A stretch of 55,328 bases of DNA from Oscillospiraceae bacterium. Lineage in GTDB: Bacteria > Bacillota > Clostridia > Oscillospirales > Ruminococcaceae. A model generated the notes under the pieces. The model did not search any database. It was not told the DNA's origin and saw only the letters and a list, made by a program, of their open reading frames with translations. Within the stretch, counting starts at the first letter, position 1. Each line of letters begins with the position of its first letter. The stretch spans positions 1-55,328 of the forward strand of contig JAGAZJ010000030.1 in assembly GCA_018110925.1 (NCBI GenBank), written 5' to 3'. The position numbers and the translations under genes were made by a program. Below, piece after piece: positions 1 through 55,328 of the stretch.

Positions 1-3
1 ATT

Positions 4-143
4 CGGGCACCTCGTGCCCGTGTCGGTCCGGTACGGAGCGATGTTCACACCGACTGGTGTGAACTAAGGCCTCGCCGTCTGAGAGCAAGTTATCCAAAAA
101 TTCAGGTGCTCCGCCGCCGGTTAAAATTTTTGGTATAACTTGC
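4..143. other. Candidate oriT: three consecutive inverted repeats upstream of the relaxase
   Basis: Three hairpins follow each other. The first has 7-bp arms at 4-10 and 14-20 (CGGGCAC/GTGCCCG). The second has 9-bp arms at 43-51 and 56-64 (GTTCACACC/GGTGTGAAC). The third is long, with arms at 85-102 and 123-143 (GCAAGTTAT... / ...ATAACTTGC) and one bulged base. Inverted repeats just upstream of a mob gene are the usual place and shape of a MobV oriT. The nick site itself cannot be assigned. Confidence 0.6.
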
Positions 144-250
144 TCCACCAAGACACGGCTTGGTTGGAAGAGCCTTCCGGGACATTCATCCGGGCACAGA
201 GATCAGCCTGTTCCCCGCAGCAAACACAATACAACAAGGTGGTGATTTTT

Positions 251-1909
251 ATGCATGTAGAGAAATACAACCGCGGCGTGATGGGACATATGCTCGGACA
301 CTACGACAGAACACACCCGGGCAGCAAAAGTCAGATAGATGATACTAAAACGCATCTGAACTATAACCTTGCCGCAGAAGAACAGCCCTTACCGCAGCTT
401 GACTTCATACATCAACGTTTATCCGAAGTAAAGGTACACAAACGTAAGGATGTCAACGTATTCTGCGACTGGGTGGTAACTGCACCGAAAGAGTTATCAG
501 GGAATGAGTACGATACATTCTTTCACGAGGCATACAGCTTTATGTCACAGCGATACGGCAAAGAGAACGTCATATCAGCATATGTCCACATGGACGAAAG
601 CCAGCCGCATATGCACTTTGCATTTGTTCCTGTAACGACCGATAAGAAAAAGAATAACCCGAAACTGTGTGCCAAGGAAGTACTGACAAAGACAGAACTG
701 CGTACCATACACAAGGATATGTCACAGCATATGGAGAGAGTATTCGGCAGGAACATAGGGATACTGAACGGTGCTACCGAATTCGGAAACATTCCTGTTG
801 ATATTCTTCGCAGTAATACAGCTAAAGCAAAGGCGTTTAATGACGATCTGCTCAAAGATAAGGCTGAGGAGCTCGAAAGGAAACAGAAAAGTGTCATCGG
901 AAAGCTTACAAAGACAGATACCGTCACACTGACCGCCAAAGAACTGGAAATGACGAGGAGCGTTTTGCAGCAGTCCACGGTGATAGCTGAGAATGCAGGG
1001 GGTATCATAGCGCAGGCTAAGGCAGAAAGAGAGAAAGCCGAGCGTGAGCGCAGAAGAGCAGAGGAGATGCGCAGACGCATAGAAGAATACCGCATCGAAG
1101 AACAAAAGAAAGCAGAGAGCAAAACAGCAGAACTTGATGACCGTGAGCACAGGATAGACGAGAAAGAACGCCATGCAGAGAAAAAGATGCAGATAGCATC
1201 CGAACAGCTTGGATCTGTCTCTAACCGAGAACTTGCAGTCAGAGGCAGAACAAGGGAACTCGATGAACGCCAAAGGGATATTGAGCGGCAGGAAGCTGAA
1301 ATGAAACAGCGTACTGATGACCCGTATGGATATTACAACAGCATCATTCGTGAAAAGGATAAGATCATTGAAGAACAAGCGCTGACGATATCCGACAAGG
1401 ACAAAGAACTCCTGTGTAACAAAGAGCAAAGCAATGATCTTCTGAGCCATATAAAAGAGCTCCGCCGTAAACTCACAGAAAAGGACAATGAGCGTGAAAC
1501 GGCAGTAAGGAGCGCTGTTGACCGCACAAAGGAAGAATATATCCTGAAACTCGTTGAAAAAGACAATATAATACAGGGGCTGAAAAAGACCATAGACGAA
1601 TTCAGGGATAAACTTCAGAAAGCCTACAACAATCTGAAATTTGTCTGCTGTGCTCTTGCCCGTCTTGCTTATTACGGCAATGAACCCGGCAATGATTTTA
1701 CCGCTGATCTTACGGAAAAACAAATGCATCTTGTTGATGCGATCTGCAATTTTGCAGCAAAAGAAGCCCGGAGAGAACACTTCGACCGTTATGCAGAACA
1801 GATGACAAAAGCCTCTGGCATTGTTCAGCCTATTATGGATGAACTCGAATTACTGGAGCCACCCATACATCAGGTACATAATACACATTCCTATGACAGA
1901 GAAAGATAA
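251..1909 (+). CDS. MobV/Pre-family relaxase (plasmid mobilization)
   Basis: Nicks one strand at oriT and pilots it during conjugative mobilization. The first ~210 of 552 residues form the Mob/Pre relaxase domain. The conserved metal-binding motif HMDESQPHMH sits at about residues 113-122, and an N-terminal GHYDRTHPG segment matches the family's first motif. Residues ~250-500 are highly charged coiled coil, as is common for MobV C-termini. The ATG at 251 is chosen because AAGGTGG lies 8-15 bases upstream and the family begins near HVEKY; upstream in-frame codons would run back into the oriT hairpins. The serine recombinase downstream supports a mobilizable element rather than a plasmid. Confidence 0.9.
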   Translation: MHVEKYNRGVMGHMLGHYDRTHPGSKSQIDDTKTHLNYNLAAEEQPLPQLDFIHQRLSEVKVHKRKDVNVFCDWVVTAPKELSGNEYDTFFHEAYSFMSQRYGKENVISAYVHMDESQPHMHFAFVPVTTDKKKNNPKLCAKEVLTKTELRTIHKDMSQHMERVFGRNIGILNGATEFGNIPVDILRSNTAKAKAFNDDLLKDKAEELERKQKSVIGKLTKTDTVTLTAKELEMTRSVLQQSTVIAENAGGIIAQAKAEREKAERERRRAEEMRRRIEEYRIEEQKKAESKTAELDDREHRIDEKERHAEKKMQIASEQLGSVSNRELAVRGRTRELDERQRDIERQEAEMKQRTDDPYGYYNSIIREKDKIIEEQALTISDKDKELLCNKEQSNDLLSHIKELRRKLTEKDNERETAVRSAVDRTKEEYILKLVEKDNIIQGLKKTIDEFRDKLQKAYNNLKFVCCALARLAYYGNEPGNDFTADLTEKQMHLVDAICNFAAKEARREHFDRYAEQMTKASGIVQPIMDELELLEPPIHQVHNTHSYDRER

Positions 1910-1922
1910 GGGGATGATACAT

Positions 1923-2045
1923 ATGAGAGCAAAAGAAAAATGGAACATACATATCCACTACATCGACGACGACATAGAAAAGCGCCGTGAGAGATGTACC
2001 CGGATAATCCAGAGAATGATCGACAGCAATATTCTGGATATATAA
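1923..2045 (+). CDS. Small basic/acidic protein of the mobile element (40 aa)
   Basis: A 40-residue ORF (MRAKEKWNIHIHYIDDD...) starts 14 bases after the relaxase stop, with AAGGGG at 1908-1913 as ribosome binding site. The C-terminal half is charged and probably helical. Small ORFs between relaxase and recombinase are frequent in this element class and are sometimes annotated as TnpW-like, but I cannot confirm homology. Function unknown. Confidence 0.5.
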   Translation: MRAKEKWNIHIHYIDDDIEKRRERCTRIIQRMIDSNILDI

Positions 2046-2098
2046 GCACTGCTTGCCCTCTGCTTGTTGAAAGCGGAGCTTTGAACTACCGGACAGAC

Positions 2099-2134
2099 TT
2101 TCATCTGACAGAGAGAAATCCCTGTCAGATGAAA
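2099..2134. repeat. Perfect 13-bp inverted repeat between small ORF and recombinase
   Basis: Arms TTTCATCTGACAG (2099-2111) and CTGTCAGATGAAA (2122-2134) enclose 10 bases. There is no T-run, so it is a poor intrinsic terminator. It lies about 28 bases upstream of the recombinase promoter and could be a protein-binding site. Confidence 0.6.
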
Positions 2135-2161
2135 ATACCGGATGAAAAACAACAAAACAGC

Positions 2162-2191
2162 TTGACAATTGAGTTGACAGTGTGGTAAAAT
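2162..2191 (+). promoter_or_regulatory. Promoter of the serine recombinase
   Basis: TTGACA (2162-2167), 18-base spacer, TAAAAT (2186-2191). A second TTGACA lies inside the spacer at 2174-2179. Confidence 0.6.
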
Positions 2192-2235
2192 ATATATGAA
2201 TGATCATGCCGCACTGTCTTTCGGAAAGGATAAAT

Positions 2236-3798
2236 ATGAACAGTGTAGCAATTTATGTAAGACTCAGTGATGAGGATATGGACAAGCAGGGTAATATCGA
2301 CAGCCGCAGCATCATAAACCAGAAGAGTATGCTCACAGCATACTGTCGGGAACATGAATGGGACATTTTCGATATTTACTGCGATGACGGAATTACCGGA
2401 ATGGAGCGTGAGAGGCCGGAGTTTCAGCGCATGCTGAAAGATTGCGAGGACAAGAAGGTAAACATTGTTCTCTGCAAGGACCAGTCAAGATTTGCAAGAG
2501 ACAAAATACTAATAACAGAATATCTGCAGACCAAATTCATCATCTGGGGCATCAGATTTATCGGAGTAACAGACAATGTTGACTCTACAAGCGGATACTT
2601 TCTTGAACAGACCGATATGAATGCGATGTTCAATGAGTGGTATGTCCGGAATACATCGATCAAGGTGAATGCAGTATTTGAGGACATGAGGAGGCAGGGG
2701 AAATTCACTTCCGGTCATGCTCCTTACGGATATATCCGGGATCCTGCTGACAAGCATCATTTCATACCGGATGAGAATGTCCGTGACATTGTAGTGCGGA
2801 TATTCGACACGTTCAACACGGGTGCAAGCATCAAAAGCATTGCGGTCGCCTTGAATGAGGAAGGCATTCCATGCCCGTCGGTATATAAAAAAGCAAACAG
2901 GATATCATGCGGACGACGAAATCAGGACGGACTCTGGACAGTCACAGGTATCTCCGATATTCTGCACAATGAAGTATATACAGGCACTGCAGTACAGGGA
3001 AAGACAAAAAAGCGCAGCTATCGGTCCAAAGAAATAACTGTAATGCCGGAAGACGAGTGGATAAGAGTGCCGCACATGCACGAACCGCTTATCACCGATG
3101 AAACATGGAAAAAAGCCAAGGCACGTCTGGATTCGGATATGAGGGCAAGCAGTGATAAACATGAAGTGAGTCCGCTCAGCCGAAAGGTGATATGCGCTGA
3201 ATGCGGAAAGCCAATGCATCAGCGCAAGTCCTATAACAAAAGGAAAAATGGCGGAAAAGTGTACTATTCCATGATATGTATGGGGCCGTATAACGGAAAG
3301 AATCTGTGCGGCAACAACAGATCCGTCAGTCTCACAAAGATTGAACAATTGTGTGTTGATGAGATCAATCGCAGCATATGCTCATTCTGCAGGAACGACA
3401 GCCTTAAAATCACACAGATGCAGAAAGAACTGCTTCACAAGCTTGAAGAGCAGAAAAAACAGATCACATCAAAGCGGGACAAGGTCCAGAAGCGTCTTGA
3501 CAGCCTGTACACGGACAAGCTTGACGGAGTGATCACTGCTGATGAATATATGCATTACAAGGAGCAGTTTTCTTCTGAACTTACCGGTTATGATGAACAG
3601 CTTCGCAGCGTAGAAAAACAGATCTCTCAGAAAGAAGAGCATATGTGTGACACAGAGTACAGATCCAGGCTTATCAATAAGTACTCCGACATCACTCACA
3701 TGACTAAGGGAATAGCCGATGATTTCATTGATTCAGTCATAGTCGGCAGTGTCAATGAAGACGGCTCCCGCGACATACATATCAATATAAAGATATAG
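2236..3798 (+). CDS. Large serine recombinase (element integrase/excisionase, TndX/TnpX-like)
   Basis: Site-specific recombinase for excision and integration of the element. It has 520 residues, normal for large serine recombinases. The N-terminal resolvase domain begins with IYVRLSDED, placing the nucleophile at Ser11, with conserved arginine motifs near KDQSRFARD. The Recombinase domain follows (~160-270), then a zinc-ribbon with CAECGKPMH and a later cysteine pair (~315-355), then a coiled coil (~390-470). Start ATG 2236 has AAAGGA five bases upstream; an upstream in-frame start at 2200 has none. It has its own promoter after the relaxase. Confidence 0.92.
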   Translation: MNSVAIYVRLSDEDMDKQGNIDSRSIINQKSMLTAYCREHEWDIFDIYCDDGITGMERERPEFQRMLKDCEDKKVNIVLCKDQSRFARDKILITEYLQTKFIIWGIRFIGVTDNVDSTSGYFLEQTDMNAMFNEWYVRNTSIKVNAVFEDMRRQGKFTSGHAPYGYIRDPADKHHFIPDENVRDIVVRIFDTFNTGASIKSIAVALNEEGIPCPSVYKKANRISCGRRNQDGLWTVTGISDILHNEVYTGTAVQGKTKKRSYRSKEITVMPEDEWIRVPHMHEPLITDETWKKAKARLDSDMRASSDKHEVSPLSRKVICAECGKPMHQRKSYNKRKNGGKVYYSMICMGPYNGKNLCGNNRSVSLTKIEQLCVDEINRSICSFCRNDSLKITQMQKELLHKLEEQKKQITSKRDKVQKRLDSLYTDKLDGVITADEYMHYKEQFSSELTGYDEQLRSVEKQISQKEEHMCDTEYRSRLINKYSDITHMTKGIADDFIDSVIVGSVNEDGSRDIHINIKI

Positions 3799-3799
3799 A

Positions 3800-3827
3800 G
3801 AATGCATCTGATTTATCTGATGCATTC
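3800..3827. terminator. Hairpin after the recombinase
   Basis: 9-bp arms GAATGCATC (3800-3808) and GATGCATTC (3819-3827) begin two bases after the stop codon. There is no T-tract, so it is a weak terminator candidate or part of the element end. Confidence 0.4.
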
Positions 3828-3998
3828 AACAGAATAAAGAGAAATAGCTGTGATAAGCCGTTTCTTATACGCGATTTAAGTTTGATTAACCGAAGAAACA
3901 TAAAAAAAGGACAGTCAAAAATGTGAATTTATTTTTAACAATATGATTTGTTATTTTATTTGTGGCATCATTATGCTATACTTATCACAGGTGATTTG

Positions 3999-4640
3999 AT
4001 GAAGATAATATTTGATATGGACGGCGTCATCTTTGATTCGGAAAATGCTGTATATTCCTGCTGGAAAATGATTGCCGACAAATACGGAATAAAAGACATA
4101 GAGAAGCCATATATGAAATGTATCGGCGTGAACTCCGCCATGTCCGAAAGGATCTTCCTTGACGTATACGGAGAGGATTTTCCATATGAGAAATACAAGG
4201 CGGAGCAGTCTGCGGAATATCACAGGCGCTATGACGGCGGCAGACTGCCGATGAAACCGGGGATAAGAGAGCTTCTCACAGCGCTGAAAGCTCACGGATA
4301 TATGATAGCCATAGCCTCGTCAACACGCTTTGAATGTGTAAAGGATCAGATCCGTGATGCAGGTCTGGACAGCTTCTTTGATGTGATCATCGGCGGTGAT
4401 ATGATAGAGCGGAGCAAACCCGAGCCCGACATATTCCTTACGGCGGCTGAAAAGCTGAGCGCTGAGCCGTCTGCCACATATGTGGTGGAGGATTCCTTCA
4501 ACGGGATAAGAGCGGCATATGCAGGCGGCTTCATACCGATCATGGTACCTGATATGCTCCCGCCCGATGATGAGATGAGAGCAAAAGCACGATACATCGC
4601 AACGGATCTTTTTGATGTTAAAAGATACCTTTCATTGTAA
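3999..4640 (+). CDS. HAD-family phosphatase / beta-phosphoglucomutase-like
   Basis: 213-residue haloacid-dehalogenase hydrolase acting on a small phosphorylated substrate, probably a sugar phosphate. Motif I is FDMDGVIFD at the N-terminus (Asp nucleophile and acid/base Asp), motif II is IASSTR, the lysine is in RSKPEPDIF and motif IV is VVEDSFNGI. The helical cap of the PGM subfamily lies between. Start ATG 3999 has AGGTGA four bases upstream. It ends 15 bases before a GH43 gene, so a role with sugars released by that enzyme is plausible but not shown. Confidence 0.85.
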   Translation: MKIIFDMDGVIFDSENAVYSCWKMIADKYGIKDIEKPYMKCIGVNSAMSERIFLDVYGEDFPYEKYKAEQSAEYHRRYDGGRLPMKPGIRELLTALKAHGYMIAIASSTRFECVKDQIRDAGLDSFFDVIIGGDMIERSKPEPDIFLTAAEKLSAEPSATYVVEDSFNGIRAAYAGGFIPIMVPDMLPPDDEMRAKARYIATDLFDVKRYLSL

Positions 4641-4655
4641 GAGGAGGAAATTTTA

Positions 4656-6155
4656 GTGAATAAGATGTTCGCATTCGTGCTGGCGGTACTGTGTGCGGCT
4701 TCAAGCGCCTGCTCGGGCGGTACGTCCTTTGACATAGGCAAGGATGCCGTTGCCTCACAGCCCACATCGACAAAGCTCACACCGGTCAAGACTCGTCCCA
4801 AAGATATTTCAGAGGGTAATCCCATCATATCAAACGTCTTCTGCGCTGACCCAACATCAATAGAGTATGACGGCAGACTCTACATATACGGCACCTGCGA
4901 CCAGCAGCAGTTCGATGAGGTCGGCAAAGACGGCAAGAACACATATGAGCATATAAAGTCTCTCGTCATGCTCTCAACCGATGATATGGCGAACTACACC
5001 TATCACGGCAGGATAAACGTTGGCGAGATAGCCCCGTGGATAGTAGCATCGTGGGCACCATCCATAATATCACGCAAGGAAGCCGACGGGCTGACCCATT
5101 TCTATATGTACTTCTCAAACAGCGGCTGGGGCACAGGCGTTATCACAGCCACCTCTCCCACAGGCCCGTGGAGCGACCCTCTCGGCACTTCTCTGGTAGA
5201 CGGTCATACAAAGGGTCTGCAAGGGTGCAGAGTTCCTTTTGACCCCGGTGCCTGCATAGACGACGAAGGAACGGGCTGGCTGACATTCGGCGGCGGCGGA
5301 AAGGGACCTAACGGCAGGATAATCAGGCTGGGCGATGACCTGCTCTCTATAGACAGTGAGATAACAAAGCTCCCCTGTCAGTATCACTTTGAGGCAAATG
5401 AGCTCAACTTCATAAACGGCACATATGTTTATACCTACAACACCGACTGGGAGAGCCACGTCAAGAACTGGGACGTTGCAAAAAAAGGCACGCCTCCCCC
5501 GACGTGCAGTATGGTCTATATGACAACAAAAACTCCCCTTGACTACGACAGTTGGGAGTATAAGGACTACTATTTCAAGAACCCCGGCGAACAGGGAATG
5601 GAGTACGGCAACAATCACACTCATCTGCAAAAGTTCGGCGACAGGTACTATCTGTTCTATCATGCCATGCTCAATCAGAAGGCATTCGGCACCGGCGGCG
5701 GATTTCGCAATCTTTGCGTCAACGAAGCACAGGTGGATGAACAGACCCTTACCATAGAAAAAGTGAACGCCTCCAAAAAGGGAGTGGAACAGATAAAGCC
5801 ACTCGACCCTTACAGCCCCGTTGAAGCCGAGACTATGGCGGCCTGTGCAGGCGTGGCATATTCTCAGAGTGAAAGCGGCATGACGCTGAGTGCCGAGGGT
5901 AAGGATGCCGCATGGACCTGTGTCAGAGGCGCAGATTTCGGCAAGGGTTCACGTCTTATCGGTGTCAGGGTCAAGGGAAAAGGAAGCATCGAGGTACACA
6001 AGTCTGCTCCCGATGGTGAGACAGCCGCTGTGCTGAGCTTTGATTGCAATGACTGGCAGACTGTTTACACCGAAATGTCTCTCTTGAGCACAAATGATAT
6101 ATGCTTTGTGATCTCGGACGGAGTGGAATTTGACAGCTGGCAGGCGAAAAAATAA
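4656..6155 (+). CDS. GH43 glycoside hydrolase lipoprotein (arabinan/xylan-type), with C-terminal CBM6-like module
   Basis: Exported enzyme probably releasing arabinose or xylose from plant hemicellulose. GTG start at 4656 has GAGGAGGA seven bases upstream. Signal peptide with a lipobox-like cysteine (SSAC, Cys19) suggests membrane anchoring. The five-blade propeller domain (~55-385) shows the GH43 carboxylates: CADPTSIEYDG (Asp65, base), PFDPGACIDDEG (Asp197, pKa modulator) and FEANELNFING (Glu247 or 249, acid). A C-terminal ~110 residues starting EAETMAACAG resemble a CBM6 beta-sandwich. Exact substrate cannot be told from sequence alone. Co-transcribed with the HAD gene; ends at a strong bidirectional terminator. 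Confidence 0.87.
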   Translation: MNKMFAFVLAVLCAASSACSGGTSFDIGKDAVASQPTSTKLTPVKTRPKDISEGNPIISNVFCADPTSIEYDGRLYIYGTCDQQQFDEVGKDGKNTYEHIKSLVMLSTDDMANYTYHGRINVGEIAPWIVASWAPSIISRKEADGLTHFYMYFSNSGWGTGVITATSPTGPWSDPLGTSLVDGHTKGLQGCRVPFDPGACIDDEGTGWLTFGGGGKGPNGRIIRLGDDLLSIDSEITKLPCQYHFEANELNFINGTYVYTYNTDWESHVKNWDVAKKGTPPPTCSMVYMTTKTPLDYDSWEYKDYYFKNPGEQGMEYGNNHTHLQKFGDRYYLFYHAMLNQKAFGTGGGFRNLCVNEAQVDEQTLTIEKVNASKKGVEQIKPLDPYSPVEAETMAACAGVAYSQSESGMTLSAEGKDAAWTCVRGADFGKGSRLIGVRVKGKGSIEVHKSAPDGETAAVLSFDCNDWQTVYTEMSLLSTNDICFVISDGVEFDSWQAKK

Positions 6156-6160
6156 CAAAA

Positions 6161-6186
6161 AAAGCGGCAGGGTCTGCCGCTTTTTA
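6161..6186. terminator. Bidirectional intrinsic terminator between GH43 and folT
   Basis: AGCGGCAG (6163-6170), loop GGT, CTGCCGCT (6174-6181), with an A-run before and a T-run after, so it serves the convergent genes on both strands. Confidence 0.85.
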
Positions 6187-6205
6187 TTATGGACTATTTA
6201 AAAGT

Positions 6206-6841
6206 TCAAACAGCTCTTTTTGACACTGCCCTTGAATAGAGGGTCAGAACAAAGGGCAGTATCACGAACATCAGCGGCAGGTCAGCCGCAAGCTCCAGCA
6301 GGTTCTTTGCTATCCTTGTGGTTATTATCACACTGAGTGACTTGTAGGGTATAAATCCGTAATGCATATTGGCAACAGTGTTGAATATCATATTCACGAT
6401 GAGCACATCAATGAGCCTTGCGGCTATGATCCTTATGCCGAGCTGGGTTAGATCCATGCCGAATATCCTGCCCTTTTTCTCATCGGAATAGACGTTGCCC
6501 CATCTGCGATAGAGAACCACACCGTAGATGAGTCCCTGAAACATACCTATCAGCGTGTACAGCGGCAAAAATGCACCTGTTGGATGAACGAGAAATCCAA
6601 GCACATCGCATATTCCGCCCGCAAGGATGCTCACTGTCGGTCCGAAAAGCATACCTATCGCCGCAAGCGGCAGGAACGCAAAATTCACCTTGCCGAACGG
6701 CAGGTCTATGGACAGTGCCTCGATCGCCATACTAAGACCTATGAGCATAGCGCATATGACGAGGTTGAGTATCGTCCGTGAGACCTTGTCTCCGAACATA
6801 TCCTTTGCCGACATCCTGAACAGATCAAAAAAGCCTTTCAT
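6206..6841 (-). CDS. folT: Folate ECF transporter substrate-binding subunit (FolT)
   Basis: Six-helix S component that binds folate and works with the shared EcfA/A'/T energy-coupling module encoded elsewhere. 211 residues, hydrophobic throughout, with the S-component-typical stretch ALSIDLPFGKVNFAFLPLA followed by GMLFGPTVSILAGGICDVLG and FLPLYTLIGMFQGLIYG. Start at 6841 is set by GGAGGT at 6847-6852, five bases upstream; a 255-residue version would run back through the riboswitch. The folate assignment rests on the S-component motifs plus the THF riboswitch in its leader, which makes specificity unusually safe. Confidence 0.92.
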   Translation of the reverse strand: MKGFFDLFRMSAKDMFGDKVSRTILNLVICAMLIGLSMAIEALSIDLPFGKVNFAFLPLAAIGMLFGPTVSILAGGICDVLGFLVHPTGAFLPLYTLIGMFQGLIYGVVLYRRWGNVYSDEKKGRIFGMDLTQLGIRIIAARLIDVLIVNMIFNTVANMHYGFIPYKSLSVIITTRIAKNLLELAADLPLMFVILPFVLTLYSRAVSKRAV

Positions 6842-6846
6842 TATGT

Positions 6847-6902
6847 ACCTCCTTATAATGTCACGCATTATAAAGAGAATGAAAGACTTCTTTTTATAAT
6901 GC
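6847..6902 (-). promoter_or_regulatory. folT expression platform: mutually exclusive anti-sequestor/sequestor hairpins
   Basis: Read on the minus strand, GCATTATAAA (6893-6902) can pair with TTTATAATGC (6865-6874). That same segment can instead pair through TTATAATG (6866-6873) with CATTATAA (6853-6860), which directly abuts the GGAGGT. The first pairing overlaps by two bases with the riboswitch P1 3' strand (6901-6906). This predicts ligand-induced sequestration of the ribosome binding site. The pairings are visible; the mechanism is inferred. Confidence 0.65.
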
Positions 6903-7021
6903 ATTAAGCGGGATGCAATGACCGAACCGCAATATGTCATCATAAAGATACATATATTTCGTCCCCGACACAACTCCCCGTTGTCGGGACACTAAACGCA
7001 CGGTCATCTACTCTGTAATGC
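6901..7021 (-). promoter_or_regulatory. Tetrahydrofolate (THF) riboswitch aptamer
   Basis: On the minus strand the leader contains the conserved AGAGTAGATGA (around 7006-7016) and, at the 3' side, GGTCATTGCATCC (around 6908-6924), which match the THF aptamer of folT leaders such as that of Eubacterium siraeum. A central hairpin GTCCCGACA / TGTCGGGGAC lies between. P1 can form from GCATTA (7016-7021) and TAATGC (6901-6906). Position directly upstream of folT fits the known regulon. Confidence 0.93.
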
Positions 7022-7043
7022 TGTAACTATCCTTAGAACGGAC

Positions 7044-7071
7044 AGTATAAACGCCGTATCACAGCGTACAA
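7044..7071 (-). promoter_or_regulatory. Promoter of folT
   Basis: Minus-strand TTGTAC (7066-7071), 16-base spacer, TATACT (7044-7049), placed just upstream of the THF aptamer and downstream of the pfkA stop. Confidence 0.75.
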
Positions 7072-7084
7072 GCCAAAGTCAAGA

Positions 7085-8050
7085 TCAGAATGTGAGCTCG
7101 TCGCACATTCTGTAAAGCTCCTCGTCAAAAGGCTTCTGCATAGCGAGTGCTTCCTGTATGTCTACGTCTATGATCTTGTTGTCCTTCATGCCCACTACCC
7201 TGTCGGATATACCGCGGCTTATGAGCTCTACCGCATGACAGCCCATCTGGCTGGCGGCGACCCTGTCTCTTACGGTGGGCATACCACCTCTCTGTACATG
7301 ACCGAGGACTGTGAGTCTGGTCTCTATGCCTGTAAGCTCCTGGAGCTTCTTTGTGATGCCCTCAGAGTCCTCAACGCCCTCTGCTACTACCACGATGAAA
7401 TGCTCCTTGTGATCTGCATGAGCTTCATTTATCTTCTGTGCGACCTTTTCGATATCAACAGGCACTTCGGGTGTCAGGCAAGCGATAGCGCCCGATGCCG
7501 TAGCAACGTTCACAGCTATCCAGCCTGCGTGTCTGCCCATGACCTCAACCACCGAGCAGCGGTCATGAGACTGAGAGGTATCTCTTATCTTATCTATCAT
7601 TTCAAGCGCAGTGTTCATAGCAGTGTCATATCCGATGGTGTATTCGGTACACTGGATATCGTTGTCGATAGTACCGGGGATACCGATGCACTTTATGCCG
7701 CCGAGCCTTGAAAGGTCAGCCGCACCTCTGAACGAACCGTCACCGCCGATGACTACAAGGCCGTCCATATTCATCTCTTTGCACTTTTCGGCAGCCTTCA
7801 TGATATAGGGCTCTTCCTTGAACTCAAGGCAGCGTGCGGTATAAAGAATAGTACCGCCCCTCTGGATTATATCCGAGACATCACGGCAGGAAAGTTCTTC
7901 ACACTCGCCGTTGAGCAGACCGTTATAGCCTCTCTGTATACCGATCACCCTGTAACCCTTGCGGATAGCCGCTCTTGTAACCGCCCTGACGGCGGCGTTC
8001 ATTCCGGGAGCGTCTCCTCCGCTCGTAAGTACGCCGATAGCCTTCTGCAT
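7085..8050 (-). CDS. pfkA: ATP-dependent 6-phosphofructokinase
   Basis: Phosphorylates fructose 6-phosphate to the 1,6-bisphosphate in glycolysis. 321 residues, the standard bacterial length. The N-terminus carries the ATP-site loop LTSGGDAPGMNAAVRA. GTIDNDI supplies the catalytic Asp, VVIGGDGSFRGA the nucleotide loop and MGRHAGWIA the substrate-binding arginine region. Two ATGs are close together; 8050 is preferred because GGAGGAA lies eight bases upstream, whereas the one at 8056 would be only two bases from it. Transcribed separately from folT. Confidence 0.95.
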   Translation of the reverse strand: MQKAIGVLTSGGDAPGMNAAVRAVTRAAIRKGYRVIGIQRGYNGLLNGECEELSCRDVSDIIQRGGTILYTARCLEFKEEPYIMKAAEKCKEMNMDGLVVIGGDGSFRGAADLSRLGGIKCIGIPGTIDNDIQCTEYTIGYDTAMNTALEMIDKIRDTSQSHDRCSVVEVMGRHAGWIAVNVATASGAIACLTPEVPVDIEKVAQKINEAHADHKEHFIVVVAEGVEDSEGITKKLQELTGIETRLTVLGHVQRGGMPTVRDRVAASQMGCHAVELISRGISDRVVGMKDNKIIDVDIQEALAMQKPFDEELYRMCDELTF

Positions 8051-8154
8051 AATCATTTCCTCCGCTTTTCTTTCTTTTCCCCTGAAAGCCCCTGAGCTTT
8101 CACGGAAAATGTATACATACCCTTGTGAGCAGTACACGCCTTTTTCCGAATACT

Positions 8155-8183
8155 ATTTTACACTCTTGGATGTTGTTTGTCAA
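8155..8183 (-). promoter_or_regulatory. Promoter of pfkA
   Basis: Minus-strand TTGACA (8178-8183), 17-base spacer, TAAAAT (8155-8160). It leaves a leader of about 100 bases with no structure I can name. Confidence 0.8.
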
Positions 8184-8353
8184 GGGTATTTTTGGATTTT
8201 ATAAAAACTGCTATATTTGGAGAAAAATTGTTAAAATCCTACAATTAAGAATTGGTTCGGTTAGAGATATATCACAACCAAAACAAGTTTACCCTTAAAA
8301 TTTTGGCTGTTTTTACAAATGTATTTCAGATACCATTGTTCACATTTTATTTA

Positions 8354-8382
8354 TTGAAAATAAGAAAGTTATAGGATATAAT
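8354..8382 (+). promoter_or_regulatory. Promoter of the MarR-ABC operon
   Basis: TTGAAA (8354-8359), 17-base spacer, TATAAT (8377-8382). Confidence 0.85.
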
Positions 8383-8384
8383 GA

Positions 8385-8417
8385 TTGTTAGATTTCGTAC
8401 ATTCCGAATTCTAACAA
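8385..8417. promoter_or_regulatory. MarR-type operator overlapping the transcription start
   Basis: A 13-base inverted repeat with one mismatch: TTGTTAGATTTCG (8385-8397) and CGAATTCTAACAA (8405-8417). It begins three bases after the -10 box, so a bound repressor would block initiation. Its position just upstream of the marR gene suggests autoregulation. Confidence 0.75.
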
Positions 8418-8433
8418 AAAGGAGATGTTATTT

Positions 8434-8901
8434 GTGAAGCCGAACGAGTTTTTGGGAGCATATGTACACAGGCTGTCAAGGGCTCTGCGCAACGCTGTGG
8501 GCTGTGAAGTACAGAAAAGAGGCTCTCCCCTCTCCGATGAACAGAGCAGACTGCTGGGCTTTCTGACAGGCTGTTCCGGTGAAAAGGGCTTTGTATACCA
8601 GAAGGACATAGAGACTCACTTCGGTGTACGGCGCTCCTCGGTTGCCAGTATACTTGCAAATCTTGAACGCGGCGGATACATCACCCGCCAGAGCGATAAA
8701 GAAGATTCAAGAAAGAAACGGGTGTATCTCACCGATATGGGCAGAGCTGAGATAGCGACGGTACACTCCGCAATACTTGACACCGAGAACGAGCTTATAA
8801 GGGGCATGACCGATGAAGAGCAGAAACTCTTCACCGACTTGCTGACCCGTGCTATCGCAAATATAGAAATGACAAATGATAAAAAGGAGTGTGACGGCTG
8901 A
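8434..8901 (+). CDS. MarR-family transcriptional regulator
   Basis: 155-residue winged-helix repressor, presumably sensing a small molecule exported by the ABC pair downstream. The recognition helix region is DIETHFGVRRSSVASILANL and the wing is KEDSRKKRVYLTD. GTG at 8434 is chosen: the AAAGGAG at 8418-8424 touches the ATG at 8425 directly but lies nine bases before the GTG. The stop overlaps the next start by one base (TGATG), so translation is coupled to the transporter. Confidence 0.9.
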   Translation: MKPNEFLGAYVHRLSRALRNAVGCEVQKRGSPLSDEQSRLLGFLTGCSGEKGFVYQKDIETHFGVRRSSVASILANLERGGYITRQSDKEDSRKKRVYLTDMGRAEIATVHSAILDTENELIRGMTDEEQKLFTDLLTRAIANIEMTNDKKECDG

Positions 8902-10655
8902 TGGCTAATGAAAAGAAGTCATCCGTGCTCGGCACTTTGCTTTCATGCGTCGGTGAATACTGGAAATATGTGGTGCTCACCCCCGTTTTCATGATAGGCG
9001 AAGTTGCCATGGAGGTGATGATACCCAAGAAAATGGCTATGATAGTCGATGAGGGCATCAATATGGGTGATACCTCCCTTACGGTGAGGGTTGGACTTAC
9101 GATGATAGGTATGGCTCTGTTCTCACTCTTGTGCGGCTCTCTCGGCGGTAAATTTGCCGCATCGGCAGGCATGGGCTTTGCCAAGAATGTCAGAAACAGA
9201 CTGTTCAATAAGGTGCAGGATTTCTCTTTTGCGAATGTAGACAAATTCTCCACCGCATCCCTTGTCACGAGGCTCACAACAGACGTCACAAACGTTCAGA
9301 ACACGTTCATGATGCTCATACGCACAGCGGTTCGCTCGCCGTTCATGCTCGTCTGTGCGCTGGCTATGGCGATATCAATAAACGCAAAGCTCGCTATGAT
9401 ATTCCTTGCGGCGATACCCGTGCTTGCAGGTGTCATGGCATTCATAACCATCACGGCATATCCCCGTTTCGGGCGTATGCTTGAAAAATACGATACCCTG
9501 AATTCGAGAGTACAGGAAAACCTTATCGGTATCCGCGTCGTGAAAGCATTTGTCCGTGAGAAGCACGAGGGCGACAAGTTTGTTGCATCGGCCGAGGAAG
9601 TAAGAGCCGCTCAGGTAAAAGCTGAAAAGATTGTCATACTCGGTATGCCGGCAATGCAGATAACGATGTATGCCTGCATAGTCGCAGTGCTCTACCTCGG
9701 CGGAAATATGGTCATAGACGGCCGTATGCTCGTCGGTGAGCTCTCCAGCTTCATCAGCTATATCACACAGATACTCATGTCGCTTATGATGCTCTCCATG
9801 CTGTTTGTTATGACCACGATATCCATCGCATCGGCAAAGAGAATATCCGAGGTGCTCCATGAGATGCCCGACATAAACGACAACGGGGCGGACAAGACCC
9901 TTGTCCCCGCAGACGGCTCCATAGAGTTTGACCATGTTGATTTCAGCTATTCGGGCGACAAGAACAATCTCACACTGAAGGACATAGACATAAAGATACG
10001 TTCCGGCGAGACCATCGGTGTCATAGGCGGCACGGGCTCATCAAAGACGACTCTTGTTCAGCTCATACCGAGACTGTATGACACCACAGACGGCACTGTA
10101 AGGGTCGGCGGCAGGGATGTAAGGGATTATTCCCTTGATGCCCTGAGAAACAATGTAGCAATGGTGCTACAGAAAAACGTGCTCTTCTCGGGTACGATCC
10201 GTGACAATCTGCGCTGGGGCGATGAAAACGCCACGGACGAGGAGATCATGGAGGCGTGCAGACAGGCACAGGCTCATGACTTCATAATGAGCTTTCCCGA
10301 CAAGTATGATACGGACCTGGGTCAGGGCGACGTAAACGTTTCGGGCGGCCAGAAGCAAAGACTGTGCATCGCCAGAGCGCTCCTTAAAAAGCCGAAGATA
10401 ATCATACTCGATGACTCCACATCCGCTGTCGATACTGCCACCGACGCAAAGATAAGGGATGCGTTCGCCGCAAATCTTGCCGACACCACCACCATCATAA
10501 TCGCACAGCGTATATCCTCTGTTCAGCACGCCGACAGGATAATCGTACTTGACGACGGCAGGATAGACGCATTCGATACACATGAAAATCTTATGAAGAC
10601 AAACGAGATATACCGTGAGGTATACCAGTCACAGCAGAAGGGAAGTGACGAATAA
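8901..10655 (+). CDS. ABC exporter, half-transporter with degenerate catalytic site (YheI/TM287-like)
   Basis: 584 residues with six membrane helices (~20-310) and a nucleotide-binding domain. The Walker A GGTGSSKTT is at ~376, the signature VSGGQKQR near 479 and the Walker B ILDDSTSAVD near 500. The usual catalytic Glu after Walker B is Asp, while the signature is canonical. This matches the TM287 side of TM287/288-type heterodimers, where this subunit contributes the degenerate site. Probably exports drugs or lipophilic compounds, judging by family and MarR control. Stop and next start overlap by one base. Confidence 0.92.
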   Translation: MANEKKSSVLGTLLSCVGEYWKYVVLTPVFMIGEVAMEVMIPKKMAMIVDEGINMGDTSLTVRVGLTMIGMALFSLLCGSLGGKFAASAGMGFAKNVRNRLFNKVQDFSFANVDKFSTASLVTRLTTDVTNVQNTFMMLIRTAVRSPFMLVCALAMAISINAKLAMIFLAAIPVLAGVMAFITITAYPRFGRMLEKYDTLNSRVQENLIGIRVVKAFVREKHEGDKFVASAEEVRAAQVKAEKIVILGMPAMQITMYACIVAVLYLGGNMVIDGRMLVGELSSFISYITQILMSLMMLSMLFVMTTISIASAKRISEVLHEMPDINDNGADKTLVPADGSIEFDHVDFSYSGDKNNLTLKDIDIKIRSGETIGVIGGTGSSKTTLVQLIPRLYDTTDGTVRVGGRDVRDYSLDALRNNVAMVLQKNVLFSGTIRDNLRWGDENATDEEIMEACRQAQAHDFIMSFPDKYDTDLGQGDVNVSGGQKQRLCIARALLKKPKIIILDDSTSAVDTATDAKIRDAFAANLADTTTIIIAQRISSVQHADRIIVLDDGRIDAFDTHENLMKTNEIYREVYQSQQKGSDE

Positions 10656-12565
10656 TGCCAAGAGGTCCTTTAAAGCCCGGTCAGAAACCGAAGAACGCAT
10701 TGCCCACATTCAAGCGCATACTTGGCTATGCCAAGGAATACAAGGCATTCTTCGCCCTGGTCGTACTGCTGATAATACTTTCCTCTCTCGCAGGAGTAAT
10801 AGGCACATCGTTCATCAAGAGGATAATAGACGATTACCTCACACCGCTCATCGCAGACAGCTCCGACACAATACTGTACAGAAGCTTTATGCTCTGTCTG
10901 GGTCAGCTCGTCATCGTGTACGCCATAGGTGCGCTGTCCTCTTTCGTTTATCAGAGGATAATGCTGTTCGTGTCCACAAAGATACTGTACAGGATGAGGA
11001 CAGACCTATTCACCCATATGGAGTCCCTGCCCATAAAGTACTTTGACACTCACACCCACGGCGACCTCATGAGCCGCTATACCAATGATATAGACACTAT
11101 CAGAGAAATGCTCTCAAACTCCGTATCAAGCTTTATATCCTCGTTTATCACTGTGGTCAGCGTATTCGTGATGATGATATGGTTCAGCTGGCAGCTCACC
11201 CTCGTGACCGTAGTTATGCTGATAGTGGTTCTCGGCGTAACCGGCTTCATCGCAGGCAACGGCGGCAAATTCTTCGTCAAGCAGCAGAAGGCTCTGGGTG
11301 CTGTAAACGGCTATATCGAAGAAATGATAGAAGGTCAGAAGGTAGTAAAGGTCTTTGTTCATGAGCAAAAGGCAAGAGAGGAATTTGTCAAGCTCAATGA
11401 GGAGCTCTGCAATGCATCCACCAGCGCCAACACCTTTACAAACCTCATGGGACCCGTTACCAACAATCTCGGTCATATACAGTATGCCATAACCGCAGTA
11501 ATAGGCGGTATACTCGCCATAAACGGCGTTGTGGGATTTTCAGGACCCGTAACGGTGGGTGTGGTCGTGTCGTTTCTCCTCTACACAAGGAATTTCACCA
11601 TGCCGCTCTCACAGCTGGCACAGCTGGCAAATACGGTCATGTCCGCACTCGCAGGTGCTGAAAGAGTATTTGCGCTGATAGACGAGCCCTCCGAAGTGGA
11701 CGACGGATATGTTACCCTCGTGAATGCCCACATAGACGCAGACGGCAATGTAACCGAAACAGAGGAACACACGGGACAGTGGGCATGGAAGCATCCTCAC
11801 AAGGCGGATGGCACTGTGACATATACTCCCGTCAGAGGGCAGGTGCAGTTTGATGATGTCACCTTCGGCTATGATGAGAACAAGACCGTTCTCCACGATG
11901 TATCCCTCTGGGCAAAGCCGGGACAGAAGATCGCATTTGTCGGCTCTACGGGTGCGGGCAAGACGACTATCACCAACCTCATTAACCGCTTCTATGACGT
12001 ACCCGACGGAAAGATACGCTATGACGGCATAAACATAAACAAGATAAAGAAGGATGACCTGCGGCGCTCGCTGTCCATGGTCCTTCAGGACACGCATCTG
12101 TTCACGGGAACGGTCATGGACAATATCCGCTACGGAAAGCTGGATGCCACGGACGAGGAGTGTATAGACGCGGCAAAGCTCGCCAATGCAGACACTTTCA
12201 TCAGGCATCTGCCCGAAGGGTACGATACTATGCTGTATTCCGACGGTGCCAATCTATCACAGGGTCAGAGACAGCTTCTCGCCATAGCAAGAGCGGCGGT
12301 TGCCGACCCACCGGTGCTGATACTTGACGAAGCTACGTCATCTATCGACACCAGAACGGAATCGCTCATTGAAAAGGGCATGGACAGGCTCATGGAGGGC
12401 AGGACAACATTCGTCATCGCCCACAGGCTGTCTACCGTAAGGAACTCCAACGCCATCATGGTGCTCGAACAGGGCAGGATCATCGAAAGAGGCGACCACA
12501 ACACCCTTATCGAGCAAAAGGGCAAATACTATCAGCTCTATACGGGAATGTTTGAACTCAGCTGA
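10655..12565 (+). CDS. ABC exporter, catalytically competent half-transporter (YheH/TM288-like)
   Basis: Partner of the preceding half-transporter, 636 residues. Walker A GSTGAGKTT near 428, signature LSQGQRQ (Gly replaced by Gln at position three) near 533, Walker B LILDEATSSID near 554 with the catalytic Glu intact. The combination of good Walker B with a non-canonical signature is the complement of the first subunit, so one consensus and one degenerate ATP site are predicted. About 50 residues (NAHIDADGNVTETEEHTG and following) separate membrane and ATPase domains, as seen in this subunit type. Confidence 0.92.
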   Translation: MPRGPLKPGQKPKNALPTFKRILGYAKEYKAFFALVVLLIILSSLAGVIGTSFIKRIIDDYLTPLIADSSDTILYRSFMLCLGQLVIVYAIGALSSFVYQRIMLFVSTKILYRMRTDLFTHMESLPIKYFDTHTHGDLMSRYTNDIDTIREMLSNSVSSFISSFITVVSVFVMMIWFSWQLTLVTVVMLIVVLGVTGFIAGNGGKFFVKQQKALGAVNGYIEEMIEGQKVVKVFVHEQKAREEFVKLNEELCNASTSANTFTNLMGPVTNNLGHIQYAITAVIGGILAINGVVGFSGPVTVGVVVSFLLYTRNFTMPLSQLAQLANTVMSALAGAERVFALIDEPSEVDDGYVTLVNAHIDADGNVTETEEHTGQWAWKHPHKADGTVTYTPVRGQVQFDDVTFGYDENKTVLHDVSLWAKPGQKIAFVGSTGAGKTTITNLINRFYDVPDGKIRYDGININKIKKDDLRRSLSMVLQDTHLFTGTVMDNIRYGKLDATDEECIDAAKLANADTFIRHLPEGYDTMLYSDGANLSQGQRQLLAIARAAVADPPVLILDEATSSIDTRTESLIEKGMDRLMEGRTTFVIAHRLSTVRNSNAIMVLEQGRIIERGDHNTLIEQKGKYYQLYTGMFELS

Positions 12566-12612
12566 TACATCCCGACACCTCAGAAACAGTTCAAGCCCCG
12601 CACCGGGGATTG

Positions 12613-12716
12613 ATACAATTTCTTCCTTGATGTATAGACAATCTCCAAATCCTCAAATTCCTTATACAAGCGTTTGCGGCTTGTGTCTCGTCTATACATC
12701 GGCCAGAAATAAGTAT
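12613..12716 (-). repeat. Interspersed palindromic repeat, copy 1 (reverse)
   Basis: Reverse-orientation copy of the ~104-bp repeat family also at 29561, 36530 and 43911. Outer arms are more diverged than in the other copies; the arms TGTATAGAC/GTCTATACA and the inner CAAGC/GCTTG hairpin (here CAAGCG...GCTTG) are kept. It lies between the ABC operon end and the convergent 12784-13833 gene. The rest of the 218-base gap holds a short CCCCG/CGGGG hairpin (12595-12609) and the terminator at 12726. Confidence 0.8.
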
Positions 12717-12725
12717 GATAAACTC

Positions 12726-12760
12726 AATGCCGCAGTATCCGTGCAGGACACTGCGGCATT
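12726..12760. terminator. Strong hairpin, probable terminator of the 12784-13833 gene
   Basis: AATGCCGCAGT (12726-12736) pairs perfectly with ACTGCGGCATT (12750-12760). T-runs are short on both sides, so termination strength is uncertain. Confidence 0.6.
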
Positions 12761-12783
12761 ACACTTATGTTATCGTAACGGGA

Positions 12784-13833
12784 TCAGCTCTTTGTTATCT
12801 CGATATTTCCCTTGCAGTACTTGTTGGGTGTTATCTCATAGTACTCATGATAGGAGTATACCTTCTGACCCTTGTAGTAGATGTCGTAGTAAGCATCGAA
12901 CTTGTTTACATCAGACTTTGACGTAGTGGGCTTCACGCTGCCTACACCGTACTTGTTCACGATTTTGAAGCGGTACGCAGAGAATGCGTGCATAACATCA
13001 TCCTTGGCCTGAAGGTCGGTCTTGTTGTCCTTGGGTCCGCAGTTCACGGTGATATTGCTCTTTGTAGCGCTTCCATTAAGACCCGCATCCTTGGGCTCCG
13101 GCAGCTCAGGGGACTTCACAGCCTCCGTATCCTTGTCTGTCTTGCCCTTTACGGTCTTCTTGGTTACCTGCTCATAGTTTATACATCTGCCCTTACGGTC
13201 AAAGCTGTATGACTTGCCGTCTATCTTCTTGGTACCCGTTGCGGCTCTGCCGTTATCGGCGAAATAGTAGTACTCGTCCTCTATCTGTACCCATTCCTTC
13301 ATAGCGGCATAGTTCTTGTCGGGATAGAAGTAGTAGTAGAAATCGCCGACCTTCTGAAGACCGGTCACATATTCGCCGTTCTTCATGTAATAAGTTCTGC
13401 CCTTTTTATAGGTAAGACCCACATAGTCATCGCTTGCAACGGTGACAGTGCCTGTCTTTGCCGTGACCTTTTCGCTGATGCCTCCGAGAACATACCTGTT
13501 GCCCTCCTTGCGAAGAGCCGCTACCTTGAAATAGTATGTGTTGTTAGTCTGAAGATCCTTGATATATGCGGAATTACCGGTCACTGACTTAGTTTTCAGA
13601 AATTTCTGTGACACCCTGTCATACTTGTATATGCGGTATGCATCAGCGCCCTCAACGGCAGTCCATGTCAGAGTAACGGAGTCAACAGATGCAACAGCCT
13701 TAACATCCGTGGGAGCGGGAAGCTCCTCAGCGCAGACCACAGTCTCGGGAGCGAACACCGGAACAGAGATCACAGAACCGCCTGCAAGCATGAGAGCAAG
13801 TGCGGCAGCTGCAATTCTGGCAGTATTTTTCAT
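12784..13833 (-). CDS. Secreted FnIII / wall-binding-repeat protein
   Basis: 349-residue exported protein of unknown function. Signal peptide at ~1-35 (KNTARIAAAALALMLAGG, cleavage near VCAEE). One fibronectin type III domain (~38-128, PAPTDVKAVASVDSVTLTW to GISEKVTAKTG). Aromatic, glycine-rich segments at ~140-215 (GDFYYYFYPD, EDEYYYFADNG) resemble choline/glucan-binding-type wall repeats. A Lys-rich linker and a ~95-residue C-terminal domain that I do not recognise follow. GGAGGT precedes ATG 13833. Possibly an adhesin or a wall-attached sensor. Confidence 0.8.
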   Translation of the reverse strand: MKNTARIAAAALALMLAGGSVISVPVFAPETVVCAEELPAPTDVKAVASVDSVTLTWTAVEGADAYRIYKYDRVSQKFLKTKSVTGNSAYIKDLQTNNTYYFKVAALRKEGNRYVLGGISEKVTAKTGTVTVASDDYVGLTYKKGRTYYMKNGEYVTGLQKVGDFYYYFYPDKNYAAMKEWVQIEDEYYYFADNGRAATGTKKIDGKSYSFDRKGRCINYEQVTKKTVKGKTDKDTEAVKSPELPEPKDAGLNGSATKSNITVNCGPKDNKTDLQAKDDVMHAFSAYRFKIVNKYGVGSVKPTTSKSDVNKFDAYYDIYYKGQKVYSYHEYYEITPNKYCKGNIEITKS

Positions 13834-13868
13834 AAATAAGACCTCCGAATATAATAATCAGTGAATAT

Positions 13869-13897
13869 ATTATACATCATTCGTATGAAAATTTCAA
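13869..13897 (-). promoter_or_regulatory. Promoter of the FnIII protein gene
   Basis: Minus-strand TTGAAA (13892-13897), 17-base spacer, TATAAT (13869-13874). Confidence 0.8.
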
Positions 13898-13956
13898 TAC
13901 CCTTTGACAAATACTTTGCGATATACCGATTTTTGGCAATTTTGTAATCACCCTGC

Positions 13957-13990
13957 AAAAAAGCCGCTCCCACATATGCGGAAGCGGCTT
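13957..13990 (-). terminator. Intrinsic terminator of the pseudokinase gene
   Basis: On the minus strand AAGCCGCTTCC and GGGAGCGGCTT form a stem, followed by T6. Confidence 0.85.
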
Positions 13991-14000
13991 ATCAGTCTTA

Positions 14001-15995
14001 TCAATAATCTCCCCTGATAGTCACATCAGGCTCAAATATATCATCCGTAAAGGGTGCAGGATCCATATCCGGGGGGACGAATTCGGTCGTTGTGAATATG
14101 ATAGGTTCCGTGGTGATCCATGCGGTCTCACGGGGCTCTGTTGGTATCGTTACGATCGTGGTGCTGACAGTGGTAGTTTCCGTCCTGTTATTGAGAGCGA
14201 TAAATACCTCCAGCACCTCGCCCTCCTCGATGTTTATCTCATCGCCGGGTTCCATGCCTATCCATGCGACATATCCGTTGAGCACATCTTCGGTCTCATA
14301 GGACTTTTCCTCATACTTTATGCCCTTGCTGTTGAGCAGGTCGAAATAGTCCTTACGGCTCAGACCCGTATACTCGGGAACTATCGCCTTGCCGGGCCCC
14401 ATGCTTATCGAAAGGATACACTCCTGACCCTTTTCGTATGCTGTGCCCTTTTCTATGGACTGTGAGAAGATCATTCCTCTCTCATACTCGTCTGTATAAA
14501 CATAGTCGGGTATGATGACAAGGTTATCATTGACAGATGTGTTCTTTATCATGTCATAGGTCTTGCCCGTGAGGTCGTTCATGATGTACACCGTGCCGCC
14601 GTTCTTTATTGAAACGGAGCTCGTCTCTCCCGTGCCGTTCTCACCGCCGCTCTCTATCACCGCAAGTGTCGGCTGGGCGGACATTCCCGATGAAGTATCC
14701 CTCGGTGCTTCCGTCACATCGGGATCGGTGACTTCTTCGGAGTCCGTGTCCGATGTATCCAAAGGCAATTCCGTGAGCAGCTTGGTCGTGGTCGTCACGC
14801 CCACAAGAACATTGCTGCTGTTGTCGTCAAGCGACATGATAAGTATGCTCAGCAGCACCATCATACTGAGGGCCGATGCGATGAGCACGAGCCAGAAGAC
14901 CTTTCCCTTGCTGGTCTTTTTCTTCTTTGACTTCTCTGTGCTTTTTTTCTGTTTTGGTATTGACACTGTCTGCGTTACCTGCTTCTTCTTATTGAATTCG
15001 GGCTCTTCAAAGAGCTGTGTCACAAATTCCGTCACCGTCTGTATTCTCAGGTCTCCCGAAAGAGCCATGCCGTTCATTATGACCTTGGATACATTCGGCG
15101 GTATGCTCGAATTCAGGGCTCTGGGCTCAGGAAGTGCATCATTTGCCACTCTGTCCATAGCGTCCATAGGCGCTGTGCCCGTCAGTATCCTGTAAAGCAG
15201 TGCGGACACACCGTAAACGTCTGTCCATGTGCCCTGCCAGTTGCTGGAGCTGTACTGCTCGGGGGCGGCATATCCCCTGTAAATCTCCGAGGCAAGCTCG
15301 GTGTTCGCTGTCCTTGCGTCCGCTATGCAGAAGCCTATCAGCTTCATATTGCCGTCTCTGCCGACTATGATGTTGTCGGGACTGATGCCCCTGTGTATGA
15401 GCCCTGCGTTGTGAACAAGAGAGAGCGTGGTGAATATCGGCGGGAACGAATCCCTGACTTCTTCCCATGTCAGCTCCCCTGCGTTCTCTTTGAGATACTT
15501 GCCGAGATTTATGCCCTCGATGTATTTGAAGACCACATATCCCGTGTTGTTCTCGCCGAACATATCTATCGGCGGATTGATATGGCTGAGCGTTCTCATC
15601 TTTGCAAGGGTCTTGTTCAGTTCCACAAATTCAGACATGAACGCCTTGTACTGCGCCACGCAGTTTGCCCTTACAGAGAGAAGAGATCCCTCCTTGCGGC
15701 TGCAAAGCGTATCGGGCATATACTCCCTTATGGTCACCTTTGAGGATGTGCCTGTGTCATATCCTATATACTCTGCACCCTCACCATTGTATCTGAGAAG
15801 CCTCCCCACAACATACCTGTCGGCGAGCACAGTCCCCGGCGCAAGGTATGACACAGGGTTTGCGGTGTTCGGGATGTATCCGCACCGTGGGCATTTTTCA
15901 TCGTCCTCCAGCGGCTCCATACACCCCATACAAAGTTTTATATCAAGCTGAGGCAAAGATCTTACCCCTTTCCGAAAAATGAGCCGCCGGCGCAC
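14001..15995 (-). CDS. PASTA-type membrane protein with zinc ribbon and catalytically dead kinase domain
   Basis: Architecture, numbered from GTG 15995: zinc ribbon Cys22-Cys25...Cys35-Cys38; kinase-like domain ~55-330; Lys-rich linker; one membrane helix (~365-385); Ser/Thr/Asp-rich stretch; two PASTA-like units; Thr-rich tail. All three catalytic positions are changed: VAIK lysine is Arg90 (TIREYMP), HRD is HRG (201-203) and DFG is GFC (221-223). Asn208 and PD before it remain. It should therefore be a scaffold or ligand sensor, not a kinase. The ORF extends upstream to 16082, but a consensus promoter lies inside that extension. GTG 15995 has GGGAGGT close by; TTG 15956 is an alternative. 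Confidence 0.85.
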   Translation of the reverse strand: MRRRLIFRKGVRSLPQLDIKLCMGCMEPLEDDEKCPRCGYIPNTANPVSYLAPGTVLADRYVVGRLLRYNGEGAEYIGYDTGTSSKVTIREYMPDTLCSRKEGSLLSVRANCVAQYKAFMSEFVELNKTLAKMRTLSHINPPIDMFGENNTGYVVFKYIEGINLGKYLKENAGELTWEEVRDSFPPIFTTLSLVHNAGLIHRGISPDNIIVGRDGNMKLIGFCIADARTANTELASEIYRGYAAPEQYSSSNWQGTWTDVYGVSALLYRILTGTAPMDAMDRVANDALPEPRALNSSIPPNVSKVIMNGMALSGDLRIQTVTEFVTQLFEEPEFNKKKQVTQTVSIPKQKKSTEKSKKKKTSKGKVFWLVLIASALSMMVLLSILIMSLDDNSSNVLVGVTTTTKLLTELPLDTSDTDSEEVTDPDVTEAPRDTSSGMSAQPTLAVIESGGENGTGETSSVSIKNGGTVYIMNDLTGKTYDMIKNTSVNDNLVIIPDYVYTDEYERGMIFSQSIEKGTAYEKGQECILSISMGPGKAIVPEYTGLSRKDYFDLLNSKGIKYEEKSYETEDVLNGYVAWIGMEPGDEINIEEGEVLEVFIALNNRTETTTVSTTIVTIPTEPRETAWITTEPIIFTTTEFVPPDMDPAPFTDDIFEPDVTIRGDY

Positions 15996-16028
15996 AGCAC
16001 CTCCCTGTACACACAAAAGCTCATTGTC

Positions 16029-16057
16029 ATAATAACAGCAAGGAAGACCTATGTCAA
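16029..16057 (-). promoter_or_regulatory. Promoter of the pseudokinase gene
   Basis: Minus-strand TTGACA (16052-16057), 17-base spacer, TATTAT (16029-16034). It rules out upstream in-frame starts for the gene. Confidence 0.8.
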
Positions 16058-16180
16058 CCATATTATGCACATTGTAAGACAATCTTATTCAATCTTTAAT
16101 CAGATATCCGTATTTTGATACCGAATTGTATTATTTGTAATCATTCTTACTCTCTGTATATGTGCGAATGGCCGTCACAC

Positions 16181-16217
16181 AAAAAAATCGGACAGCGCCG
16201 ATACAGGCACTGTCCGC
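16181..16217 (-). terminator. Terminator of tRNA-Ser
   Basis: On the minus strand CGGACAG and CTGTCCG form a stem followed by A then T7. Confidence 0.8.
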
Positions 16218-16222
16218 TCATC

Positions 16223-16312
16223 TGGCGGAGAGGAGGGGATTCGAACCCCTGTGCGGTTGCCCGCAAACTGATTTCGAGTCAGCCCCGTTATGACCACTTC
16301 GATACCTCTCCG
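16223..16312 (-). tRNA. tRNA-Ser(CGA)
   Basis: 90 bases including encoded CCA. Acceptor CGGAGAG/CTCTCCG, anticodon loop CTCGAAA with anticodon CGA, a long variable arm as expected for serine (GCGGGCAACCGC), and a GGTTCGAAT T-loop. Confidence 0.95.
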
Positions 16313-16405
16313 TAAAAGACAAAGTGTATTATAACACATAACAACGAAAAAATCAAGAGCTTTTGATATTTTTTTTGAATTTACTAAAAAAACTTCGTTT
16401 AGCTA

Positions 16406-16434
16406 TTGTATATTTTCAAGTTTTGGTGTATAAT
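16406..16434 (+). promoter_or_regulatory. Promoter of the carboxytransferase operon
   Basis: TTGTAT (16406-16411), 17-base spacer, TATAAT (16429-16434). Confidence 0.8.
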
Positions 16435-16484
16435 CATAATTGGGTATGTTTTCGTTCAATTTTTACTCAGACGGAGGAAGATAT

Positions 16485-17843
16485 ATGATAACTAAAAGCA
16501 GAGAGGAGCAGCTTGCCGAGTATATGCAGCGCGGTACACCCGCACACGATCGGCTCGCTCTCCTTTTTGATGAGGGGCAGTATACGGAGTTCGGCTCAGG
16601 CTTCAGGGGCAGGAGCGGCGATTCCGTGATAACCGCATACGGATACATAGGGGGCACTCCTGCATATGCATTCGCACAGAACAGCGATTCTTTCGGTGGC
16701 GCAGTCGACAGACAGCACGCTGAGAAGATAGCCGCCGCTCTCGACCTTGCCGCCAGGAACGGTATGCCTGTGATAGGCATATATGATTCACACGGTGCAT
16801 TTACCGATGACGGCGCAGAGGCTCTCAACGCATACAGCCTGATACTCTCCAAGATGACCGAGCTCTCCGGTGTAGTGCCCACCGTTTCAGTGATCTCAGG
16901 CATCTGCTCCGGCTCAATGTCACTCATAGCAGCATCTGCCGACATCACGGTGATGACCGACAAGGCTGAACTTTACCTTGACAGCGGCGACAAGTCCGAC
17001 AAGGAGACCGCAGGAGCACTCGGTGTACTTCAGATGTGTGCCGCCGATGACAGCGAAGCATTTGAAAAGGTGAGAAAGTATATCTCCCTCATGCCGCAGA
17101 ACAATCTTTCTGCCGCACCCGAATATGAATATGACGCACCTGTTTCGGCCTCATTTGCAGATGCCGAGCAGTCGGCTCTCTCTCTCGCAGATGAGGGCTC
17201 GGTGCTCGAACTCTCCTGTTGCTACGCAGATGCGGCTTACACCGCACTTGCTACTGTAAACGGCACGGCAGTCGGCATCGCCGCTACCAACAGGAGCAAG
17301 GAAAAGCTCACTGCGGACGATATGGCAAAGCTCGCCAGATTTGTACGTCTCTGTGATGCATACGGCATCCCCGTTGTTACGGTGGTCGATACTCAGGGTA
17401 TAGACAGCAAGGGCTCAGCTCTCCGCTCCCTCGCAAGGCTCTCGGGCGCTTATTCCGAGGCTGTCTGCCCCAAGATAACACTTATCTCCGGCACGGCAAC
17501 AGGCCCTGTCTTCACTGCACTTTGCGGCAAGAATATCTCGGCGGATGCCGTGTATGCTCTGCCCGAAGCTGTCATAGCTCCGATAGCACCTCTCACCGCC
17601 GCAGAGTTTTTGTATCATGACAGGCTCGCAGGCGTTCCCGACACTGCATCGGCAAGACAGGCGATAGCTGATGAATATGCCGCAAACGAGGCATCTGCAT
17701 TCTGTGCTGCCGAAAAGGGTGCTGTCGATACCATAGTTACCGCAGAGAATGCAAGAGCTGCAGTAGCGTCTGCACTTGACTTCTCCGCAGGAAAGAGACT
17801 TCTCCGCAGGATGCCCAGAAAGCACAGCCTGCTTCCCATGTAA
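16485..17843 (+). CDS. Carboxyl transferase, acyl-CoA type (MmdA/PccB/12S-like), divergent
   Basis: Crotonase-fold carboxyltransferase that should move CO2 between carboxybiotin and an acyl-CoA. 452 residues, shorter than the usual ~510. Two halves are visible: SFGGAVDRQHAEKIAAALDLA with VIGIYDSHGAFTDDGAEAL and ISGICSGSMSLIAA in the first; IPVVTVVDTQGIDSKG in the second. The oxyanion-hole glycine pair of the family (CAGG) reads CSGS, so activity may be altered. ATG 16485 has GGAGGAA four bases upstream. It heads an operon with a biotin carrier and a pyruvate/oxaloacetate-type carboxyltransferase. Confidence 0.85.
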   Translation: MITKSREEQLAEYMQRGTPAHDRLALLFDEGQYTEFGSGFRGRSGDSVITAYGYIGGTPAYAFAQNSDSFGGAVDRQHAEKIAAALDLAARNGMPVIGIYDSHGAFTDDGAEALNAYSLILSKMTELSGVVPTVSVISGICSGSMSLIAASADITVMTDKAELYLDSGDKSDKETAGALGVLQMCAADDSEAFEKVRKYISLMPQNNLSAAPEYEYDAPVSASFADAEQSALSLADEGSVLELSCCYADAAYTALATVNGTAVGIAATNRSKEKLTADDMAKLARFVRLCDAYGIPVVTVVDTQGIDSKGSALRSLARLSGAYSEAVCPKITLISGTATGPVFTALCGKNISADAVYALPEAVIAPIAPLTAAEFLYHDRLAGVPDTASARQAIADEYAANEASAFCAAEKGAVDTIVTAENARAAVASALDFSAGKRLLRRMPRKHSLLPM

Positions 17844-17867
17844 AATTTATAACGAAGGTGACTTACT

Positions 17868-18227
17868 ATGAAAAGATATAATATAACCGTAAACGGCAAG
17901 GCATACGATGTTGAAGTTGAGGAAGTCGGCGGCTCTGCTCCTGCGGCCTCTGCTCCTGCACCTGCGGCAGCACCCGCCGCTCCGGCTCCCAAGGTTGCCG
18001 CTCCTGTGGGCGCAGGCACTCCCGTAAAGGCTCCCATGCCCGGCAATATCCTTGATGTAAAAGTAAGTGTAGGCGATACAGTCTCTGTCGGTCAGGTTCT
18101 CGTCATTCTTGAAGCTCTGAAGATGGAGAACGACATCGTTGCAAACGCATCCGGCAAGATCACTTCACTTACCGTAAAGAAGGGCGATACTGTCAACTCT
18201 GATGATGTCATCGCCACCATCGCATAA
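17868..18227 (+). CDS. Biotin carboxyl carrier protein
   Basis: 119 residues: a short beta start, an Ala/Pro-rich flexible linker (~25-50), and a biotinyl domain with the attachment lysine in EALKMEND. The common sequence is EAMKM; Leu at that Met position is a conservative change. Shuttles carboxybiotin between the carboxyltransferases encoded on either side. Lies 24 bases after the first gene and 12 bases before the third. Confidence 0.92.
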   Translation: MKRYNITVNGKAYDVEVEEVGGSAPAASAPAPAAAPAAPAPKVAAPVGAGTPVKAPMPGNILDVKVSVGDTVSVGQVLVILEALKMENDIVANASGKITSLTVKKGDTVNSDDVIATIA

Positions 18228-18239
18228 GGAAGTGTGAGC

Positions 18240-19634
18240 ATGAAGAAGATCAAAGTAACAGAAACAGTCCTCAGAGACGCTCACCAGTCGCTCATCGCCA
18301 CACGAATGAGCATAGATGAGATGCTTCCCATCATGCAGGAGCTCGACAAGGTCGGCTACTACTCCGCCGAGGTATGGGGCGGTGCGACATTCGACTCATG
18401 CATACGCTTCCTCGACGAAGACCCGTGGGAAAGGCTCCGCATAATCAGAAAGAATATGCCTAACACCAAGCTCCAGATGCTTTTCCGCGGTCAGAATATG
18501 CTGGGATACCGCCACTATGCAGATGATGTGCTTGAATACTTCGTTCAGAAGACCGTAGCCAACGGCATGGATATCATCAGGATATTCGATGCCCTCAATG
18601 ATATAAGAAATCTCCACACTGCCATCACTGCCGCCAAGAAGGAGGGCGCACACGCTCAAGTAGCGATGTCTTTCACCCTCGGCGATGTATTCACGGATGA
18701 GTATTATGTGAACTATGCCAAGCAGTGTGAGAATGAGGGTGCAGATTCCATATGCATAAAGGATATGGCGGCACTTCTCACGCCTTACAGAGCCGCAAGT
18801 CTCACCAAGGCGCTCAAGGAGAATATCGACATCCCCGTGGGAATACACACCCACTACACCTCCGGTCTTGCTTCCATGTGCCTGTTGAAGGCTATCGAGA
18901 ACGGCTGTGACATCGTTGATACGGCAATGTCCCCTCTCGCACACGGCACATCCCATACTCCCACCGAGTCTATGGTCGCCGCTCTCCAGGGCACGGAGTA
19001 TGACACAGGTCTTGACCTTGTGAAGCTCACCGAGATACGCTCCTACTTCATGAAGCTCAGACAGAAGTATATTGACAACGGTCTTCTCGACCCCAAGATA
19101 CTCGTTACCGACGCAAACGCACTTATCTATCAGGTTCCCGGCGGAATGCTCTCCAACCTTCTTTCCCAGCTCAAGCAGGCAGGCAAGGAAGACAAATTTG
19201 AAGACGTTCTCAAAGAAGTTCCCAGAGTTCGTGCAGATGCGGGAAATATCCCCCTTGTTACACCGTCCTCCCAGATCGTGGGCACTCAGGCAGTGTTCAA
19301 TGTTATAAACGGCGAGCGCTACAAGACCACCACCAAGGAGTTCAAGGACGTTGTGGCAGGCAGATACGGCAAAACTCCCACTCCTATCGACCCTGAATTC
19401 AGAAAGAAGATCCTCGGCGACGAGCAGGCTATCGAATGCCGCCCCGCAGACCTTCTCGAGCCCGAGCTCGACAAGCTCAGAGAGGAATGTGCAGAGTGGA
19501 CGGAGCAGGAGGAGGACGTACTCACCTACGCTATGTTCCCGAAGATCGCACCCAAGTTCTTTGAGAAGAGAAGAAACAAGAAGTACGGCATAGACAAGAA
19601 TTCCGATGCCGTAAACAAGATACACACCATGTAA
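18240..19634 (+). CDS. Oxaloacetate decarboxylase alpha / pyruvate carboxylase subunit B-type carboxyltransferase
   Basis: TIM-barrel biotin-dependent carboxyltransferase acting on pyruvate/oxaloacetate, 464 residues. It has the DAHQSLIATRM metal-site start, WGGATFDSC, the RGQNMLGYRHY segment, the carboxylated-lysine region around CIKDMAALL and metal-binding histidines in HTHYTSGLA. It lacks the fused C-terminal biotin domain, consistent with the separate carrier upstream. ATG 18240 is favoured because AAGGA lies nine bases before it. No OadB pump or biotin carboxylase gene is next to it. Ends at a strong terminator. Confidence 0.92.
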   Translation: MKKIKVTETVLRDAHQSLIATRMSIDEMLPIMQELDKVGYYSAEVWGGATFDSCIRFLDEDPWERLRIIRKNMPNTKLQMLFRGQNMLGYRHYADDVLEYFVQKTVANGMDIIRIFDALNDIRNLHTAITAAKKEGAHAQVAMSFTLGDVFTDEYYVNYAKQCENEGADSICIKDMAALLTPYRAASLTKALKENIDIPVGIHTHYTSGLASMCLLKAIENGCDIVDTAMSPLAHGTSHTPTESMVAALQGTEYDTGLDLVKLTEIRSYFMKLRQKYIDNGLLDPKILVTDANALIYQVPGGMLSNLLSQLKQAGKEDKFEDVLKEVPRVRADAGNIPLVTPSSQIVGTQAVFNVINGERYKTTTKEFKDVVAGRYGKTPTPIDPEFRKKILGDEQAIECRPADLLEPELDKLREECAEWTEQEEDVLTYAMFPKIAPKFFEKRRNKKYGIDKNSDAVNKIHTM

Positions 19635-19638
19635 ACAA

Positions 19639-19664
19639 AACGGAGCAGGTCCGCCTGCTCCGTT
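19639..19664 (+). terminator. Terminator of the carboxytransferase operon
   Basis: AACGGAGCAGG (19639-19649) pairs with CCTGCTCCGTT (19654-19664). A second hairpin ACCCCGA/TCGGGGT followed by CTTT lies just downstream (19686-19705). Confidence 0.85.
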
Positions 19665-19725
19665 CATCCTTTCATATCACCCGATACCCCGAACGTGTCG
19701 GGGTCTTTCATTGCATCAAACGCCC

Positions 19726-19757
19726 GCATAAAAAACACATCACTGTGTTTTTTATGC
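19726..19757. repeat. Perfect 14-bp AT-rich palindrome
   Basis: GCATAAAAAACACA (19726-19739), loop TCAC, TGTGTTTTTTATGC (19744-19757). It sits between the operon terminator and the tRNA-Thr terminator; role unknown. Confidence 0.6.
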
Positions 19758-19771
19758 ACTGTTCAGGCACA

Positions 19772-19806
19772 AAAAATCGCATTCCCCATATGCGGAACGC
19801 GATCTT
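19772..19806 (-). terminator. Terminator of tRNA-Thr
   Basis: On the minus strand ATCGCGTTCC and GGGAATGCGAT form a stem (one G-T pair) followed by a T-run. Confidence 0.75.
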
Positions 19807-19825
19807 GCCTGCGGGGACTTCCCGC

Positions 19826-19901
19826 TGGAGCTGGAAACGTGACTTGAACACGCGACCTGCGCATTACGAATGCGCTGCTCTACCAACTGAGCTATTCCAG
19901 C
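19826..19901 (-). tRNA. tRNA-Thr(CGT)
   Basis: 76 bases with encoded CCA. Acceptor GCTGGAA/TTCCAGC, D-arm AGCTCAGTTGGTAGAGC, anticodon loop TTCGTAA with anticodon CGT on stem GCGCA/TGCGC, T-loop GTTCAAGTC. Confidence 0.95.
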
Positions 19902-19976
19902 ATACAACTATTAGATTATACACTAAATATCTCAGAAAGTCAAGACTTTTTTCCAAAAAATAATTTGCAAAAAGGT

Positions 19977-20005
19977 TTGATATTTTCTGTCATATGTGCT
20001 ATAAT
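19977..20005 (+). promoter_or_regulatory. Promoter of the signal-peptidase-like gene
   Basis: TTGATA (19977-19982), 17-base spacer, TATAAT (20000-20005). Confidence 0.8.
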
Positions 20006-20044
20006 ATACTGTGGTTTATTATCATAGTTTAATCGGAGGTTCAT

Positions 20045-21613
20045 ATGGCAAGGAAATCTTCAGGATCATCAAAGATCTTCTCGGTCATTGAGGGCATTCT
20101 GATAGCGATATTCATACTATTTATCGCAGGTATGCTCTTTCTTTACTTCACGTTCAGCGATGCGGGGGCGGCGCCCACATTGTTCGGTCATGTGGTCTAT
20201 CAGACAAAGGCCGTGAATATGCAGCCCGCCATAAACAAGGACGATGCGGTTATAGGCAAGAGCTCTGCCGCCGCCGAAGCCAAGGCAGGCGAGGTAGTGC
20301 TGTGCAAACTCGATGACCGTATAGTTGTAGCGAGGATAAAGGATATAATCAATGAGAACGGCACGCTCTACTACAATGTCAGATTTGACACGGCGGCAGA
20401 GAATGACACCCACAGGATATCTCCCACGGATATAATCGCAGGTGATATCCGAAAATCCGTCTCTCTCGGCAGACTGCTGAGCTTTGCCACATCCACCCTC
20501 GGTATAATGCTCGTTATCATAATTCCCAGTTTCGTCATAATCGTTCTTCAGATAATCAAGATTGTCAACTCCAAGCACAATAAGGAAGAAGCGGTAAATC
20601 TCGATGAGCTGAACGATATAATGCGCTCAAACGATTACCCCGAGGAAACGTTCCTGCCCATATCACAGGGTATTCCCCTTAACGGTCAGCCCGTGGCTGA
20701 GGGTGAAGCGACAGAGATAGCCTTTGTCAACAACAAGACTTCATCCTCTCCCCTACTTGAGGATGCCCCTGCCGACCTTGACAGCGAAAAGAGCGTGTCT
20801 TTCGCGGGACCCACCGCAGTGGATATCTTCACCGAGGACGAGGAATTCTTCGCTGAAAAGCCCGGGAAGAAAAGCTTCGATGTTTTCGACGGTGAGATAT
20901 TCCCCATCGACAAGCCCGAAGAGAAGCCTACCGACAGTATCCTTCCTCCCTCTCCGGACAGTGTGCTTGCAAGCGAATTCTACGGCATAACCGAGGAGGT
21001 CCGCTCGCATCAGGAAAAGCGCAGGATAGAGGAAGAAGCCGCCAGCGGAAATGCATTCGTCAATTCCTTTGACTCAAAGGCAGACTCAATACTCTCAGGT
21101 CTGGACGAGACACTTGTTGAATCTGAAGAGTCAGAGCCTCAGACCGTAGATCCCGTGAACACCGGGCTTATCCCCGACGAGGAGTATCAGGGCGATGCTG
21201 TGCTTTTGTCGGACAATGCCGCAGAGGATACTGCCGAAACAGCCGAGACTGTCATTGATATGACAGGGTCCGTGACGGACGACGCCCCAGGGATCGCGGC
21301 AGAGCCGATACCTTCAGAGCCTGTCTACGAGCAGACCGCTGAAGATACGGCAGTATTTGCAGAGCCCTCCGATGATAAATTTGAGAGCTTTGACCTGTTT
21401 TCCGAGACGGAGACCCATGATATTCCGGACGTTCAGAGCACACAGCAGGCTCACGAACAGCCCGTGCTCGATATACCCAGCAGAGGCGAAGAGCCCGTGC
21501 CCGAACCCGTAAAGACCGTCAAGGTCAAAAAGGTCAGAAAGAAAAAAGAAAAGGTATCCGTGGACGACCTGCTCAGCATGATCGACGCAGAGGAGACCAA
21601 GATAAACAGTTGA
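20045..21613 (+). CDS. S26/SipW signal-peptidase-like membrane protein lacking the catalytic dyad, with long acidic tail
   Basis: 522 residues. One membrane helix (~13-36), a ~110-residue extracytoplasmic beta domain, a second helix (~155-180), then a ~340-residue acidic, low-complexity cytoplasmic tail ending in KVKKVRKKKEKVSVDDLLSM. The middle domain follows the SipW-type pattern (VNMQPAINKDDAVI, GEVVLCKLDD, IVVARIKDI). However, Asn58 stands where the nucleophile Ser of SM is expected, and Ala96 where the His of HRI is expected, at the right spacing. It is therefore probably a non-proteolytic relative. Whether the fold is truly S26 needs a structure-level test. Confidence 0.75.
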   Translation: MARKSSGSSKIFSVIEGILIAIFILFIAGMLFLYFTFSDAGAAPTLFGHVVYQTKAVNMQPAINKDDAVIGKSSAAAEAKAGEVVLCKLDDRIVVARIKDIINENGTLYYNVRFDTAAENDTHRISPTDIIAGDIRKSVSLGRLLSFATSTLGIMLVIIIPSFVIIVLQIIKIVNSKHNKEEAVNLDELNDIMRSNDYPEETFLPISQGIPLNGQPVAEGEATEIAFVNNKTSSSPLLEDAPADLDSEKSVSFAGPTAVDIFTEDEEFFAEKPGKKSFDVFDGEIFPIDKPEEKPTDSILPPSPDSVLASEFYGITEEVRSHQEKRRIEEEAASGNAFVNSFDSKADSILSGLDETLVESEESEPQTVDPVNTGLIPDEEYQGDAVLLSDNAAEDTAETAETVIDMTGSVTDDAPGIAAEPIPSEPVYEQTAEDTAVFAEPSDDKFESFDLFSETETHDIPDVQSTQQAHEQPVLDIPSRGEEPVPEPVKTVKVKKVRKKKEKVSVDDLLSMIDAEETKINS

Positions 21614-21614
21614 C

Positions 21615-21649
21615 AAAATGTCCGTTCCGTGACCGGAGCGGACATTTTT
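21615..21649 (+). terminator. Intrinsic terminator after the signal-peptidase-like gene
   Basis: AAAATGTCCG... pairs with ...CGGACATTTTT, starting right after the stop codon. The next gene's ribosome binding site follows at once, so partial read-through is likely. Confidence 0.75.
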
Positions 21650-21667
21650 AAAAAGGAACGTGATGAT

Positions 21668-23890
21668 ATGGATAAACAGATACCCGAAACAATAGACACA
21701 CTGCTCCGTGAATACAGGCTCGATGAAGCCGAAAGATACATGACCGCCGAGCTTGAAAAAGCACAGGATGACCGTGAGACCACGCTCTATCTTCTGAATG
21801 AGATGGCAGGCTTTTACCGTGACTGCGGCAGATTTGCCGAGTCCGTAGCCTGTGCGGAGCGCTCGGAGAGTATGTTCACCGACGGTGAAAAGGCCTCCGC
21901 CCCCTATACAGCCGCACTCCTGAACCTTGCCAACGCATACAGGGCGGCAGGCGACAAAAGAGCCTTCGGGGTCTATGAAAAGATACTCCCCCTCGCCGAA
22001 AAGCACAGACAGTACTATTCAAGCTATCAGAACAATATAGCCCTTCTCTATCAGGACAGCGGAGAATTTGACAAAGCGGCACAGGCGCTGGAGCTCGCCC
22101 TTGACTGCGAAAAGGACAACGACGAACGCAAATCCGCTATAACAAGGGCCAATCTTGCCGTCTGCCTGTGCAGACTGGGCGACCTTGACAGAGCAGAAAA
22201 GACCGCCGATATGTCCGTTGCGTATTTCAAGGGACTTTCCCCCTCCGATTTCCATTACAGCGCCGCCCTTGCCGCAATGGGCGATATATATTCGGCAAGG
22301 GGCGATAAGGAAAAAGCGGCACTGAACTATGAAGCCGCCCTTTCGGAGATACTCCTGCACATGGGCAGAAACAATTTCTATGACATAGTCGCAGAGAAGC
22401 TGGCTCACTGCTACGGCGGAAAGCGTCCGCACCTCAGCGGCACGGAGCTCTCAAGAAGATACTTTGAGCAGTTCGGCAAGCCCGTTCTCAAAAGGAATTT
22501 CCCCGAGCTCACGAAAAAAACAGCCTGCGGTCTTTTCGGTGAAGGGTCCGAGTGCTTCGGCTTTGATGACGAGCTTTCGGCAGACCACGATTTCGGACCG
22601 TCATTCTGCATCGTCTGCGATGACGACATGGATTCAGACAGCATGGAACGGCTCAGAAAGGCATACTCCCTGCTCCCACCCACTTACTATGGGCTAACAC
22701 ATTCCGAAAATGAGAATTCCGCAGGAAGACGAGGTGTGATGACCGTTTCAGACTTTTTCCGCAGGACGATCGGCAATATCCCCGACACATCCGAGGACTT
22801 CCAGCTTATACCCGATGAGAACATCGCCGCCGCTGTCAACGGCGAGATATACTATGACTATTCGGGGCAGTTCTCAGGGATAAGACAAAAGCTCATCCAC
22901 CGCCCCGATGCCGACAGATACGCCAAGCTCTCTGCACAGATCGAGGCAATGTCAAAGCACGGCGAATACAACTATCTTCGCATGAAAGAGCGCCATGATG
23001 ACACAGCGGCTATGTTCTGCCTGTCCGAATACATACAGAGTGCAATGAGAGCTCTGCACCTGATACACGGGAGCTTTGCCCCGTATATGAAATGGCTCTC
23101 CGCCTCCGCCGCAAGGCTCTCCCCCGACTTTGCGGATATCTGCGCAAAGGCAGTGCAGACAGGCGGCAGACAGGCCGTTGACAGCATCAACTCATATATC
23201 AGGTCAGAGCTTGTGAGACACCGCTTCATATCCGACAGTGATATGCCCCTCGCCCTCATCGCAAAGGAGCTTCTTGACACTGCACGCAGGATAAATCTTT
23301 CAGAAAAGATAATCGCCATAGAATGGGCAATGTTCGACAAGGTGCAGAACAAGGGCGGCAGAGCTTTCTGTCAGGATGACTATACCACATTCTCGATCAT
23401 GAGAAAGAGCCAGTACTACACTTTTGATGAGGAGCTCCTGCGTTCGGTGCTGACCGATTTCACCGCCGCCAAAAACTGCGGCCGCAATGTCATAACCGAG
23501 AAATATGCCTATATGATGCGCTACACCGTACCCGACGAATTTGCCGTGATAGAAACCTCTCTCCCCGTGATCGGCGAAAAGAAGCAGGCGCTCATTGATG
23601 CTATCGCCCCCATACAGGTCGGATGGATGGAGGAGCTTGCCGTGAACTATCCCGGACTCGCAGGCAATGCACGAAACATCCACACATACGAAGATACCCC
23701 CACCGCCACGTCCTATGAAACATATCTCAGGGGAGAGCTTGCCACCTATTCGGAGGATACGCTGGCGCTCTACGGCGCTTTCATAGTCGGCATATACCGT
23801 GAGGGGGGCAACCTTGCCGAAAGGATAATCACAAACTCCGTTCATATGTACGGCTTTGACAGCCTTGAAGAAGCCGAAAAAGCCCAATGA
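21668..23890 (+). CDS. TPR protein with DUF4037 nucleotidyltransferase-like and DUF4125 domains
   Basis: 740 residues. TPR-type helical repeats occupy ~1-250 (for example ARGDKEKAALNYEAALSEIL). A DUF4037 region follows, with the nucleotidyltransferase-like GFDDELSADHDFGPSF at ~297 where paired acidic residues would bind metal. DUF4125 covers ~540-740 (NKGGRAFCQDDYTTFSIMR). The TPR-DUF4037-DUF4125 fusion is known by architecture but not by function; a nucleotide-transfer modification is a reasonable guess. ATG 21668 follows AAGGAACG; an in-frame start at 21629 lies inside the terminator stem. Confidence 0.82.
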   Translation: MDKQIPETIDTLLREYRLDEAERYMTAELEKAQDDRETTLYLLNEMAGFYRDCGRFAESVACAERSESMFTDGEKASAPYTAALLNLANAYRAAGDKRAFGVYEKILPLAEKHRQYYSSYQNNIALLYQDSGEFDKAAQALELALDCEKDNDERKSAITRANLAVCLCRLGDLDRAEKTADMSVAYFKGLSPSDFHYSAALAAMGDIYSARGDKEKAALNYEAALSEILLHMGRNNFYDIVAEKLAHCYGGKRPHLSGTELSRRYFEQFGKPVLKRNFPELTKKTACGLFGEGSECFGFDDELSADHDFGPSFCIVCDDDMDSDSMERLRKAYSLLPPTYYGLTHSENENSAGRRGVMTVSDFFRRTIGNIPDTSEDFQLIPDENIAAAVNGEIYYDYSGQFSGIRQKLIHRPDADRYAKLSAQIEAMSKHGEYNYLRMKERHDDTAAMFCLSEYIQSAMRALHLIHGSFAPYMKWLSASAARLSPDFADICAKAVQTGGRQAVDSINSYIRSELVRHRFISDSDMPLALIAKELLDTARRINLSEKIIAIEWAMFDKVQNKGGRAFCQDDYTTFSIMRKSQYYTFDEELLRSVLTDFTAAKNCGRNVITEKYAYMMRYTVPDEFAVIETSLPVIGEKKQALIDAIAPIQVGWMEELAVNYPGLAGNARNIHTYEDTPTATSYETYLRGELATYSEDTLALYGAFIVGIYREGGNLAERIITNSVHMYGFDSLEEAEKAQ

Positions 23891-23904
23891 TCCGGATTAT
23901 TAAT

Positions 23905-23937
23905 ATCAGCGCCCGAATACAGGATCCGGGCGCTGAT
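23905..23937. terminator. Bidirectional hairpin terminator
   Basis: ATCAGCGCCCG (23905-23915) pairs perfectly with CGGGCGCTGAT (23927-23937) between convergent genes. Confidence 0.75.
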
Positions 23938-23953
23938 GCCTTTATGTATAAGA

Positions 23954-24481
23954 TCAGCTTTTGTTTATACTAACTTCTGACCGATGTGTTATCTCCAGTT
24001 CAAGACACTTCCATTCCTCTCCGAAGATATGGTAAGTTTCATCCGTTGCGGCGGCATCCCTGAACCCCACCGCCTTGTAGCAGTGATATGCGGACGGATT
24101 GTTTTCAAACACTCCCAATGTGACTTTCTCAGCGCCCAGTATATCAAACGCTGTTTTAAGAGCCAGTCTCAGCATCTCTTTTCCGTATCCCCTGCCCCGT
24201 TTGTCAGGGTCAACGATGACAAAGCCGAATCTCAGCACTGTCTTTTTCTCATCCGTAAAGCGCATTATCATGTGCCCGACGATACCGTCCTCATCAAATG
24301 CGGTCACGGGATAGAATCCGTCATTGTCTGCCTGTTCGTCATACTGCCTGTTCATGTCCTCCGCTGCCGCAGGATAGTTCTCGTATCTGTCGGCGCACCA
24401 CTTGCGGAATGCGGTCTCATCGCCCGTCCATGTAATTATCTTCTCGGCATCGCATCTCTTGTATGGTCTGAGTCTCAGCAT
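23954..24481 (-). CDS. GNAT acetyltransferase
   Basis: 175-residue GCN5-type N-acetyltransferase. The acetyl-CoA loop is in VDPDKRGRGYGKEMLRLAL, followed by VTLGVFENNPSAYHCYKAVGF. Substrate unknown. AAAGGTGA precedes ATG 24481. The last ~10 residues (HRSEVSINKS) are encoded by a 20-base segment that matches one arm of the interspersed repeat, so the C-terminus looks altered by that insertion. Second gene of a pair, 13 bases after the other GNAT. Confidence 0.88.
   Translation of the reverse strand: MLRLRPYKRCDAEKIITWTGDETAFRKWCADRYENYPAAAEDMNRQYDEQADNDGFYPVTAFDEDGIVGHMIMRFTDEKKTVLRFGFVIVDPDKRGRGYGKEMLRLALKTAFDILGAEKVTLGVFENNPSAYHCYKAVGFRDAAATDETYHIFGEEWKCLELEITHRSEVSINKS
23968..23987 (+). 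repeat. Fragment of the interspersed palindromic repeat
   Basis: Twenty bases match the left outer arm of the repeat family with one difference, and overlap the 3' end of the GNAT coding region. Confidence 0.45.
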
Positions 24482-24494
24482 ATCAGTTCACCTT

Positions 24495-25007
24495 TCATAT
24501 GTCTTTTCTGTATACCAGCATACCGTTCCCGTGCGGGTCGTCATCCGCACCGTACTCCTCACCGACAAAGATGAAGCCGCTCTTTTCAAGCACCCTTGCG
24601 GAAGCATCGTTTCCTTTCACCACTCGTCCGTACATGGTCTCGGTTCCGAAGACATTACAGGCATATCTCTGCATTGCCCCGACCAGTTCACACGCATAGC
24701 CTTTTCCCCTGTGTTCCCTGCATATCACATAGCCTATCTCAGCGCCGTTTCCCTCGTCGCTGATGCCGATATCACCTATAAGCTCCCCCGTCTCTTTGAG
24801 CTCTGCCCCCAGCACATACGGCATTATCTTCTTGTCCGCACATTCGCTGAAAAAAACTATGGCATCCCGTGCTTCATCAATATCGGCATATATCTCGTTA
24901 GGAAACCATTTCATCTCATCATCCCGATGATACTCAAACAACCGTTCGGCATCCGTCGTCTCAAATCTTCGCACCCGAATATGCTCCGTTTCAATAATAT
25001 ATCCCAT
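24495..25007 (-). CDS. GNAT acetyltransferase, RimJ/RimL-like
   Basis: 170 residues, beginning with the RimJ-like TEHIRVRRFETTDAERLFEY. Contains GELIGDIGI, the CoA loop EHRGKGYACELVGAM and GRVVKGNDASARVLEKSGF typical of this subfamily. The target may be a protein N-terminus or small molecule; not determinable. ATG 25007 has GGAGGGAAG four to nine bases upstream; an ORF extension to 25049 lacks such a site. Confidence 0.88.
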   Translation of the reverse strand: MGYIIETEHIRVRRFETTDAERLFEYHRDDEMKWFPNEIYADIDEARDAIVFFSECADKKIMPYVLGAELKETGELIGDIGISDEGNGAEIGYVICREHRGKGYACELVGAMQRYACNVFGTETMYGRVVKGNDASARVLEKSGFIFVGEEYGADDDPHGNGMLVYRKDI

Positions 25008-25051
25008 TCTTCCCTCCGAGTATAATAAGCTATCGGTATTTATACTCACAC

Positions 25052-25096
25052 AAAAAGCAGCGGCCGGCGACGATCACTGACCACTGCCCGCTGTTC
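25052..25096 (-). terminator. Probable terminator of the diguanylate cyclase gene
   Basis: On the minus strand CAGCGG and CCGCTG close a stem-loop followed by CTTTTTG. Confidence 0.5.
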
Positions 25097-25100
25097 TGCG

Positions 25101-26987
25101 TCATTTTCTGCGGTTTGGTTTTGACATCTTCTGCTCATACATCAGCGAATCGCTCTCACGGAGCATATCCTCTATCCTGCACGAACTGTCTGTCTCGCAT
25201 ATGTATGCGCCCCAGCTCATGTTGATGGCATATTTCTCACTGCGGGCGTTGTAATTGTCGATAAGGTCACGGAATTTCTCTATGAAGCGTTCCAGCTTTT
25301 TTTCGCTGTAATCCACGGCAAAGACATAGAACTCATCTCCGCCCGCACGCCCTGCGATCTCGCCCGAGTTGCAGCATTTTGTGATTATATTTGCGGCGGC
25401 CTTTATCGCCCTGTCGCCCTCATGGTGGCCGAAATCATCGTTGATGTGTTTCAGACCGTCCATATCTATGACGATGGTGCAGACGTTGATAGTGTCCTCA
25501 ATAGCCGCAATCGCATCCCGTGTCAGCTCGTCAAATCCTCGTCTGTTGAGCATACCCGTCAGTCCGTCACGCACGCTCAGATCCTCCAGCATGCTCACCA
25601 GCTTGTTTATGCGGTCGTTTTTGAGCATGGTCTCAAGGGTGATAGACATGGTCAGCACCCATATGTTGAAAAACTCGTTGTATATGTCCTTGTCCATCAT
25701 CTCGATGGCAACATAGCCGAACATCCGTTCCGCACAGTGAGTGCTTGTGATATAGAACACACGGGGCTTGTTGTTCTTTGCTCTCGGCAGCATATTTGAG
25801 AATGAGAATGTCTCGCCCTCCGTGATGTATTCATCGTTCCAGTCCACTACGGTCATCGGGCGGTAGTTGCCTGTGGGCGATATAAAGTCACTGTCGTGAG
25901 CAGGTCTGCCGTTGCGGTCTGTGTGCATCATCAGGAAGTACGAATTGAATTCGCCTATGCTGAGGAAATTCTCGGTGAAGACATCTTTCAGACCGTCTAT
26001 GGTGCTTGTATTATTGAGCTTTAACAGTATCGACTCTGTGTCATACAGGTTATAGCTGAAATTTCGTGTTGACTCCAGCGCATTGTTTATATCCTCGGAA
26101 GCCAGCTTGTAATCGAGCTTTTCACAGCCGCAGGACTGGGTGTATATAGGTCTGGGGACAATATGCAGGTCGGCTTTGGTGCTCTTGCCGTCGCTGATGT
26201 CGATTATGAGGGACAGCGCCTTAACCGCTATGTCATAGCGCTCCCTTGTGCCCGACGTGATATGCGGTGTGAACTCACGCCCCTCCGGAGTGCCGTCAAA
26301 GCCCGACACAGCTATATCCTCGGGGATGCTGAGCCCCCTTGTCTTGAATGCGTTTATCAGGGATATTGCCATATAGTCGTTGGCGCACACCACCGCCTGC
26401 GGACGTTGCGGCAGAGAGAGGAAAAAGTCCGCCGCCTCGTCCCCCTTGCCGAACCAGAAATCCCCCTCAAAGACACCTGCGCCGTCTTCTGGCATACCGT
26501 GGTCAGCCATCACCTGCCGGAACATTTTCAGTCGGGCAACAGCATCCGGATGTGTCAGATAGCCCGACATGAAGCCAATCCTGGTCATGCCGTGCTTCTC
26601 TATGAAATGCTCTGTCAGGGTGCGTATACACTCCGCATCCTCAAAGACGATATTGTAAAATCCCTCAACTGTGGTGCTTATGGACACAACAGGGCATTTG
26701 GCGGTGCGCAGCTTCGCAATGACCTTTTCGGTCATTCCCTCAAGGTTGTAGTTGTCACCGTCAAAAATTATGCCGTCAAATCCGTCAAGGTCAACAGACT
26801 CGATCAGTTCGATCTCATAGTCGGCATAAAGGGCATTTTTGTTGCCTATTTTACCGAGAGCATTGAAATATACAAGGTTCACTCCCATTTGCTCGGCAAC
26901 GGTATTCAGCGTGCGGCAAAGGTCTCGTCTGTATCTGCCTGTAAATGAACAGCCGAATACAGCTATGGTTTTAAGTGAATTAATCAT
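25101..26987 (-). CDS. Diguanylate cyclase with LacI-type periplasmic-binding-like sensor
   Basis: 628 residues. Residues ~5-290 follow the LacI/GalR effector-binding fold (TRIGFMSGYLTHPDAVARLK, VVCANDYMAISLINAF, VSGFDGTPEG), but there is no N-terminal helix-turn-helix and no signal peptide or membrane helix. A middle ~170 residues are unassigned. A C-terminal GGDEF domain carries AGGDEF at ~550 and IDMDGLKHINDDFGHHEGD. The I-site (RxxD five residues before GGDEF) is absent; the residues there are NSGE. It is predicted to make cyclic di-GMP in response to a cytosolic small molecule, perhaps a sugar. Start ATG 26987 has AAGGGAT upstream. Confidence 0.88.
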   Translation of the reverse strand: MINSLKTIAVFGCSFTGRYRRDLCRTLNTVAEQMGVNLVYFNALGKIGNKNALYADYEIELIESVDLDGFDGIIFDGDNYNLEGMTEKVIAKLRTAKCPVVSISTTVEGFYNIVFEDAECIRTLTEHFIEKHGMTRIGFMSGYLTHPDAVARLKMFRQVMADHGMPEDGAGVFEGDFWFGKGDEAADFFLSLPQRPQAVVCANDYMAISLINAFKTRGLSIPEDIAVSGFDGTPEGREFTPHITSGTRERYDIAVKALSLIIDISDGKSTKADLHIVPRPIYTQSCGCEKLDYKLASEDINNALESTRNFSYNLYDTESILLKLNNTSTIDGLKDVFTENFLSIGEFNSYFLMMHTDRNGRPAHDSDFISPTGNYRPMTVVDWNDEYITEGETFSFSNMLPRAKNNKPRVFYITSTHCAERMFGYVAIEMMDKDIYNEFFNIWVLTMSITLETMLKNDRINKLVSMLEDLSVRDGLTGMLNRRGFDELTRDAIAAIEDTINVCTIVIDMDGLKHINDDFGHHEGDRAIKAAANIITKCCNSGEIAGRAGGDEFYVFAVDYSEKKLERFIEKFRDLIDNYNARSEKYAINMSWGAYICETDSSCRIEDMLRESDSLMYEQKMSKPNRRK

Positions 26988-27083
26988 GATCTATCCCTTA
27001 CGATTGGCGAAATGCGCTATACACCGCCATGAGCCGCCCCTTGCGGTCCATCCTGCGGGGTACACAGCCGCCATTTTATAGCA

Positions 27084-27112
27084 ATTATATCATATTGTCA
27101 GCTGTTTGTAAA
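27084..27112 (-). promoter_or_regulatory. Promoter of the diguanylate cyclase gene
   Basis: Minus-strand TTTACA (27107-27112), 17-base spacer, TATAAT (27084-27089). Confidence 0.75.
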
Positions 27113-27169
27113 GAGTTTTTTGTGCAAATTTCTTCTATGACAACAAAATCATCGGTACAGGAGAGAGCC

Positions 27170-27256
27170 ATGAAAATAATCATCCGGTTTCACGGCTCTT
27201 TACTTGACAATGCAAAAAGCGTTTTATATTTAGACGCATTTTTACAATATAACTGA
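27170..27256 (+). CDS. Possible 28-residue ORF immediately before a terminator
   Basis: ATG at 27170 is preceded by AGGAGAG and the ORF ends directly against an intrinsic terminator at 27257. The peptide (MKIIIRFHGSLLDNAKSVL...) has no recognisable features. No good upstream promoter is visible, so this is weak. Confidence 0.22.
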   Translation: MKIIIRFHGSLLDNAKSVLYLDAFLQYN

Positions 27257-27284
27257 TTATTGCAGTTTACTTGCAATAATTTTT
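27257..27284 (+). terminator. Intrinsic terminator in the 27.1-27.5 kb intergenic region
   Basis: TTATTGCA (27257-27264) pairs with TGCAATAA (27272-27279), followed by T5. The rest of the AT-rich stretch 27285-27490 shows no gene I can support. Confidence 0.55.
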
Positions 27285-27497
27285 ACAATCAAAAAGTGAT
27301 CAAAATCCGCACTTTTCCGATTTTTTTGCAGTCTCTTTTAGCACGGCGTTACACCACCATATTATCAGTTTATAACTTTGACTGAGCAGTACACAAATAC
27401 ACTACCATAATAAGAAAAAAATCCGTCTTCTATGTCCAAGATCTATGATCAGGTCATATGAACAGTCAATCATATTTAACAGAAATACTATACAAAA

Positions 27498-27535
27498 TTA
27501 CGGACAGTCATCCGAAAGCGGATATATGTCCGTAA
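27498..27535 (-). terminator. Terminator of the 59-residue membrane protein gene
   Basis: On the minus strand TTACGGACA (27527-27535) pairs with TGTCCGTAA (27498-27506), with an inner ATCCG/CGGAT pairing, followed by TTTTG. Confidence 0.65.
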
Positions 27536-27582
27536 GGTTAAAAATGTTAAATTTTGTAGTAGATGTAAAAACTTGTACAGAT

Positions 27583-27762
27583 TTAATCCTTCTTCTTATA
27601 GTTTGAAATAATCATAATCGCATTGATAATATTACATACCGAAAATATTATCCATAACGGTATCGGCAGCTCCACATCCATAACAGAAACGATCAGGATC
27701 GTTATACCGATCAACAATACACAAATTGCAGAGATCAGAGAAACTATCTTTTGGACTTTCAC
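27583..27762 (-). CDS. Small two-helix membrane protein (59 aa)
   Basis: GTG start at 27762 after a GGGGGTAA ribosome binding site. The product begins MKVQKIVSLISAICVLLIG and has two hydrophobic helices (about 5-28 and 33-53) joined by a short DVELPIP turn, ending in YKKKD. The positive-inside rule would put both ends in the cytoplasm. It has its own near-perfect promoter and a terminator, so it is a complete monocistronic unit. No family recognised; it could be a transporter accessory or a toxin-like small membrane protein. Confidence 0.72.
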   Translation of the reverse strand: MKVQKIVSLISAICVLLIGITILIVSVMDVELPIPLWIIFSVCNIINAIMIISNYKKKD

Positions 27763-27843
27763 GTCTTTACCCCCAATAATTCATTCTATTCATCACAATT
27801 ACATATCAGCAGAGAAAGCCATATCGCTCTCTCATTTGCCATT

Positions 27844-27872
27844 ATTATACCATGCCGCCCCTTAAAAGTCAA
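27844..27872 (-). promoter_or_regulatory. Promoter of the small membrane protein gene
   Basis: Minus-strand TTGACT (27867-27872), 17-base spacer, TATAAT (27844-27849). Confidence 0.8.
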
Positions 27873-27956
27873 TCTCTGCGTACTCTTTTGTATACGGACC
27901 AGGAACTCTTATACCGGTAAAGAAAAGTATATCCGAAATAAAAATCGGGACATATC

Positions 27957-27985
27957 TTGAAATATCACTAAGGCTGTGGTATACT
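27957..27985 (+). promoter_or_regulatory. Promoter of the EEP phosphoesterase gene
   Basis: TTGAAA (27957-27962), 17-base spacer, TATACT (27980-27985). Confidence 0.75.
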
Positions 27986-28029
27986 ATGTGATGACGGCTG
28001 ATATCAAAAACCCGGAAAGAGGTCTTGTG

Positions 28030-29106
28030 ATGAAAAAATGGCTGAAAATACCGCTGATAGGCGTGAGCACCGTGCTCATAGCGGCGGCGGGATATGTGGC
28101 ATCGGTATTCCTGACATATTCAAGGATAGAGGACAATGTGACGATATCCACTGAGGGAAATGCCGAAAGCCCCGCAGAAACAGGTGAAGAATACACCGCT
28201 GTATCGTACAACGCCGGGTTCGGCGCATACACGGCAGACTTCACGTTCTTTATGGACGAGGGCAAGGAGAGCCGTGCCCGCTCCGAGGAGAGCGTGATAA
28301 ACTGCATCAGCAGCATAGCCGACACGGCATTGTCATTTGAGCCTGATATAGCGCTGTTTCAGGAGGTAGACACCGACTCCACAAGGAGTTTTCATGTCAA
28401 CGAAGCAAACCTGATACGGGACAGATTTGCGGACAGTGACAGCTTTGATGATGTATTCACGCAGAACTATCATTCGGCATATCTCATGTATCCGCTGACA
28501 AAGCCCCACGGCGCATCAAACTCGGGACTGCTTACGGAAAGCAGGTTCCACATAACATCGACACTGAGACGGCAGCTGCCAATTGCGGAGGGCGTCAAGA
28601 AGATACTCGATCTGGACAGATGCTATGCGGTCTCACGGATACCCGTGGAGAACGGCAGGGAGCTTGTGGTCATAAACCTGCATCTTTCCGCCTACGGCAC
28701 GGATGCGGCACAGGGCAATGCGCAGCTTGAAATGCTCTTTGAGGATATGAAAAAGGAATATGACAAGGGCAACTATGTCATCGCAGGCGGAGATTTCAAC
28801 CACGATTTCACCTCCGCTTCAAAGGAATATTTCAACCCCGGCACTGACAAGACATACAGTTGGTGCGCACCCTTTCCCGATGACATCATCCCTGAGGGAT
28901 TCATCAAATGCACCGATTATTCAGAGGGCATGATGCACACATCGAGATACACCAACATCCCTTATTCCGAGGACAGCTTTGTGGTGATACTGGACGGGTT
29001 CATCATATCAGACAACATTGAGTGCACCTATGTGCAGAACATAGAGACGGGATATCTGTACACCGACCACAACCCGGTAGTGATGAGATTCAGGCTGAAA
29101 GACTGA
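28030..29106 (+). CDS. Endonuclease/exonuclease/phosphatase-family protein, membrane-anchored
   Basis: 358 residues. N-terminal uncleaved signal/anchor helix (~5-28), then the EEP fold: SYNAGFGAY, ALFQEVDTD (catalytic Glu), VVINLHLSAYG, VIAGGDFNHDF and the C-terminal YTDHNPVVMRF with the catalytic His. It acts outside the membrane on a phosphodiester or phosphomonoester, possibly nucleic acid or phospholipid. ATG 28030 has AGAGG upstream; an in-frame start at 27976 would overlap the promoter -10 box. Monocistronic. Confidence 0.87.
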   Translation: MKKWLKIPLIGVSTVLIAAAGYVASVFLTYSRIEDNVTISTEGNAESPAETGEEYTAVSYNAGFGAYTADFTFFMDEGKESRARSEESVINCISSIADTALSFEPDIALFQEVDTDSTRSFHVNEANLIRDRFADSDSFDDVFTQNYHSAYLMYPLTKPHGASNSGLLTESRFHITSTLRRQLPIAEGVKKILDLDRCYAVSRIPVENGRELVVINLHLSAYGTDAAQGNAQLEMLFEDMKKEYDKGNYVIAGGDFNHDFTSASKEYFNPGTDKTYSWCAPFPDDIIPEGFIKCTDYSEGMMHTSRYTNIPYSEDSFVVILDGFIISDNIECTYVQNIETGYLYTDHNPVVMRFRLKD

Positions 29107-29140
29107 ATCGTTCAGAGCCTGCCTACAGATAAACGCAAAT

Positions 29141-29181
29141 CGCCATATTATCTCTGATCGTGCATCAGAGATAATATGGCG
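29141..29181. terminator. Perfect 18-bp hairpin between convergent genes
   Basis: CGCCATATTATCTCTGAT (29141-29158), loop CGTGC, then the exact reverse complement (29164-29181). The T-run is poor on both sides. Confidence 0.65.
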
Positions 29182-29209
29182 ATAAAAGTTTAAAGCAAGC
29201 TCTCAGGTA

Positions 29210-29509
29210 TCAGTATATACCCATTTCATTTGCCTGCTCTTCTGCCTGCATGGTCTCTATGTGACGTGTGTAGGCTTCAAGTATCTGGTTCTCTATCTGC
29301 TGTCTTGAAGCAGGTGAGATAGGATGAACAACATCCCTGAAAGTGCCTGTTTCATCTTTTCTGCTAGGCATCGCAACAAAAAGGCGCTGGTCGCCCTGTA
29401 CGACCTTTATGTCATGAACAGCGAGCTCATTGTCTATCGTGATGGAAACGATAGCTCTGAGTCTGCCTTCGGTGATCGTCTTGCGGATCTTAATGTCTGT
29501 GATGGTCAT
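29210..29509 (-). CDS. spoVG: SpoVG, sporulation/cell-envelope regulator
   Basis: 99-residue SpoVG family protein, a small nucleic-acid-binding regulator of septation, envelope and sporulation genes. Conserved start MTITDIKIRK, central HDIKVVQGDQRLFVAMPSRK, and a helical C-terminus. GGGAGG lies nine bases before ATG 29509. A copy of the interspersed repeat lies about 50 bases upstream on its promoter side, with a TATAAT-like end. Confidence 0.95.
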   Translation of the reverse strand: MTITDIKIRKTITEGRLRAIVSITIDNELAVHDIKVVQGDQRLFVAMPSRKDETGTFRDVVHPISPASRQQIENQILEAYTRHIETMQAEEQANEMGIY

Positions 29510-29536
29510 TGTAATTGTCCTCCCGTGTGTGATACT

Positions 29537-29559
29537 ATTCCCGGCCCTAATACGGGAAT
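29537..29559. repeat. Inverted repeat in the spoVG leader
   Basis: ATTCCCG (29537-29543) and CGGGAAT (29553-29559), 28 bases upstream of the start codon; could form an RNA hairpin or be an operator. Confidence 0.4.
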
Positions 29560-29560
29560 T

Positions 29561-29666
29561 ATACTAATTCTTCCTCGACGTACAGATAATCTCCAAGCTT
29601 CAAACCCCTTATATTCAAGCATTTGTGGCTTGTTTCCTGCCTATGCATCGGTCAGAAATCAGTATT
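29561..29666 (-). repeat. Interspersed palindromic repeat, copy 2 (reverse)
   Basis: Reverse-orientation copy between spoVG and a region of about 265 AT-rich bases (29667-29929) in which I see no gene. In the spoVG reading direction the repeat ends AGAATTAGTATAAT, which could supply a -10 box. Arms show G-T pairs that keep the fold despite base changes. Confidence 0.85.
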
Positions 29667-29929
29667 AACAAGGAGTATGACATCCAGCTCCTGCTAAACG
29701 CAAAAACCGATATCATACAGCCCATAAAAGATTATCCTATAATATACCCTAAAAGTATATTACATAAAAATGATACCACTGTGGCGTTCAAGATTGGTTA
29801 ATAATATGTCAGTATGGAGTAAAAGTTATATAAATGATTTGTTTATAAAAATGAAATGTTTACCAACAATCGGTTATAGTCCGAATATATAGCTGTTTTA
29901 CAGGCATTGACCATATACGTTCCGACCGC

Positions 29930-29970
29930 AAAAAAAAAACACGGAAAGCCCAAAAAGTCCTTCCGTGTTT
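29930..29970 (-). terminator. Intrinsic terminator of the orphan gene at 29969-30520
   Basis: On the minus strand AAACACGGAA pairs with TTCCGTGTTT, followed by a long T-run. Confidence 0.85.
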
Positions 29971-30520
29971 ACAGGTCGCTGTCTGCGATCAGTTTTTTTA
30001 CTTCCTCATTGCCGCAAAGCCCAAGGTCAAACAACTTGTCATACTGTCTTGAAGTGATCCTGCCGCTGAATGAATATACGAACTGCCCGTGCTTGCGCTG
30101 TGTTCCGTCCCACGAATCTATTATCTTGAGCCATCCTGCCCTGCCCAGCGTCCTCTCCGGATATTTGGCATCGGGGAAGAACTTGTTGGCTATCATAGCC
30201 GCCGCCTTTTCATGGCTGGTAAAATCACAGGAATATGTATCTCCCTCGGGGGACATCCACCCCAGCTTGAAACGGTCGTCGTTCTTGAAATACATCTGCT
30301 CCAGCGGCAAGGGATACTTGTCATCCGATTCTATTACCTGAACAAAGCCGTAATCGTTCGATGTGAACCTGAAATATCCGTTATTGCCGTCAAGTACTAT
30401 GGGGAGCATCTCAGGGTCGACCCTGTCCTTGAACTGTGTCTCTGCAAGTGCTTCGGGAGTGTCTATGAATTCATAGCAGTAAAAACCGGTCTCGCCCGCA
30501 TAAACGGCATATTTTTTCAA
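29969..30520 (-). CDS. Protein of unknown function (183 aa)
   Basis: Probably a soluble cytosolic protein with an alternating hydrophobic/aromatic pattern (YAVYAGETGFYCYEFIDTP, NDYGFVQVIES) and a helical C-terminus. I recognise no family. TTG start at 30520 is chosen because a G6 tract lies about six bases upstream and because the longer version from 30592 would start inside the -35 box of a clear promoter. It is a monocistronic unit with its own promoter and terminator. Confidence 0.7.
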   Translation of the reverse strand: MKKYAVYAGETGFYCYEFIDTPEALAETQFKDRVDPEMLPIVLDGNNGYFRFTSNDYGFVQVIESDDKYPLPLEQMYFKNDDRFKLGWMSPEGDTYSCDFTSHEKAAAMIANKFFPDAKYPERTLGRAGWLKIIDSWDGTQRKHGQFVYSFSGRITSRQYDKLFDLGLCGNEEVKKLIADSDL

Positions 30521-30563
30521 GACAGCACCCCCCGATACAGAATGATATATCACCACAAATCCT

Positions 30564-30592
30564 ATTGTATCACCATGTTGAACAAATGTCAA
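30564..30592 (-). promoter_or_regulatory. Promoter of the 29969-30520 gene
   Basis: Minus-strand TTGACA (30587-30592), 17-base spacer, TACAAT (30564-30569). Confidence 0.8.
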
Positions 30593-30637
30593 GCATTTTT
30601 TGTACGAAGATAAAAGGCTTTAAACAATACACAAGCG

Positions 30638-30664
30638 AAAAAGCGCAGGTCATGCCTGCGCTTT
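30638..30664 (-). terminator. Terminator of the tRNA-Pro/tRNA-Leu unit
   Basis: AAAGCGCAGG and CCTGCGCTTT form a perfect stem, followed on the minus strand by a T-run. Confidence 0.85.
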
Positions 30665-30686
30665 ACACTGTCATAACGACCGTTTA

Positions 30687-31011
30687 TGGTGCCGCTGACC
30701 GGGGTCGAACCGGTACGGATATTACTCCGAGGGATTTTCTCACTACTCTATGTTGCCATAGCCATACATAAGTATGTTGTAGTCCGGACTTTGTCTTTGC
30801 CATATCCTAACGGACTTAGGCAGCCGGTATAAAGTCTCTACACTCACCCTTGCGGGTTAGCACGGCGTTCTGTCTGCGCCTTCACCGTTTTAGCCGACTT
30901 CTGCACCGCCGATTTCTCTGCGGGCACTCTCTGCGGATACACCGCAGACGCACATCAAGTGCGTGCAAACATCAAAGTCCCTTGTGTCTGCCTATTCCAC
31001 CACAGCGGCAT
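30687..31011 (-). tRNA. tRNA-Leu(UAA) interrupted by a group I intron
   Basis: Exon 1 is 31011-30977 (35 bases, ending GGGACTT) and exon 2 is 30738-30687 (52 bases, starting AAAATCCC and ending CCA). Joined, they give an 87-base tRNA with acceptor GCCGCTG/CAGCGGC, anticodon loop CTTAAAA (anticodon TAA), long variable arm CGGAGTAATATCCG and T-loop GTTCGACCC. The 238-base gap sits inside the anticodon loop, at the same place as the cyanobacterial and plastid tRNA-Leu intron. Confidence 0.92.
30739..30976 (-). other. Group I self-splicing intron (IC3-like) in tRNA-Leu(UAA)
   Basis: 238 bases. It follows exon U and ends in G, the group I rule. Core segments match the Anabaena tRNA-Leu intron: GTGTAGAGACTTTATACCGG (P7 5' and P3 3', region 30819-30841) and GGCAAAGACAAAGTCC (P8 3' and P7 3', around 30786-30801). 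GACTTT and AAAGTC form P7. A candidate internal guide, GAGTGCCC at 30922-30929, can pair with exon GGGACTT with a U-G pair at the splice site and one bulged G. No ORF or homing endonuclease inside. Confidence 0.88.
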
Positions 31012-31019
31012 GATACAGC

Positions 31020-31050
31020 AAAGCCCCGCCACATCTGTGACGGGGCTTGA
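31020..31050 (-). terminator. Hairpin between tRNA-Pro and tRNA-Leu
   Basis: AAGCCCCG and CGGGGCTT form a stem with inner CACA/TGTG pairs and only a short T-run. It may be a weak terminator or a processing hairpin. Confidence 0.5.
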
Positions 31051-31052
31051 TC

Positions 31053-31131
31053 TGGTCGGAGTGACGGGACTTGAACCCACGGCCTCTACCACCCCAAGGT
31101 AGCGCGCTGCCAATCTGCGCCACACCCCGAC
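31053..31131 (-). tRNA. tRNA-Pro(GGG)
   Basis: 79 bases with encoded CCA. Acceptor GTCGGGG/ACTCCGAC region, anticodon loop TTGGGGT (anticodon GGG) on stem CTACC/GGTAG, T-loop GTTCAAGTC. Confidence 0.93.
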
Positions 31132-31328
31132 TCATGTCAGAGAGCGTTCTCTCAAACAACTATTAGATTATATCACACAAAGAAACGTTTGTCAAGAGTT
31201 TTTTCAAAAAAATTTGCCGGATTTTTTTATAACCGGGAAAGCCTTGTCATATCGCCGTTTATTCGTGGTTGGGAAATTAGAAATCGTCAAAATAATATGA
31301 TAAGTTACTATCTTACGATAAAATGTTA

Positions 31329-31356
31329 TTGATGCATCAGCCGTTTGTGATATAAT
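31329..31356 (+). promoter_or_regulatory. Promoter of the esterase gene
   Basis: TTGATG (31329-31334), 16-base spacer, TATAAT (31351-31356). Confidence 0.75.
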
Positions 31357-31357
31357 G

Positions 31358-31378
31358 AATATGGCATAGTGCCATATT
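31358..31378. promoter_or_regulatory. Perfect 9-bp palindrome over the esterase transcription start
   Basis: AATATGGCA (31358-31366), TAG, TGCCATATT (31370-31378), one base after the -10 box. Position fits a repressor operator; an RNA hairpin at the 5' end is the alternative. Confidence 0.55.
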
Positions 31379-31397
31379 GTCTTAAAGAGGGGTATAT

Positions 31398-32447
31398 ATG
31401 AAAAACAAACTGATATTGTCATGCATGGCGGCAGTCATACTGTGTGCCTGTGCTGACAGCGGCTCATCACAAGTGACAGAGATAACATCAGATATACAGA
31501 CAGAAACTCAGGCGACAGAAACACAGACAACGGAGGCTGTGACCGCAGAGACCACGACCCAACAGACCGAAGAAACAACCGCTCAGACAGAAGAAACCAC
31601 ACAGACCGAGGCGATAACTATGTCATATATGGAAAAGTATTCAGACCTTGTTGTGCAAGTCCCTCCGCAGGGCTACGATGAGGCAAGGGAAGGCGTGGAG
31701 TATCCCGAGTTCCAGACGCTCATATACTACTCCAACACCGCAGAGAGAGAAACACCCGTAAATGTACTTGTACCGGCAGATTACAGCAAAGACAAGGAGT
31801 ATCCCGTGCTCTACATCCTCCACGGCTTCTGGGACAATCAGGACTGGATGGCAAGGGATGTCGTAGGGCTAAGTCAGATACTCACAAATCTCCAGGCAGA
31901 CGGCGAAGCAGAGGAGATGATCGTGGTGCTCCCCTATATATTCTGCAGCAAAGAGATGCAGTACTGCACGGGTATGGACGAAGCAAACTGCCTTGCCTAC
32001 GACAACTTTGTGAATGATATGATGACAGACCTCATCCCCTTCATCGAGGAGAATTTCTCTGTGGCAAAGGGACGTGAGAACACTGCGATCACAGGTTTCT
32101 CCATGGGCGGCAGAGAGGCGCTTTTCATAGGCTTCACCCACCCCGATATGTTCGGTTATATAGGCGCTGTATGCCCCGCTCCCGGTCTTGTCAGCATGGG
32201 CTCCATGTTCCCGGGCCAGATAGACAGGTCGGAGCTTTCATTTACCGGCGACAAGGCATATGCGGTGCTCGTGACCTCATCCAAGGTGGACGGCGTTGTA
32301 GGAGAATCCCCCGATTCATACAGAGCCATAATGGATGAGAACGGCACGGAGTATCTGACACAGGTACTTGAGAATACAGGCCATGACCACTCCAGCGTCA
32401 AGCCCCATCTCTATGACTATTTCAGGATACTTTTCAAGGACAGGTGA
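31398..32447 (+). CDS. CE1-like esterase lipoprotein (feruloyl/acetyl xylan esterase type)
   Basis: Exported alpha/beta-hydrolase, 349 residues. Lipoprotein signal with lipobox LCAC, then a ~55-residue Thr/Glu/Gln-rich linker, then the esterase domain. Visible elements: YPVLYILHGFWDNQDW (oxyanion region), ITGFSMGGREAL (Ser nucleophile), VTSSKVDGVVG (probable Asp) and ENTGHDHSSVKPHLYDYF (His). The family (esterase D/CE1) includes enzymes removing ferulate or acetate from xylan, which fits the GH43 and CE4 genes in the window, but the substrate is inferred. Confidence 0.87.
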   Translation: MKNKLILSCMAAVILCACADSGSSQVTEITSDIQTETQATETQTTEAVTAETTTQQTEETTAQTEETTQTEAITMSYMEKYSDLVVQVPPQGYDEAREGVEYPEFQTLIYYSNTAERETPVNVLVPADYSKDKEYPVLYILHGFWDNQDWMARDVVGLSQILTNLQADGEAEEMIVVLPYIFCSKEMQYCTGMDEANCLAYDNFVNDMMTDLIPFIEENFSVAKGRENTAITGFSMGGREALFIGFTHPDMFGYIGAVCPAPGLVSMGSMFPGQIDRSELSFTGDKAYAVLVTSSKVDGVVGESPDSYRAIMDENGTEYLTQVLENTGHDHSSVKPHLYDYFRILFKDR

Positions 32448-32509
32448 CCGTCCGTAAAAACCACACCCGCCGTTTTCTCGGCAATTATTGCGATTAAGTC
32501 CTTAATGTC

Positions 32510-32538
32510 TTGATTTTGTCGTCGGTTCATGCTATACT
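32510..32538 (+). promoter_or_regulatory. Promoter of the CE4 deacetylase gene
   Basis: TTGATT (32510-32515), 17-base spacer, TATACT (32533-32538). A leader hairpin GTGCTTCA/TGAAGCAC follows at 32556-32580. Confidence 0.75.
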
Positions 32539-32602
32539 CAATGACGAAAGAAGCTGTGCTTCACCGCTTTTATGAAGCACGGCAGGACAAGGAGTTGCAC
32601 TT

Positions 32603-33391
32603 ATGAATATAAAAGCACTTGTTGAATTTCTGCTGGGTGCGGTGATACTGACAGGCTGCGGCGAGCCGAAGACCGCTCCCGAAAATGAAAAGACCGAGAC
32701 CGCCCCTGTATCCGTGCAGACCGTTCAGAACGAAGCTCTGACACCTAAGAAACACACAGTAGACCCGACAAAGCCTGTTATGGCGCTGACCTTTGACGAC
32801 GGACCCAACACAACGGTGACACCGAGGGTACTTGACGCACTTGAAAAATATGACGCAGTCGGCACATTCTTTCTCATAGGCGACAACATCAACGATGAGA
32901 GTGCAGAGCAGGTACGCCGTGCCTACGGCATGGGCTGTGAGATAGCGAGCCATTCGCTGACCCACTCATATATGGACAAGATGAGCGCCGACGACATAAT
33001 AGCCGAGATGTCCGAGACCTCAAAGCGCATAAAGGATATAATCGGTGTTGAGCCTGTCTTTTTCAGGCCGCCATATATCGCTGTCAGCACCACGATGTAT
33101 GAGAATATAGATATGCCGTTCATATGCGGCTTCGGTGTGAACGACTGGGTATCCTCCACGACAAAGGAACAGCGCATAGACGGCGTGATGGATGCCGCTC
33201 AGGACGGGGCTATCATACTGCTCCACGACTTCGGCAACAACTATTCTACCGCTATGGCGCTCGATACCATAATCCCCGGACTTCAGGAGCAGGGCTACCA
33301 GCTCGTCACCGTGTCCGAACTTTTTGAGGCAAAGGGCAAAGATCCCCACAGCGACGAATTCAGGAACAAGGTCATATCCCTTGTTCAGTGA
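32603..33391 (+). CDS. Polysaccharide deacetylase lipoprotein (CE4)
   Basis: 262-residue NodB-type deacetylase acting on peptidoglycan or xylan acetyl groups outside the cell. Lipobox LTGC near residue 18. Motifs: LTFDDGPN (catalytic base and metal Asp), HSLTHSYM (metal histidines), FRPPYI, and ILLHDF with the final catalytic His. GGAG lies upstream of ATG 32603. It has its own promoter, so it is probably not co-transcribed with the esterase. Confidence 0.9.
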   Translation: MNIKALVEFLLGAVILTGCGEPKTAPENEKTETAPVSVQTVQNEALTPKKHTVDPTKPVMALTFDDGPNTTVTPRVLDALEKYDAVGTFFLIGDNINDESAEQVRRAYGMGCEIASHSLTHSYMDKMSADDIIAEMSETSKRIKDIIGVEPVFFRPPYIAVSTTMYENIDMPFICGFGVNDWVSSTTKEQRIDGVMDAAQDGAIILLHDFGNNYSTAMALDTIIPGLQEQGYQLVTVSELFEAKGKDPHSDEFRNKVISLVQ

Positions 33392-33507
33392 TAAGAGTGC
33401 CGGGCAGTCGGTACTTGACTTCCATATCCATATCATTCAGAGAAAAACAGGATGTAGGCAGATCCCGATCCGGCATATGGACACTTTTGTAAAAAGGCTG
33501 TATCTTA

Positions 33508-33542
33508 AAGCCCCACAGCATCACAAAGATACTGTGGGGCTT
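33508..33542. terminator. Bidirectional terminator
   Basis: AAGCCCCACAG (33508-33518) pairs with CTGTGGGGCTT (33532-33542), followed by GTTTTA, between convergent genes. Confidence 0.8.
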
Positions 33543-33545
33543 GTT

Positions 33546-34124
33546 TTACTGAGCCTTTTTCATAAGCTCCGCACCGGCGTTCCATGCCTTGCCGACCTTT
33601 TCGCCGACAGCATAGTAACCGCTCCTGTACTGGTCAAAGATTAGGGCGTTCACCTTTTCGGGTATTATCTTGTCCTTGTCCCCGACAACACGCTCCTCAG
33701 CGCTTACATTCACAATTTTGCCCACTATGGCGTGCATATTCTCCGTGTCTATCTCCTCCAGAAGCTCACATTCCAGAGCCACGGGATATTCTGTGATGAT
33801 CGGTGCATTGACAAACTCGCTCTTTACGGCATGACAGCCGCTTTTCCCGAACTTGTCCGGCATTTTGTTGCCCGTTGCTATGCCGAAGAAATCAGCCGTT
33901 TCCATATTCGGCACATCGGCGATACTCACCGTGAAGGCTTTTGTCTCCATGATATTCTTTGTTGTCTTATGATCTGCGTCGATAAAGAGTGCGATCTTGT
34001 CCATGTCACAGATCTGTGCCCATGCGGCATTCATTGCGCAGATGCTTCCGTCAGCCCCGTATGCTGCTATGATAGCCACAGGCATTGGAAACAGTGCAGG
34101 CTGTACGCCCAGATTCTTTCTCAA
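33546..34124 (-). CDS. Flavin reductase-like FMN-binding protein
   Basis: 192-residue split-barrel flavoprotein of the flavin reductase (DIM6/NTAB) family. Typical opening RKNLGVQPALFPMPVAIIA and AMNAAWAQICDMDKIAL, with FTVSIADVPN and ADFFGIATG further on. The ATG at 34133 touches the GGAG directly, so the TTG at 34124, nine bases away, is preferred; family members also begin M-R/K-K-N. Redox partner unknown. Confidence 0.87.
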   Translation of the reverse strand: MRKNLGVQPALFPMPVAIIAAYGADGSICAMNAAWAQICDMDKIALFIDADHKTTKNIMETKAFTVSIADVPNMETADFFGIATGNKMPDKFGKSGCHAVKSEFVNAPIITEYPVALECELLEEIDTENMHAIVGKIVNVSAEERVVGDKDKIIPEKVNALIFDQYRSGYYAVGEKVGKAWNAGAELMKKAQ

Positions 34125-34263
34125 AGTGATCATCTCCTATCGGAATACGGTCAGTGGTTTATCCTTATACTGTTATTTTATCACAACTATCCCCCGTGTC
34201 AAGTGTTTTTTCGGAATGTTCGGAAGAGATTTCCCGTTCACCGATGAAGTGTATATGTTTTTG

Positions 34264-34292
34264 TTGCAATTTGCGGTGTAATGTGTTAAAAT
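34264..34292 (+). promoter_or_regulatory. Promoter of the WYL gene pair
   Basis: TTGCAA (34264-34269), 17-base spacer, TAAAAT (34287-34292). Confidence 0.7.
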
Positions 34293-34374
34293 CATTACAG
34301 GCGTTTGCAGTGACAAAAACGCAGATTAACAGATCGGAAATGATAGTCCGCATTATCATCGGCAGGAGACAGAT

Positions 34375-35634
34375 ATGTCATACAGTGAGCTTATAAAAAA
34401 CTTTGACCGCATCAGGGAATATATGATAGAGTTTTATGTGTACGGCTTCAAGTCAAGAGAGGAATACACACAGAAAAGCTCTCGTTCCTATGACGACGAG
34501 CGCCGCAGGCTGGAAAGCTGGTTCGGCGATTATATCAGGATAAACTATACTCCCGACGGAAAGAACTTCTCCCTGTCGATAGACAGCAGAAGCACAGGGG
34601 GATGCCCTCTCTATGCCGCATGGAAAGCCAAGAGCTTCACCGACGGTGCGATAACGCTGCACTTCATCATATTTGACATACTGTATTCGCCCGAGATAAA
34701 GCTCAGCCTGAAAGAGATCGTTGATAAAATAGAGGACTACACGTCGCTGTTCTCCTCTCCGAGAACATTTGATGAGTCCACCGTAAGAAAAAGGCTGAGA
34801 GAGTATATATCCCTCGGTCTGATACGCTCTGAGGGCAGGGGCAGGAATATCCTTTTCAGCAGAACGGAGGATACCCCTCTGAACTGCACCGACGTGCTGG
34901 AGTTTTTCTCCGAAGTATCCCCCTGCGGTGTGGTCGGCTCATATCTTCTTGACAAGACGAAGCGCAACGATATATTCACTTTCAAACATCATTATATCAC
35001 GGCGGCGACCGACAGCGAGATAATTTTCAGACTGTTTGAAGCCATTCACGAACATCGCTGTATAACGATAGAGACGTTCAAGATGCATAAAAGCGGTTCT
35101 GACACTGCAAAGCCCATGAAGGCAGTGCCGCTGAAGATAATGATGAGCGTACAGAACGGCAGACAGTACGTCATGGTATATGATCTGCAAAGAAAGGTCA
35201 TCGTCCCGGTCAGGACATACAACATAGCGTCTGTGACCGGTGAGGAGGTCTGCGTTGAGCATGAGACATACCGCTCCGTGCTTGACGGTATGCTTCCCCA
35301 CATCTGGGGCGTCAGCACCGTTAACCGTGCGGGCACGGGAATGGACCATATAGAATTCACCGTCAGATTTTCCGACGGTGAACAGTATATCTATGAACGG
35401 CTTGAACGTGAGAAGCGATGCGGCACTGTCACAAGGCTGGACGATAACACCGCTCTTTTCTCTGCCGATGTGTTCGATGCCCGTGAGCTCGTGGTATGGA
35501 TAAGAACGTTCATCTGCCGCATAACCTCGTTCTCATGCTCTGACAGCCATATCGAAGAAGTATTTGCGGAGGATCTTGACAGGATGTACAAGATGTACGG
35601 CATTACGGAGGAGGATGAGGATGTTCTTCAGTGA
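34375..35634 (+). CDS. WYL-domain transcriptional regulator (first of pair)
   Basis: 419 residues. The N-terminal half has winged-helix character (SLKEIVDKIEDYTSLF, DESTVRKRLREYISLGLIRSEGRG). The C-terminal half is WYL-like, around PLKIMMSVQNGRQYVMVYD with ligand-pocket residues, followed by the WCX-like C-terminal extension. WYL proteins sense ligands such as oligonucleotides and often govern defence loci. GGAG precedes ATG 34375. It overlaps the second WYL gene by 14 bases, so the two are probably made as a pair. Confidence 0.82.
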   Translation: MSYSELIKNFDRIREYMIEFYVYGFKSREEYTQKSSRSYDDERRRLESWFGDYIRINYTPDGKNFSLSIDSRSTGGCPLYAAWKAKSFTDGAITLHFIIFDILYSPEIKLSLKEIVDKIEDYTSLFSSPRTFDESTVRKRLREYISLGLIRSEGRGRNILFSRTEDTPLNCTDVLEFFSEVSPCGVVGSYLLDKTKRNDIFTFKHHYITAATDSEIIFRLFEAIHEHRCITIETFKMHKSGSDTAKPMKAVPLKIMMSVQNGRQYVMVYDLQRKVIVPVRTYNIASVTGEEVCVEHETYRSVLDGMLPHIWGVSTVNRAGTGMDHIEFTVRFSDGEQYIYERLEREKRCGTVTRLDDNTALFSADVFDARELVVWIRTFICRITSFSCSDSHIEEVFAEDLDRMYKMYGITEEDEDVLQ

Positions 35635-36535
35635 GGTATACGGCGTTTACTTCAACGCCATGGCGGAGATACTGAGATGCGCCGCAGACCACCCCATAGA
35701 TATGGCAGAGATGCGAAAGATAATAGCCGGTCACGCATTCGGCGAGAGCGGTGTCTTTATCGAGCAATGTATAAAGGACGAAAAGTGGCAGCTCATGACC
35801 GCCGACGGCAGGACCAACATACAGCACGCCCCTACAATGCCCCTCACGCTCCTTGAAAAGCGCTGGCTCAGAGCCATACAGAGCGACCCGAGGATAAATC
35901 TCTTTGATGTGGTCATGCCCGACCTCTCAGATATCGAGCCGCTGTTTTATCCGGATGATATACTCATCTTTGACAAATATTCCGACGGCGACCCTTATGA
36001 GGATGAGGATTATATCCGCCATTTCCGCATGGTGCTGAAAGCCGTAAGGGAAAAACGCCCTCTGAAAATATGCACTCTGAGCAGAAAGGGCACTGTCACA
36101 AAGTCGGTCTTTCTCCCTGCCGTGATAGAATATTCCGAAAAGGATGATAAATTCCGTGCGGTGGGTACAGGGAAACACGGCAATACTGTCAACATCGCCC
36201 GCATATTATCCTGTAAGCTCACCGACGAACAGCCCCCCGATATTAAAAACAGCCACACCGCAAGAACGGTGGAGTTTGACCTTACAAACGAGCGCAATGC
36301 CCTTGAACGTGTCATGATGCACTTTGCGCACTTTGAAAAGCAGGCGGTCAAAACGGGTGATAAGACATATCATGTTTCACTCTGCTATGACAAGGATGAC
36401 GAGACCGAAATGGTCATAAGGCTCCTTTCATTCGGTCCCATGGTCAGGGTGACCGCCCCGGAAAGCTTTGTCGCCCTTATAAAACAGCGCCTTATCAGAC
36501 AGAAAAGATGTGCGGAGAGCAATGTTCATTACTGA
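35621..36535 (+). CDS. WYL-domain-like protein (second of pair)
   Basis: 304 residues. A short N-terminal helical region, then a WYL-like region (RPLKICTLSRKGTVTKSVFLPAVIEYSEKDDKFRAVGTGK pattern, split here into two strands) and a WCX-like end. No clear DNA-binding domain, so it may be a partner of the first protein. ATG 35621 has GGAGGAGG six bases upstream, within the end of gene one. The stop codon TGA and the last codon lie inside repeat copy 3, so the natural C-terminus may have been changed by that insertion. Confidence 0.72.
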   Translation: MFFSEVYGVYFNAMAEILRCAADHPIDMAEMRKIIAGHAFGESGVFIEQCIKDEKWQLMTADGRTNIQHAPTMPLTLLEKRWLRAIQSDPRINLFDVVMPDLSDIEPLFYPDDILIFDKYSDGDPYEDEDYIRHFRMVLKAVREKRPLKICTLSRKGTVTKSVFLPAVIEYSEKDDKFRAVGTGKHGNTVNIARILSCKLTDEQPPDIKNSHTARTVEFDLTNERNALERVMMHFAHFEKQAVKTGDKTYHVSLCYDKDDETEMVIRLLSFGPMVRVTAPESFVALIKQRLIRQKRCAESNVHY

Positions 36536-36633
36536 TTTCTGACCGATGTATAGACAAGGAACAAGCCGTAAATGCTTGAATATAAGGGATTTGAAACTTG
36601 GAGATCGTCTGTACATCGAGGAAGAATTAGTAT
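36530..36633 (+). repeat. Interspersed palindromic repeat, copy 3 (forward)
   Basis: Reference copy of the family. Outer arms TACTGATTTCT / AGAATTAGTA, middle arms CGATGTATAGAC / GTCTGTACATCG, inner hairpin CAAGC(CGTAAAT)GCTTG, then ATATAAGGGATTTGAAACTT in the asymmetric part. The whole can fold into one long hairpin. It overlaps the 3' end of the WYL gene. Confidence 0.88.
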
Positions 36634-36651
36634 AAGGCGTATGACCTTCGG

Positions 36652-37140
36652 TCATACAAGTATAAACGACATTATAAGAGAGAGCACCGCCGCCAGAACA
36701 GGAAATCCGATGAGGGTAAACAGCCATTTGCCAATGAGTGTCTTGCCGTAGATATAGGGCTGCAGGTCCTGTGTGCCCTCTATTATCCACGCCTTGGTCT
36801 TGCCCACCCAGTACCAGTCGATGAATATCCTGTCAAACAACCCCATCATCAAAAGTATGGTACATATCTGAATAAAGCCGTCGGTAAATCCAACTGTGCC
36901 GTTTATCCCATAGACTGCGACAAGGGGAAAGACGATCAGGGGTATTATACTGTAAAGCCGAAACAATTTTAAGCCCCTGTCTATCTTTTCCTGTGTGGTG
37001 AGCCCATTTGCGATGACTCTCTCCTTCACTTCCTTCTCATAAAAAAACACCATATTGACAGGACTGTTTGCTATGCCGACCACACAGGGGATAAGCAGCA
37101 GAAAGCAGGCAACGAGCCCTTCGATAATAACTGTTCCCAT
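36652..37140 (-). CDS. Four-helix membrane protein, unknown function
   Basis: 162 residues with four predicted membrane helices: ~4-26, ~65-83, ~88-108 and ~137-160. A cytoplasmic charged loop (EKEVKERVIANGLTTQEKI) follows helix one. I recognise no family. Its start overlaps the TetR stop by one base (TAATG), so it is the likely target of that regulator and may be an exporter-like or stress-response membrane protein. Confidence 0.75.
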   Translation of the reverse strand: MGTVIIEGLVACFLLLIPCVVGIANSPVNMVFFYEKEVKERVIANGLTTQEKIDRGLKLFRLYSIIPLIVFPLVAVYGINGTVGFTDGFIQICTILLMMGLFDRIFIDWYWVGKTKAWIIEGTQDLQPYIYGKTLIGKWLFTLIGFPVLAAVLSLIMSFILV

Positions 37141-37721
37141 TACTGTTCCTCCTTGATATAACGGTACACCGCATCAAATATCAGGTCGACATTTGTCTGC
37201 AGTGCGTATTCATAAAACGTTTCCTTGTTCTGATACATGGCATAGACGGTCTTGATAAAATTCGCCGCCACGCCCATGTCTGCATCGCTCCGCACCCCTT
37301 CTATCCGGGATACCAGCTCCCCTATACGTGACATATCCGACGGGTCATTGAAAAACCTGCTGTCGGTGATGTGTGTTTTGAGCCACACCCAATCTTCAAG
37401 CCCGATGCGGAGCATGAAATTGTTTTCGGGTCTGAAAAACTCACGCAAATGAGCCAGAAAATCCCCGATCGTCACTCCCCTTTCAATATAACAGGATAAT
37501 TCGACAAAATTCATCTCGCCCATATCCTTTATCATCGCACAGACAAAGCTCTCCTTTGAGTCAAAGAAATTATAGAAAGTGCCCGTAGCGACACCTGCCG
37601 ACCGTGCCACAAGAGCCACGGTCATCTTTTTAAAGCCGATCTGCGCCGCCAGCTCCACACCGACAGAGATGAGTTTCTTCCTTATCTCTGCCCTCTGTTC
37701 ATCCGAAAAACCCGATGACAT
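37140..37721 (-). CDS. TetR-family transcriptional regulator
   Basis: 193 residues. N-terminal helix-turn-helix of the TetR type: KKMTVALVARSAGVATGTFYNFFDSKESF. The C-terminal ligand/dimer domain is all-helical. ATG 37721 is chosen for GGAGGG upstream; an extension to 37796 would cross the promoter. Translationally coupled to the membrane protein gene downstream, which it presumably represses. Confidence 0.88.
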   Translation of the reverse strand: MSSGFSDEQRAEIRKKLISVGVELAAQIGFKKMTVALVARSAGVATGTFYNFFDSKESFVCAMIKDMGEMNFVELSCYIERGVTIGDFLAHLREFFRPENNFMLRIGLEDWVWLKTHITDSRFFNDPSDMSRIGELVSRIEGVRSDADMGVAANFIKTVYAMYQNKETFYEYALQTNVDLIFDAVYRYIKEEQ

Positions 37722-37746
37722 AACGCCCTCCTTATAATGAATATTT

Positions 37747-37759
37747 AACATCAAATGTT
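37747..37759. promoter_or_regulatory. Candidate TetR operator
   Basis: Short palindrome AACAT-CAA-ATGTT between the promoter and the TetR start codon. A wider pair AATGAATATTT / AAATATTCATT brackets the promoter region. Confidence 0.45.
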
Positions 37760-37767
37760 CACCCTGA

Positions 37768-37796
37768 ATATTACCACAAAAATATTCATTTGTCAA
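37768..37796 (-). promoter_or_regulatory. Promoter of the TetR/membrane protein operon
   Basis: Minus-strand TTGACA (37791-37796), 17-base spacer, TAATAT (37768-37773). Confidence 0.8.
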
Positions 37797-37865
37797 GACT
37801 TTTTTGCAAAAAAGTTTTTATGGCTTCTGACGGTATTTCCGCCGTGATATGATGTTCACAATATC

Positions 37866-37894
37866 TTGACACATTCCTGTATATTTGATATAAT
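37866..37894 (+). promoter_or_regulatory. Consensus promoter of the Hsp70/AAA+/GTPase operon
   Basis: TTGACA (37866-37871), 17-base spacer, TATAAT (37889-37894): an exact match to the sigma-A consensus. No operator-like repeat is obvious beside it. A CIRCE-type heat-shock element is absent. Confidence 0.88.
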
Positions 37895-37931
37895 ATAGGA
37901 TGTAAAAATATATGTACCCGAGGATAACAAA

Positions 37932-39434
37932 ATGAGAGTAGGCATCGACCTTGGCACCACAAACACAGTGGTGAGCTATATAGACGAAAACGGCATATGG
38001 AACAGGCTGAGTTTCTCAAACGGCAGCAGTGAGGACAGGTACTTCCTGCCTTCAAGAGTCGCCGTAAAGGACGGCATGGTCATCGTCGGCAGACCCGCCG
38101 CAGAGATGCTCTTTACATCGCCCGCAGACGTGGTGTGCGATGCAAAAGCCAATATGCCCGAACCCGATAAGGAATACTACATAGGCGGTCTGACCATGAC
38201 CGCAGAGGAAATATCGGCACATATACTCAAAGAGGTATACAGCGAGCTTGAACGTCAGTTCCCCGAGGAGCGCACATTCAACGCATTCGTGACCGTTCCC
38301 ACAGGCTTTATGACAGAAGCAAGACTGGCAACAAAGCAGGCTCTGAGAGATGCAGGGTTTGAAACTGACGAGAACTGTCTTACCGATGAGCCCATAGCGG
38401 CAGCGGTGGCATACGGCACACGCCTTGACGGTGACAAGCTGGTGCTCGTGGTGGACATTGGCGGCGGAACATTCGACCTGTCGCTCATGAAAACAAGCAT
38501 CGTTGGTGCTTCCACGGGGGCAGGCAGGCTTGAGCCCGTGGGTCACGGCAGGGATATGCATCTGGGCGGAAATGATGTGGACGACATACTCGTAAAGGCT
38601 ATGTCGGACAGTTTTGTAAGAGCAGGCGGCATCCCCCTCGACCATCCGCAGGGAACGCAGTTCCGTGATATGCAGATAGCCTCCGCCGGACAGCGTCTGC
38701 GTTCGCTGACAATAGACATAAAAAAACAGCTCTACTCCGCTCCCGACCGTTCTGCTTATGCGTATATAAGAGATCTTTACGGCAAGGCTGACCTTGATTT
38801 CACCATATCTCCCGATGAATATATGTCGCTCATGGCAGACATAAACAAGAGATATGAGCGGTGTCTCGGCAATATATTCGTGGGTACGGGGTATTCGCCA
38901 AAGGATGTTGACCATGTGATAGTGGTAGGCGGTATGGCTCATGAGATATGTCTGAGACGGATACTCATGCGTATGTTCGGCGAGAACAGGCTCATAGTCC
39001 CCGAAGATGCCATGTATCTTGTTTCAAAGGGTGCGGCAATATGCAACAGCGATCTGAAGCTGGCGGTGGAGAACCGTGCATACACCTCGATAGGACTTTT
39101 GAAAGACAATGGCAGAGCAGTGGAAAACATCATCAAAGAGGGCTGTACCGTAAAGACCGGTGAGATATTCACCGCTGAGCTGTCCCCTGCCGAGCCGGAT
39201 GCTACTGCCGTCCGCATACAGATAGTGGAGTATACGGGTGAGTTCTCTCCCGAAAGATACACTGTCATACTATCCGGGGACATACCCATAGCGGAACGGG
39301 GCTTCACACTGTTCAAGAGACCTGTAAGACTCATGCTGGAAGCGGCTTTCAGCGAGGACAAGATACTTGACCTGACCGTAAAGCAGAAAGGCAGGACAGA
39401 CAGGCTCGATGTCAGGCTCGGAGGTAACAAATGA
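37932..39434 (+). CDS. Hsp70-family chaperone, short form (operon gene 1)
   Basis: 500 residues. Intact actin-like ATPase: phosphate-1 VGIDLGTTNTVVSYI (3-17), LTDEPIAAAVAYG, phosphate-2 VVDIGGGTFDLSL (173-185), LGGNDVDD (211-218), adenosine loop VVGGMAHEI (331-339). About 130 residues of beta-type substrate domain follow and there is no helical lid, so it is shorter than DnaK (~600) and not the housekeeping chaperone. The nucleotide site appears complete, so ATPase activity is expected. GAGGA precedes ATG 37932. It overlaps gene 2 by four bases (ATGA). Confidence 0.9.
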   Translation: MRVGIDLGTTNTVVSYIDENGIWNRLSFSNGSSEDRYFLPSRVAVKDGMVIVGRPAAEMLFTSPADVVCDAKANMPEPDKEYYIGGLTMTAEEISAHILKEVYSELERQFPEERTFNAFVTVPTGFMTEARLATKQALRDAGFETDENCLTDEPIAAAVAYGTRLDGDKLVLVVDIGGGTFDLSLMKTSIVGASTGAGRLEPVGHGRDMHLGGNDVDDILVKAMSDSFVRAGGIPLDHPQGTQFRDMQIASAGQRLRSLTIDIKKQLYSAPDRSAYAYIRDLYGKADLDFTISPDEYMSLMADINKRYERCLGNIFVGTGYSPKDVDHVIVVGGMAHEICLRRILMRMFGENRLIVPEDAMYLVSKGAAICNSDLKLAVENRAYTSIGLLKDNGRAVENIIKEGCTVKTGEIFTAELSPAEPDATAVRIQIVEYTGEFSPERYTVILSGDIPIAERGFTLFKRPVRLMLEAAFSEDKILDLTVKQKGRTDRLDVRLGGNK

Positions 39435-41359
39435 CTCTGAAAGAATGGCTCGGTATACGGGCTTTTGATATAAACGAGGGCGACACCGCAGATGTGTTCG
39501 CACAGCTTTTGGCTTATCTTGACAAGAGTGGTGCTGTCTTTGCAGACCCTGCGGATATTTCGATAGACGACGGTGAGCTTGTTTTCAGACGGTCATACGG
39601 ATTTGATGAGAACTACCGTCCGATAAAGGCAGAGGACGCTCCTTGCGACGCTGTCTTTGCCGCAGGGATAATGCTTTATCACAAGCTGAGCGGCGAACTG
39701 CCCGACATGGCGAATACAGCTCTGCTGCTTCTGGGAGCAAGGTCTGATAACAGTGTTAGCCTCTGCTCATGCCCCTCGACCTCTGCCGACGGGATCATAA
39801 AAGCGATGACACGCATTTTGCCCGAAAACAGGATCAGCGCATATCAGGCGCTCGATATGCTGGCGCAATACCGCTCAAAGGCAAGGATAGACTACACCGA
39901 GGAGGAAACAGGCACAGTGCTGTTCTCTGAGGAGATACCGCTTGACAGCGCTGTGACGGTATATGTGCCGACAAAAAAGGAAACAGACACAGCGGAGATA
40001 TTTCCCGGCTGTGAGAAGATAGAGATACCGTACCGCAGGGTAATAAAAAGCTACATATGCCCTGTAAGTCTCACCGAAAGCGCCCCGTGTGAGCATAGGG
40101 AAAGACACACGGAGGGCAGGATATTCGCATTTGATGCAGGCTCTCATCTGAGGGCGGCGCTTTTTGACACGGACGGTACTTTGTCCGACATAGCCGATGT
40201 ACCTCTGCATGGTGGGGAGGACATATCCTGTCTGTCACAGAGGATATTATCCGAAAACGGATATGACGCCGCCAAGGACAGGATCGCCGCTACCGACCGC
40301 ACAGCACTTCGGGCGGATGCAACAGTTCCCTTCGGGAGTGCGCTGGGAGTATATCAGACAGAGCGGCCATCTCTCTTTGCCTGTCTCGGAAGCGAAGCAC
40401 ACATATGTGCATACGGCATTGAGGAAAGCTGTGTCACCGTCCCCCTCGGCAAAAAGATGTCGGAGATAATGACAAAGGATATGCTCTCTACCCTCAGGAT
40501 ATCCTATCATGTTGACCTGTCGGACGAGGTGCTCCACAGGGATGCGCTGGATAAGATACGCATGGCGGCGGATGATATGATAAAGAAGCTGTCATTCTCG
40601 CCGTCTGCCGAAAATTCGGCCGAAATAATGTATAACGGTGAAATGAGGCATTTTGACTTTGCCTATGACAGATACCGCTTTGAGAATATGGTGAGGGATA
40701 TCATCACCGACCTTATCAGCGCCGTTGACGAAGCTCTCAACACCGCAAAAACGAGCCGTGAGGAGCTGAGGGCGACAGCCGTGAGCGGCGGTGCGGCCTG
40801 TATGCCCTGTCTTAGAGCTGTTTTTGAGACGGAAAACGTTGAAACGGTTTATATCCGCCGTCATACGGCGGCACGGGGCTGTGCGGTCCGTGCCGATATG
40901 CCGACATCTGTGAATGATGCTGTCGGCTTTGACATAGGCGTACTCAGCATACCTATAAACAGCAGTATGCCCGTATTCAGCACTCTGATAAAGGCAGGCA
41001 CTCCGAAATCGGATTGCAGGTTCACATATTCCTCAGAGGGGCTCAGACCCGAGGAAAAGGACGGCAGAAAGCAGCTGATACTGAAAATATACAAGCGTAA
41101 AAAGGGCATGGAGCACGTCAAGAGCCCCTATGACCCCGAAGGAAGTGCGATTGCCTATTTAGGTCGTGTTACCGCAGATATACCGAACGGCATGGATGAT
41201 GACGACAGGATAGTTTTCACGGTCATGACCGACGGGGTAAATTTATCGGCATCAGCCGAGGCGCACCGCCGAAAGGGAACTGTCGGAAGGCTCCTTGGCA
41301 GGATAACGGGTGCAGACGAATGGGAAAAGCCGCAGGAGATAAGGACGGAAGTGCGATGA
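39431..41359 (+). CDS. Degenerate Hsp70-like protein with possible kinase-C-lobe-like N-terminus (operon gene 2)
   Basis: 642 residues. Residues ~60-148 (CDAVFAAGIMLYHKLSGELP ... RILPENRISAYQALDML) resemble the C-lobe of a Ser/Thr kinase, with no N-lobe or catalytic loop. From ~230 an actin-like ATPase is recognisable but changed: phosphate-1 reads FAFDAGSHLRAALFDTDG and the adenosine loop AVSGGAACMPCLRAVF. A beta-rich end (VGFDIGVLSIPINSSMPVF...) matches an Hsp70 substrate domain start. It is probably a regulatory or scaffold partner of the Hsp70 upstream, to which it is translationally coupled. The kinase-like call is tentative. Confidence 0.72.
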   Translation: MTLKEWLGIRAFDINEGDTADVFAQLLAYLDKSGAVFADPADISIDDGELVFRRSYGFDENYRPIKAEDAPCDAVFAAGIMLYHKLSGELPDMANTALLLLGARSDNSVSLCSCPSTSADGIIKAMTRILPENRISAYQALDMLAQYRSKARIDYTEEETGTVLFSEEIPLDSAVTVYVPTKKETDTAEIFPGCEKIEIPYRRVIKSYICPVSLTESAPCEHRERHTEGRIFAFDAGSHLRAALFDTDGTLSDIADVPLHGGEDISCLSQRILSENGYDAAKDRIAATDRTALRADATVPFGSALGVYQTERPSLFACLGSEAHICAYGIEESCVTVPLGKKMSEIMTKDMLSTLRISYHVDLSDEVLHRDALDKIRMAADDMIKKLSFSPSAENSAEIMYNGEMRHFDFAYDRYRFENMVRDIITDLISAVDEALNTAKTSREELRATAVSGGAACMPCLRAVFETENVETVYIRRHTAARGCAVRADMPTSVNDAVGFDIGVLSIPINSSMPVFSTLIKAGTPKSDCRFTYSSEGLRPEEKDGRKQLILKIYKRKKGMEHVKSPYDPEGSAIAYLGRVTADIPNGMDDDDRIVFTVMTDGVNLSASAEAHRRKGTVGRLLGRITGADEWEKPQEIRTEVR

Positions 41360-41940
41360 CCGATATCAGGATATCATGGTACACTCTCACAGAGGATCTT
41401 GGCCCGGGAAAGCGGTTCGCGCTGTGGGTGCAGGGGTGCAAAAGAAACTGCAAGGGCTGCATAGCCCCCTCGCTTCGGGATATGGACGGCGGCGAGGTCA
41501 TGAAGATATCAGACCTGGCGAAAAGTATCATATCATCCGGGGCGGACCTGACTATCAGCGGCGGAGAGCCGTATCTTCAATCGGAGGCGCTCTGTGTACT
41601 GATAGACACTGTACGCACATCAAGACCGCAGACAGGTGTGATATGCTACACGGGCAACACCTATGAGGATATATCATCCGACCCGCTGACGAGCCGTGTG
41701 GATCTGCTCATAGACGGTGAATACATCGAGGAACTGGACGACGGCAGACCGATGAGAGGTTCATCAAATCAACGGCTCATTTTTCTCACAGACAGATATG
41801 ACACAAAGGATCTGCCTGCAAACAGACAGAACAGGTTCATATTCACGGAGAAGGGCTTCAGAATGACGGGGATACCGTCCGATGGTGCTAAGGCTCTGAT
41901 AGATATGATGTCAAACGGAGATGCATATGAAAATAAATGA
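41356..41940 (+). CDS. Radical SAM protein, NrdG-activase-like (operon gene 3)
   Basis: 194 residues. The 4Fe-4S site is Cys28-x3-Cys32-x2-Cys35 in VQGCKRNCKGCIAPS, followed by the SAM-binding glycine motif LTISGGEPYLQ and a short barrel. Size and pattern match small activating enzymes (NrdG, PflA-like) that make glycyl radicals, but no glycyl-radical enzyme is nearby. Its target may be another operon product. The start overlaps the previous stop by four bases; the next gene overlaps its end by 14 bases. Confidence 0.85.
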   Translation: MTDIRISWYTLTEDLGPGKRFALWVQGCKRNCKGCIAPSLRDMDGGEVMKISDLAKSIISSGADLTISGGEPYLQSEALCVLIDTVRTSRPQTGVICYTGNTYEDISSDPLTSRVDLLIDGEYIEELDDGRPMRGSSNQRLIFLTDRYDTKDLPANRQNRFIFTEKGFRMTGIPSDGAKALIDMMSNGDAYENK

Positions 41941-42514
41941 AGTCTTTATACTGACAGGCTGGGCGGACTGCGCAGACAGCACGGAATTCACACTTAACAC
42001 GCCCGACGGCACAGTGATGATAAACAACGACGGTCAGACCGATGCAGACGGCATGATAATAATAGCAAACCAGTCAGACGGTACTCTCTTTCTCGGTCAG
42101 ACCTCAGAACCGGTCGACCTGGTGCTGAACATAAAGTCACTGATGGGCAGTCTGCCTTTTCTGGAATGGAGCGTTGCCGATGCCCAGGCAGCATTCAGGG
42201 GTGAATATGACTGCAAGCGTCTGAGCGGAGACAAAGTGATCTTCACCGCAGTATCCGACGGGTGGAGCATATCCGTAACAGACGATGAGAAAGAAATAAA
42301 GCACGAAAGTCGTTATGAGTTTTCGCCTGACGACATAGACGGTAATATAATCAGCGATCTGAAAATGCTCTCATACTACGGAAGCACATCCGAAGTCAAC
42401 AGGGCAAAACAGCTTCTTAACTCCCGTGCGACAGTGAACGAAGCCGAAAGGATGATCGCTGAGCTGATTAAGCGTTCACATGACGATCTTACAAAATACC
42501 GCACGGAGATATAA
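41927..42514 (+). CDS. Unknown operon protein (gene 4, 195 aa)
   Basis: Soluble, acidic protein. The N-terminal half is beta-rich (ILTGWADCADSTEFTLNTPD, GTVMINNDGQTDADGMIIIA); the C-terminal ~50 residues are helical (EVNRAKQLLNSRATVNEAERMI). ATG 41927 is preferred over 41921 because GGAG lies six bases before it. I recognise no family. Tight overlap with the radical SAM gene suggests joint function. Confidence 0.72.
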   Translation: MKINEVFILTGWADCADSTEFTLNTPDGTVMINNDGQTDADGMIIIANQSDGTLFLGQTSEPVDLVLNIKSLMGSLPFLEWSVADAQAAFRGEYDCKRLSGDKVIFTAVSDGWSISVTDDEKEIKHESRYEFSPDDIDGNIISDLKMLSYYGSTSEVNRAKQLLNSRATVNEAERMIAELIKRSHDDLTKYRTEI

Positions 42515-42533
42515 AAACCAACCGGGAGGGCAT

Positions 42534-43907
42534 ATGGCCACAGATGTTTCCGTAATGCGCCTGAGACAAAGTGAGATAAACAAAAGGATAGAGCTGCTTC
42601 AGGCACAGCTAAAAAACGAAAGAGCAGCTTACACTGCCGAGAGCACAAGGCGTCTTAAAGACCTGACAAGGGGTATAACGGAGCGCATAGAGGCTCACGA
42701 CAGTCAGACAGACAGCGCATACCGCAAGGCTCTGGAACGGCATACCTCAGAGACGGAAAAGGCATTGCAGGAAAAGCTGTCCGCACTCAGAACGGAATAT
42801 GACAGATTAAGCTCCGAAATGACCGAACAGCTCGCCGCAGAGCAGAAGGAAAGAGAAGAACTTCTGCTGATGCAGGAGAAGTTTGAGGAAGCATACAGGT
42901 CACGCCTTGAATTTGCAAAGGGACAGGCTCTGGAGGTGCAGTCGAGATTTACAAAAAAGCTGACCGAGGTAATATCGGATGTGCCGCTGGAATGGTTTCT
43001 GCCCGGGCATCTTGACCTTTACCGCAGACGAGCCGACGAGATAGACAGGTGGATAAGGAACGGACTTTATGAAAGTGCGGCAGGCATAGGCGACGATCTG
43101 CTGATGCAGCTGAGCTTTGACACATTGGAGACCGAGGAACGGTTCGGTAAATGGTCACACTGGCATGAGCTTCTCAAAGCGGTCATCAAAGAGGAAGAAC
43201 AGATGTTCACGGCGGCTCACAGACTGCCCGAGGATATGCCGCTGTTCGGCGCATATCTGAAAATACAGGATCTGCGGCTGTCTGACGAGATACTCGACAA
43301 ATACACAGACGGCGGATATTCCGCAATGCACAGGGAATATGATATGACCGCCCGTATCTTTGAGCAGGGCATTCCCGACACGGAAGAAGATATAAGGCAT
43401 TATATGATAGAAAACCCGGAAAAGTCTGATAAGGCTGACGACCTGATGATGTATGAGATGATACAGGCGGCTGTAGACAGACAGAAAGCGGAGAGAAAAC
43501 TCATAAGCACCATGCACAGCCGTATGAGGGCATGGAACGAACGTTTGGAGATATATAAGGATGTCCGCTCCGCACTGGCGGAGGCAGGATGCAGATGCAG
43601 GCTGTCCGACAGCGGAGACACACATATCATCACATTTTCCGATGATATGGATGTTCACGGGTTTGAACTCATACTTGTCCCCGTGCTCCGCAGACAGGAT
43701 GAACAATGGATAAACCTCGTATCGTGCTATGTGCCCGATGGGATAGGCAAGGAAAGGTATGATGCGGTGAGGAGCGCTCTTGCACAGGTGATAACAGCAA
43801 GAGGGATAGATATAGACTACCGCAGAACAGACGAGCAGGATATGCAGGAGAAGATACACACCGTATGCAATGACAAGATAATGCTCGTCAACGGCAGACT
43901 CAACTGA
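42534..43907 (+). CDS. Coiled-coil protein (operon gene 5)
   Basis: 457 residues. A long heptad-rich coiled coil covers about residues 5-145 (EINKRIELLQAQLKNERAAY, EKALQEKLSALRTEYDRLSS). A helical middle domain and a C-terminal mixed domain (ITFSDDMDVHGFELILVPVL) follow. No enzyme motif seen. GGGAGGG precedes ATG 42534. It could be an adaptor or structural arm. The gene ends two bases before repeat copy 4. Confidence 0.75.
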   Translation: MATDVSVMRLRQSEINKRIELLQAQLKNERAAYTAESTRRLKDLTRGITERIEAHDSQTDSAYRKALERHTSETEKALQEKLSALRTEYDRLSSEMTEQLAAEQKEREELLLMQEKFEEAYRSRLEFAKGQALEVQSRFTKKLTEVISDVPLEWFLPGHLDLYRRRADEIDRWIRNGLYESAAGIGDDLLMQLSFDTLETEERFGKWSHWHELLKAVIKEEEQMFTAAHRLPEDMPLFGAYLKIQDLRLSDEILDKYTDGGYSAMHREYDMTARIFEQGIPDTEEDIRHYMIENPEKSDKADDLMMYEMIQAAVDRQKAERKLISTMHSRMRAWNERLEIYKDVRSALAEAGCRCRLSDSGDTHIITFSDDMDVHGFELILVPVLRRQDEQWINLVSCYVPDGIGKERYDAVRSALAQVITARGIDIDYRRTDEQDMQEKIHTVCNDKIMLVNGRLN

Positions 43908-43910
43908 TAA

Positions 43911-44032
43911 TACTAATTTCTGACCGATGCAATTATCTTCTGACGAGGATAGACAAGAAACAAGCCGTAAATGCTTGAATATAAGGGATTTGAGACTTGG
44001 ATATTGTCTATACATCAAGGAAGAATTAGTGT
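43911..44032 (+). repeat. Interspersed palindromic repeat, copy 4 (forward, with 20-bp insertion)
   Basis: Matches copy 3 but carries about 20 extra bases (AATTATCTTCTGACGAGGA region, 43930-43949) after GATG, which look like a partial duplication of the outer arm. It lies between two operon genes in the only sizeable gap (156 bases) of the eleven-gene run. Confidence 0.87.
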
Positions 44033-44063
44033 AATGCGACAAAACATACAGAGAGGTGGACTT

Positions 44064-45503
44064 ATGAGCTATACAGGTGAGATAGAAACTGTGCCATTGG
44101 TGGCAGAGCTTGCTTTCGGGGTATTGTCCTTTACAGTGGGAAATGTCGGCAGAGCCGTTTTCGGCGTGGCGACCGCCCCTGCCCGCATACCCGATGCTAT
44201 AACAAGCGCAAGGCTTCATGGCGTGAACGAACAACTTGACAGTGCCATGACCAATATTTTTCATTTTGACGAGAAAGTAAGCGCCGAGCTTGCCTCCGCC
44301 CGTGCGGATATAGACAGGCAATACTCCGAGAGCCTGTCGCAGATACAGAAAAGACTTGAAAGCAGCGGTGACACCGATATATTCATCGCTGAATGCTCTG
44401 CGGCGGCAGAAAAGCTGTGCAATGACATAGAGGCGGCGCAGAAGGAATTTGATGAGAAATACATATCCGCCATAAACACCGAAATGAAGAAATGCACCGC
44501 AGAGACCGCCATACTCAGAAGAAACGCCGAAGATATCATCGCCCGCGCGGAAAATGATGAGAAGAAAAAAGAAGCGGCGGCAGGATATGCCGAAAAGATG
44601 ATAGCATCGTTGAGATCCGCCCTTGAAGTCCTTGACGCAAGGGACAGCAAAAAGGCGGCAGAAGCGGTAAGGCTGTGCAGTGAACAGCTTGACAAAGCCG
44701 AACAGCGCCTTGCTTCGGGTATGAGCGAAGCCGCTCTGATAGATGTGTATTCTGCTGAGGATGCCTTCTATCTGCGATTGCAGGACATATTGACTGCCGA
44801 GGCAACGAACAGACAGAGGTATATCAATGCCAAAACAGCCCTCACACAGCTCAGAGAGGCATATGACGCCGCAAAGCACGGTGAGATGACCTTTGAGAGC
44901 ACTGCTTCGGGCACTCCCATCACTAAAACAACGGATGATATGCCGCTTTATTTCAGGGGCGACTATGAGCGTATCGGCGGCGAGATAGCCGTTCTTGAAA
45001 AAATGCTTGAAGGCTCATACACCGACATAGGCAGGGAAGAACTTGCCGACATAAGACGCAGAACGGCAAGGATCGGTGCAGATTTCACCGCCTGCACACG
45101 GACCGCATATGAGCGTATGCACAATGAACTTCTGAGAAAAGAGACCGCCAAGGTGCTTGCCGCACGCTACCGTTCAAAGGGATACAGCCTTATACCGCTG
45201 ACGGCAAAGGACAAGGAGTATTCCCCCCTTGACAGGATAGTTCTGCGCTTTCAGAAAAACGGCACGGACGAAAGGCTGTATCTGTTCCTCGATGCCAACG
45301 AGAACGGCGGCCATGTGAATATGAAAATAGATATAGAAGACCATACCGACTATGAGGGCGGTTTCGATGAGGTAGAGCTTGCCCGTGAAAAAGAACGCAA
45401 AGCCAACTGTGAAGCCATAAAAAGCTCGGCCGTGGGCAAAGCGATAGGTCTTAAACAGCGGTGCAAGAACCCGGGCGTGATCGACACATACAGACCCGAA
45501 TGA
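44064..45503 (+). CDS. Coiled-coil protein (operon gene 6)
   Basis: 479 residues. After a short hydrophobic start (LVAELAFGVLSFTVGNVGRA) comes a long helical/coiled-coil region (~50-370) with repeated EKLCNDIEAAQKEFDEKY-type heptads, then a C-terminal beta domain (IVLRFQKNGTDERLYLFLDANE). The layout parallels gene 5: coiled coil, then a small beta domain reading out a similar pattern. ATG 44064 has GAGAGGTGG upstream; the frame stays open back through repeat copy 4, but that part is repeat translation. Confidence 0.75.
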   Translation: MSYTGEIETVPLVAELAFGVLSFTVGNVGRAVFGVATAPARIPDAITSARLHGVNEQLDSAMTNIFHFDEKVSAELASARADIDRQYSESLSQIQKRLESSGDTDIFIAECSAAAEKLCNDIEAAQKEFDEKYISAINTEMKKCTAETAILRRNAEDIIARAENDEKKKEAAAGYAEKMIASLRSALEVLDARDSKKAAEAVRLCSEQLDKAEQRLASGMSEAALIDVYSAEDAFYLRLQDILTAEATNRQRYINAKTALTQLREAYDAAKHGEMTFESTASGTPITKTTDDMPLYFRGDYERIGGEIAVLEKMLEGSYTDIGREELADIRRRTARIGADFTACTRTAYERMHNELLRKETAKVLAARYRSKGYSLIPLTAKDKEYSPLDRIVLRFQKNGTDERLYLFLDANENGGHVNMKIDIEDHTDYEGGFDEVELAREKERKANCEAIKSSAVGKAIGLKQRCKNPGVIDTYRPE

Positions 45504-45515
45504 CGGAGGTAACCG

Positions 45516-48260
45516 ATGTCCTCGATATTCAACAACACTTCCACCAGAATATTCTGTATCTCAGGTGAGCTGAGCGACATATTCTGTCTGCCCAACGGGT
45601 GGATAGTGAATTTTGACGAGCTTCTGAGCATAAGGCTGAAAGAAATGGGCTTTTCGGGAGTGGTATTCTGCTCAACACAGCGGAATATGGTGTACTCCAC
45701 AGATGCCGCCGGAGTACGTGCAACGGATATACTCACAGGCAGAAAAAAGCCTTCAGCACAGCCAGCAAAGCCGACAGAACCGGAACCTGTATCAGATGAT
45801 TACAGCTGGCTTGACGATGATGCACCCTCAGAACCTGCTCCCTCTCCCAAGAAGAAAGAGGAGAAGCTGAAATACACAAGAAATATCGCCAAGGATCAGC
45901 TGTCTGTCGCAACGGACAGATATATGCGTGATACAGACGAGCCCAAGGCGATAGTGTTCACATCGCTTGAGGATCTGATTCGCCTTGCCTCGACAGACGA
46001 AGGCAGGCGGCTTCTTGAACGATTTGAAGAGTGGAAATCACTGCCGAATGAAAATAAGAACATATGCATACTTCTCTCAAAGACGCTCGACAGCTGCGGA
46101 CTTCAGAATATGCTCCACGACAACCGTGTAGCGGTGCTTGAATCCCTATTTCTCAGAAAGAACGAATTCAACCGCAATGCAAGTCTCTGCGTGGGAACGC
46201 CCCTCAGCGACGAGATAGAGAACCTGCTTGAATATCTGCGCATAGCAGGTCACACCTATACCGTGAACGGTGTGGAAAAGCATTCATATCTGCGCTTTCA
46301 CAGAGATCAATACAAGCGCATAATAAGGACGCTCAGCTTTTGCAGCCGTGACAGCGGCTTTACTCAGCTGAAATCCATGAAAGAGATCATAGAACGGTAT
46401 ATGGAAAGCGCAGGCACAGAGGAAGTACCCATATCCCCCGAGACAATAGACCACCTTTATCCCGATTCTGCGGCAGGCTCAAAGGACGACACGGACCCCA
46501 TGCAGATACTGCGAGAAAAGCGGGGATGGGAACCTGCCTACAATGTTATAAACAGTTTCATTACCGGCTGGCGTATGCTCTATCCCGAGGGCGCAGACAA
46601 CGATGACAGGGGCACCGAGCTGACTGTTGACAGATTTGAACCTGTCTCGGACAGCAGGAACATAGGCAGTGTGCCGAATTTCGTTCTTGAAGGGCCGCCC
46701 GGCGTGGGCAAGACAGCCATTGCGAACCTTATCGGACGCATACTCCAGAGAGAGGGTATAATCCGCTCCGGTCACACCGTTATAGGCTCCCGTGACAAGC
46801 TGGTCGGTGAATATGTAGGCTCTACCGCCATCCGCACCGCTTCGCTCATAGAGGAGGCACAGGAGGGCGTTCTGCTGGTGGATGAGGTGTACTCCATAGC
46901 TGAGCAGAACGGGCAGAACATATCCTACTGCGATGAGGTCTTCAACACCATAGTTGCGGCGATGACCAACAAGAACTATCATTTCTGCGTTATATTCGCA
47001 GGCTATGCAGACCGCATGAACGAGGTCTGGAAGATGAACGAGGGGCTGTTCTCACGTTTCGGTGCATCAAATGTGATAAGCCTTAATGAATATGAGCCTC
47101 CACTGCTGCAAAATATCTTTGAGTCACAGTTTGGGACTCCGGAGGGCATAAGCGGCACAAGAACAGTGCTGTCCGACGATGTGAGAAATGATCTGCCCGT
47201 ATTCTTTGAGAACTACTTTGCAGACCGTGACAGAAAGAATTTCGGCAATGCGAGAGATGTAAACAACCTTGTCAGTGATGTGAAGCGTGCCGCTTCATAC
47301 CGCAGTACCTGTAACGGACTGACAGGCGGTGTCATAACAGTCGAGCGCTGTGACTTTGAGGACAGGGCGGAACTTTTCAGAAAGAGAGGTTTTTCCGCCG
47401 AGGACATATATTCAAAGCTCCATGACTATGTGGGAATGGACTTTCTTGAAGATATGTTCAACGACCAGCTGGCGCTCCGTGTGGAGTGTATGGAAAAGGG
47501 ACTCCCTTATCCCGGTCCTTCTCACATGATATGGGCAGGAAGCCCTGGTACGGGCAAATCCACCGCCGCACAGCTCACCGCAGAATTGTATCACAGTCTT
47601 GGCATACTCGGCTCGTCCAAACCTATATATGTCGATGCATCAGAGCTCACAAGCGTGTATGTGAGTGGAAGTGCAGGCAAGATGAACGAAAAGATAGACG
47701 AAGCGTGCCAGAAAAACGCCGTGCTTATAATCGAGGAAGCATATCAGCTGCTTGAAAAGGGCGGAGAAGATGCCATACACGCCATGCTCAACCGCATGGA
47801 GACAGACAGGGCGAATTTCAATCTGATACTCATACTCTATAAGGACAAGGTGCAGGAATTCCTGAACAGAAATCCCGGACTGGCATCAAGGCTGAAAGTA
47901 TATGAATTCCCTGATTACGACGCAAAACAGCTCTATGAGATATTCCTGCTCATGTGCAGAAAATCCCGTGATGAGGTATCAGAGGGATGCAAGGCGGCGG
48001 CGAGGGAGTATATCGACAGGCTGTATCTGTCCGGTCGGGCATCCGAAGGCAACGCAAGGCTTATACGTCAGCTGACAGATACCATGAAACAGCGCAGATA
48101 TGAGCGCATACTGAGAATGATCGCCGCAGAGCGCTTCGGAGAGGATACGGCAGAAAACCGCAAGAAAGCCTCCGCCGCCCGTGCTATGGGAACGGTGAAA
48201 GTGCCGGACGGAGCATATGTCTTTACAGAGAGCGATCTGCCCGAATACGGTGAAGCATGA
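45516..48260 (+). CDS. Double AAA+ ATPase, CbxX/CfxQ-SpoVK-like (operon gene 7)
   Basis: 914 residues. An N-terminal ~350-residue region includes a Pro/Lys-rich linker (~80-115) and helical parts. AAA domain 1 has Walker A EGPPGVGKT at ~391 and Walker B GVLLVDEVYS at ~451. AAA domain 2 has Walker A GSPGTGKST at ~675 and Walker B VLIIEEAYQL at ~736, with Glu in place of the first Asp. Relatives (CbxX, SpoVK, EccA) remodel protein complexes as hexamers. It is probably the motor of the system, working with the Hsp70 pair. GGAGGT precedes ATG 45516. Overlaps the GNAT gene by four bases. Confidence 0.88.
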   Translation: MSSIFNNTSTRIFCISGELSDIFCLPNGWIVNFDELLSIRLKEMGFSGVVFCSTQRNMVYSTDAAGVRATDILTGRKKPSAQPAKPTEPEPVSDDYSWLDDDAPSEPAPSPKKKEEKLKYTRNIAKDQLSVATDRYMRDTDEPKAIVFTSLEDLIRLASTDEGRRLLERFEEWKSLPNENKNICILLSKTLDSCGLQNMLHDNRVAVLESLFLRKNEFNRNASLCVGTPLSDEIENLLEYLRIAGHTYTVNGVEKHSYLRFHRDQYKRIIRTLSFCSRDSGFTQLKSMKEIIERYMESAGTEEVPISPETIDHLYPDSAAGSKDDTDPMQILREKRGWEPAYNVINSFITGWRMLYPEGADNDDRGTELTVDRFEPVSDSRNIGSVPNFVLEGPPGVGKTAIANLIGRILQREGIIRSGHTVIGSRDKLVGEYVGSTAIRTASLIEEAQEGVLLVDEVYSIAEQNGQNISYCDEVFNTIVAAMTNKNYHFCVIFAGYADRMNEVWKMNEGLFSRFGASNVISLNEYEPPLLQNIFESQFGTPEGISGTRTVLSDDVRNDLPVFFENYFADRDRKNFGNARDVNNLVSDVKRAASYRSTCNGLTGGVITVERCDFEDRAELFRKRGFSAEDIYSKLHDYVGMDFLEDMFNDQLALRVECMEKGLPYPGPSHMIWAGSPGTGKSTAAQLTAELYHSLGILGSSKPIYVDASELTSVYVSGSAGKMNEKIDEACQKNAVLIIEEAYQLLEKGGEDAIHAMLNRMETDRANFNLILILYKDKVQEFLNRNPGLASRLKVYEFPDYDAKQLYEIFLLMCRKSRDEVSEGCKAAAREYIDRLYLSGRASEGNARLIRQLTDTMKQRRYERILRMIAAERFGEDTAENRKKASAARAMGTVKVPDGAYVFTESDLPEYGEA

Positions 48261-48700
48261 TGATATACACTATGAGCTATGGTCATCCCCTGTGGGATGA
48301 GACTGCCGACTTTGCGGAAAACTGCTCCTGGCGTGCCGGCAAAGTACTGGCACATCAGATGAGAGACAACCGTTTCTCTGACAACGAACGGGTATTCGCC
48401 GCAACAGAAGACGGCAGGATCATCGGGTTCTGTACTTTTTCGGAAAAGGACTCTCTTCCCGACGATGCTCCTTATACGCCGTTTATCGGTTTTATGTTTG
48501 TGGACGAGCTGGCAAGGGGCAGACGCATATCTCAGAAGATGATAGGAGAAGCAGAAGCATTCGCAAAACACATGGGCTTTGATGCTATATACATAATCAG
48601 CGAAGAACAGGGCTTGTACGAAAAGTACGGCTTTGTGAAAACAGATGACTGTAAAACTGTATACGGCACAGTCGAACAGCTTTTGATGAAAAAGCTGTGA
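48257..48700 (+). CDS. GNAT acetyltransferase embedded in the operon (gene 8)
   Basis: 147 residues. GNAT core with IGFMFVDELARGRRISQKMIG as the acetyl-CoA region and EEQGLYEKYGFVKTD at the end. Its start overlaps the AAA+ stop by four bases (ATGA), so it is translationally coupled to the ATPase and not a chance neighbour. It could acetylate an operon protein or its target; specificity unknown. Confidence 0.85.
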   Translation: MMIYTMSYGHPLWDETADFAENCSWRAGKVLAHQMRDNRFSDNERVFAATEDGRIIGFCTFSEKDSLPDDAPYTPFIGFMFVDELARGRRISQKMIGEAEAFAKHMGFDAIYIISEEQGLYEKYGFVKTDDCKTVYGTVEQLLMKKL

Positions 48701-48723
48701 TAAGCATTTCATAAGGAGATCTG

Positions 48724-50052
48724 ATGATGAAACACGAGAGTGATCTTTGTGAATTCTATATATCACTTGTCGGCGGCTCGGCATCGGGCAAGACATCGTT
48801 CATATCGGGAGTGGTACAGCTTCTGGTGAGTCAGGGGCTGTCTGTGGGCAAGGCAGGCGATGAAAAGTATATCTATTTCAGACCCGTTGCAGTAGGCAGC
48901 GGAGAGATAGATGCTCGCCCTGAACCTGTCAAAACAGCCGCACAAGCCATACCGCAGATATCGAGCCCATTCATGTCACAGAGTGCTGGCGGCGGAGGCG
49001 GTGCATTCTCCGCAGTGGGAGGGGCACCCTCACCGCTGAAAGACAAGGCACAGGTGCCCTCACTCAATGTGACCGACAAAGAGGGTGCCGACAGGCTTGG
49101 CACCGCACAGCAGGTGGAAAGACTGATACGTCAATGGCAGATATTATCGGCAGAGAACGCAGGCACCAAAAGGGCAGGCTTCCATGCCCCCACGGACAAG
49201 GTGAGCTTTGCCGAGATGACCTTTGAAGTCATCATCAACGACGTTCCCAGAGCAAAGCTCAGGATCACAGACTACGGCGGTGAGTTTATAGACGACCCCG
49301 ACGGCACTGTACAGAACGTGTACTCAAAACTCATAAACCACATCTACAACAGCGACGGAGCTATCATCCTCGCCAATGTGCGTGCTATGGAGGAACACAT
49401 CGACGACACATTTGATGCAAACTCCAGTATGTTCAGAGCGGTCGGCGTGAACCGCTCCATATCGGCAGACAGCATAAACTCATTGTTCCGCAGTATGGGA
49501 GAAAAGAAGGACTTCACTATCGTCGCCGCACTCACACAGACGGATAATCCGTTCATAGACAAGCGTCTCAGCGAGAACAATTTCAGGCGGCCGCTGACCG
49601 AGCTGAAAAAGAACATTCTACGCCCCACATTCCAGTGTGCGGCAATGCGAAAATGGAGCAGCGGTCTTCTGCCTGTGACGGCTGTGGGCACAAAGCGTGA
49701 CGGTTCGGCAAATGTGGATAAGCTCAATAATCTGATAGAGGATGCCGTAATATCCCCCCACGGGATAGACACAGCAGTGCTTTTCTGCCTGTACAACGGC
49801 GCTCTCGCCCGAAAAAAGGAACTCAGCAGGGAGCGTGATTCGTTATGCGGTATGTTTGCAAGACCGAAGCTGTTTGCGGACAAGGCTGAGAGGGAAAAAT
49901 TCTCGGAGCTTTGCTCACAGATAGACGATCTTTCAGCGATAGCAGACGCACTTCATTCGGACCCACAGCTTTTTGAGGAGGTATTTGAGGGAGAATGTGC
50001 CCTTGAAAAGACCACCGTCGTGGGCGATGTCAAGGTAAGAAAACAACGGTAA
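48724..50052 (+). CDS. P-loop GTPase-like protein (operon gene 9)
   Basis: 442 residues. Walker A GGSASGKT (17-24) lies right after the first strand. A Gly/Ala/Pro-rich segment (~75-105) separates switch regions. ITDYGGE at ~181 is placed like the DxxG of TRAFAC GTPases, and VAALTQTDNP may be the base-recognition TKxD equivalent. A helical C-terminus follows. I would place it among small divergent GTPases, not dynamins. AAGGAG lies five bases before ATG 48724. GTP rather than ATP use is inferred. Confidence 0.75.
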   Translation: MMKHESDLCEFYISLVGGSASGKTSFISGVVQLLVSQGLSVGKAGDEKYIYFRPVAVGSGEIDARPEPVKTAAQAIPQISSPFMSQSAGGGGGAFSAVGGAPSPLKDKAQVPSLNVTDKEGADRLGTAQQVERLIRQWQILSAENAGTKRAGFHAPTDKVSFAEMTFEVIINDVPRAKLRITDYGGEFIDDPDGTVQNVYSKLINHIYNSDGAIILANVRAMEEHIDDTFDANSSMFRAVGVNRSISADSINSLFRSMGEKKDFTIVAALTQTDNPFIDKRLSENNFRRPLTELKKNILRPTFQCAAMRKWSSGLLPVTAVGTKRDGSANVDKLNNLIEDAVISPHGIDTAVLFCLYNGALARKKELSRERDSLCGMFARPKLFADKAEREKFSELCSQIDDLSAIADALHSDPQLFEEVFEGECALEKTTVVGDVKVRKQR

Positions 50053-50063
50053 CGGAGCAAAAA

Positions 50064-51041
50064 ATGGATATTGATGTTATCATATACGGCAGAGGTCAGG
50101 AAAGGCTTGAGGGCTATCACACCTTTACCGCACCGACGTACTGGACGGATGAGATGCTCACGGCGATGAACTCATTCTATCATATGTGGTCAAACGGCGA
50201 CCTGTCGGATGCATACCCCGATAAATTCACAGGTGCCGACCCATGGGGCAGAACATATATTTTCATAGCCATGCCGCCCCCGTACTGTTGTGCGCTTCTG
50301 CGCACAACAAGGGTAATGGGAGATGACGGCAGCTGGCTGAGAGAAGTGCGCAATCAGGAGATATGGTCTCTTGAGGGCTTCTGCGCTCCCTTTGAGCGCA
50401 AGGAGGAATTCTTTGCACAGATACCCTCGATGATACTCTGGCTTGAAAAAAACAAGGGCTCTTTATACAAAAGATTCTCTGACGAGGAAATAGGCGGAGT
50501 TCTCACGATACCGGGCGACCTTATGATGAATCCTTATCATGATACGCCCATGCCCGACAGCTTCGGTGATATACTTTCCGACAGCAAAGCAGCATGGGAT
50601 ATGCTGGTAAAAAAGATACGCTGTTCAAACGGCATATTCCACTTTCTCTTCGGACCGTTCGCAGAGTGCTTCTACAATCCGCTTCGCTTTGACTACAATA
50701 TATCGGAGCTTTTCCCCACGGAATGCAGAGATGAAGATATACACGACCCGTTTGATGATATGACGCTCATCAGCCGCAAAACGAGGATAGGCAACACCAA
50801 GACCCATGTACTGCGCATGATAACCGACACGGGCGAGATGCCGAGACGATGCTGGCAGCTGTATTCTCCGTCGAGCAATGACCCCGATGATGTGCTGACG
50901 AGCGAGCCGCCGTTCCCCATACCCGAGAATGGCATTGATGTGCGAAGGATGCTGTCTGAGACTGAAACCATTAAGCTCTTTACCTTTAAAATGCAGTGGG
51001 ATACCGTCAACGGGTCGTTCACATTCACAGAGGAGGTGTGA
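50064..51041 (+). CDS. Unknown operon protein (gene 10, 325 aa)
   Basis: Soluble protein starting MDIDVIIYGRGQERLEGYH, rich in aromatic residues and Pro. The YGRGQERL start and position right after a GTPase loosely recall GTPase-associated N-terminal domains of NTPase conflict systems, but I cannot establish homology. GGAG precedes ATG 50064; the stop sits at the start of gene 11. Confidence 0.68.
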   Translation: MDIDVIIYGRGQERLEGYHTFTAPTYWTDEMLTAMNSFYHMWSNGDLSDAYPDKFTGADPWGRTYIFIAMPPPYCCALLRTTRVMGDDGSWLREVRNQEIWSLEGFCAPFERKEEFFAQIPSMILWLEKNKGSLYKRFSDEEIGGVLTIPGDLMMNPYHDTPMPDSFGDILSDSKAAWDMLVKKIRCSNGIFHFLFGPFAECFYNPLRFDYNISELFPTECRDEDIHDPFDDMTLISRKTRIGNTKTHVLRMITDTGEMPRRCWQLYSPSSNDPDDVLTSEPPFPIPENGIDVRRMLSETETIKLFTFKMQWDTVNGSFTFTEEV

Positions 51042-51043
51042 TG

Positions 51044-52111
51044 ATGGACGTTTTCAACATCACACTCAGAGCCCTGCACATTTTCGGCGGCGATAAAAAC
51101 GGGGCTGTGCCCTATCCTGATGATATAGGTACATGGGAGAGCCTTTCATCGGACACAAGGGGCATACTTGACGATATACTCCTCTTTCTTGAAAAGGAGA
51201 TATCCCGTTCGGACACAAAGGAATTTGTCATAGACAATCTGCGTGAAAGCGTTTTTGGTCTGGTAGTACCGGAAGGGTATATCATGCTCACCGGAGGACT
51301 TGACAAAGCAATGCGCCACGCCGTTCTGGGCGGCTTTCTGATACCCGGCTGTGGAGACCTGCGTACCGCATGGCATTTTGCACGCTGGCAGCTTCTGCTG
51401 ATAAGCTCTACATCGTGGAACAGGACAGGCGATGTAAGCATATCGCTCACTGATATAAACACCCTTGCTGCCGCCGCTCTTGAAAAGATAAACGCCCTCG
51501 ACGAGCACAAGCTGCCCGGAAGCCTGTATATGGACAGGCTCCGGGAGATAGGCAAGGATATGATGGAATCGGCGATGCCATTCAGCTTTGCAATGACGAA
51601 TTTCAACAAGAACCATCTTATGCTCGACCTGAGAAAAGGCTATCAGTCCGCCGAGACCATCAGCACGGGCACGGGCAGTATCCCTATCGCACAGATAGAC
51701 CTCGACAAATACGATGTTATGATGTATGAGAAGTATCCCTTTGAAGATATACGGCTCAATGTGCTTGACAGTGAGACATTCACGGAACAGAAAGTGCTGG
51801 AGATAAAAAAGCTCGGCACTCCCGAGGCTGTCCGTGATGCCAAGGCTCTGAAAAAAAACGCCCCGCAGATGTATCCTGCGGGACGAGTGTGGTGCTTTAT
51901 ATTCACCGATCAGGGAAATACATTTTCCTATCCTCTGGCACCGGAAGCACACCACGGTCTGTACTCCACGGGGGTATCGGACTTTGACCTTATCTACAAG
52001 AGCTTCCGTGATGCGTTCGGTGCGGCAAACAAATATTTCGGAAAGCTGAGCACTCGTCCGATGAACAGCCGCGGTGAAAAGAAAGGATTTCTCGGCTTTT
52101 TCGGAAGATGA
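51044..52111 (+). CDS. Unknown operon protein (gene 11, 355 aa)
   Basis: Mostly helical, with one moderately hydrophobic stretch (RHAVLGGFLIPGCGDLR, ARWQLLLISSTSW). The C-terminus ends in a basic, aromatic tail (EKKGFLGFFGR). ATG 51044 is seven bases from AGGAGG; ATG 51041, overlapping the preceding stop, is the alternative. No family recognised. The stop codon abuts the recG stop on the other strand with no intergenic base, so no terminator separates them. Confidence 0.68.
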   Translation: MDVFNITLRALHIFGGDKNGAVPYPDDIGTWESLSSDTRGILDDILLFLEKEISRSDTKEFVIDNLRESVFGLVVPEGYIMLTGGLDKAMRHAVLGGFLIPGCGDLRTAWHFARWQLLLISSTSWNRTGDVSISLTDINTLAAAALEKINALDEHKLPGSLYMDRLREIGKDMMESAMPFSFAMTNFNKNHLMLDLRKGYQSAETISTGTGSIPIAQIDLDKYDVMMYEKYPFEDIRLNVLDSETFTEQKVLEIKKLGTPEAVRDAKALKKNAPQMYPAGRVWCFIFTDQGNTFSYPLAPEAHHGLYSTGVSDFDLIYKSFRDAFGAANKYFGKLSTRPMNSRGEKKGFLGFFGR

Positions 52112-54142
52112 TCAGTTCATCCCCTCTGCTCCGTTTCTGTCGATAAGTGCCTGCGCTCTTTCTCTGAGCAGCGGAAACTCCGACAGGTCGGGGCATTTTT
52201 CCATTATCATGGTCACTGCCGATGATGTCTCCGAAAGGAGCTCCCTGTCTGACAGGTCGGCTATCTTGAAAGGTGCGAAGCCGGATTGTCTGACTCCAAA
52301 GAATTCGCCGGCACCGCGCATTTTCAGATCCTCCTCCGCTATCGCAAAACCGTCGGATGTGTCAGCCATGATACGAAGCCTTGACCTGACCTCATCGGTA
52401 GCGTTGTCTGTAAGGAGTATGCAATAGGAACGGTCCTGTCCCCTGCCGACACGGCCTCTGAGCTGATGGAGCTGTGCTAGACCGAAACGCTCTGAGCTCT
52501 CTATCATGATGACGGTGGCATTGGGAACATCTACCCCGACCTCTATGACGGTGGTGGATACCAGTATCTTCAATTCACCGTTCTTGAACTCGGTCATTAT
52601 CTGATCCTTTTCGGCGGCAGGCAATCTGCCGTGCAGGAGCCCTGTTGGATAACCTCCGAGAACGCTCTCTTTCAGGCGCTCCATATAACTCTCTACGTTC
52701 TGTATCTCGCTCTCGGGATCATCATCTATCATGGGGCAAACGATATACGCCTGATGGCCGCTGTCAAGCTCACGCTTTACAAAGCCCAACGCACGGTCGC
52801 GAAGTTTTCCCGTAACGGCATAGGTCTCTATCTTCTGTCTGCCCTTCGGCAGTTCGTTGATGACGGATATATCAAGGTCGCCGTACATTATCAGTGCAAG
52901 TGTCCTCGGAATAGGTGTTGCGCTCATGACAAGCTTATGGGGATGCATCCCCTTTCCTGCAAGGAGCTTTCTCTGCTCAACTCCGAAACGGTGCTGTTCA
53001 TCAGTGATGATAAGACCCAGTGAGAGAAACTCCGTACTGTCTGAAATAAGCGCATGGGTACCTGTCACGACCATAAGCTCACCGCTCATCAGTTTTGACT
53101 TAATTTCGTTTTTCTGCTTCTGCGTCATTGACCCGGTGAGAAGCCCAACCTCTATGCCGAGGGGGGACAGGAATTTTTTCAGTGTTTCACAGTGCTGTAC
53201 CGCAAGGATCTCGGTCGGAGCCATAAGTGCGGACTGATAGCCGTTTTTATATGCCATATAACAGGCAGCGGCGGCTACCGCAGTCTTGCCGCTGCCCACA
53301 TCTCCCTGAACGAGACGGTTCATGGGGGTGTCTTTTTTCATGTCGGCGAATATATCCGCACAGGCACGCTTCTGAGCAGCTGTCAGTTCAAAGGGCAGTG
53401 CCGCTTCATAATCCTCTATCGGCACTTCCTTCATCACACAGCCGGTGGTAACGCTGTTTGCCCCCTTTAAAAGACGCATTGCCGCCTGATTTATCACAAG
53501 CTCATCAAAGCTCAGTCTCCGGCGTGATATCTCCAGTGCGTGCATGGATTCAGGGAAGTGTATGTTTTTCAGCGCATATTCCTCGGTGGTCAGTTCAAAG
53601 CGTGAGCGCACCATATCCGGCATGGGGTCATCTATACGCTCGTTGAAGCATTTTAGAAGGTATGATATATTAGTCATCACCATAGGCGCTGTGAGCCCCT
53701 CTGTGAGGTGATATTTGGGACGTATGAGCGGCATACCATCCGTCACAACAAGAGGAGAATTCATCTCACGGCGCACCATATTGCCGCTCATCTTGCCGTA
53801 CAGCCTGTATGTGCCGCCCTCTTCAAGTGCATCAAAAGCAAAGCGGTTGTTGTAAAAAACGATACTCATATTGTCAGACTCATCCTCAGCAACGGCTTTA
53901 TACAATATAAGCCCGCTCCTGATGCGCTGAGCCGCCATCTTGCCGGTCACTGTGACCTGCACGGTACAAGGTTCATCATACGGTGCATCCGCCACGGAAG
54001 TTATCTCTGTCATATCAGTATGGTCTCTCGGAAAAAATGTAAGCAGATCCCCGACGGTATACACGCCCAGCTTGTTATACAGCTCTGCACGTTTCTTTCC
54101 TATCTGAGGCACTGAGGTTATATTATCTGTAAGTGATATCAT
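52112..54142 (-). CDS. recG: ATP-dependent DNA helicase RecG
   Basis: 676 residues, normal for RecG, which remodels stalled forks and Holliday junctions. N-terminal wedge/OB domain (VTVTGKMAAQRIRSGLILYK), Walker A VQGDVGSGKT, DEQHRFGVEQ (motif II), MSATPIPRTLALIMYGDLD (motif III), VSTTVIEVGVDVPNA and QLRGRVGRG (motif VI), then the TRG-type tail. ATG 54142 is eight bases from AAAGG; a GTG three bases upstream is possible. Confidence 0.95.
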   Translation of the reverse strand: MISLTDNITSVPQIGKKRAELYNKLGVYTVGDLLTFFPRDHTDMTEITSVADAPYDEPCTVQVTVTGKMAAQRIRSGLILYKAVAEDESDNMSIVFYNNRFAFDALEEGGTYRLYGKMSGNMVRREMNSPLVVTDGMPLIRPKYHLTEGLTAPMVMTNISYLLKCFNERIDDPMPDMVRSRFELTTEEYALKNIHFPESMHALEISRRRLSFDELVINQAAMRLLKGANSVTTGCVMKEVPIEDYEAALPFELTAAQKRACADIFADMKKDTPMNRLVQGDVGSGKTAVAAAACYMAYKNGYQSALMAPTEILAVQHCETLKKFLSPLGIEVGLLTGSMTQKQKNEIKSKLMSGELMVVTGTHALISDSTEFLSLGLIITDEQHRFGVEQRKLLAGKGMHPHKLVMSATPIPRTLALIMYGDLDISVINELPKGRQKIETYAVTGKLRDRALGFVKRELDSGHQAYIVCPMIDDDPESEIQNVESYMERLKESVLGGYPTGLLHGRLPAAEKDQIMTEFKNGELKILVSTTVIEVGVDVPNATVIMIESSERFGLAQLHQLRGRVGRGQDRSYCILLTDNATDEVRSRLRIMADTSDGFAIAEEDLKMRGAGEFFGVRQSGFAPFKIADLSDRELLSETSSAVTMIMEKCPDLSEFPLLRERAQALIDRNGAEGMN

Positions 54143-54208
54143 CACGTCAGCCTTTCAATATTTTTTTGCTTTATCTCTTATATATTACACCAAGAACTGC
54201 ATCCACTA

Positions 54209-54237
54209 TTGACAATATGATGAATTTTCTGTATAAT
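54209..54237 (+). promoter_or_regulatory. Consensus promoter of the DUF1648 gene
   Basis: TTGACA (54209-54214), 17-base spacer, TATAAT (54232-54237): exact consensus. Confidence 0.85.
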
Positions 54238-54268
54238 ATTTACATCATACAAATGGGGGGAGCAGTAT

Positions 54269-55159
54269 ATGAACAGGACATACATGACAGTACGAAAAGC
54301 CGTGAACATAGCTGTCATTGCGGTGTTTCTCGCAGGGATGATACGCTTTGTCATCGCCATTACGGGTATGCCAGATGTGATAGGGGTACACTTTGACGGT
54401 GGCGGTAATTTCGATGTTTATGAGTCAAAGTATTACGGATTCTATCCCTTTATCATAGGCTTTGTCGCCATATCACTACTGCTTTGCGCCGACAAAGTGA
54501 GCGGCAAGCGGAACAGCGGGATGGCACTCGGAGAAAAAGGCGAAAAAGTCTTCAAGGTCATTCTTTACACATCAAGTGACCTCATCAAGATACTGATGTG
54601 TATATTCGCTCTGAACTGGTCAGACTCTGTCATAAAACAGATACCGCTGAATATAACGGTAATGATGATAGTTTTCCTGTTGATGGGTATGGTGATCCTG
54701 CTTATGATCACCGGCGCATTTCTCACAAAGCTCATATTCTCCCGCGGAAAAAAGAACACAGATGCCCTGCACCGCATACTCAGGCTTGCGGCATGGCTGA
54801 CCGCCCTGACCAATATCCCGCTGATACTTGTTGTATGGGAGCGTTTCCCGGAAGGGTCAGAAACAACAGATCCCTTTGCACTTATATACTTTGCAGACCT
54901 TGGGATCAATGCACCGAAGTTTCTGTATCTTCTCCCTGCCGTACTGAGTATAGCAATATGCATCATCGGAGATATAGTCATTAAACGCAGGAAAGATCTT
55001 ATGATTGCCGTTGACATAACAAGAAGCACGCTGATACTGTTTTTCTGGATCCATATTGTAGTGATGCCGGATATTTCCACAAGCCCCGTACTGACGGTTG
55101 TATGTATTATAATATGCATAGTCCCGTGGATCTTGAACCGCATAAAGAAACAGACTTAA
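54269..55159 (+). CDS. DUF1648-type multi-pass membrane protein
   Basis: 296 residues with about seven to eight hydrophobic helices. The DUF1648 signature is near the N-terminus: MPDVIGVHFDGGGNFDVYESK directly after helix one. Family members (YhdP/SdpI-like surroundings) are linked to envelope stress and toxin immunity, but the function here is unknown. GGGGGGAG precedes ATG 54269. Monocistronic, ended by two hairpins. Confidence 0.8.
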   Translation: MNRTYMTVRKAVNIAVIAVFLAGMIRFVIAITGMPDVIGVHFDGGGNFDVYESKYYGFYPFIIGFVAISLLLCADKVSGKRNSGMALGEKGEKVFKVILYTSSDLIKILMCIFALNWSDSVIKQIPLNITVMMIVFLLMGMVILLMITGAFLTKLIFSRGKKNTDALHRILRLAAWLTALTNIPLILVVWERFPEGSETTDPFALIYFADLGINAPKFLYLLPAVLSIAICIIGDIVIKRRKDLMIAVDITRSTLILFFWIHIVVMPDISTSPVLTVVCIIICIVPWILNRIKKQT

Positions 55160-55167
55160 TAAAATGA

Positions 55168-55193
55168 GAGCCGACCTGACATCAGGTCGGCTC
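55168..55193 (+). terminator. Hairpin after the DUF1648 gene
   Basis: GAGCCGACCTGA (55168-55179) and TCAGGTCGGCTC (55182-55193) pair perfectly with a two-base loop. Confidence 0.75.
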
Positions 55194-55202
55194 AGTCTGT
55201 CG

Positions 55203-55232
55203 AAAAAGTCAGCCGAAAGGCTGGCTTTTTTG
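55203..55232 (+). terminator. Second intrinsic terminator
   Basis: AAAAAGTCAGCC, loop GAAA, GGCTGGCTTTTTT. Confidence 0.8.
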
Positions 55233-55267
55233 CGTCTGATATGGTATAATAAACACGGGTGATAAAA

Positions 55268-55328
55268 ATGCTTGAAAAGAATAAAAGTGAAAGAGATCAG
55301 CTTGAATTTGTATGTCTTGAAACAATGG
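55268..55328 (+). CDS. Start of a probable IS1182-type transposase (partial)
   Basis: The last 61 bases open a reading frame MLEKNKSERDQLEFVCLETM, which resembles the start of IS1182-family DDE transposases (QxEFVxxExLVP). A TATAAT at 55245-55250 lies upstream. The gene runs off the window, so the call rests on twenty residues. Confidence 0.5.
   Translation, partial: MLEKNKSERDQLEFVCLETM

What the first reader, a model, noticed from the sequence alone, without database searches (positions are those of the whole stretch)
37866..52111. Eleven-gene Hsp70 / radical-SAM / AAA+ / GTPase operon that I do not recognise as a described system
One exact-consensus promoter is followed by eleven same-strand genes: Hsp70, degenerate Hsp70, radical SAM, orphan, two coiled-coil proteins, double AAA+, GNAT, P-loop GTPase and two orphans. 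Five junctions overlap by up to 14 bases and most others are under 25 bases, so the set is made together. Combining a lid-less chaperone pair, a CbxX-like motor, an acetyltransferase and a radical enzyme in one unit suggests an NTP-driven protein-remodelling or conflict machine. A WYL pair, regulators common at defence loci, lies just upstream. No nuclease or toxin is obvious, so the effector, if any, would be among the orphans. The gene content is read from sequence; the system-level claim is inference.
Basis: partly seen in the sequence, partly recalled or inferred. Interest (0 to 1): 0.9.

Follow-up and report, generated by a model that had tools for sequence, protein, structure and literature searches.

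The report
GTPase-switched Hsp70/AAA+ remodelling machine
Ten of eleven neighbouring genes in a gut bacterium form a rare, recurring set that looks like a GTP-switched protein-handling machine with two chaperones, a pulling motor and a radical enzyme; it resembles, but does not match, a published class of predicted bacterial conflict systems, and what it acts on is unknown.

Summary
The operon is real: a 12-of-12 consensus promoter and eleven same-strand genes with five overlapping junctions; one gap (156 bp, g5/g6) holds a dispersed repeat. Ten genes recur; the GNAT was seen only here. I found the set in 17 genomes or contigs (the window's family, or records titled Ruminococcus, Oscillospiraceae, Clostridia and the like), in two related types, plus one remote cluster. 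In two sister species the genes are scattered over three unlinked loci yet kept, and 3 of 3 searched type B genomes without the radical-SAM gene in the operon keep one elsewhere: the parts act as a unit. g9 is DO-GTPase2-like (over cut-off in one relative, below it here); five of eight type A loci have a degenerate second copy. g2 joins a kinase C-lobe remnant to a decaying Hsp70 whose ATPase domain is absent in type B. Predicted folds of g10 and g11 hint weakly at TagF/longin-type GTPase regulators. Closest in print: the HSP70 theme of DO-GTPase/GAP1-N2 systems (eLife 2020); GAP1 was tested and not found. Best reading: a GTP-gated Hsp70-AAA+ remodelling machine, perhaps for conflict or stress; no effector identified. 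New variant of a known kind.

The parts
37866..37894 (+). Consensus sigma-70-type promoter TTGACA-17-TATAAT with TG before the second hexamer
   Evidence: 12 of 12 matches; sequence
37932..39434 (+). g1: Hsp70-like ATPase (500 aa), motifs GIDLGT, DIGGG, IVVGG intact; too short for the alpha lid (inference from length)
   Evidence: Pfam HSP70 1.1e-39; motifs; type A/B homology hhalign 100%
39431..41359 (+). g2: kinase C-lobe remnant + degenerate Hsp70 ATPase domain + substrate-domain-like C-terminus
   Evidence: HSP70 1.7e-12 over 341-524; alignment A6; kinase C-lobe shown on the type B partner P1
41356..41940 (+). g3: radical SAM protein, NrdG-like but in a separate clade
   Evidence: Fer4_12 4.7e-30; NrdG 88.5 bits, cut-off 126.1; tree
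41927..42514 (+). g4: orphan, fastest-evolving part (26% to a sister species)
   Evidence: no family above cut-off; identities; present in G177 block L103
42534..43907 (+). g5: coiled-coil protein, distant kin of g6
   Evidence: hhalign Ag5/Bg5 99.4%; Ag5/Ag6 72.9%
44064..45503 (+). g6: coiled-coil protein
   Evidence: hhalign Ag6/Bg6 98.8%
45516..48260 (+). g7: N-terminal region of about 380 aa without a Pfam match + two CbxX/SpoVK-type AAA+ domains; most conserved part
   Evidence: TIGR02881 1.6e-69; N-region used for the survey; tree
48257..48700 (+). g8: GNAT acetyltransferase; extra seen only in the window, in the place of a zinc-ribbon/TM protein of relatives
   Evidence: not between g7 and g9 in relatives
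48724..50052 (+). g9: GTPase-like P-loop protein related to DO-GTPase2 (GGSASGKT, DYGGE, ALTQTD)
50064..51041 (+). g10: orphan; predicted fold resembles TagF (weak)
   Evidence: alignments A4, A8; model pLDDT 77.3; Foldseek
51041..52111 (+). g11: orphan; low-confidence model starting beta-alpha-beta3-alpha
   Evidence: A5, A9; model pLDDT 61.7; Foldseek without significant match
37140..37721 (-). Divergent TetR-family gene, candidate regulator (not shown)
   Evidence: TetR_N 7.4e-11; 56% identical TetR about 1.8 kb downstream of g11 in L109

Best explanation
It is a GTP-switched protein-remodelling machine, a variant of the GTPase-centred chaperone systems. Proposed working: the g9 GTPase (in many relatives with a degenerate twin and a zinc-ribbon membrane protein) is the switch; g10 and g11, perhaps longin/roadblock-like and encoded directly after it, load or discharge it and, with fast-evolving g4, hold the sensor role; coiled-coil g5 and g6 scaffold the complex; lid-less Hsp70 g1 and its partner g2 bind client protein through their substrate domains, g2 having lost its own ATPase and kept a kinase lobe as a docking surface; the double AAA+ ring g7 threads or extracts the client; the radical-SAM enzyme g3 modifies a component or client. 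Shown: the gene set, its recurrence, its retention as a unit after dispersal, the family assignments of g1, g2, g3, g7 and (weaker) g9. Inferred: every interaction and step. A conflict or stress-surveillance role is my preferred purpose (about 0.4); no effector is identified.
For: g1, g9, g5, g6 and g10 are homologous between the two types (hhalign 97.9-100%), g7 by blast and g2 by alignment. In G177 the set lies in three unlinked loci: g1-g6 (L103), g7-g9 (L026), g10-g11 (L102); in G976 likewise, with g1-g3 seen up to a contig end. In the genus g7 and g10 occur in the same 4 of 20 genomes. Trees of g7, g9 and g10 give window,(G975,(G177,G976)); that of g1, without G975, agrees. Linked and solo rSAM genes form one clade (100/100) apart from 12 other NrdG-type rows. 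DO-GTPase2 matches 10 of 12 g9 proteins at E<=1, best 1.7e-9, in L030 38.2 bits over the cut-off of 27. ORF281 looks like a second, degenerate copy of g9 (hhalign 86% one way, 36% the other). g10 model: the top three PDB hits are all TagF, prob 0.85-0.95. Uneven rates against G177: g7 70, g1 65, g3 59, g10 53%, but g4 26%, RecG 69%.
Against: No effector, nuclease, pore or peptidase was recognised. The window's g9 is below the DO-GTPase2 cut-off (19.5 of 27 bits), L025's shows no DO-GTPase2 match, and hhalign of g9 against four DO-GTPases of GAP1 loci gives 13-20%, no better than a P-loop-only pair at 22%. GAP1 is not detectable. TagF matches have TM-scores of 0.24-0.32 and E no better than 2.4e-3. 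The g11 model is poor and has no significant match; longin-type and PAS-type chains are about equally common in its list. g4 and g11 could not be joined to type B counterparts. Shared ancestry of the four genus members may explain their co-occurrence.
Confidence: 0.5

Rival explanations
1. Enzyme repair or activation: the radical-SAM enzyme activates a glycyl-radical or other radical enzyme and the Hsp70/CbxX-type machinery remodels it, as Rubisco activase CbbX or diol-dehydratase reactivase do (both recalled).
For: g3 is NrdG-like, with CX3CX2C in my reading of its sequence; g7 scores against CbbX at 7.5e-62; the rSAM gene is kept even when unlinked. In the window's own genome (69% complete) and in G976 no other NrdG over the cut-off was found, so g3 as the cell's only NrdG is not excluded there.
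Against: I noticed no glycyl-radical or other client enzyme in the operon or recurring beside it (no targeted search). In 6 of the 8 genomes searched an NrdG over the cut-off exists as a separate gene. Seven of nine type B operons lack the rSAM gene. Most parts evolve fast.
Confidence: 0.15
2. Assembly or regulation of an envelope structure or export apparatus, with the GTPase and a TagF-like protein controlling it as TagF controls type VI secretion (recalled).
For: TagF is the only notable fold match of g10; zinc-ribbon proteins accompany the system in 5 of 8 type A and 9 of 9 type B loci (one a fragment), with hydrophobic segments in the 9 of 9 that I profiled; EccA, a type VII secretion ATPase, scores on g7 at 2.5e-64.
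Against: No secretion or surface-structure family recurs among the 25 of 54 Pfam families shown for the flanks; the window has no zinc-ribbon gene in the operon; the low TM-scores allow no claim of TagF kinship.
Confidence: 0.15
3. A true anti-phage or anti-element defence system in which an orphan (g4, g10 or g11) is the sensor or effector. This overlaps with the best explanation and sharpens its purpose.
For: Patchy: 8 of 347 family genomes with the own one, 4 of 20 genus genomes; g4 and others evolve far faster than RecG; L033 carries Cas9/Cas1/Csn2 where L034 has the rest of the operon.
Against: PADLOC gives only short or shared-domain matches (ten of the eleven proteins scanned, g8 left out). 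One plasmid search (g10) and one phage search (g9) found nothing. I noticed no defence gene beside the dispersed copies by eye; these were not scanned.
Confidence: 0.25
4. Chance neighbours that only look like a unit.
For: A repeat element separates g5 and g6; g8 is not conserved.
Against: Same order in four uncut type A loci and the shared core in type B; retention after dispersal.
Confidence: 0.02

Closest known systems
DO-GTPase / GAP1-N2 systems, HSP70 theme (Kaur et al. 2020, PMC7159879; passages seen)
   Same: GTPase kind (DO-GTPase2), GTPases often in two copies, zinc ribbons and TM segments, an Hsp70 with a second Hsp70-like protein, a further gene directly after the GTPase
   Different: no GAP1, FNIII, GrpE or DnaJ recognised; adds a double CbxX-type AAA+, a radical-SAM enzyme, two coiled-coil proteins and a kinase-lobe/Hsp70 fusion; the published second protein keeps the HSP70 domain and lacks the peptide-binding one, here the partner keeps the substrate-like end and loses the ATPase; zinc-ribbon/TM proteins are separate genes
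CbxX/CbbX, SpoVK and EccA AAA+ proteins
   Same: g7 scores at 7.5e-62, 1.6e-69 and 2.5e-64
   Different: all far below the equivalog cut-offs (209.2 of 459.25, 233.9 of 422.95, 217.8 of 466.65 bits); an N-terminal region of about 380 aa without a Pfam match
NrdG anaerobic RNR activase
   Same: family resemblance, 88.5 bits
   Different: below cut-off (126.1) and outside the NrdG rows with full support; no nrdD among the operon's genes
TagF and longin/roadblock GTPase regulators
   Same: predicted fold of g10, hints for g11; position after a GTPase gene
   Different: no sequence match; low TM-scores; PAS-type chains are as common in the lists

Membership tests
DO-GTPase/GAP1 conflict systems | GTPase of the DO-GTPase family | tested here: inconclusive
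   Window g9 19.5 bits, cut-off 27; 10 of 12 g9 proteins match at E<=1, best 38.2 bits; glutamate after DxxG in the seven type A rows, not in the five type B rows; hhalign to four DO-GTPases 13-20%
DO-GTPase/GAP1 conflict systems | GAP1 protein (GAP1-N1 or -N2, -M, -C) | tested here: not met
   No GAP1 hit for 10 g10 proteins at E<=10, for window g10/g11 or two more g10 and one g11; hhalign of g10 and g11 with five GAP1-N2 proteins 0.0-0.5%
DO-GTPase/GAP1 conflict systems | GASH or FNIII third component | tested here: not met
   No such Pfam hit listed for the operon proteins scanned (lists capped at 25 for g7 and P2)
DO-GTPase/GAP1 conflict systems | variable effector | tested here: inconclusive
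   None recognised; g4, g10, g11 have no family
DO-GTPase/GAP1 conflict systems | paralogous second GTPase (38% of published systems) | tested here: inconclusive
   ORF281 in L027-L030 and L109 (5 of 8 type A), not beside g9 in the window, G177, G976
Hsp70 (DnaK) | ATPase domain with phosphate and adenosine motifs | tested here: met
   g1: Pfam 136.6 bits; GIDLGT, DIGGG, IVVGG
Hsp70 (DnaK) | full-length DnaK score, alpha lid | tested here: not met
   g1 500 aa, 130.5 bits against 822.55
Protein kinases | complete two-lobed catalytic domain | tested here: not met
   Only profile positions 167-258 of 263 match in L031 P1
NrdG | equivalog score and clade | tested here: not met
   88.5 of 126.1 bits; own clade 100/100
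TagF (type VI secretion) | sequence membership | tested here: not met
   No TagF hit in Pfam or PDB sequences; fold hits only
Known anti-phage systems (PADLOC-DB 2023) | matching core proteins | tested here: not met
   ten of eleven proteins: best 4.3e-9 (AAA stretch of g7) and 2.6e-6 (72-residue stretch of g1)

The most novel reading that the evidence does not exclude
A bacterial machine in which a TRAFAC-type GTPase pair is run by a longin/roadblock heterodimer (g10/g11), as Rag or Rab GTPases are in eukaryotes, to gate an Hsp70-AAA+ remodelling complex; its second Hsp70 is fused to a kinase lobe and can be followed from intact ATPase (L030) through decay (L029, L028, window) to absence (type B) while its substrate-like end is kept. 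(Odds lowered from 0.3 on rechecking: PAS-type chains are as common as longin-type ones in the g11 fold list.)
Probability: 0.25. Interest if true: 0.85.

Novelty: new variant of a known kind. Interest (0 to 1): 0.7.

Why it matters
If right, it joins three NTP engines (GTPase, Hsp70, AAA+) and a radical enzyme in one dedicated unit, gives a natural series of an Hsp70 partner losing its ATPase, and might offer a bacterial case of longin-type control of a GTPase besides MglA/MglB (recalled). The dispersed copies in sister species make the functional link testable without relying on gene order.

Tried and rejected
Searching named genomes with g9 alone found nothing; the g7 N-region was the useful probe. 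g10 or g11 as GAP1-N2: suggested to me by an N-terminal pattern, but profile comparison showed nothing. g7 N-region as a decayed AAA+: hhalign 0.2-0.4%, dropped. g4 as kin of the type B gene P2 or of FNIII: no signal. An empty site beside recG: in the nine recG loci compared no other window gene lay next to it, so no test was possible. A class search with the remote cluster's AAA+ found only the window, 1 of 291 genomes. Viral contigs: none. Plasmids with g10 and phages with g9: none. The viral fold library gave no useful match for g10. An early table missed g1 in L029 because an antisense ORF masked it; it is there. Paper search on TagF with longin/roadblock GTPases: listing only, none of the eight listed papers held the word TagF. 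Codon usage, dN/dS and expression were not studied.

Flank scan: 50 of the 63 proteins listed were used; the 13 left out are one antisense ORF over g1 (L029) and twelve that are short or start at or near a contig end. The flanks of the window, L031, L039 and of the dispersed loci L102-L105 were not scanned.
Full report
Observation. The eleven genes and the promoter are there as described. One search gives TTGACA-17-TATAAT with TG before the second hexamer at 37866-37894, 12 of 12 matches. One search lists starts, stops and junctions: five overlaps (4, 4, 14, 4 and 1 bases), gaps of 19, 12, 23 and 11, and one of 156 bases between g5 and g6. That gap holds a repeat of about 100 bases that also occurs near 12.6, 29.6 and 36.5 kb of the window. 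Several ORFs are longer than the likely genes; I moved the starts of g3, g4, g5, g6 and g11 to where homologues begin.

Families. g1 is Hsp70 with intact ATPase motifs and no room for a lid. g2 matches Hsp70 over residues 341-524 and ends in a part that aligns among its relatives and that I read as the beta substrate domain from recall. g3 is a radical-SAM protein near NrdG. g7 has two CbxX/SpoVK-type AAA+ domains after about 380 residues without a Pfam match. g9 hits DO-GTPase2 (8.6e-4) and DO-GTPase1 (0.002) below cut-off. g4, g10 and g11 match nothing useful. PADLOC finds only short or shared-domain matches (g8 not scanned).

Recurrence. The window lies in a 1.67-Mb genome of 34 contigs, 69% complete. 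With g9 alone, 3 of 197 family genomes matched, own included. With the g7 N-region, 8 of 347 family genomes matched, own included and one remote; 2 of 391 class genomes, own included, the other a 47-position stretch with four stops. A scan of named genomes with the six-row alignment A2 gave 15 loci, all titled Oscillospiraceae, Ruminococcus, Ruminiclostridium, Clostridiales or Clostridia, several from sheep, deer and goat gut. With the window and G975 (L109) this makes 17 genomes or contigs: eight of type A and nine of type B.

Type A (window, L027, L028, L029, L030, L109, G177, G976) has g1 g2 g3 g4 g5 g6 g7, usually a zinc-ribbon protein, g9, often a second P-loop-like ORF (ORF281), g10, g11. 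Four are uncut and contiguous: window, L028, L029, L030. L027 and L109 start inside the operon at a contig end. The zinc-ribbon protein and ORF281 occur in five of eight (L027-L030, L109). The window has the GNAT in the place of the former and no ORF281. Type B (L031-L039) has a zinc-ribbon protein, g1, P1, in two of nine a radical-SAM gene (L031, L032), P2, g5, g6, g7, g9, g10, often a further ORF, and a second zinc-ribbon protein. L031 and L039 are cut by contig ends; L033 stops after g7 and continues with Cas9, Cas1 and Csn2. The zinc-ribbon proteins profiled, four of type A and five of type B, have two to four hydrophobic segments each. An all-against-all hhalign of 24 profiles (21 of system genes or g7 parts, 3 of GAP1 loci; 276 pairs) joined the types for g1 (100%), g9 (99.7), g5 (99.4), g6 (98.8) and g10 (97.9); g7 joins them by blast. 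Not joined: g4 with P2 (0.2%), g11 with its type B counterpart (0.5%), the zinc-ribbon proteins (1.9%).

The parts act as a unit. Sister species G177 (97% complete) has g1-g6 on L103 (g6 cut by the contig end), g7-g9 on L026 and g10-g11 on L102, three different contigs with other genes beside them; G976 has g1-g3 up to a contig end on L105, g7-g9 on L025 and g10-g11 on L104. Trees of g7, g9 and g10 show window,(G975,(G177,G976)), with g1 (no G975) in agreement; the forks that hold the window are fully supported in g7 (100/100) and short of the star in g9 (87/99) and g10 (94/96), the g10 fork that joins G975 has 80/86, and g9 has long branches. So the operon, contiguous from g7 to g11 in G975 and whole in the window and in other genera, probably broke up in the line to G177 and G976, and its parts were kept. 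In the genus the g7 N-region was found in 3 of 20 and g10 in 4 of 20 genomes; the fourth, G975, has g7 cut at a contig start, so both occur in the same four. Shared descent weakens this as independent evidence. Three type B genomes without a radical-SAM gene in the operon (G096, G292, G241) have an unlinked one, 3 of 3 searched. A tree of 31 rows (25 different) puts all linked and solo copies, with that of the remote cluster, in one clade of 19 rows (100/100), apart from 12 other NrdG-type rows of the same genomes. In the window's genome and in G976, both 69% complete, no NrdG over the cut-off was found.

The Hsp70 partner. In type B, P1 keeps the two ends of g2 but has no Hsp70 ATPase domain (six P1 rows; P1 is 262-310 aa in all nine type B loci). 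Its N-terminal part matches only the C-lobe of protein kinases: Pfam Pkinase in 3 of 6 members (best 1.1e-4), for L031 at profile positions 167-258 of 263. A profile of the six gave 63 PDB sequences at E<=1; by my count 56 of the 60 listed are kinases or kinase-like by name, best 0.005, and 4 are not so named. In type A the ATPase motifs of g2 look intact in L030, altered in L029 and L028, and largely lost in the window, G177 and G976 (my reading of the sequences printed; the search pattern used there finds only some of them).

GTPase and its neighbours. Of 12 g9 proteins, the window's included, 10 match DO-GTPase2 at E<=1, best 1.7e-9. L030 is over the cut-off (38.2 of 27), L027 and L029 match the inner part at 24.8 and 23.3 bits, L028 and L109 are weaker, and L025 shows no DO-GTPase2 match. 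Against four DO-GTPases from GAP1 loci the hhalign probability is only 13-20%, not above a P-loop-only pair at 22%. ORF281 aligns with g9 over about 239 columns at 86% (36% in the other direction). g10 turned up only in genomes that have the system: 1 of 249 phylum genomes, the own one, and 4 of 20 in the genus. The AlphaFold2 model of g10 (12 sequences) has mean pLDDT 77.3 and pTM 0.69. Its three best PDB matches are all TagF (E 2.4e-3 to 4.9e-3, prob 0.85-0.95, TM 0.24-0.32, rmsd 8.5-11.9); the other 47 listed rows have prob 0.23 or less, among them an FLCN-FNIP2-Rag-Ragulator chain, a SEA-complex chain and a Roadblock-Longin protein, but also about nine PAS or LOV domains. The g11 model (5 sequences) is poor (61.7, 0.45). 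Its matches are not significant (best E 0.28, prob 0.20 at most). By my count 11 of the 50 listed rows are chains of KICSTOR/GATOR1/Rag, DENND1B-Rab35, Fuzzy-Inturned or CPLANE, SMCR8-C9orf72 complexes or a longin SNARE, several rows being the same complexes; about 12 others are PAS, LOV or phytochrome proteins, which share the strand-helix order (what these chains are is recalled from their titles). I read this as a hint that g10, and perhaps g11, belong to the longin/roadblock kind of GTPase regulators, not as a finding.

Rates. Window against G177: g7 70%, g1 65, g3 59, g10 53, g5 42, g2 41, g9 41, g11 37, g6 35 (over 226 columns, contig end), g4 26; RecG 69%. The motor and g1 evolve like RecG, most of the rest much faster, which fits recognition parts in a conflict but also loose constraint.

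What is known. My paper searches gave listings; PMC7159879 was seen in passages and PMC8195603 in passages. The only close description is the GTPase-centred class of Kaur et al. 2020 (PMC7159879). There DO-GTPases occur with GAP1, and about 14% of GAP1-N2 neighbourhoods have HSP70 and GrpE, a subset of them with a second protein that has only the HSP70 domain without its peptide-binding domain. The present system shares the GTPase kind and an Hsp70 pair, though here the partner loses the ATPase and keeps the other end. GAP1, a defining part, was tested and not found. I therefore call it a new variant of the kind, not a member of the GAP1 systems.

Limits. Function is inferred throughout. Most genomes are MAGs. 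Flanks: 50 of 63 listed proteins from 13 loci were scanned; the 25 of 46 PADLOC families shown are all Cas9, Cas1 or Csn2 types, one member each, so other defence genes among the unlisted 21 are not excluded.

Noticed in passing
window 12613-12709, 29559-29658, 36536-36652, 43938-44038: A dispersed repeat of about 100 bases, four places at 83-100% identity to the query copy, one of them inside the operon between g5 and g6.
   Followed up: partly
L033:13025-18863: CRISPR-Cas genes (Cas9, Cas1, Csn2) follow g7 directly, where L034 with a similar left flank has the rest of the operon.
   Followed up: partly
L024:10096-19999 and L052:1-9491: A third, remote cluster in genus g22: Hsp70-like protein, radical-SAM of the same clade, coiled-coil proteins, g7-like AAA+, and three zinc-ribbon proteins ending in GVRPALWLK (DUF6273-like by recall), without a GTPase that I noticed.
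   Followed up: partly
window 37140-37721 (-); L109:8217-8801 (-): A TetR gene with a promoter-like site of its own reads away from g1; a 56% identical TetR lies about 1.8 kb downstream of g11 in G975; no match in the other 14 sources compared.
   Followed up: partly
L106:8699-9761: The solo radical-SAM gene of G096 lies tail to tail with a small heat-shock-like protein; a gene at 445-2835 looks like a conjugation ATPase (both by sequence, recalled).
   Followed up: no
L102:3090-4721: A gene that looks like a serine recombinase (recalled) lies about 5 kb before the detached g10-g11 pair of G177.
   Followed up: no
L020:7400-8832: The g6 gene reads as two overlapping ORFs in G292, one ORF in its close relative L010.
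   Followed up: no
L010, L034, L035, L032 (type B): The C-terminal part of type B g10 matches the C-terminal part of the second zinc-ribbon protein (hhalign 97.3%).
   Followed up: no
L029:17640-20153: A dockerin-domain protein lies just after the operon, suggesting a cellulosome-bearing host.
   Followed up: no
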